Shown here piece after piece: positions 1 to 34,598 of a stretch of DNA of 34,598 nt. The notes beneath the pieces were generated by a model, which was not told where the DNA came from, searched no databases, and worked only from the letters and a program-made list of their open reading frames with translations. This DNA comes from Sulfurimonas sp. (GTDB lineage: Bacteria > Campylobacterota > Campylobacteria > Campylobacterales > Sulfurimonadaceae). The first letter of the stretch is position 1. Each line of letters begins with the position of its first letter. The stretch covers positions 1-34,598 of the forward strand of contig WFNM01000081.1 in the NCBI GenBank assembly GCA_015488615.1, written 5' to 3'. The position numbers were made by a program, and so were the translations under genes.

Positions 1-1
1 A

Positions 2-187
2 TGTGGGCGCGGCTTCCTTTATGAAGAACAAAAAACTGCAACTTTTATAGCAGCCATACAAAGAGCACTTAAGTGCTACGAAGATAAAAATGCACTTCAA
101 AAACTTCAACAGTTTAACATGCAGTGTGACTTTTCCTTTGAAAAAAGTGCTTTACAGTACATAAAGCTCTATAAGGAAATTTTATGA
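2..187 (+). CDS. C-terminal fragment of a glycogen/starch synthase-like (GT5) glycosyltransferase, truncated by the window edge
   Basis: Frame 2 translates without stops as CGRGFLYEEQKTATFIAAIQRALKCYEDKNALQKLQQFNMQCDFSFEKSALQYIKLYKEIL*, which resembles the GT5 C-terminus (GxGFxFxE...AxxRAL..Y.D...W..L...M..DFSWEKSAxxYxxLY). Its stop overlaps the next start (ATGA). Confidence 0.6.
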   Translation, partial: CGRGFLYEEQKTATFIAAIQRALKCYEDKNALQKLQQFNMQCDFSFEKSALQYIKLYKEIL

Positions 188-1026
188 AACTCGGCATTGA
201 TATTGGCGGTACCTATCTGCGTTATGAGTTGCTTGAGAAAAATGTTATAGTTGAAAAAGAGTCTTTAGAGAGTTCTTCGCTTGGGCTTTGTGCATTTTTA
301 GAGCGTTTTTTAACATGCAACAGCAATATTACTGCAGTTTTTATCTCTTATGCAGGACAGGTTGCAAAGGGAAAAATCCTCTCTGCGCCAAATATAAAAA
401 TCGACAGATATGATTTGCAGGAGTACATAGAGTCAAAATACGATGTCGAACTCTTTTTGGAAAATGATGTGAATTGTGCTGTTTTGGCAGAAGCTGCATT
501 TTTTCAGAGCAAAGACATCTGTGCAATGTATGTCGGTACAGGTTTGGGGCTTGGCGTAGTTTGTGGCTCACATCTGCTACATGGTGCTGATAATATTGCC
601 GCAGAACTTGGGCATATTCCTTTTAAGCGTTCCCCTTTTGTCTGCTCCTGCGGCAAGAACAACTGCGTAGAGCTTTTTTGTTCGGGAAGCGGACTTTTAC
701 GCTGGAAACAAAAAGAAAATCTTGATGTACAACTCTCACTTTCAGGGTTAAAACAGAGTTCAAATGCAGCAGCACAACAAATTTACAATACTTTTTTTGA
801 AGCACTTTTACATACTGCAGGAACGGTAGTTACACTCTTTAACCCAAAAGTTTTGGTCTTTGGCGGTGGTATCATTGATGATGAAAAAGCGATTCTCACA
901 CAGATACAAAAGAAGATACAAGAGTATGCACTGCCTCTTGCTATAAAAAATTTACAAATTAAAAAAACACAACTCAAAAATGCTCCACTGCAAGGTGCAT
1001 TTTTATTAAAGGATAATTATGTCTAA
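184..1026 (+). CDS. ROK-family sugar kinase (probable glucokinase)
   Basis: N-terminal LGIDIGGTYLRYELL phosphate-binding motif; ENDVNCAVLAEA; GTGLGLGVV; ROK zinc motif GHIPF...CSCGKNNCVE. Confidence 0.9.
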   Translation: MKLGIDIGGTYLRYELLEKNVIVEKESLESSSLGLCAFLERFLTCNSNITAVFISYAGQVAKGKILSAPNIKIDRYDLQEYIESKYDVELFLENDVNCAVLAEAAFFQSKDICAMYVGTGLGLGVVCGSHLLHGADNIAAELGHIPFKRSPFVCSCGKNNCVELFCSGSGLLRWKQKENLDVQLSLSGLKQSSNAAAQQIYNTFFEALLHTAGTVVTLFNPKVLVFGGGIIDDEKAILTQIQKKIQEYALPLAIKNLQIKKTQLKNAPLQGAFLLKDNYV

Positions 1027-2488
1027 AGAGAAATTAAATATTTTATTTGCAGCAGCAGAGGTAGTTCCCTTTGCTAAAACAGGCGGTCTAGCAGATGTTG
1101 CTGGTGCACTTCCAAAAGCACTAAAAGAGCTAGGTCATGAGATTATTGTCGTCATGCCACGATATTACACCATTGAGCTGCAGCATTTAGAGAAATTGCC
1201 TGCACCTTTAGGAGTGCCTATGGGTGTGATGGGAGAGCTTTGGGCCGCTGTCTACACTGCAACTTTACCGCAGAGTGATGTGAAAATTTACTTTATTGAT
1301 TATGAGCACTATTTTGGTCGTAGCAACTTGTATGAAGATGAAAATGGCGGCTATCATGACAATGACAACCGTTTTATCTTTTTCTCAAAAGCGGCACTAC
1401 AGCTTTGCAAGATGCTCCATTTCACACCAGACATTATCCATGCAAATGATTGGCATACAGCAGCGATGCCAATTTTAAGTAAAACGCGTTTTGTTCATGA
1501 TTTTGCCTACACTGCATCGGTCTTAACTATTCACAACCTCCAACATCAGGGAAGTTTTTACAAAGGTTTGATGGATGTGATGGAGATAGGTTGGGAGCAT
1601 TTCAATCCACACGAGTTTAAGAGTTTTGACAGTGTTAATCTCCTCAAAGGTGGTATTACAACAGCAGATGCCGTGACAACGGTTTCAAAAAAATATGCAC
1701 AGGAGATCCAAACACAAGAGTTTGGTTTTGGTCTGCAAGAGCATATAAAAGCACATGCTCACAAGCTCTTTGGCATCTTAAATGGGGTGGATTATAAAGA
1801 GTGGAACCCCTCTTTAGACAAATACCTTATCAAAAATTATGACTTTGATGCAATGGATGAAAAAAAAGCATGTAAAAAAGATTTGCAATGCCATTTTGCC
1901 TTGCCTCAAAGAGAAGATGTGGCACTTATAGGCTTTGTGGGGCGATTGGTGGAACAAAAAGGCATAGGGCTTCTATCAAGTGCTATCAATGGACTACTTG
2001 ATAAGGACATTCAGGTAGTAATGCTTGGAACGGGAGAGAAGTGGGCAGAAGATTTTTTCCGTGAAGTCGCCTATCACAGAGAAAATTTTGTCCTGCACAT
2101 AGGCTACTCAAATGAGCTTGCACACAAAATAGAAGCAGGTTGCGATATGTTTTTGATGCCTTCTCTTTTTGAGCCTTGCGGACTCAATCAAATCTACAGC
2201 CTGCGTTATGGCACACTACCGATAGTGCGTGCAGCAGGTGGTTTGGATGACACCATAGTCAATTTTGATACCCAACATGAACACGGAAATGGTTTTAAAT
2301 TTTACGATGCTACATCCGAAGCACTCTACTACACAGTTTTATGGGCGATAGATATTTATTACAGAGACAAGGCTGCCTTTGAGAGAATGCAGCAAAAGGC
2401 GATGCATGAGCATTTTAGCTGGAAAGATGCAGCAAAAGAGTATGAAAAAGTTTATAGATTTGCCATTGAGCAAAGAAGGAAAATATGA
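1019..2488 (+). CDS. glgA: Glycogen synthase (ADP-glucose type, GT5)
   Basis: AAEVVPFAKTGGLADVAGALPKAL (KTGGL motif), HANDWHTA, TIHNLQHQG, NGVDYKEWNP, MPSLFEPCGLNQIYSLRYGTLPIVRAAGGL. Confidence 0.96.
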   Translation: MSKEKLNILFAAAEVVPFAKTGGLADVAGALPKALKELGHEIIVVMPRYYTIELQHLEKLPAPLGVPMGVMGELWAAVYTATLPQSDVKIYFIDYEHYFGRSNLYEDENGGYHDNDNRFIFFSKAALQLCKMLHFTPDIIHANDWHTAAMPILSKTRFVHDFAYTASVLTIHNLQHQGSFYKGLMDVMEIGWEHFNPHEFKSFDSVNLLKGGITTADAVTTVSKKYAQEIQTQEFGFGLQEHIKAHAHKLFGILNGVDYKEWNPSLDKYLIKNYDFDAMDEKKACKKDLQCHFALPQREDVALIGFVGRLVEQKGIGLLSSAINGLLDKDIQVVMLGTGEKWAEDFFREVAYHRENFVLHIGYSNELAHKIEAGCDMFLMPSLFEPCGLNQIYSLRYGTLPIVRAAGGLDDTIVNFDTQHEHGNGFKFYDATSEALYYTVLWAIDIYYRDKAAFERMQQKAMHEHFSWKDAAKEYEKVYRFAIEQRRKI

Positions 2489-4407
2489 TGCAAAGTGAGA
2501 TTTTTTATGATGTAACACGTTTTAGTGAGCTAGATATTTACCTCTTTAAAGAGGGAACACATGCAAAGTTGTATGAACATCTTGGTACACATAGGATGCA
2601 AAGAGAAGCAAACGATGGTGTCTACTTTGCAGTCTGGGCACCTAATGCACAAACTGTTTCTGCCATAGGTGACTTTAATGGCTATGATGAAAATACTCAC
2701 TATCTACAAAAGAGAGAGGATGGCTCAGGTATCTGGGAAGGATTTATCACAAACATAGCAGAGGAGTCTACCTATAAATACTTCATTTACTCCGATAATC
2801 CTCATTCAGACCCTTATAAGGCGGATCCTTTTGCTTTTTATGCAGAAATAAAACCAAAATCTGCTTCAAAAATTTACACGCTTGATGGTTATAAATGGCA
2901 TGATGCAAAATGGATGAAGAAACGCAAAAAGAACAACTCTCATAAAGAGGCTATTTCCATCTATGAAGTGCATCTTGGCTCCTGGAAGCGCAAGATAGAG
3001 GAAGATAATCGTTACCTTAGCTATGCTGAATCAGCACAAGAGCTAGCAGAGTATATCAAGGAGATGCACTTTACACACATTGAGTTGCTGCCTGTCATGG
3101 AGCACCCATTTGATGGCTCTTGGGGCTATCAAACCACAGGATACTTTGCACCGACTTCGCGTTATGGCTCTCCCAAAGAGTTTATGGAGTTTGTGGATGT
3201 GATGCATGCTCATGATATTGGTGTGATTTTGGACTGGGTGCCTTCTCACTTTGTAACGGACGGACATGGTCTTAGTACCTTTGATGGTTCGTGTCTCTAT
3301 GAGCACAAAGACCCACGCAAAGGCTATCATCCAGAGTGGCAGAGCGCCATCTTTAACTATGATAGAAATGAAGTTCGTGCCTTTTTAGTAAGTTCTGCGA
3401 TGTATTGGCTCGATATGTACCATGTTGATGGTATTCGTGTTGATGGAGTGGCTTCTATGCTCTATCTTGATTATGCACGCGAAGAGGGAGAGTGGATACC
3501 CAATGAAGATGGGAGTAACATTAACCGTGGTGCCGTACAATTTTTAGAACAGCTTAACACCACTACTTATATACACTTTCCTGACATTATAATGGCAGCA
3601 GAAGAGTCCACGAACTATTCACAGGTAACAGGCCCTGTCGATAAAAATGGACTTGGTTTTGGATACAAGTGGAATATGGGTTGGATGCATGATATTTTAA
3701 AGTATATGAAAGTAGATCCACTCTTTCGTAAAGACCATCACACAGATTTGACCTTTAGTTTTGTTTATATGTTTTTTGAAAACTATATATTACCTCTAAG
3801 TCATGATGAAGTGGTGCATATGAAAGGCTCTCTTATCAACAAAATGCCGGGTGAATATGAGAAAAAATTTGCTAATTTACGTACATTGTATGCACTTATG
3901 ATGGTACATCCTGGAAAAAAACTACTCTTTATGGGTTCAGAGTTTGCACAGTTTAATGAGTGGCACTATGAGCAGAGTCTTGATTGGGATCTTTTAGAGT
4001 ATAAACTGCATCATCGAATGTCATCATGTGTTAAAGAACTAAATCGACTTTACAAAACAGAGTCCTCACTGCATAGAAATGATGTAGAGCCAGAAGGTTT
4101 TTTATGGATAGAGGAGAATGACTACAATGCAAATGTTATTGCCTTTATACGCAAAGGTGCACGAAACCAAAAACCAATAATAATCATCTGTAATTTTGCA
4201 GATAAAGAGCATAATAGCTATCCTCTTGGGCTACCTTCAAAAGGTGTATATAAAGAGATATTTAACTCTGACTTAACAGAGTTTGGAGGGCAAACACAGG
4301 AATTAAGAAGTTTTACATCTCTTGCCCAAGAGGCACAGGGAAGAAAAAATAGCATAAATATTACATTGACACCACTGAGTGTCAGTTATCTTAAAAAAAC
4401 AAAATAG
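2485..4407 (+). CDS. glgB: 1,4-alpha-glucan branching enzyme
   Basis: GH13 motifs: YEVHLGSWKR, ELLPVMEHPFDGSWGYQTTGYFAPTSRYG, DWVPSHF, VDGIRVDGVASMLYLDY, LPLSHDEVVHMKGSL, LLFMGSEFAQFNEW. Confidence 0.96.
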   Translation: MMQSEIFYDVTRFSELDIYLFKEGTHAKLYEHLGTHRMQREANDGVYFAVWAPNAQTVSAIGDFNGYDENTHYLQKREDGSGIWEGFITNIAEESTYKYFIYSDNPHSDPYKADPFAFYAEIKPKSASKIYTLDGYKWHDAKWMKKRKKNNSHKEAISIYEVHLGSWKRKIEEDNRYLSYAESAQELAEYIKEMHFTHIELLPVMEHPFDGSWGYQTTGYFAPTSRYGSPKEFMEFVDVMHAHDIGVILDWVPSHFVTDGHGLSTFDGSCLYEHKDPRKGYHPEWQSAIFNYDRNEVRAFLVSSAMYWLDMYHVDGIRVDGVASMLYLDYAREEGEWIPNEDGSNINRGAVQFLEQLNTTTYIHFPDIIMAAEESTNYSQVTGPVDKNGLGFGYKWNMGWMHDILKYMKVDPLFRKDHHTDLTFSFVYMFFENYILPLSHDEVVHMKGSLINKMPGEYEKKFANLRTLYALMMVHPGKKLLFMGSEFAQFNEWHYEQSLDWDLLEYKLHHRMSSCVKELNRLYKTESSLHRNDVEPEGFLWIEENDYNANVIAFIRKGARNQKPIIIICNFADKEHNSYPLGLPSKGVYKEIFNSDLTEFGGQTQELRSFTSLAQEAQGRKNSINITLTPLSVSYLKKTK

Positions 4408-4418
4408 AGGAGAATACG

Positions 4419-5669
4419 ATGATACAGTTTGAAAATGAATACCTTTGGGAACTCGATAAAAGTTTAGAGGGCATTATGATAAATACTTATGAAACAATCT
4501 TGAAAGAGAAGAAAAAAGGGACTTCAGGGTATTTTACTTTAGGCAGCGACTCTTTGGAAATTATGGAAGATGCCAAGCAGCTTGCACAGACAAACACTTT
4601 TGTTAAGCAGTGTGATACGGTTGTCGTCATTGGCATTGGTGGTTCTTCACTTGGAACAAAAGCTATAGAGTCCATTTTTAAGCATAAAACTGCAGGTGTA
4701 AAAAGAATGCTCTTTTTAGAAAATCCTGATGAAATTGACCTTTCGGATAAGCTTGTTTCCATTGAGAAGGCAAAAACACTCTTTTGTGTTGTCTCAAAGT
4801 CGGGGCTTACCATAGAGACCATCTCTATATTTAAAGAGGTGATAGAGTATTTTGAACTTGACTATAAAAGTCCACAAAAAGAGCAGATAGTTGCTATTAC
4901 AGATGAGGATTCTGCACTGCATAAATTTGCACACCAGTATGGAATAAAAACTTATAATATTCCTGCAAATGTTGGTGGTAGATTTTCAGTGCTCAGTGCT
5001 GTTGGTATTGTGCCTTTAACCATAGCCGGATACGATACAAAAAGTATTTTGGAAGGAGCTTCTGCAATGGCAGAGAGCTTTTTTCATGGCAAAGAGAACC
5101 ATCTACTCAAAAAAGCGGCACTCCTTACGAAGCACAGAAAAGAAGCATCCATAAATGTAATATTTTCTTATGCAAACTGTTTGGAAGATTTTACAAAATG
5201 GTATGTGCAACTCTGGGCAGAATCACTTGGAAAAGTAGATATATATGGCAACCATACAGGGCTAACTCCTATAGGTCATATAGGTTCAGTTGATCAGCAC
5301 TCATTTTTACAGCTCATTATGCAAGGACCAAGAGATAAAACAGTCACATTTATAAAAGTAGAGAAATTTGAAAAAGAGATAAAAGTTCCAAATATAAAAC
5401 TAAAATTTTTAGAAAAAACAGACTACATAAACGGCTTTAGTTTTAATGAACTCATAGATGGCGAATGTGAAGCGACGAAAGAGAGTTTATCTCATGTTGG
5501 AATAAATGTCGATAAAATCACACTTGACTCTTTAAATGAAAAAAATGTCGGCAGACTCATCTTATACTATGAGCTTTTAACATCTTTATGTGGCATTATA
5601 CTTGAAGTAAATACCTACGATCAGCCAGGTGTAGAGATGGGAAAAAAGATTTTAAAAAATAAATTTTAA
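4419..5669 (+). CDS. pgi: Glucose-6-phosphate isomerase
   Basis: VVVIGIGGSSLGTKAIES, VVSKSGLTIET, NVGGRFSVLSAVGIVPL, DQHSFLQLIMQGPRDK, YDQPGVEMGKK. Confidence 0.94.
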   Translation: MIQFENEYLWELDKSLEGIMINTYETILKEKKKGTSGYFTLGSDSLEIMEDAKQLAQTNTFVKQCDTVVVIGIGGSSLGTKAIESIFKHKTAGVKRMLFLENPDEIDLSDKLVSIEKAKTLFCVVSKSGLTIETISIFKEVIEYFELDYKSPQKEQIVAITDEDSALHKFAHQYGIKTYNIPANVGGRFSVLSAVGIVPLTIAGYDTKSILEGASAMAESFFHGKENHLLKKAALLTKHRKEASINVIFSYANCLEDFTKWYVQLWAESLGKVDIYGNHTGLTPIGHIGSVDQHSFLQLIMQGPRDKTVTFIKVEKFEKEIKVPNIKLKFLEKTDYINGFSFNELIDGECEATKESLSHVGINVDKITLDSLNEKNVGRLILYYELLTSLCGIILEVNTYDQPGVEMGKKILKNKF

Positions 5670-5711
5670 ATGAGCTAGATATAATAAAAGTAATTCAAAA
5701 AAACAAAAGGA

Positions 5712-6413
5712 TTGGTGAAAATACACAATATGAAATATAAAAAAATTATAACTAACTTAAAGAAGACATTTTTCTTTTCGGAAATGGATGATACCTTTTT
5801 TGAGATGGCAGCAACTCATTTTCAAGAAAAAAAGTTACAAAAGCTAGCTACTATTGATAGTGAAGAGACACTCAAATACTTTTATGTAATAATAGAAGGA
5901 AATATAAAATCTTCTTACCTTAACCCTGAAAATGCAAGAAGTATTACACCTTTTTTACTTAGTGAGTATGAAGTGTTTGACATCGTACCTGTCATTGATA
6001 AAAAAGAAAATTTGATGGATTACACAGCACTTGATACTTGTGTACTTTTACAAATTGAAGCACATTATATTCGCTCATGGATTGTAGAATATTCGCAACT
6101 AAACACAAATCTTTTACAATGTCTTTCTAGAAAATTTCGGGAAATGGAAGAGTTTTCTCGCTCACTTGTTTTTTACGATGCGAAAACACGTCTTGCAAAT
6201 CTTCTACTCAAACAAGAAAGTAGTTCTTCAAAAATAAGGAATAAACTTTCTCATGAAACACTTTCAGAGATGATAGGTAGTGTACGGACTATAGTAACAC
6301 GAGACTTACAAGAACTTAAAAAAGATGGCATCATTGTAGATAAACGGGCTGCAATAATAATAAAAAATCTTGAAAAATTAAAAGAGCGTTGTGCTAAGTA
6401 TATAGGTTTGTAA
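5712..6413 (+). CDS. Crp/Fnr-family transcriptional regulator
   Basis: cNMP-binding-like N-terminal half (FYVIIEGNIKSSYLNPENAR) and winged-helix C-terminus (LSHETLSEMIGSVRTIVTRDLQELKKDGII). The start codon is uncertain (TTG 5712, GTG 5715 or ATG 5730). Confidence 0.8.
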   Translation: MVKIHNMKYKKIITNLKKTFFFSEMDDTFFEMAATHFQEKKLQKLATIDSEETLKYFYVIIEGNIKSSYLNPENARSITPFLLSEYEVFDIVPVIDKKENLMDYTALDTCVLLQIEAHYIRSWIVEYSQLNTNLLQCLSRKFREMEEFSRSLVFYDAKTRLANLLLKQESSSSKIRNKLSHETLSEMIGSVRTIVTRDLQELKKDGIIVDKRAAIIIKNLEKLKERCAKYIGL

Positions 6414-6443
6414 AATAGTATGTCACTTAAGTAACATGCTATT
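6414..6443. repeat. 30-bp near-perfect inverted repeat (AATAGTATGTCACTT/AAGTAACATGCTATT) between the Crp/Fnr gene and gap; operator or terminator-like hairpin
   Basis: Arms match at 13 of 15 positions as DNA, with no spacer. No long T-tract follows, so a classical rho-independent terminator is not obvious. Confidence 0.55.
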
Positions 6444-6500
6444 TACTTTATAGGGAGTATAATTTTCAAGAGTTAAATATTGTTTTACAAGGAAGAAAAT

Positions 6501-7508
6501 ATGAAAAAGCGTATAGCTATAAATGGACTGGGGCGTATCGGAAATCAGGTACTAAGACATTACATTAACAATTTACCAAAAAATTGTGAGATAGTTGCGG
6601 CAAACACTTCGAGTGTTGAAGATGCTGCCTATCTTTTAAAATATGACTCAGTGCATGGCAGAGCAAATTTTGACATTCAAACGCAAGAGAATAAACTCAT
6701 AGTTGATGGGCATGAGATTGCCATAGTGAGCAGTCATAACCCTCTTGAACTCCCTTGGAAAGAGCTTGACATCGACATCGTTTTAGAGTGTACTGGACGT
6801 TTTACTGATGGTACTTTAGCACAGCAACACATCACAGCTGGTGCAAAAAAAGTTATTATCTCCGCACCGGGAAAAAATGTTGACCTTACAATAGTGAAGG
6901 GTGTGAATGAGAAAGAGTATGACAACACTATGCATCATATCATATCAAATGCCTCTTGTACTACCAATTCACTAGCACCTGTTATGAAAGTGCTAGAAGA
7001 GAATTATGGTGTAGAAAATGCGATGATAACAACAACACATGCATACACTTCTTCGCAAGTTACAGTTGATAAGCGTGCCAAAAAACGCAGACGTGGTCGT
7101 GCATCGGCTATAAATATTATCCCAACAACAACGGGTGCAGCTATTGCCACTGTAGAAGTTATTCCTGCCTTAGAAGGTAAAATGGAAGCGATGGCACTAC
7201 GTGTACCTGTCCCTGATGGAGCTATTACTGAAGTTGTAGCACTCTTAAAAAAAGATGTCACAAAAGAGGCACTCAATGCGACATTTAAAAAGGCTTCAGA
7301 GGATGAACTTCAGGGGATTTTGGAGTTCAGCACTGAAGAGATAGTCTCTTCTGACATTATCAACAATCGTCACTCTTGTATCATCGATGGACTCTCAACC
7401 GCAGTGGTCGGAAATAAAATGGTAAAAGTTATGGCATGGTATGATAATGAATATGGATATTCACAAAGAATACTAGAAGTTGCAGAGTATATTGCAGGTA
7501 AATTATAA
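6501..7508 (+). CDS. gap: Glyceraldehyde-3-phosphate dehydrogenase
   Basis: RIAINGLGRIG, catalytic SNASCTTNSLAPV, RRGRASAINIIPTTTGAA, WYDNEYGYSQR. ATG at 6501 is preceded by AAGGAAGA; the ORF track start at 6480 (TTG) is probably too far upstream. Confidence 0.95.
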   Translation: MKKRIAINGLGRIGNQVLRHYINNLPKNCEIVAANTSSVEDAAYLLKYDSVHGRANFDIQTQENKLIVDGHEIAIVSSHNPLELPWKELDIDIVLECTGRFTDGTLAQQHITAGAKKVIISAPGKNVDLTIVKGVNEKEYDNTMHHIISNASCTTNSLAPVMKVLEENYGVENAMITTTHAYTSSQVTVDKRAKKRRRGRASAINIIPTTTGAAIATVEVIPALEGKMEAMALRVPVPDGAITEVVALLKKDVTKEALNATFKKASEDELQGILEFSTEEIVSSDIINNRHSCIIDGLSTAVVGNKMVKVMAWYDNEYGYSQRILEVAEYIAGKL

Positions 7509-7530
7509 AAAAATTATTTAGGAAGTTCAG

Positions 7531-10164
7531 ATGCTAGAGCAAGCTATAGATTTAGATAAATTAACTGGTTTAAGCGAAGAAGATGTTAAAGAGCGTATTG
7601 AAAAGTATGGTTATAACGAGATAAACGAAAAAGAGGAAACATGGTACCATCGGCTTTTTAAAAAGTTTTGGGGCCCTATTCCTTGGATGATTGAAATTGC
7701 TGTTGTTCTCTCAGCAATAGCACACCGTTGGGAAGATTTCTCCGTTATTATGCTTATGCTTTTAGTAAATGCTTTTGTTGACTTTTATCAGGAGTCAAAA
7801 GCATTAAGTGCTATTTCTGTATTAAAGAAAAAGCTAGCTCGTAAAGCACTTGTCCTGCGTGAGGGTGAGTGGAAAAATATAGATGCTAAAGAGATTGTTC
7901 CTGATGATATAATTAAGATAAAAATTGGAGATGTTGTCTCTGCTGATTGTACACTTCTTGGTGGTGGAGACTTTTTGCAAGTTGACCAATCTGCACTTAC
8001 AGGTGAATCGCTTCCTGTAAATAAACAGCTTGGGGAGACTTTGTATGCAAATGCCATTGTAAAACAGGGTGAGATGATTGCAAAAGTAACAGCTACAGCA
8101 CTTAACACCTACTTTGGAAAAACTGTAGGTCTTATTGCAAAAGCAGAAAAAGAAGAAAATGGGCACTTCCAGCAAATGGTCATTAAGGTGGGTGATTACC
8201 TTATTTTCATGACTATTTTCCTAATTGCCATTATTATTTGGCATGGTGTTGCAAGGCATGAACCACTTATGGATTTACTGATTTTTTCACTTATTTTGAC
8301 CATTTCTGCCATTCCTGTTGCTATGCCAGCAGTTTTAACCGTTACTATGGCTTTAGGTGCAAGAGTTTTAGCATCGAAAGAGGCCATAGTCACTAAACTA
8401 TCTGCCATTGAAGAAGCTGCAGGTATGGATATACTATGTTCGGACAAAACAGGAACACTCACACAAAATAAAATGAGTCTCGCTGACCCTTATCTTTCTA
8501 GTAATTATACTGAAGACCAGCTTCTTTTATATGCTGCATTTGCAAGTAAAAAAGAGAATGAAGACCCAATAGAAAAACCTATATTTGACTATTTGGATGC
8601 ACATCAACTCAATAGCAAACTTATAGAAAAAAAGATGAAAAAGTTTGTACCTTTTGATCCTGTCAGTAAAAAAACAGAGAGTATTTTTACTGATGATATG
8701 ATTTATACCAAAGGTGCTCCTCAGATTATTATTGAACTATGTGATGAAAAAGAGTTTGACAAGAAAGAGGCATATAAAGAGGTAGACTCTTTTGCAGAAA
8801 AAGGTTTTAGAGCATTAGGTGTAGGATACAAAAAAGAGGGTGAAGACAAGTACCATTTTGTAGGACTTGTTCCTCTCTTTGACCCTCCTCGTGAAGACTC
8901 AAAACAAGCAATAGCTGAATCAAATGCAAAAGGTGTTTCAGTTAAGATGGTTACAGGTGATAATATTGCCGTTGCAAAATATATCTCCGGTATTTTAGAA
9001 ATAGGTCAAGATATAGAAGACATAAAAGAGCTCAAAGGTCAAAGTACACAAGAGTATGTTTTTCTTTCTCAAATCATTTCTCGTTCTATTTTAAAAACCT
9101 TACAAACTGAGGTAGATGAGGATACACTTAACAAAGAAGTTACTAAGATTGTCGCTAATGTACAAAAAGAGCTAAATTCGCAGCCTCTCCCAACAGGTAG
9201 TGTCAAACAACATGAATCTGAAATAGTACAGGTTATAGAAAAAGCCAATGGGTTTGCACAAGTATTTCCAGAAGACAAATACTATATAGTAGATAAACTC
9301 CAAAAAGCAAACCATATTGTTGGAATGACAGGTGATGGTGTTAATGATGCACCTGCACTCAAAAAAGCAGACTGTGGTATTGCTGTAAGTGGTGCAACTG
9401 ATGCCGCTCGTGCGGCAGCTGACATTGTACTAATGGCTCCTGGTCTTCGTGTCATAGTAGATGCCATAGAACAAGCTCGCATAGTGTTTGAGCGGATGAA
9501 AAGTTATGTAGTTTATAGGATTGCAGAGACAATTAGAATCTTATTCTTTATGACCTTAGCAATTGTAGTTTTTGATTTTTATCCTATTACGGCTATTATG
9601 ATTATTTTACTTGCACTTTTAAATGATATTCCTATTATGGCAATTGCATATGATAATACAAAGGTAGATAAAAAGCCTGCTCGATGGGATATGAAAGGTG
9701 TTTTTATTTTATCAAGTTGGCTTGGTATTGCAGGAGTTATAAGTTCTTTTACACTTTTTTATATAGTAATGGATTATTTAAAAATGCATCCATCATCTAT
9801 CTATTTTCCAGCTCTTCCGACAGGGATTGATCCTAAAGATAGCAAATCATATCTGGGCTTTGTACAAACTTTGTTTTTTATTAATTTAATTATCGCAGGG
9901 CATTACACAATATTTAATACCAGAATTGCAGACTGGTTCTTTAAAAGAGCATGGCCATCTTGGCAACTATTGGGAGCATCGTTCATTACAGCATTTGGTG
10001 GGACATTAGTAGGAATTTATGGTTTACATATTATGACTGCAATAGGCTGGGAATGGGCAATGTATATTTGGGCATATGCATTTATATGGTTCGTTTTTAA
10101 TGATATAGTAAAAATGGGTATCATTAAACTCTATAAAAAAAGATATGGAAAAGCTGTTTTATAA
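7531..10164 (+). CDS. P-type (P3A, plasma-membrane type) proton-exporting ATPase
   Basis: LTGES, CSDKTGTLTQNKM, MVTGDNIAVAK, MTGDGVNDAPALKKADCGIAV, FWGPIPWMIE and multiple TM segments; overall like fungal/plant H+-ATPases and their bacterial homologues. Confidence 0.9.
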   Translation: MLEQAIDLDKLTGLSEEDVKERIEKYGYNEINEKEETWYHRLFKKFWGPIPWMIEIAVVLSAIAHRWEDFSVIMLMLLVNAFVDFYQESKALSAISVLKKKLARKALVLREGEWKNIDAKEIVPDDIIKIKIGDVVSADCTLLGGGDFLQVDQSALTGESLPVNKQLGETLYANAIVKQGEMIAKVTATALNTYFGKTVGLIAKAEKEENGHFQQMVIKVGDYLIFMTIFLIAIIIWHGVARHEPLMDLLIFSLILTISAIPVAMPAVLTVTMALGARVLASKEAIVTKLSAIEEAAGMDILCSDKTGTLTQNKMSLADPYLSSNYTEDQLLLYAAFASKKENEDPIEKPIFDYLDAHQLNSKLIEKKMKKFVPFDPVSKKTESIFTDDMIYTKGAPQIIIELCDEKEFDKKEAYKEVDSFAEKGFRALGVGYKKEGEDKYHFVGLVPLFDPPREDSKQAIAESNAKGVSVKMVTGDNIAVAKYISGILEIGQDIEDIKELKGQSTQEYVFLSQIISRSILKTLQTEVDEDTLNKEVTKIVANVQKELNSQPLPTGSVKQHESEIVQVIEKANGFAQVFPEDKYYIVDKLQKANHIVGMTGDGVNDAPALKKADCGIAVSGATDAARAAADIVLMAPGLRVIVDAIEQARIVFERMKSYVVYRIAETIRILFFMTLAIVVFDFYPITAIMIILLALLNDIPIMAIAYDNTKVDKKPARWDMKGVFILSSWLGIAGVISSFTLFYIVMDYLKMHPSSIYFPALPTGIDPKDSKSYLGFVQTLFFINLIIAGHYTIFNTRIADWFFKRAWPSWQLLGASFITAFGGTLVGIYGLHIMTAIGWEWAMYIWAYAFIWFVFNDIVKMGIIKLYKKRYGKAVL

Positions 10165-10922
10165 TGACTAAAAAAGAGTACAAACAAGAGCTTTATAACT
10201 TACAAGTTGAACTCGTGAAGTTTCAAAAAGAGATTATTACTAAAGATTTAAAAGTATGTATCATTTTTGAAGGACGAGACAGTGCAGGAAAGGATGGTAT
10301 GATAAAACGTTTTGTAGAGCATTTAAGCCCTCGAGATGCAAGAGTCGTAGCCCTTGGAAAACCGAGTGATATAAATAAAAAATCTTGGTATTTTCAAAGG
10401 TATGTGCCACATTTACCTGTCGGCGGAGAGGTAGTCTTTTTTAACCGTAGTTGGTATAACAGAGCAGGTGTTGAAAAAGTGATGAATTTTTGTACAGGCA
10501 AAGAATATGATAGTTTTATGCAAGAAGTAGGAAATTTTGAACATCTTTTAGTAAATTCAGAAATCATTTTTATAAAATATTACCTTGATATTTCAAAAAA
10601 AGAGCAGGCCAAAAGACTACTAGAAAGAAAAAAAGACCCTTTAAAACAATGGAAACTTAGTCCTATTGATGAGCAGGCACAACAACAGTGGAAGAGCTAC
10701 TCGAAAACAAGGGATAAGATGTTTGATCATACATCTTTTGTTTTTGCTCCTTGGTATGTTGTGCATAGTGACGACAAAAAAATAGCTCGTATTAATACTA
10801 TTAAACATTTTTTATCTCAAGTGAAATATAAAGATAAAGATGAAAAATATTTACATTATGATCATGATACGGTATGTTTGTTTGATGATATCTGTTATGA
10901 AAAAGGCTTCATCTACAAATGA
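10164..10922 (+). CDS. ppk2: Polyphosphate kinase 2 family protein
   Basis: Walker A FEGRDSAGKDGMIKRF, FFNRSWYNRAGVEKVM, RLLERKKDPLKQWKLSPID lid-like region. Start overlaps the ATPase stop (TAATG). Confidence 0.93.
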   Translation: MTKKEYKQELYNLQVELVKFQKEIITKDLKVCIIFEGRDSAGKDGMIKRFVEHLSPRDARVVALGKPSDINKKSWYFQRYVPHLPVGGEVVFFNRSWYNRAGVEKVMNFCTGKEYDSFMQEVGNFEHLLVNSEIIFIKYYLDISKKEQAKRLLERKKDPLKQWKLSPIDEQAQQQWKSYSKTRDKMFDHTSFVFAPWYVVHSDDKKIARINTIKHFLSQVKYKDKDEKYLHYDHDTVCLFDDICYEKGFIYK

Positions 10923-10942
10923 ATATAAAAATTAAGGTGTGA

Positions 10943-11264
10943 ACACAATACAAGAGCCAAATTTCTCCTTTTAAGATTTGCCTTGCAGTTGTTGTGATTT
11001 TTACCATCAGTTATGGTGAATACATTTTACAAAAACATTTTTCCTTTAAAAGGCTACTATCTTAGAAGGGTAGTATTAGAAAATCTAAACAAATTGAGGG
11101 TTCGAGAATTATAGATGCAGCTATTATTAGTACAACTTCAATTATGTATTTACATTTAATTGTTGTTGCTTTAATATTTAAGATAGATAGATGAATTAAG
11201 TGCTAAACTCGAAGAAGAGGTAAAGGCATTCTATAAAATAAAATTATTTACTAAAAAGGCTTAA
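10943..11264 (+). pseudogene. Decayed gene for a small membrane protein
   Basis: Hydrophobic coding-like segments in two frames broken by stops/frameshifts: YKSQISPFKICLAVVVIFTISYGEYILQKHFSFKRLLS*, then SIRKSKQIEGSRIIDAAIISTTSIMYLHLIVVALIFKIDR*, then in another frame DELSAKLEEEVKAFYKIKLFTKKA* ending at the pdhA start. Confidence 0.4.
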
Positions 11265-12223
11265 TGATGAACAAATTACTCGCAGAAGAGATGTACTACT
11301 TAATGACTCTAGGCAGAAAGTTTGAGTATGCTGCAAAAGAGAACTATATGAAAGGAAATGTGTCAGGATTTTTACATCTTGACATTGGACAAGAAGCATT
11401 GAGTGTTGGGGCAATAAAAGCTTTTGAAAAAGGTGATGTTTTTGCAACCTACCGTGAGCATGTGATGGCAATAGCAAGAGGCTTAGAACCCAAAGCTGTG
11501 ATGGCAGAACTTTTTGGAAAAGTAAACGGTGTTAGTGGTGGTAAGGGAGGCAGTATGCACCTATTCGAGCCTTCACGCTTTTTTTATGGTGGTGATGCAA
11601 TAGTCGGTGGTCATATCCCAAATGCAGTGGGGTGTGCTTATGCTCGAAACCTGCAGGGAAGTGAAGATGGTGTGATGGTTATTTTTGGGGATGGTGCTAC
11701 AAATGGTGGTGCTTTTTTTGAATCACTCAACATTGCTGCAACACATAAACTTCCATTGCTTTTTTTATGTGAGAACAATGAATATGCCATTGGCACAAAT
11801 ATAAAATATACGGCACCATTTCGAGAGCAGGCTAAAAAAGCAGAGCCTTATATGATGACACTATCTGTTGACGGTATGAAAGCTGAAGCAGTTTATGAAA
11901 CAATAAAAGAGGCTCAAAAGCTTATTGAAGATGGGCATGGCCCTGTTTTTGTGGAGGCTTTTACCTGTAGATTTGAAGGACACTCTGTAAGTGACTCCAA
12001 TAGTTATAGAAGTACACAGGAGATGAAACATTGTAAGGCAAAGGACCCTCTAGTGCATTTTAAAAAAGAGTTGTTAGAGAGATGGATGTGCAGTGACAAA
12101 GAGTTAGAAAAAATTGAAAAAAAAGCACAAACAATGGTAGATGAAGCAGTTGTATTTGCTGAAAATTCAGAAGAACCAAATGCAGCAGCTCTGTTTGAAC
12201 ATGTGTTTACAGAGGAGGTGTGA
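11264..12223 (+). CDS. pdhA: Pyruvate dehydrogenase E1 component, alpha subunit
   Basis: GFLHLDIGQEA, TYREHVMAIARG, GKGGSMHLF, VIFGDGATNGGAFFESLNIAATHKLPLLFLCENNEYAIGT (ThDP motif GDG..N). Confidence 0.92.
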   Translation: MMNKLLAEEMYYLMTLGRKFEYAAKENYMKGNVSGFLHLDIGQEALSVGAIKAFEKGDVFATYREHVMAIARGLEPKAVMAELFGKVNGVSGGKGGSMHLFEPSRFFYGGDAIVGGHIPNAVGCAYARNLQGSEDGVMVIFGDGATNGGAFFESLNIAATHKLPLLFLCENNEYAIGTNIKYTAPFREQAKKAEPYMMTLSVDGMKAEAVYETIKEAQKLIEDGHGPVFVEAFTCRFEGHSVSDSNSYRSTQEMKHCKAKDPLVHFKKELLERWMCSDKELEKIEKKAQTMVDEAVVFAENSEEPNAAALFEHVFTEEV

Positions 12224-12224
12224 G

Positions 12225-13202
12225 ATGTTATACCGTGAAGCATTAAATAAGGCACTTGATGAGGTGATGGAAATAGATGACACAGTGGTAACACTCGGAG
12301 AAGATGTAGGTCTATATGGCGGTGCTTTTCGAGTAACAGAAGGACTTGTAGAAAAGTATGGTGAAAAACGTGTCATTGATACACCCATAGCGGAGCTGAG
12401 TATTGTCGGGAATGCAGTTGGTATGGCTATAGGTGGTCTTCGCCCCGTTGCTGAGATTATGACAGGAAATTTCTCTTTACTCGCATTTGATCAGATTATA
12501 AATCATATGGCTAAACTCCATTATATGAGTAATGGAAAAATCACTTTACCAATGGTAGTTCGATTTCCACAAGGTGTTAGTAAACAACTTGCAGCACAAC
12601 ATAGTGAAAGTTATGAACAGATGCTAAGTAGTGTACCAGGATTGAAGGTTCTGAGTGTTAATGATATTAATTATGCATATCATGCATTTAAATATGCCAT
12701 ACTTTCAAATGACCCTTTTGTATTTATAGAACATGAACTTCTTTATAACAAAAAGGGCGAAGTAAATTTTGCGCAACAACTTGACCCTTTTAAAGCACGC
12801 ATTGTGAAAGAGGGAGAAAATATTACCATTATCTCTTATCTGAAGATGGTTGATGATGTTATGCAGAGTGTTTCTGCCATTGAAAGTGCATTAAATTGTT
12901 CGTGTGAGGTTATAGATTTATGTTCACTCAACCCTATAGACTATGATACATTAGCGATCTCTATCAAAAAAACTTCAAGGGCTATTATGGTTGAAGAAGA
13001 CCATAAAACAGGTGGATTTGGCTCACAAGTAATTGCATGGGTAGCTGAGGAAATGTTTTACACTCTTGATGCTCCACCATTGCGTTTAGGAGGAACTGAT
13101 ACTCCTATTGCTTACAATAGAACACTAGAGCTTGCATCTATTCCTACACCTGATTCTATAGCACAAGATATTATAGCATGGGGGAAGAAAAACGATGTAT
13201 GA
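12225..13202 (+). CDS. pdhB: Pyruvate dehydrogenase E1 component, beta subunit
   Basis: LYREALNKALDEVMEIDDTVVTLGEDVGLYGGAFRVTEGL, RVIDTPIAELSIVGNAVGMAIGGLRPVAEIM. ATG at 12225 fits the conserved N-terminus better than the ORF track start at 12141. Confidence 0.93.
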   Translation: MLYREALNKALDEVMEIDDTVVTLGEDVGLYGGAFRVTEGLVEKYGEKRVIDTPIAELSIVGNAVGMAIGGLRPVAEIMTGNFSLLAFDQIINHMAKLHYMSNGKITLPMVVRFPQGVSKQLAAQHSESYEQMLSSVPGLKVLSVNDINYAYHAFKYAILSNDPFVFIEHELLYNKKGEVNFAQQLDPFKARIVKEGENITIISYLKMVDDVMQSVSAIESALNCSCEVIDLCSLNPIDYDTLAISIKKTSRAIMVEEDHKTGGFGSQVIAWVAEEMFYTLDAPPLRLGGTDTPIAYNRTLELASIPTPDSIAQDIIAWGKKNDV

Positions 13203-14469
13203 AATAGTAATGCCACAACTCTCTGACTCCATGGAAGAAGGAAAGTTAGTTAGTTGGAAAGTAAGTGTAGGTCAAAGTGTCAAAAGTGGGGACGTTATAG
13301 CTGAAGTGGAGAGTGATAAGGCAATTATGGAGGTACAAACCTTTAAAGATGGTGTTGTCAAAGAACTTTTGGCAAAAATAGATGATGAAGTAAAGATTGG
13401 GGCTATTATTTCACGTATTGAAACGGGTGTGAAAGCTTCTACTGAGCAAGAACCATCAACAGTTAATCTGATAACAGTGCCAAAAGAGGAAGATACTCCA
13501 AAAGAAGAAGTAAAAAAAGTAGAAACAAAACCAAATGTAGTAGAGAAAAACAGTGTTTTAGATGAAATATTTGATACATCAAGTGTTACTACCATTGCTC
13601 ATAAAACACAAAGTGGTATCTCTCCAAAAGCTAGAGCTAAAGCTGCTGCAGTAGGTGTTGATATTGAAAAGATTCAAGCGAAAATGCCACAAAAATTGCT
13701 TCATGCAGAGGACGTAAACGAGTATGTCACAGAGAAATATTTTACACCAAAAGCTTTGAAACTACTGAAAGAGTACCAGTTGAAAAACTCACTTTTTGAA
13801 CTTAATCATAAGGTAGATAGTGATGAAGTACAAAGCTACATAGATGCAAATGAAATAGCACTCCCAAAAGCACTTTCGCCGATGCAAAAGGCAATCATTG
13901 CAAATGTAATACTCTCTGCTCAAAAGCCCATCTATCATATTTATGAATCAATAGATGCCAAACTTTTTGAAGTACACCATGCACATAGTATGACTGCATG
14001 GCTAGTGAAAATTTTTGCAAAAGTAATGATGCAGCATGAGAGTTTTCGCACACAACTTTTAGATAATGCCCTCTCCATTGCTTCAAATGCTTCACTCTCC
14101 ATTGCTGTAGCAGATGCAAAAAATCTTTATATGCCTGTCATCAAAGATGCAAACAGACTTACAATTTCTGAAATAACAGAACAACTCTCTGCATTTAAAG
14201 AGAAACTGATAACAAATAGTTTTAGTGTTCAAGATATGCAAGGAGGCACTTTTGGCATCTCAAATCTGGGAATGCTCGGTGTCGCATGTTTTGATGCGAT
14301 GATAAACAAAGATGAGAGTGCCATCGTTGCAGTGGGTGGTATTAGTGATGGCAAAATTAGTGTCACACTTACAGCAGACCATAGACTTATAAACGGCTAT
14401 GAAGCAGCACTTTTTATGGCAGATGTAAAAAAAGAGGCGAGTGAGCCTTTAAACTTTAAGGAGCAGTGA
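13195..14469 (+). CDS. pdhC: Pyruvate dehydrogenase E2 (dihydrolipoamide acetyltransferase)
   Basis: Single N-terminal lipoyl domain MPQLSDSMEEGKLVSWKV...AEVESDKAIMEVQT; peripheral-subunit-binding domain SPKARAKAAAVGVDIEKI; C-terminal GTFGISNLGMLGV...TLTADHRLINGYEAALF. Confidence 0.93.
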   Translation: MYEIVMPQLSDSMEEGKLVSWKVSVGQSVKSGDVIAEVESDKAIMEVQTFKDGVVKELLAKIDDEVKIGAIISRIETGVKASTEQEPSTVNLITVPKEEDTPKEEVKKVETKPNVVEKNSVLDEIFDTSSVTTIAHKTQSGISPKARAKAAAVGVDIEKIQAKMPQKLLHAEDVNEYVTEKYFTPKALKLLKEYQLKNSLFELNHKVDSDEVQSYIDANEIALPKALSPMQKAIIANVILSAQKPIYHIYESIDAKLFEVHHAHSMTAWLVKIFAKVMMQHESFRTQLLDNALSIASNASLSIAVADAKNLYMPVIKDANRLTISEITEQLSAFKEKLITNSFSVQDMQGGTFGISNLGMLGVACFDAMINKDESAIVAVGGISDGKISVTLTADHRLINGYEAALFMADVKKEASEPLNFKEQ

Positions 14470-15786
14470 ATGTATGACATAATTTACATAGGTGGTGGGT
14501 TGAACTATGCAGGAGCTATAGTTGCTGCAAAGAATGGGAAAAAAGTTGCTCTTATTGAGAGTGATATGAGTCAACTTGGAGGGATCTGTCTTCATAAGGG
14601 CTGTATACCTTCTAAAATGTTCTTACACTACTCGAATCTTGTTTATGAGTCACAAAATGAGATAGTTAACGGCTCACCGCATTTAGATATGAAGATACTT
14701 TGTGAAAAAAAAGATGATCTGCTAAAGAGTGTCACAAAAGTTGTACAACAACAATGCTCTCATTTTGAATTGATTGAGGGAAAAGGAAAACTGATTGCAC
14801 CACATAAGGTGGAAGTCAATGGCAAGGTAATAGAAGGTAAAAATATTGTTATAGGGACGGGTTCTTCGCCTTTTATTCCTGAAGGTATAGTGCATAATGC
14901 AAAAGATGTTATCATCAGTGATGATGTTTTAAACTTGCAAGAACTTCCAAAAAAAATAGCTATTTATGGAACGGGTGCTATAGGGCTTGAAATGGCAAGT
15001 TTTTTTGCAACGGCTGGTGTAGAAGTGTCCCTTATAAATAGACATGATAAGATACTAAAAAATGCACATCCAAGCATTGAGAATGCGGTACAGATGCAGC
15101 TTGAAAAACTGAATGTAAATATTTTAAGTAATCATTCAGTAAACAAAGCAAAATCAACAAAAAAAGGTGTGCATATCACTTATGAAGATGGTGGCAGTAA
15201 CTATACAGAGATGCTACTTGTTGCAACAGGGCGACGACCAAATATAGATGTGATTGGATGTGATGCAATAGAAGTTAAGCATGGTATTGTCACAGATACA
15301 TACTTTGAGACAACACTTGAAAAACATTATGCTATTGGGGATTGTAACGGTAAGCTTCAACTTGCTCATGCAGCTCGTGCAGAAGTCCTAAATGTTACAG
15401 AGCATATTTTAGGTAAAAATCCTCATCCACTGGATTTAGAACATGTTGTAAAGTTCATTCATACTCTACCGATGAGCTATGCAGTAGTTGGAAAAACTAA
15501 AATACAACTAGAGAATGCAGGAATAAAATATAAAGAGAGTTTAGTGGCACTCAACCAGTTTACATATTCCTCTTATAATCATGCAAATAAAGGTTTAATG
15601 GTAAGTTTTGTTGATGAGGAGGGCTTTATATTGGGTGCTGAAATCTTAGCACCACATGCAGAGGAAATTATAGCTACTGTTGCTATGAGTTTAGCAGGAG
15701 AGATGGATGTTACACAGGCTAAGAGAACCATCTTAGCACATCCAACTTTTTCTGAAGCCTTAGAGAGAACATTTTATAAGTTATGA
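14470..15786 (+). CDS. lpd: Dihydrolipoamide dehydrogenase (E3)
   Basis: GGICLHKGCIPSKM redox-active CxxxxC, GTGAIGLEMASFFATAGVEVSLI NAD-binding motif, ATGRRPN, YAIGDCNGKLQLAHAA, AHPTFSEALE. Confidence 0.92.
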   Translation: MYDIIYIGGGLNYAGAIVAAKNGKKVALIESDMSQLGGICLHKGCIPSKMFLHYSNLVYESQNEIVNGSPHLDMKILCEKKDDLLKSVTKVVQQQCSHFELIEGKGKLIAPHKVEVNGKVIEGKNIVIGTGSSPFIPEGIVHNAKDVIISDDVLNLQELPKKIAIYGTGAIGLEMASFFATAGVEVSLINRHDKILKNAHPSIENAVQMQLEKLNVNILSNHSVNKAKSTKKGVHITYEDGGSNYTEMLLVATGRRPNIDVIGCDAIEVKHGIVTDTYFETTLEKHYAIGDCNGKLQLAHAARAEVLNVTEHILGKNPHPLDLEHVVKFIHTLPMSYAVVGKTKIQLENAGIKYKESLVALNQFTYSSYNHANKGLMVSFVDEEGFILGAEILAPHAEEIIATVAMSLAGEMDVTQAKRTILAHPTFSEALERTFYKL

Positions 15787-16367
15787 TTATTCATCAATGG
15801 GGAGAGATTGAGTATAAAGAGGCAAGAGAAAAGATGCAAGCTGTTCATACACTTGCGTATGAAGATGGACAAAATCATCTCATCCTCTGCTCACATCCAG
15901 ATATATTCACCATTGGAACATCAGAAAAAAAGAGTTTTGATGTAGATGTTATTCAAAGTGATCGAGGTGGCTCTATTACCTGCCACTCTCCTGGACAAAA
16001 TATCTACTATTTCTGTTTTCAGGTAAAAAGCCCTGCCCAATTTTACAAAAAGGTTATTAGTGCATTTGAGGCTTTTTTTATAAAATATCTACCTCAAGTA
16101 AAATACCATAAAGAACAAGCTGGCTTTTACATTCAAAACCGTAAAATCGCCTCTCTTGGATTTCGCTATTCACAAGGTCTCTCTCTACACGGAGTTTCTC
16201 TGAATGTCGATGTAGATTTGGATTTTCATGTACAAGTGAACCCTTGTAATATAGAGGGGATTATTCCTACTTCCCTTGTAAATGAGAATCTTCATCTCTC
16301 GCAAGAAATGGTTAACAGAGTACTAGTGCATTTCATAGAGGAGAGTTTTTATGATACAGCAGTTTAA
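15783..16367 (+). CDS. lipB: Octanoyl-[ACP]:protein N-octanoyltransferase
   Basis: SDRGGSITCHSPGQNIYYF (cf. RGGxxTxHxPGQ), KIASLGFRYSQGLSLHGVSLNVDVDLDFHVQVNPCNIEGIIPTSL with the catalytic Cys context; next to lipA. Confidence 0.9.
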   Translation: MIIHQWGEIEYKEAREKMQAVHTLAYEDGQNHLILCSHPDIFTIGTSEKKSFDVDVIQSDRGGSITCHSPGQNIYYFCFQVKSPAQFYKKVISAFEAFFIKYLPQVKYHKEQAGFYIQNRKIASLGFRYSQGLSLHGVSLNVDVDLDFHVQVNPCNIEGIIPTSLVNENLHLSQEMVNRVLVHFIEESFYDTAV

Positions 16368-17208
16368 ACCAAAGGTAAAAGCACCCGCTCCTGAATTAGT
16401 TCAAAATATGCAAAAAGTATTGCAAAATAATCATCTTACAACAGTATGCGAAGCGGCAGCCTGTCCAAATAGAGCAGAGTGTTATAGTCGTGGGAGTGCA
16501 ACTTTTATGATTTTAGGAGATGTTTGTACACGAGCCTGCTCGTTTTGTAATGTAAAAACTGGGCACGGAAAAAATATAGATGAAGAAGAGCCTCTGCATT
16601 TAACAAAGGCTATTAAAGAGCTAGGCTTAAAGTATGTCATCATTACTTCTGTTGATAGGGATGATTTAAAAGATTATGGTTCAAAACAATTTGTGGCATC
16701 GGTGAAAAGTATAAAAAAATACAATCCTAAGATAAAAATAGAGCTATTAACACCCGATTTTCACTATGATAAACCTGCCTTAGAGAGAATTATAGCAAGT
16801 GATGTCTACAAACTTGCACATAATCAAGAGACAGTACGAAGGCTCAGTAGAACTATTCGTCCTCAGAGTGATTATGATCGTTCATTAAAAGTTTTGGAGT
16901 ATTATGCTAAAAACTCCAACAAAATTGTCAAATCATCTTTGATGGTAGGGCTAGGAGAGCATGAAAATGAACTGAAAGAGAGTATGCATGAGCTTTTAGA
17001 TGTTGGTGTGAGTGAGATAACCATTGGGCAGTATTTACAGCCTACATCAAAGCATCATAGTGTCGAAAAGTATTATAATGCACAGTTTTTTCATGATTTA
17101 AAAGCTGAAGCCTATAGTATGGGATTTCAAGCTGTGGCATCAGGGATATTGGTGCGAAGTTCTTATTTTGCAGAAGAGTTAAAACCTTTTTTAGTATATA
17201 AGAATTAA
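16351..17208 (+). CDS. lipA: Lipoyl synthase (radical SAM)
   Basis: CEAAACPNRAECYSRGSATFMILGDVCTRACSFCNV carries both the auxiliary-cluster and radical SAM cysteine motifs; C-terminal GILVRSSYFAEE. Confidence 0.96.
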   Translation: MIQQFKPKVKAPAPELVQNMQKVLQNNHLTTVCEAAACPNRAECYSRGSATFMILGDVCTRACSFCNVKTGHGKNIDEEEPLHLTKAIKELGLKYVIITSVDRDDLKDYGSKQFVASVKSIKKYNPKIKIELLTPDFHYDKPALERIIASDVYKLAHNQETVRRLSRTIRPQSDYDRSLKVLEYYAKNSNKIVKSSLMVGLGEHENELKESMHELLDVGVSEITIGQYLQPTSKHHSVEKYYNAQFFHDLKAEAYSMGFQAVASGILVRSSYFAEELKPFLVYKN

Positions 17209-17345
17209 TTTAGAAATCGTTCAGTTGTTATTTTATTAGGATTTGCTACAATTTATGTAACTATTATTCATAGTAAAAAAACATTATAACTTTTTACTTT
17301 AGCTGATATTTTTTTGCTAATGTATTAATAAAGAGGAGAATATTT

Positions 17346-18305
17346 ATGTCGTTGGCTATTATTTGCTCAGGAGGTGATGCTCCAGGTATGAATCCTGCTA
17401 TTAAAAAATTTGTCGATTATGTTTACGGTAAAGGTGAACAAAGTTACTTTATCTATGATGGTCTTGAAGGTCTTATAGATAATAATATAAAGGAAGCTTC
17501 CTATAAAGATGTTGCTGGTATTGTGCATCTTGGTGGTACTATCATTCGCTCTTCACGCTCCAAAAGATTTTATGAACACAAATATAGAAAACAAGCCTAT
17601 GAAAACCTAAAAGCACTTGACATAGATGGTGTAGTAGTCCTGGGTGGTGATGGCTCTTTTCGGGCTATGGAAGTTTTTAGTTCTGAGTTTGCTATAAATT
17701 TTGTGGGTATTCCTTCCACTATTGATAATGACATTTATGGTAGTGAATATTGTCTAGGTGTGGATACCTCTTTAAATGTCATTCGTGATGCTGTAGATAA
17801 AATACGTGATACTGCATCTTCTTTTAATCGCGCATTTATTATTGAAGTGATGGGGCGAGAATGTGGTTATCTCGCAGCTGTTTCAAGTATCGTGAGCGGT
17901 GCAGAAATATGTGTCATTCCTGAAATAAAATTTGATAAAGAGAGTGTGCAAAAACAGCTTAAAGCTGAAATAGACAATGGCAGAAAGTATGTCCTTGCCA
18001 TTGTCGCAGAGGGAACAAATAAAAGTTCAGAAATTCATGACTGGATTGAAAAAGAGCTTGGGCTTGAGACAAGAGTCAGCATACTTGGTCATATTCAAAG
18101 AGGGGGTAATCCCACTGTGTATGATCGTCTTATGGCATTTGACTTCACCATAGCTGCTGTAGATTATCTGCTTGCATATAAAGATTCAAACAAGGTTGTT
18201 GTCTATAATAAAGGCGAGCTTTCATTTATAGAGATAAAAGAGGTTGTTTCAAAAAAATATGTTTTACCTCAGAAGCTCATAGGTTCTATTAAATATTTAG
18301 ATTAA
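17346..18305 (+). CDS. pfkA: 6-phosphofructokinase (ATP-type signature)
   Basis: GGDAPGMNPAIK, VLGGDGSFRAME (GGDGS favours ATP-type over the PPi-type GGDD), IPSTIDNDIYGSEYCLGVDTSLN, EVMGRECGYLA, LGHIQRGGNPTVYDR. Confidence 0.92.
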   Translation: MSLAIICSGGDAPGMNPAIKKFVDYVYGKGEQSYFIYDGLEGLIDNNIKEASYKDVAGIVHLGGTIIRSSRSKRFYEHKYRKQAYENLKALDIDGVVVLGGDGSFRAMEVFSSEFAINFVGIPSTIDNDIYGSEYCLGVDTSLNVIRDAVDKIRDTASSFNRAFIIEVMGRECGYLAAVSSIVSGAEICVIPEIKFDKESVQKQLKAEIDNGRKYVLAIVAEGTNKSSEIHDWIEKELGLETRVSILGHIQRGGNPTVYDRLMAFDFTIAAVDYLLAYKDSNKVVVYNKGELSFIEIKEVVSKKYVLPQKLIGSIKYLD

Positions 18306-18362
18306 GACTTAATATACATTTTTAAGTCATCTTATATATACTGAAGAAGATATGCAGCTTTT

Positions 18363-18827
18363 TTAAAGTGCTGCTTGGAGTTGTAGATAAACTTGCCAAA
18401 GAGCAGAGCTTGATATTCCTGCAGCAGCTCCAGCTATGATAGAGGAAGCTATAACACCCACTCCACCTTTAATACTTTTTTCTATACGACCAATGATAGA
18501 TATCTTTGTAATCATAAAGAAAATGAAAAGTACAAAAGAGAGTAGGGCTTGGATAAGAAAGCCATTTCCAAATACTAAAATATCTTTTATTTCAACACCA
18601 AATGCAGGTGCAATGCTCAGTGCAAACCAGAGTCCAACAAAAGAGTTGAGAATTACACTTTTAGTATCAAAATTCTTATCTTTATTTATTTTTGCATTAA
18701 TAGTTTTAATAGCTAATATACTTAGAAGTAGTGTAGCTAAAAAGAGTGTTTCCTCATCAAAATAGATAAGGATACTTAGTCCACTTATAAGTGAAAATAG
18801 TGTAATTGCGATAGTTCTACTATTCAT
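18363..18827 (-). CDS. PgpA-like (phosphatidylglycerophosphatase A family) membrane protein, apparently lacking catalytic residues
   Basis: C-terminal half aligns by eye to PgpA: SVILNSFVGLWFAL (cf. VIDEVVGxWxAL) and FIFFMITKISIIGRIEKSIKGGVGVIASSIIAG (cf. FRxFDIxKP..IxxxdxxVkGGxGVMLDDVxAG). Its position two genes after an HP1021-like regulator matches remembered C. jejuni Cj1607-Cj1610 order. Confidence 0.65.
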   Translation of the reverse strand: MNSRTIAITLFSLISGLSILIYFDEETLFLATLLLSILAIKTINAKINKDKNFDTKSVILNSFVGLWFALSIAPAFGVEIKDILVFGNGFLIQALLSFVLFIFFMITKISIIGRIEKSIKGGVGVIASSIIAGAAAGISSSALWQVYLQLQAAL

Positions 18828-18839
18828 ATTTTTTAAATC

Positions 18840-20030
18840 CTATGTTAGTGATGTTGTTTGGTAGAGCTTCATAAGCTCAATATAAAAATCTTTCTCTGAG
18901 TGTTCCTCTAAAAGACCTTTAGTAGCGAAAGTATCATAGTAGATTTTTTCTAAGTTTTTAAATCTATTTGGGTAGAGTTTAGCAAGTAAAAATGCACTAA
19001 TCTGTTTTCGCATTAAAACAGCAGGAGGTAAAATTCCTGCTTCAAGAAGTTGCAATATAGAGTCTGCATGATAAGAGATTTGATGGTGTTGTCCATGCGG
19101 ACAAGTATTTTTACTTACAAGTGTTGTGCACTGATCACAGTAGACATACTCACTTGCAATATGAATTTCTATATCTATACCGGTAACCTTATCTACTATT
19201 GATTTGTTAGAGTTACACTCATAAAACATACCAAGACCAGCATGGTTACGTCCTATGGTAAGCCTATCACAGCCGTAGTTTTTGGCCACTATCGCATCGA
19301 TGATTATTTCGTTATATCCTGCAAAGATGTAGCTGTTTTCTAAAGGAACGATAACAACACGGTTTTTAGGTAAAAAGTTATTAACAAAGAATTCTAGCGA
19401 CTCATGTCTAAGATCATAGTTGAGGTTTGCAGTCTCGTAAGGTTTAAGTAAAAATATTACAAGCAAATCAGTATTGTCAAGTGCTTGACGAATAAGTCTT
19501 TCATGCCCACGATGTAGAGGATTTGCTGCCATAACTAAGGCAGTTGTATGCTTTGCATTTATCGCTTTTTTTGCAGTGCGAATATTAATCCTGTTTTGGT
19601 TTGGAGCATTATCACATAAAACATAGTTCCCACTAACTGCCCAGTGCCCAAGTCTTTTTATCGTGGCTTGTACTCCAGGGTGCGAAAGGTCATCTGTACC
19701 GTATATATGTTTGACTCGCTCATTAGGATCTATTTCGAAAGCCTCCTCAACATTGAGTGTAGCAAAAACTTCACCCTCACAGATAATATCAATAAGTTCA
19801 TTTTTTTCTACTTTACTTAAAAGAAGTTCATTTTTCTTTCCTGAAGGTGCAAGAATAAAAGGAAAAGGGAAAGATTTTCCATGTATGAGGCCTTTTTCTA
19901 AAACCCCACGAGAACCCTCTTCACACATCAGTTTTGTAACTGGCAGGAGAAGCCCATCTGAGACAAGTTCAAGAGCTGAAGCAGCTTCTTTATCTATAAA
20001 AAGTGTTTTATTTTTTCTTAACAATGTCAT
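18840..20030 (-). CDS. Divergent ATP sulfurylase (sulfate adenylyltransferase)-family protein
   Basis: ALVMAANPLHRGHERLIRQAL (cf. QTRNPLHRAHE), LTIGRNHAGLGMFY (cf. GRDHAGPG), CDQCTTLVSKNTCPHG (C-x2-C-x8-C-x-H zinc-type motif), HPGVQATIKRLGHWAVSGNY. Confidence 0.85.
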   Translation of the reverse strand: MTLLRKNKTLFIDKEAASALELVSDGLLLPVTKLMCEEGSRGVLEKGLIHGKSFPFPFILAPSGKKNELLLSKVEKNELIDIICEGEVFATLNVEEAFEIDPNERVKHIYGTDDLSHPGVQATIKRLGHWAVSGNYVLCDNAPNQNRINIRTAKKAINAKHTTALVMAANPLHRGHERLIRQALDNTDLLVIFLLKPYETANLNYDLRHESLEFFVNNFLPKNRVVIVPLENSYIFAGYNEIIIDAIVAKNYGCDRLTIGRNHAGLGMFYECNSNKSIVDKVTGIDIEIHIASEYVYCDQCTTLVSKNTCPHGQHHQISYHADSILQLLEAGILPPAVLMRKQISAFLLAKLYPNRFKNLEKIYYDTFATKGLLEEHSEKDFYIELMKLYQTTSLT

Positions 20031-20895
20031 ATTTTTTCCGTTTTTCCCATAAGCTTTTACGGCTTATGCCTAGTTTTTTACTAAGTTCAGTATCTGGATA
20101 TTTATCTTGATAATTAAGTACTATATATTTTACATAATCCTCAATAGGTAATATCTCACCCTTATCAAAGACATTATTTTCATTTTTAATTTCTATGATT
20201 GGATATGCAACATCCTCAAGTTTATCACTACTTGCGACAATAACTTGACGACCTTTGATTAGATCACAGAATGTTTTTTTATCAGCTTTTTTGAGTGTTT
20301 GGTAGTCTATGATGTAGATAAGTGTATTTTGTGGTAATGAGCTTACTTCATTAAGACTTTTTGGATCACTAAGTGTAATAAAATGCATTGGTAAGTCTTT
20401 TGATTGTGCATACTCAAAAGCGAAGGCATCTGCATACTTTTGAAATCCAGAACTGATAAAGAGAGGGAGTTCAACAGCATCTATATTTTGCTCATGCTGA
20501 GCATTGATAAATATATGTTTGAGGTACTTCTCATAAGCACTATTTCTGCGTTTAAGCTTCTCATAGTCTTGATAATGGTTAATCTTTCTTACAAGTTCTT
20601 CTATCATAAATGGTTTCATGATATAGTCTTTAGCACCAGCAGCTAGAGGTTTTGATACTGTATCATTGCTGATGTATGAAACCATAAGAATAACGATAGA
20701 ACTCTTAAAAGTTTCAACGACAGGAATGAAATCTTGACCATTTATATTTGTAGAGAGAAGTACTACATCATAGTTATTACTACGAATAGCATCTTTTGTA
20801 GATGTGCACATTTCACAAATATGTCCTTGCTCACCAAGTTTTGTTGCTATGCTCTGTGCGAGGTAGACTTCGTTTTCGATTATTAGTATTTTCAT
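20008..20895 (-). CDS. Atypical orphan response regulator, HP1021/Cj1608-like
   Basis: N-terminal receiver-like domain (ILIIENEVYLAQSIATKL...DYIMKPF) with Ser at the phospho-acceptor Asp position (YDVVLLSTNINGQD); C-terminal Fis-like HTH PDTELSKKLGISRKSLWEKRKKYDI. Length and neighbours (ispDF, Sat-like, PgpA-like) fit the Campylobacterota HP1021 family. Confidence 0.8.
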   Translation of the reverse strand: MKILIIENEVYLAQSIATKLGEQGHICEMCTSTKDAIRSNNYDVVLLSTNINGQDFIPVVETFKSSIVILMVSYISNDTVSKPLAAGAKDYIMKPFMIEELVRKINHYQDYEKLKRRNSAYEKYLKHIFINAQHEQNIDAVELPLFISSGFQKYADAFAFEYAQSKDLPMHFITLSDPKSLNEVSSLPQNTLIYIIDYQTLKKADKKTFCDLIKGRQVIVASSDKLEDVAYPIIEIKNENNVFDKGEILPIEDYVKYIVLNYQDKYPDTELSKKLGISRKSLWEKRKKYDIVKKK

Positions 20896-20900
20896 ATGTA

Positions 20901-22019
20901 TTAATTCTTCCAGTTATAGTATTTTAGATTTGCATTTGAGGTGACTGCTACACCCTCTTCTCGACCAATAAAGCCAAGTTTTTCTGTGGTTGTCGCTTTG
21001 ACATTGACACGACTCATATCTATCTCAAGAAGTGAGGCTATAGTCTCTCTCATTTGGCGTTTATACTTGCCGATGCGAGGTTTTTGTGCTGCTATAGTAA
21101 CATCTACATTGACTATGATAAAGCCAAAATTGTGCAGTTTCGTAACAACTACTTTGAGGAGCTCTTTTGAGTCTATCCCTTTATATCTATCATCATTATC
21201 AGGAAAGAGCATGCCTATGTCACCCATTCCCGCTGCACCGAGTAGGGCATCTATGAGAGAGTGTAGGGCGACATCCCCATCACTATGTGCTAAAAAGCTA
21301 AAGTCAGACTCTATCTCAACACCACCAAGCCACATAGTTCCCTCTGTATCAAAAGCATGAACATCGTAACCGTTACCACTAAGTGTATCAGTTGATGGAG
21401 CCTCTAGGCAAGGGATTTTGTTTAAGTCATGGATGTAAGTGATCTTGTGGGCATCCTCTTCACCAAGGATAAAACTACGCTTTCCACCATTGGCTACTAT
21501 AGCACTACTCTCATCCGTAAACTCTTCACTCGTTTGCAGTGCTGACTTTAATGTAGAAACACGAGAGAGTTGTGGAGTCTGTATGCGTTTTACTTTATCT
21601 CTATCTATAGTTTCATTTTCATAGACTATAGTATCGGTAACTTTGAGGTAAGGAACTACAGAGTCACTCTTACCTTGTTCATCTAGAATAGACTCAAGTA
21701 AAGTAGTGCTAATACAAGCACGAGCGATGTCACTGACAAGAACATACTCACTCTCTACAAGTGCAAGTGTATTTTTGAGTGACTGCTGTCGAGTGTTACC
21801 ACCCTTTACAAACTTGTATGAAGCATAGTTTTGCATAAAGGGCATTTCATCTTCTGCACAAACTATAATAATCTCATCAAATTTTTGAGTTTTTTCTAAG
21901 TTCTGTGCTACAAATTGCCATAAAGGTGTGTGGTTTATACGCAACCAGTGCTTCTTTACACCCATCTCAAAACGGCTAGAACTCCCAGCTGACAGTAATA
22001 TAAGCGATAATTTAGACAA
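20901..22019 (-). CDS. ispDF: Bifunctional IspD/IspF (MEP cytidylyltransferase / MECDP synthase)
   Basis: IspD part LILLSAGSSSRFEMGVKKHWL...VSDIARACIS; IspF part GNGYDVHAFD..LGGVEI...LAHSDGDVALHSLIDALLGAAGMGDIGMLFPD...NVKATTTEKLGFIGREEGVAV. Confidence 0.95.
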   Translation of the reverse strand: MSKLSLILLSAGSSSRFEMGVKKHWLRINHTPLWQFVAQNLEKTQKFDEIIIVCAEDEMPFMQNYASYKFVKGGNTRQQSLKNTLALVESEYVLVSDIARACISTTLLESILDEQGKSDSVVPYLKVTDTIVYENETIDRDKVKRIQTPQLSRVSTLKSALQTSEEFTDESSAIVANGGKRSFILGEEDAHKITYIHDLNKIPCLEAPSTDTLSGNGYDVHAFDTEGTMWLGGVEIESDFSFLAHSDGDVALHSLIDALLGAAGMGDIGMLFPDNDDRYKGIDSKELLKVVVTKLHNFGFIIVNVDVTIAAQKPRIGKYKRQMRETIASLLEIDMSRVNVKATTTEKLGFIGREEGVAVTSNANLKYYNWKN

Positions 22020-22142
22020 AATATATTTCCTCAGTTAAATGTGTTACGAAATTATACACATAAAAGACTTTTGCAATCTTAAATAAGATAAAATAGATGA
22101 GATAAATGAGTAAAAAAATGAGTAGCTAGGAAAGGAAAACTT

Positions 22143-22466
22143 TTGATAAAACATAGAAATGTAATGAAAAGAATAGAAAAGATTGTTACGATTCTTTTTT
22201 TAGTGAGTCTCCCTTTTGTAGTGTACTTTACGTCATTAACTAAGTCTGTACAAAAGATGGAAGGGCAAGTTGTAGATTTTGGGGCTTATACTAATGAGCA
22301 AGGTATTCATAGTTTTTTAATGGTAAAATTAGATACAAATAGAACAGTTAAGGTAATGTATGAGAGTGCTTCAGGATTTAATGTTGGAAAAAAAGTGCTT
22401 TTAAATGAGAAAACAACTGCCTTTTTTGGAATGAAGAAGTATAAAATTATTAAGTGGTACGAGTAG
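22143..22466 (+). CDS. Small membrane-anchored protein of unknown function
   Basis: 107-aa ORF with one N-terminal hydrophobic segment (IVTILFLVSLPFVVYFTSL) and a beta-rich remainder (QVVDFGAYTNEQ...VKLDTNRTVKVMYE...GKKVLLNEKTT). Confidence 0.6.
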   Translation: MIKHRNVMKRIEKIVTILFLVSLPFVVYFTSLTKSVQKMEGQVVDFGAYTNEQGIHSFLMVKLDTNRTVKVMYESASGFNVGKKVLLNEKTTAFFGMKKYKIIKWYE

Positions 22467-22486
22467 AAATTTAAAAGCCTTAAGGG

Positions 22487-22942
22487 ATGAATATGAAACT
22501 TGTTGTAACTAAACGCGACACAATTATAGTTTGGATAGTGGGGCTTTTGGCAACTGCTGATTTATTAGGATTTTTTCAAGGTTCAGTAGTAGAAGTCAAT
22601 GGCATAAAACTGCAGAAACCTTTTTTAAGTAAATATAGTGCAATATATGCACCAAACAGTGTTGAAGAAGATGGGCAGTCCTATAGACTCAAAGATGGTA
22701 TGTTAGTTATTGATTTTGAATATGCTTATATTTTTAATGAAATCAAACTTGGCTTTTTTTCCGCTAAAGATTCAAAAGTATTTGCTAAATGTGCAAACTA
22801 TACTATTGCTACGAACAGTGAAGATAGATATAAATACAGTACTTCACTCTATCATCGTAAAGCACATCTCAATGTAACTATTATTTCAAATAACAAAGAA
22901 GATGTACACTCTTTTGCAGAGCAAATTTGCAAGAATAAATAG
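22487..22942 (+). CDS. Hypothetical membrane-anchored protein
   Basis: 151-aa ORF, N-terminal TM (TIIVWIVGLLATADLLGFF), soluble C-terminal part; no family recognised. Confidence 0.65.
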   Translation: MNMKLVVTKRDTIIVWIVGLLATADLLGFFQGSVVEVNGIKLQKPFLSKYSAIYAPNSVEEDGQSYRLKDGMLVIDFEYAYIFNEIKLGFFSAKDSKVFAKCANYTIATNSEDRYKYSTSLYHRKAHLNVTIISNNKEDVHSFAEQICKNK

Positions 22943-22954
22943 GAATTGTAATTA

Positions 22955-23503
22955 ATGAAAAGTTGGGAAGATTTATGGTGGTTGTTTACACAGCCTTTAT
23001 TTATAGGATTACTGTTGTTTGGAGTGCTATTAGAGCCTCTGCTAAAATATTTACACCGTTTTTATCCTGCTTCATGGCAAGAGGAAGTAAAAAAGGCTGA
23101 GGCACTAGAAAATGAACAACTTATAAAGAGAGGTAGGAGATACACAGCTCAAATGGTTATTTTACCTCCATTAGTTGTTTATATTGTCTATCTTATGTAC
23201 ACATACCTTCATGGAGGGACATTATCACCTTTTTTTGTAAGTGATTCTATTGCTCGTATTTTTGCACCTGCTATGATGGTATCTTTTAGTATTTTAAGTT
23301 TAAATGATGAATTTATTTTTAAGTACTTATTTCAAGAGAAATATCCACTATACAGAGAACTGTCACAGAAGTTGTATGGGGCAGACAAATATACTCGGTT
23401 TATAGATAAACACAAGAAGATCCTTGCATGGTTTTTTATTTTTCTTGGGCTGTTAGTATTCTTGAGTCTTGGCGGTTACCTTGGAGAGATAGATGTTCAA
23501 TAA
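22955..23503 (+). CDS. Hypothetical multi-TM membrane protein
   Basis: 182-aa ORF with several hydrophobic segments (LFIGLLLFGVLLEPLL, MVILPPLVVYIVYLMYTYL, IFAPAMMVSFSILSL, ILAWFFIFLGLLVFLSLGGYL). Confidence 0.7.
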   Translation: MKSWEDLWWLFTQPLFIGLLLFGVLLEPLLKYLHRFYPASWQEEVKKAEALENEQLIKRGRRYTAQMVILPPLVVYIVYLMYTYLHGGTLSPFFVSDSIARIFAPAMMVSFSILSLNDEFIFKYLFQEKYPLYRELSQKLYGADKYTRFIDKHKKILAWFFIFLGLLVFLSLGGYLGEIDVQ

Positions 23504-24488
23504 ACTACTTTTACTTATCATGATTACTTTGAGTCTTCATGCTTCTAACATAGAGCTACTACAAAAAATAAATGCTACTTATGGGGATGAGTTTTATACC
23601 CTTTTGTCTAAGAAAAGTCTAATCTCTTTAAATGATTATGAAAATAATGCTACTCAAAAAAAGATAAAAGATGATTTTGAGAAGATTTTACCTCTGTACT
23701 TAAAGAGTACAGATATCTTTTCAAAATCAAGTTTAAAACAACTAGAAAATAAAGGGATAAAGTTTTTTAAAATAAGAGCATTTATACCTATCTCAGTAAG
23801 TTATGTAAAATATTTAGAGTCCATAAAAGAGAAAGAACTAGCTACTAAAATTATGAAAAAAAATCTCATCAATTTACATGATTTGATGCTAAACTCTACG
23901 GGAGTGATTAACTATGTTGTAGCATTGTCAAGTTATCTAGAAATTTTTTCAAATTATCAAAATCCTTCTTCTGGGATGCTTGTCATACTTCAAGACAATC
24001 CTCCTCCCTCTAAAGTTATCTATGTGCAAAAAGTTAAGGATGAGAAGATGCTGACTTTTAGTATGATTGATGCGATGACTAATGAAGATGAAAAGTCGAT
24101 GAAAGACTATAACACTTCTGCCTATAAAAAGTTAATGTCGAGAGTGAAAAGTAGGGCAAAATTGTATATAGATAAATATATGTCTAAAGGAGTTACTGCG
24201 ACACTCAGTGAATCAGAAGAGAAGAGAAAAAAATTTGAACATTATATAGAAAAGGAGAAAAAAAGTACAAGAAGTATATGGACTCTAATCAAACTATTTT
24301 TTCATAAACTTCTTGCAAACATACTGCAGATATTTATCGGGTATAACACTCAGTATGATTATGTAGCTGATTACATGGCTAAAGTACTGGCCCTAACCGC
24401 AGTGCCAAATATGGGTCCTTTATACGACAAGCATATTAAACTTGAACAGGAATATGAGAGACTGCTAAAGATGAATAATGAGAGGTAG
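23493..24488 (+). CDS. Secreted or membrane-associated hypothetical protein
   Basis: 331-aa ORF with signal peptide-like N-terminus (MFNKLLLLIMITLSLHAS); overlaps the previous gene by 11 bp. Confidence 0.7.
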   Translation: MFNKLLLLIMITLSLHASNIELLQKINATYGDEFYTLLSKKSLISLNDYENNATQKKIKDDFEKILPLYLKSTDIFSKSSLKQLENKGIKFFKIRAFIPISVSYVKYLESIKEKELATKIMKKNLINLHDLMLNSTGVINYVVALSSYLEIFSNYQNPSSGMLVILQDNPPPSKVIYVQKVKDEKMLTFSMIDAMTNEDEKSMKDYNTSAYKKLMSRVKSRAKLYIDKYMSKGVTATLSESEEKRKKFEHYIEKEKKSTRSIWTLIKLFFHKLLANILQIFIGYNTQYDYVADYMAKVLALTAVPNMGPLYDKHIKLEQEYERLLKMNNER

Positions 24489-24491
24489 ATA

Positions 24492-24647
24492 ATGCAATTA
24501 AGCGGACTTGTTTTGTTATATGAAAACAAAGAGATTATAGTAACGATAATAATTTTAGCTATAGTTTTTTTTATTTATTGGGACAAAGAGAATAAAGGAA
24601 GTTTTCCATCAGATGATAAACCAACTAGTGATTTTAAAGAGAAATGA
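24492..24647 (+). CDS. 51-aa single-TM small protein
   Basis: ATG 24492 directly after the previous gene: MQLSGLVLLYENKEIIVTIIILAIVFFIYWDKENKGSFPSDDKPTSDFKEK*. Not in the supplied ORF list; read directly from sequence. Confidence 0.5.
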   Translation: MQLSGLVLLYENKEIIVTIIILAIVFFIYWDKENKGSFPSDDKPTSDFKEK

Positions 24648-24697
24648 CATGCTGTGTTTGGAATGGATACAGTTGGCAGTAAAGTCATTTAAAACTA

Positions 24698-24895
24698 TTA
24701 TGCATGTTTAATAGCTTCCTTAGTATACATTTTATAATAATAAACGGATCCAACGATGAGAATTAGTATATCAATTTTGTCAAATGGAAAAAAGAGCCAG
24801 CTACTTCCCATAATTAGATAAAATAGTAGAAGTAATTTAATAGATTTTCTTTTGAAATAATTTATAAATTTTTTGCTTATCCATTTTTCTTTCAT
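24698..24895 (-). CDS. Small hypothetical two-TM membrane protein
   Basis: MKEKWISKKFINYFKRKSIKLLLLFYLIMGSSWLFFPFDKIDILILIVGSVYYYKMYTKEAIKHA. ATG at 24895 is preceded by GAGGAACAGTAGA, a better start than the ORF-track 24955. Confidence 0.55.
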   Translation of the reverse strand: MKEKWISKKFINYFKRKSIKLLLLFYLIMGSSWLFFPFDKIDILILIVGSVYYYKMYTKEAIKHA

Positions 24896-24915
24896 TCTAC
24901 TGTTCCTCGTTTTTG

Positions 24916-25374
24916 TTATGAGTTGAGTACATGTTTGACATACTGAATAATCCAACCTCTGTCATCAATAGAAATTTTTTGTCCAAGAAGATAAGTAAAA
25001 ATACCAAATAAGATAGTTGCAACAAATGAAAAAATGGATATTCCAGAAATACTAGAACTTATAATAATATCTGAACCTATATTGTACACAAAGAATCCAA
25101 TTATTATTATCCAAAATAGTTTTGTTCTAAAAGGAATAGTCCATTTTCCTCTTAAAACTGTTTCATTATTAGTATTTTGAAAACTTCCTACAAAAACAGG
25201 TAGAAAAGAATTTCCTTGAAATGGAACACCTCTATATAACAGTACCTTTTTTGAACTTACTTTCCCAATCAATGATTCTCTTTTTATTTTAAATATTGAT
25301 GGAGCGACATCTCGAGATAGTTTTTGTACTGCATCATCAATAGACAAATCCGTCTTTATTTCAATAATATTCAT
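24916..25374 (-). CDS. Hypothetical protein with two C-terminal TM segments
   Basis: MNIIEIKTDLSIDDAVQKLSRDVAPSIF...VPFQGNSFLPVFVGSF...LFWIIIIGFFVYNIGSDIIISSSISGISIFSFVATILFGIFTYLLG. ATG at 25374 overlaps the upstream stop (ATGA), implying coupling. Confidence 0.65.
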   Translation of the reverse strand: MNIIEIKTDLSIDDAVQKLSRDVAPSIFKIKRESLIGKVSSKKVLLYRGVPFQGNSFLPVFVGSFQNTNNETVLRGKWTIPFRTKLFWIIIIGFFVYNIGSDIIISSSISGISIFSFVATILFGIFTYLLGQKISIDDRGWIIQYVKHVLNS

Positions 25375-25805
25375 TCGATCTCTTTTAAGTCGCATGGCTT
25401 CAAATAAGTGTCAATATCAATTAGAGCACCGACCTTACCCAAAAAATCTATTGTTTCAACCTCAAACCCTATGGCAGGAGTAGATGAATTTTCATCTACT
25501 GAAAACCACAAAACAACTTCAAGTCTTGTTGTAAGAGTGAACTGTTCTTTTATTTGCTTGATTAAATTTATTTTAGGTTCTAAAGTTTTTGTGATAGATG
25601 TTGCCATCTGATAAATATCTATATATTCATCTACAATATTTGGAGTTGAAAGCATCCATGAGGTTTTCTTAGGAAGATTTGCAGAGGGGAGTTCTCCTTT
25701 ATATCTAATTTGTGTAGGTTCAATATTTAGTATTTTAGTGATTTCACTTGGGTCATAATCTGTACCATCAAATGCAAAATATACTCGACCTTCATTCTTT
25801 CTCAA
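25371..25805 (-). CDS. DUF4279-like protein
   Basis: RVYFAFDGTDYDPSEITKILNIEPTQIRYKGEL...KKTSWMLST and a C-terminal IGFEVETIDFLGKVGALIDIDTYL match my recollection of DUF4279. Confidence 0.65.
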   Translation of the reverse strand: MRKNEGRVYFAFDGTDYDPSEITKILNIEPTQIRYKGELPSANLPKKTSWMLSTPNIVDEYIDIYQMATSITKTLEPKINLIKQIKEQFTLTTRLEVVLWFSVDENSSTPAIGFEVETIDFLGKVGALIDIDTYLKPCDLKEIE

Positions 25806-25833
25806 TTTCGTTCCTTGTGTTTACCATATACAT

Positions 25834-26172
25834 CTACTTGTCCCGAGAAAAAGTAGATGCTAATGACTGACGCCAAACAAATAGTTTGTTGAGAATGCTC
25901 TTTGGCACAAATAACAGAATGACTCCTATAAGAGTAAATGATGCAGTAAATATGACTGCACGTAACTTTGGGTTAAATTCTGAAGTTACAACACCATTGA
26001 CTGTGATTGTTGATTCTGGGTCAAGTAATAATATACTAAAGTTAAATAAAAGAAATAGACCAACTAAAGTAAACATTACACCCATGAAACGCGAACCTTT
26101 ACGAAACCGTTTCATCTGTTTTAATTGTGAAGTGCTCATACTCTTTTTCTCCAACTTTTGCATCTTTATCAT
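25834..26172 (-). CDS. Small hypothetical two-TM membrane protein
   Basis: Two hydrophobic segments (FMGVMFTLVGLFLLFNFSILLL; AVIFTASFTLIGVILLFVP) flanking a short loop; start codon uncertain (several Met near the N-terminus). Confidence 0.6.
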   Translation of the reverse strand: MIKMQKLEKKSMSTSQLKQMKRFRKGSRFMGVMFTLVGLFLLFNFSILLLDPESTITVNGVVTSEFNPKLRAVIFTASFTLIGVILLFVPKSILNKLFVWRQSLASTFSRDK

Positions 26173-26324
26173 ATAAGTTTAGCAAATAATATATAAATAT
26201 ATACTGATATGCTATTGACTCTCTCTTTTACCCATTTTTATCTAAATTATAAAGTCAGGCTATGAACTTTAGCTTAGTTTAACTTTATTTGATTATATTG
26301 CCACTATACAAATATATTATATAG

Positions 26325-27731
<1,407 letters not shown>

Positions 27732-27835
27732 AAATAAGCTTAAAAAAAAGATGTATCTAATTAGGACAATATTTGTCTTATTTAGATATGATATATTTCG
27801 AAATATAGAAAATTTTAAATAGAGGAAATAATTAT

Positions 27836-28993
27836 ATGACTGAAGAAATTGTAAAATCAGCACTTAGTAAAGTAATGTATCCAGGATTTACGAAAGATAT
27901 CGTAACTTTTGGTTTTGTTAAAGATATAAATATTGATGGAACTGCAGTAAGTTTTACTGTAGCTATCACATCAAGTGCACCAGAAGTTGCACAGCAGATA
28001 AAAGATGAGGCTACTGAAGCTCTTAAATACGTGGGAGCTACAGCAGTAAACTGCCATGTTCAAGCACCTCAAATGCCAAAAGAATCATCTTCTCACGGTA
28101 AAAACATCGCTCCACAAGTAAAGAACTTCCTAATGGTAAGTTCAGGAAAAGGTGGAGTTGGAAAGTCAACTACATCAGTAAATATTGCTATTGCACTTGC
28201 AGCTCAGGGACTTAAAGTTGGTCTTTTAGACGCAGATATTTACGGTCCAAATGTACCTCGTATGATGGGTGTTGCTGATGTGAAACCTGAAGTAAATGGT
28301 AATAAAGTTCTTCCTATTAAAGCTTATGGTATCGAAATGATGTCTATGGGCTCACTTATGGAAGATGGTCAATCTTTAATCTGGCGTGGTGCTATGATCA
28401 TGAAAGCTATCGAGCAGTTCTTACGTGACATTCTTTGGTCAGAGTTAGACTGTTTAGTTATCGATATGCCACCGGGTACAGGTGATGCTCAGCTTACTCT
28501 TGCTCAGTCAGTTCCTGTAACTGCTGGGCTTACAGTAACTACTCCACAGTCTGTATCTTTAGATGACTCACGTCGTTCATTAGATATGTTCAAAAAGCTT
28601 AATATTCCTATCGCTGGAATTATTGAGAATATGAGTGGATTTATTGCACCTGACACTGGTGTCGAGTATGATATTTTCGGTAAGGGAACTTCAACACCAA
28701 TGGCAAAAGAGTTCGATACTGAAATCATCGCAGAAATTCCAATCGAGCCAGCTGTAAGAACTGGTGGAGATGAGGGTAAACCTGTTACTTTCTCTGCACC
28801 AGATTCTGAGTCTGCGAAGCGTTTTGTAGCAGCAGCAGCTTCTATATGGGCAACTATTGAAGAAATCAATGCTAATGGTGGAGTTGATAATCAAAGTGTT
28901 CAGCCTACTACACCTCCAGGTGTATCAGCTTGTTCTACAGGTGGTAGCAAAGCTGCTCCTGCTTCAAGTGGTGGTGGATGTGGCTGTAGTTAA
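27836..28993 (+). CDS. apbC: Mrp/ApbC/NBP35-family P-loop NTPase (Fe-S carrier family)
   Basis: N-terminal MIP18-like domain, deviant Walker A SSGKGGVGKSTTSVNIAIALA, DADIYGPNVPRMMG, LVIDMPPGTGDAQLTLAQ, GIIENMSGF. Confidence 0.95.
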   Translation: MTEEIVKSALSKVMYPGFTKDIVTFGFVKDINIDGTAVSFTVAITSSAPEVAQQIKDEATEALKYVGATAVNCHVQAPQMPKESSSHGKNIAPQVKNFLMVSSGKGGVGKSTTSVNIAIALAAQGLKVGLLDADIYGPNVPRMMGVADVKPEVNGNKVLPIKAYGIEMMSMGSLMEDGQSLIWRGAMIMKAIEQFLRDILWSELDCLVIDMPPGTGDAQLTLAQSVPVTAGLTVTTPQSVSLDDSRRSLDMFKKLNIPIAGIIENMSGFIAPDTGVEYDIFGKGTSTPMAKEFDTEIIAEIPIEPAVRTGGDEGKPVTFSAPDSESAKRFVAAAASIWATIEEINANGGVDNQSVQPTTPPGVSACSTGGSKAAPASSGGGCGCS

Positions 28994-29012
28994 GCAGTCA
29001 CTTCGCTTATAG

Positions 29013-29047
29013 GTATCCAGAACTTTCTGGATACTTCTTTTTTCTTC
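29013..29047 (+). terminator. Rho-independent terminator after apbC/mrp
   Basis: Perfect 8-bp stem GTATCCAG/CTGGATAC with AACTTT loop, followed by a T-rich tract TTCTTTTTTTC. Confidence 0.8.
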
Positions 29048-29102
29048 TCTTTTTTACTTCAAAACTTATAGATTATTATTTTAAATACTAGCAGATGAAA
29101 GG

Positions 29103-30962
29103 CTATCTAAGCCCATCATTTTCACTCATCTCTGAAGTATATTGCACTATCTTATCTCGCCCAGTTGTCTTAGCAACATAGAGAGCTGTATCAGCAAACT
29201 TAATAGTCTTCCATACTGTGTCACCATCTGTAGGAAATTTTGCTATACCAATACTTATGGTCTTTTGCATAACTTGTCCACCCTCAACAGTAAACTTAAG
29301 AGCTCCAAAGGCATCATGAATCTTCTGCGCAACCATTTGTGCACCATTCTCATCAGCATTATGGAGCATAATAACAAACTCCTCTCCTCCGTAGCGAATA
29401 GCAAGATCTGATTCTCGTATAGTCTCATGAAATATTTTTGCAAGAGCGACGATAACTCTATCTCCTACATCATGACCATATGTATCATTCACCATTTTAA
29501 AGAAGTCTATATCTAACATCATAATACTATATGTTTCATTAGTTCGTGATACTTGTTTCATCACTGTATCTATAAACTCTTCTAAAAATCTTCTATTATA
29601 AAGTTTTGTCATTCCATCACGAAGAGAAGTGTCACGTAACTTTGCCATAAGTATACGACTTTCAATAACTGGTTTTGCAGCTTCAAGGTAGTTTTTAATA
29701 CTAGGAAGTATTTGATTGATGGTGTTGACCTCAGATATATTTTTTGTAGTGATTGATATAACAAGTGCATTATCATCGTTGATACTAAAAGGAAGACATA
29801 CATAGTTAAGATCATTAGCAACACACTCTTGACAGACATCTACAAACTCTGTAGATATAACATCAGTCTTTGTTCTATGCGCTCTGCATAAAGATGCTTT
29901 ATCATCTACATAATCATGACAAATACTTGTACCTTGAGATATGTAGATGAGTTTTCTTGTATCTGAATGAATGTCTATTTCATAGAAAGAGAAGTTCTCT
30001 AGTTCATACTTTTGTGTTAGTACATCAACGATACGACCGTAGACAGTATCTTTACTAGTATCAAGCTCAATAGTTTTTTTAAATTTATATATATCAGAGA
30101 GCTCTTTTATAATGTTTTTTGCCTCTTGGAGTGGATCTTTTGTATCCTGTAGTCCTTGAGGAATAAAGGTCGCAAGGTTGAATTTAATATCGCCAAAAGT
30201 ACTCTGCATTTTCTTAAAGAGCTCATTCATCTCTAAGGCTATCTGTTTTCCATCCCCTTGAACACTTGTCTCAAACTCATGTGTAAAATCTCCACTATAT
30301 GCCTTCTTAATACCTATCTGCATATTTGAGAAAAGATTCATATATGGAGTGATATATTTATTAATAAGATAGAGTACTACAATAATAAAAAGAAGATTGA
30401 GACCAATAATTTTGAGCATTGTGAAAAGTCCATCACTTCTAATATTTGTCATATCAAATTTCATACTAACCGCACCTAATGTATCACCAGCATTTACATC
30501 ATGGCAGGAGAGGCATTTAGCACCATTATTTGTTACAGTGGCTTTATAGGGAATAGTCATTCTTAAAAATATATTATGTGTATCTTCAGTAATTTTACTT
30601 ATAGTTTTTCCAGTGGAGAGAACTTCTTTGTCAATAGCATCTCTAACGGATTCATTTTTAAAGCCTTTGCCATATTGTTTTATAACATTTTTAGAACGAA
30701 CAATCCATAAGGCTTTTACTGGTTCGTTATTGAGTGATATCTGGTCTAAAAAGTATTGGCGTTTATTCATTATTCCATTGACCATATGTGCAGTAAGTCC
30801 ATCTTTCACAACAGCTGCAACCATAATTGCTTTTTCTTTTGCACTATTGATGGAGTATTCACGGAAATTGAGTCCGACATTTATAGTTGTAGCTATTCCA
30901 AGAGCCAGCAACATCACGGCAACGATAAAAAGGAGTTTATATTTTGTTTGCATAAGTATCAC
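29103..30962 (-). CDS. Membrane diguanylate cyclase with periplasmic heme-c-type sensor, HAMP-like linker and GGDEF domain
   Basis: TM + periplasmic domain with CLSCH (CxxCH) + second TM (IIGLNLLFIIVVLYLIN) + HAMP-like segment + Cys-containing GAF-like region + GGDEF domain with active-site RYGGEEFVIML. Confidence 0.9.
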   Translation of the reverse strand: MILMQTKYKLLFIVAVMLLALGIATTINVGLNFREYSINSAKEKAIMVAAVVKDGLTAHMVNGIMNKRQYFLDQISLNNEPVKALWIVRSKNVIKQYGKGFKNESVRDAIDKEVLSTGKTISKITEDTHNIFLRMTIPYKATVTNNGAKCLSCHDVNAGDTLGAVSMKFDMTNIRSDGLFTMLKIIGLNLLFIIVVLYLINKYITPYMNLFSNMQIGIKKAYSGDFTHEFETSVQGDGKQIALEMNELFKKMQSTFGDIKFNLATFIPQGLQDTKDPLQEAKNIIKELSDIYKFKKTIELDTSKDTVYGRIVDVLTQKYELENFSFYEIDIHSDTRKLIYISQGTSICHDYVDDKASLCRAHRTKTDVISTEFVDVCQECVANDLNYVCLPFSINDDNALVISITTKNISEVNTINQILPSIKNYLEAAKPVIESRILMAKLRDTSLRDGMTKLYNRRFLEEFIDTVMKQVSRTNETYSIMMLDIDFFKMVNDTYGHDVGDRVIVALAKIFHETIRESDLAIRYGGEEFVIMLHNADENGAQMVAQKIHDAFGALKFTVEGGQVMQKTISIGIAKFPTDGDTVWKTIKFADTALYVAKTTGRDKIVQYTSEMSENDGLR

Positions 30963-31052
30963 TTTATATTATAGTTTATAATTATTATTATAGCTAGATA
31001 AATTAAAATTGAAAGATAAAATGTAATTTTTTTTAGTTGTCGTGAAAAAGTA

Positions 31053-32867
31053 TTACTCTACAGTAACACTTTTAGCAAGGTTTCTTGGCATATCTACGTC
31101 ATTACCAAGGCGAACAGAGATTTCAAGTGAGAGTACTTGTACTGCAACCATCATTTCAAAAAACTCTAGCATATAATCTTTACACTCGTTTATCGCTATA
31201 AAGTCATCAGCCTTGTCAAACTCTACCGCACTTATAGCACAGATAGTACTATCTCTAGCACTTAACTCTTCTACATTTGACTTTGCTTTTTCATAAAGTA
31301 GGTGCTGAGGAAGTAGGGCAATAGTAAAAAGCTCAGGATCGGCTAATGCAATAGGCCCATGCTTCATCTCTCCACTAGGATAACCCTCTGCATGAAGATA
31401 AGAAATTTCTTTAAGCTTTAGAGCACCTTCTAGTGCAAGTGGATAAAATACATCACGGCCTATAAAGAAGAAACCATGTCCATGAAGATAGCGTTTAGAA
31501 AGACGTTTTATACGTTCATGCATATCATCACTTACTTTTACAGAAGCAGGTACTTCGCGAAGAAGGGCAACTTGTCTTGCTATCTCTTCTTTTGAAAGAG
31601 AGTTATTTCTTCCAGCAAGATAGAGTGAGAGCATCCAAAAAACTGTTACTTGTGTAGCAAAAGCTTTTGTGGAAGCGACACCTTTTTCTACACCAGCACG
31701 AGTAAGTATACAAGCATCAGCCAAACGCACCATAGAAGAGTTGTCTACATTACAGATTACAAGAGTTTTAAGTCCTGCTGCCTTTGCCATTTTGAGAGTC
31801 TCTAGTGTATCAGCAGTCTCACCACTTTGAGAGATAACAACAAAAAGAGTATCCTTACTCATAATAGGCTCGCGGTATCTAAACTCAGAAGCAACTTCTA
31901 TGCTAGTCTTGATTTTCGAGTAGCGTTCAAATAGATAAGTAGCTGTAAGTGCAGAGTGGTATGATGTCCCACATGCACAAAGTTTTATCTCATTTATTCC
32001 CTCAAAAAGAGTAGGGCCAAGCTCATCAAATAGTACTTCATCATCACAAAGACGACCAAGTAAAGTATCGGCGATCACATCGACCTGCTCATAAATCTCT
32101 TTTTCCATAAAAAATCTGTAACCATCTTTTTGTGCAGAGAGTTTATTTGTAGAGAGTTTCGTAAACTTAGGCTCTTCTCTTTCGCCATTTATGTTAAAAA
32201 TTGCCAACTCATCCGGTGTTACATAACCATAATCACCATCTTCAAAGTAGTTTACATCGCTGCAGTGACCTATAAGAGGAGTATCTGAAGAAGCAAAATA
32301 CTTTTCATCCTCTGCATTTACACCAACAAGCATAGGGCTACCATGTTTTGCAAAAAAGATAGTCTCTTCTTCTCCCTTTGTGACAAGAAGTGTTGCATAA
32401 GCACCTTCAAGCTGTGAGATAGTTTTAGTAAAGGCATCAAATGCAGAGTCTGAAGTTTTGAGGTTCTTCTCAAACTGGTGTACGATAACTTCTGTATCTG
32501 TTTGGCTTAAAAATGTGATACCATCAGCAATGAGTTCTTTTTTGAGGGTAGCATAGTTCTCGATGATACCATTATGAACAACATAAGACTCGCTTCCTAT
32601 ATGTGGGTGGGCATTGAGTTCTGTTGGTTTACCATGTGTTGCCCAACGGGTATGTCCTATACCTATAGAGAACTTATCTGTGACGAAATCTTTTGTTTTT
32701 TCTTCTAGGTTGACGAGTTTTCCTATCGCTTTAAAACTATCAAATTTTCCATCTTGAAGTACTGCAATTCCAGCACTATCATATCCACGGTACTCAAGCT
32801 CTTTAAGCCCACCAAGTAAAATTTCTTTAGAGTTCTTTTGTCCTAGATAACCAACGATTCCGCACAT
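31053..32867 (-). CDS. glmS: Glutamine-fructose-6-phosphate aminotransferase
   Basis: MCGIVGYLG N-terminal Cys nucleophile, GYDSAGIAVL, GHTRWATHGKPTELNAHPH, CGTSYHSA, ISQSGETADT, C-terminal DVDMPRNLAKSVTVE. Confidence 0.98.
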   Translation of the reverse strand: MCGIVGYLGQKNSKEILLGGLKELEYRGYDSAGIAVLQDGKFDSFKAIGKLVNLEEKTKDFVTDKFSIGIGHTRWATHGKPTELNAHPHIGSESYVVHNGIIENYATLKKELIADGITFLSQTDTEVIVHQFEKNLKTSDSAFDAFTKTISQLEGAYATLLVTKGEEETIFFAKHGSPMLVGVNAEDEKYFASSDTPLIGHCSDVNYFEDGDYGYVTPDELAIFNINGEREEPKFTKLSTNKLSAQKDGYRFFMEKEIYEQVDVIADTLLGRLCDDEVLFDELGPTLFEGINEIKLCACGTSYHSALTATYLFERYSKIKTSIEVASEFRYREPIMSKDTLFVVISQSGETADTLETLKMAKAAGLKTLVICNVDNSSMVRLADACILTRAGVEKGVASTKAFATQVTVFWMLSLYLAGRNNSLSKEEIARQVALLREVPASVKVSDDMHERIKRLSKRYLHGHGFFFIGRDVFYPLALEGALKLKEISYLHAEGYPSGEMKHGPIALADPELFTIALLPQHLLYEKAKSNVEELSARDSTICAISAVEFDKADDFIAINECKDYMLEFFEMMVAVQVLSLEISVRLGNDVDMPRNLAKSVTVE

Positions 32868-32876
32868 ATATTTTCC

Positions 32877-34598
32877 TTATTTGACTAACATATCATAAAT
32901 ATTTTCAACATTATTACATATATTAGCATTTTTGTCCATTAAAAAGCTATCTCTTACCTTATATTTACTCGAGTGAATTTTTGCTGTAACTATATTTATG
33001 TCCAACTCTTCAAAACAGTACATTACAAAGCCAAGTAATCCACTCTGATTTTTTGTATGGATGAGTATTTCAGCATGAGTGAGAGAGTGATTGCAGTCAA
33101 GAGTAATCTCTTCTCGTTTAATCTCGACATTTTTGTAGTTCACTTTTCTATCCATGTCAAACGCTGCATCTATCTTCTCTTGCACTTCAACAAGTTCATT
33201 ACCATCTACATTTTGCATAAAATCTATTTTGAAGTATTTAATATCATCAAAGAGTGTAAAGATTTCCATACTTGCAACACTAAGATGTGAAAGTGAACCT
33301 AAGAGATAGCCAATATTGAGTGGAATTTTTCTATATATTTCTATGGTGAGTGTGTTTTTGTTTTTCGTAGTAAAATTGTACTCTTGTGTCTCTCTCGCGA
33401 GTTTGACAATCTCTAAGATATCTTGAGGGGTATGTTTAAAAAAGAAGAGGTTAGACTCTATGGTAAGTATCTTTTTTTGTATGAAACGCGGCATTTCTTT
33501 AAACACATCAAGGTTGCGAACCCTGTTTTCTATAATAAGTCGTTTTTTTGCATCTGTAATACGGTCACTATTTTGTGCCACTTCGAGAGCACTTTTGTAG
33601 AGATCGAGTAGTAGCTTGGCATTAAATGAATTATATGTTTCACCTCCAACACCATTGATGTCGGCATAGGTTAATATATAAAGCATATTAAGATTTTTAG
33701 TATCGTTTATTTTAGACATAAACCTATAGAGAGTTTTTTCATTATGTATATTTTCTTTAAATGCAACACTACTCATAAGTATATGTTGTTTGACAAGTGT
33801 TGCACCACGGCTTTGTAAATCTTCACTCATCTTCATATCTCGTAAAAATGGCAAGATAAGTTTCGCTCCCACTTCAGAGTGGTCTTGTTTACGACCTTTT
33901 CCTGTATCATGAAAGAGGACTGTTATCTTCACAAGCAGTTTTTCATCAGCAGAGAGATCTTGATAGAGTGAGTCGATAAAAGGTTCTTTGATGTTCTCTA
34001 ATGCTCGTATACACTCGATGGAGTGAATATCTACAGGATAGTGATGGTAACCATCAAACTGTGGAAGATGAAGCACTTTTTTAAAGTTCTCAAAGAGTTC
34101 CCCTAAAATCCCAGCATCATAGAAGAGCTTGAAAAAGTGAAAGGTGTGCTTTTTCTGTAAAATCTTTTTAAGCAGAGCTAATGTCTTGAGGTTGAGAGGC
34201 TGTGCAATCTTTGTATAGGTAAACTTACTCAAAACACCAGAATCGAAGTGATGCACTGCATCAGGAAGTGATACTAGAAGTTCTAAGAGTTGGTTGATGT
34301 TACTAAACTTCTGGTTATAAGATATATAGATACGACCTGAGAGCTCATAAATCCCTTTTTGGAGTCTATGTTTTCGTAACTCTTTAATCATCGATGTATC
34401 ATAAAGATAAGGGCGAATCATTTTTTTCGTAAAGATACGAGTGAAGTTGTCTATCCTCCATCCTGCTTCAAGAACCTTAGCAGAAAACTTTCTCTGATCA
34501 CTAAAGCCAAGCATCTGTGACACTGTAGGGATATACTCTAAACGCAGAGTGTCCTCTTGTTTACCAGTGATAAGGTGCAGAGCACTACGTACACGAAA
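32877..34598 (-). CDS. glnD: PII uridylyltransferase/uridylyl-removing enzyme GlnD, N-terminus beyond the window
   Basis: HD-domain FHDTGKGRKQDHSEVGA, C-terminal ACT-like region. The frame continues upstream of the listed start to the window edge as FRVRSALHLITGKQEDTLRLEYIPTVSQMLGF, matching GlnD, so the 34523 start is an artefact of the edge. Confidence 0.85.
   Translation of the reverse strand, partial: FRVRSALHLITGKQEDTLRLEYIPTVSQMLGFSDQRKFSAKVLEAGWRIDNFTRIFTKKMIRPYLYDTSMIKELRKHRLQKGIYELSGRIYISYNQKFSNINQLLELLVSLPDAVHHFDSGVLSKFTYTKIAQPLNLKTLALLKKILQKKHTFHFFKLFYDAGILGELFENFKKVLHLPQFDGYHHYPVDIHSIECIRALENIKEPFIDSLYQDLSADEKLLVKITVLFHDTGKGRKQDHSEVGAKLILPFLRDMKMSEDLQSRGATLVKQHILMSSVAFKENIHNEKTLYRFMSKINDTKNLNMLYILTYADINGVGGETYNSFNAKLLLDLYKSALEVAQNSDRITDAKKRLIIENRVRNLDVFKEMPRFIQKKILTIESNLFFFKHTPQDILEIVKLARETQEYNFTTKNKNTLTIEIYRKIPLNIGYLLGSLSHLSVASMEIFTLFDDIKYFKIDFMQNVDGNELVEVQEKIDAAFDMDRKVNYKNVEIKREEITLDCNHSLTHAEILIHTKNQSGLLGFVMYCFEELDINIVTAKIHSSKYKVRDSFLMDKNANICNNVENIYDMLVK

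Follow-up and report, generated by a model that had tools for sequence, protein, structure and literature searches.

How does a bacterium come to keep the gene for a standard lipid phosphatase, in its usual operon and with an open reading frame, once the encoded protein has apparently lost its catalytic residues? The question is raised by a 34,598-nucleotide stretch of DNA from Sulfurimonas sp. (assembly GCA_015488615.1, contig WFNM01000081.1, positions 1 to 34,598), hereafter the window, and it concerns phosphatidylglycerol synthesis, a core membrane step. In E. coli the last step, dephosphorylation of phosphatidylglycerophosphate (PGP), is performed by PgpA, PgpB or the Mg-dependent PgpC; loss of all three is lethal, and PgpC alone can sustain phosphatidylglycerol synthesis (PMC11629553, PMC8027125). 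The window gene and the positions at which its product departs from an alignment of 20 intact Campylobacterota PgpA homologues are as follows:

18363..18827, minus strand: degenerate pgpA, 154 aa with an ATG start, encoding an apparently catalytically dead PgpA-family membrane protein
18804..18827, minus strand: shortened N-terminus lacking the PGTxG block (alignment columns 19-24)
18642..18647, minus strand: N61-S62 where intact homologues have an invariant D-E pair (D 20/20, E 20/20)
18513..18524, minus strand: I102 to M105, replacing the invariant R and D (R 20/20, D 20/20)
18441..18446, minus strand: S128-S129 where intact homologues have an invariant D-D pair (20/20), GVMxDD having become GVIASS

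A sequence-only reading of the window had taken this ORF for a PgpA-family protein deprived of its catalytic acidic residues, and a profile search bears out the homology: the protein matches PF04608 (PgpA, the family of the E. coli enzyme) at 48.3 bits (E 1.3e-12, cut-off 28) over profile positions 21-139 of 141. Six columns that read D, E, R, D, D and D in every intact homologue are N61, S62, I102, M105, S128 and S129 in the window copy, which carries FIFFMITKIS where the motif is FRxFDIxKPS; the N-S pair at 18642-18647 and the A-S-S of GVIASS at 18441-18449 are exactly as first read, and the alignment also confirms the missing N-terminal motif, with an N-terminus some 14 residues shorter than in intact homologues. 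The HD pair keeps its aspartate (D54) and has lost its histidine. What the window copy shares with the enzyme is the helical membrane scaffold: the hydrophobic helices and a KGG motif (IKGGVG) remain, as that reading had also noted, and the AlphaFold model comprises six helices at a mean pLDDT of 90. Judged by their invariance in intact homologues, the lost residues are apparently of the catalytic type, and Mg-dependent PGP phosphatase activity is expected to be absent. Three close relatives show the same losses and 12 genomes carry a degenerate but open copy, which excludes chance or sequencing error. A solved-structure search with intact PgpA returned no match, and a fold search with the PgpA model gave nothing significant (YpjQ entries 1tlq and 1rfz only at E 2.7-4). 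Constraint imposed by an overlapping antisense ORF was considered and rejected: that ORF, of 109 codons, is interrupted in several relatives.

The degenerate gene comes last in the order ispDF, regulator, Sat-like gene, pgpA in this Sulfurimonas-genus MAG, the same operon position that intact pgpA occupies in the genus:

20901..22019, minus strand: ispDF, the start of the operon (PF01128 and PF02542)
20008..20895, minus strand: response-regulator-like protein (PF00072, 38.6 bits), recognized by synteny and presumably, from its position, HP1021/Cj1608-like
18840..20030, minus strand: Sat-like gene of the ATP-sulfurylase family (PF01747, 182 bits), used as the locus marker

The Sat-like gene adjoins pgpA in nearly all loci of the genus, and the suspected conserved operon is thus real, its order being the same nearly throughout. 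The further suggestion that the dead PgpA might partner the regulator or the Sat-like protein finds no support: nothing beyond synteny links them to it, and since genomes with intact PgpA show just as tight a synteny, gene order says nothing about the dead copy. On its other side, degenerate pgpA directly abuts a long plus-strand run of sugar, glycogen and pyruvate-dehydrogenase genes at 184-18305 (ROK kinase, GlgA, GlgB, Pgi, GAPDH, P-type ATPase, PPK2-like, PDH E1-E3, LipB, LipA and PFK, identified by reading the sequence, with an HMM check for PFK only); relatives carry PykF, MscS or other genes in its place, and the run looks unusual for a chemolithoautotrophic genus.

We found no other PgpA match in the window genome, a MAG of 1.84 Mb in 150 contigs that is 86.5% complete, and in the 99% complete relative G051 the degenerate copy is likewise the only pgpA. 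Those degenerate genomes that were checked retain pgsA, the ordinary gene for PGP synthase, and PGP should therefore still be made and need dephosphorylation. PAP2 (PgpB-type) proteins, which could also supply a PGP phosphatase activity, occur in most PgpA-degenerate genomes; they are equally present where PgpA is intact, however, and so do not explain its loss.

Across 135 genomes of the genus, intact PgpA (>100 bits) is found in 113 and a degenerate, open pgpA at the same place in 12: group A (G000, G049, G051, G084), group B (G060, G063, G110, G126) and the further genomes G028, G029, G122 and G123, where the copies of G029 and G123, which have no real Pfam match, were located by synteny. 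The assemblies of the remaining 10 genomes lack the locus or break within it. Eleven genomes without a pgpA match were weighed as counter-examples and set aside, since eight also lack the Sat-like gene, two have it truncated by the assembly and one (G123) is degenerate. The frame is open in all 12 degenerate copies, and no orthologue is frameshifted. All 11 copies tabulated lack E62 and R102; group A, G028, G029 and G122 have lost the D-D pair as well, whereas group B retains both that pair and D61. In a tree of the Sat-like protein, a single gene and pgpA's neighbour, the degenerate copies fail to group as a single clade (AU P 1.6e-28), so that a single loss event is rejected on that tree, with which a further analysis agrees; its well-supported branches force at least three changes to degenerate PgpA, with G029, for example, grouping with the intact genomes G010 and G003 at 100% support.

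Most of these genomes share a phosphatase of another kind. Exactly 10 of the 135 genomes contain a member of a distinct HAD-IB family with a score above 265 bits (the next best hit reaches 89 bits); all 10 are PgpA-degenerate, and the family occurs in none of the 113 genomes with intact pgpA (Fisher P ~7e-15 for 10/0 vs. 0/113, uncorrected for relatedness). It was not seen in two degenerate genomes, G122 (82% complete) and G123 (54% complete); in G122 a PgsA-like gene lies at a contig end, and the adjacent HAD gene may simply be unassembled. Among 397 genomes of the class, the family is absent from other genera. A second PgsA-like protein of 245 aa is encoded in seven genomes of the genus, all PgpA-degenerate, and forms with the HAD-IB phosphatase, an inositol-monophosphatase-family protein and a protein without a Pfam match a cassette often inserted in the pgpA neighborhood. 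This cassette separates the glutamate dehydrogenase and MscS genes in G000, G029, G049 and G084, with one or two more genes inserted alongside it in G084 and G049; the intact genomes G010 and G003 have these two genes immediately adjacent, and from that junction on to pgpA they carry the genes found in G029. The four group B genomes have no second PgsA and carry a solitary HAD gene after trpB; their PgpA is decayed as well. Whether the HAD gene was gained or was repeatedly lost from a shared ancestor, both readings imply redundancy with PgpA.

The HAD protein is PgpC-like in kind by sequence and structural model, a candidate rather than a proven PgpC. Like PgpC (E. coli YfhB, TIGR01545), it belongs to the HAD-IB phosphatases, has a DxDGT motif and measures about 200 aa; it matches PF12710 at 4e-23, and its model (mean pLDDT 82) matches HAD-IB phosphatases of the PDB such as SerB at E ~1e-8. 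Unlike PgpC, it is closer to TIGR01490 (91.5 bits, just under the cut-off of 98.3) than to the PgpC equivalog TIGR01545 (26.9 bits, far below the cut-off of 259.25), and it has the fold and motifs of the class save for motif IV, GNSSGD, in which N takes the place of the usual first acidic residue. That it and intact PgpA exclude each other in more than one lineage, with or without the second PgsA, points to PGP as the substrate, and we infer that it performs the same step as PgpC. The partner encoded in the cassette resembles PgsA (TIGR00560, PF01066) in its full CDP-alcohol transferase motif, DxxDGxxAR..GxxxDxxxD; it differs in its extra C-terminal stretch and in scoring 91.9 bits against a cut-off of 109.1, and is additional to ordinary pgsA.

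Taken together, these observations lead us to propose that the PgpC-like HAD-IB protein probably replaced PgpA as PGP phosphatase and that the dead PgpA was retained, most likely in a non-catalytic role. The conversion of PGP to phosphatidylglycerol would have passed to this unrelated phosphatase here and at least two more times in the genus, usually with a second, PGP-synthase-like PgsA protein encoded beside it; because an unrelated enzyme apparently took over, PgpA could then have shed its conserved acidic and basic residues. Its six-helix membrane scaffold was not discarded and is still under purifying selection. Speculatively, the retained protein might serve as a scaffold or as a membrane partner of the peripheral HAD phosphatase or of the synthases. 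We regard as unlikely the stronger version, in which several Sulfurimonas lineages have in parallel turned the dead PgpA into a non-catalytic subunit of the membrane, dedicated to anchoring or regulating the HAD phosphatase and the PGP synthases. The case resembles pseudoenzymes kept after non-orthologous displacement, in that catalytic residues are lost, the fold is under selection and an unrelated enzyme would supply the activity; the literature searched holds no report of a PgpA pseudoenzyme after such displacement. What is new here is that recurrent PgpA loss goes together with the presence of a HAD-IB phosphatase whose gene lies elsewhere in the genome. Wherever that one phosphatase occurs, the standard enzyme has repeatedly been deactivated but in no case deleted. 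This names a candidate new family of PGP phosphatases, cautions that a 'pgpA' annotation in a Sulfurimonas genome does not always equal PgpA activity, and provides a natural series of intact, half-lost and fully lost PgpA in which to ask why dead enzymes are kept.

Replacement could also have been followed by mere decay, with the open frame a remnant under some weak leftover constraint, such as the avoidance of harmful membrane proteins, and with no new role. Pairwise maximum-likelihood omega within group A, where by parsimony all sites had already been lost in the common ancestor, is 0.13-0.24, with every test rejecting a value of 1 (LRT 31-56); intact PgpA pairs give 0.02-0.09. A tree-based codon model, whose optimizer ended at its iteration limit and whose synonymous distances are saturated in group B, yields approximate values of 0.048 for intact copies, 0.23 for group A, 0.06 for group B and 0.16 for the stems, and fixing group A at 1 costs 44.6 lnL. 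Degenerate PgpA is thus under relaxed but clearly purifying selection, weaker than that on the enzyme. Simple decay draws on this relaxation, omega being 3-5 times above that of intact copies, and on the shrinking of the loop around residues 44-60 in G028, G029 and G122. It sits poorly, however, with the rejection of neutrality inside a clade in which every site was already gone, with a group B omega near the intact value, and with simulation: neutral evolution over the observed distance introduces about six stop codons and hardly ever leaves the frame open, against 12 of 12 open copies. We consider decay without a role possible but doubtful. Low omega and open frames together imply that the PgpA scaffold is kept, and the frameshifts, stops and neutral evolution of a pseudogene are not what these copies show. 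The sequence-only reading was in this respect sound, a retained pseudoenzyme being the better description, just as its homology, residue losses and operon setting hold up and only the regulator or Sat-like partnership lacks support. Residual selection of this kind makes a non-catalytic role most likely, though part of it could reflect the safety of membrane insertion and not a positive role.

A second alternative assigns the HAD protein to another phospholipid, made with its PgsA-like partner, while PAP2 proteins of the PgpB type cover PGP. The cassette does encode an inositol-monophosphatase-family protein and an unassigned one as well, and PAP2 is present in all degenerate genomes tested; on the other hand, PgpA has also decayed in the four genomes that carry the HAD gene alone, with no second PgsA, and PAP2 is as common where PgpA is intact. 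We find this reading improbable. That the altered PgpA is still an enzyme, with other chemistry or another substrate handled through shifted residues, is very unlikely: group B is strongly conserved and keeps D61 and the D-D pair, and E. coli PgpA also takes glycerol-3-phosphate (PMC11629553), but neither the window copy nor any of its three sisters has a charged residue at the sites of D61, E62, R102, D105, D128 and D129, and no new conserved acidic cluster is visible.

The proposed replacement by a HAD phosphatase is not the sole road to PgpA erosion. In L052, a Helicobacteraceae MAG, a half-degraded PgpA (7207-7710, plus strand) has changed E to K, R to I and D to N and kept the D-D pair in the absence of the HAD family; this erosion is independent of the Sulfurimonas cases, although the E to K change is the same as in group B. 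Separately, L049, a MAG from a cave sample labelled Helicobacter cetorum and perhaps misnamed, has no PgpA match in its genome.

Some features of the cassette deserve mention in their own right. Homologues of the HAD and PgsA-like proteins on plasmids are remote ones only. The cassette at L063:7428-10270 recurs with the same genes in L064-L068, adjoining MscS, and might serve to synthesize or recycle the head group of an unusual phospholipid or osmolyte. Its protein of 254 aa at L066:9869-10633 (plus strand) has no Pfam or NCBIfam match and, by eye, appears glycerophosphodiester phosphodiesterase-like (HRA, NTEEAF, AEGDV, HHPD).
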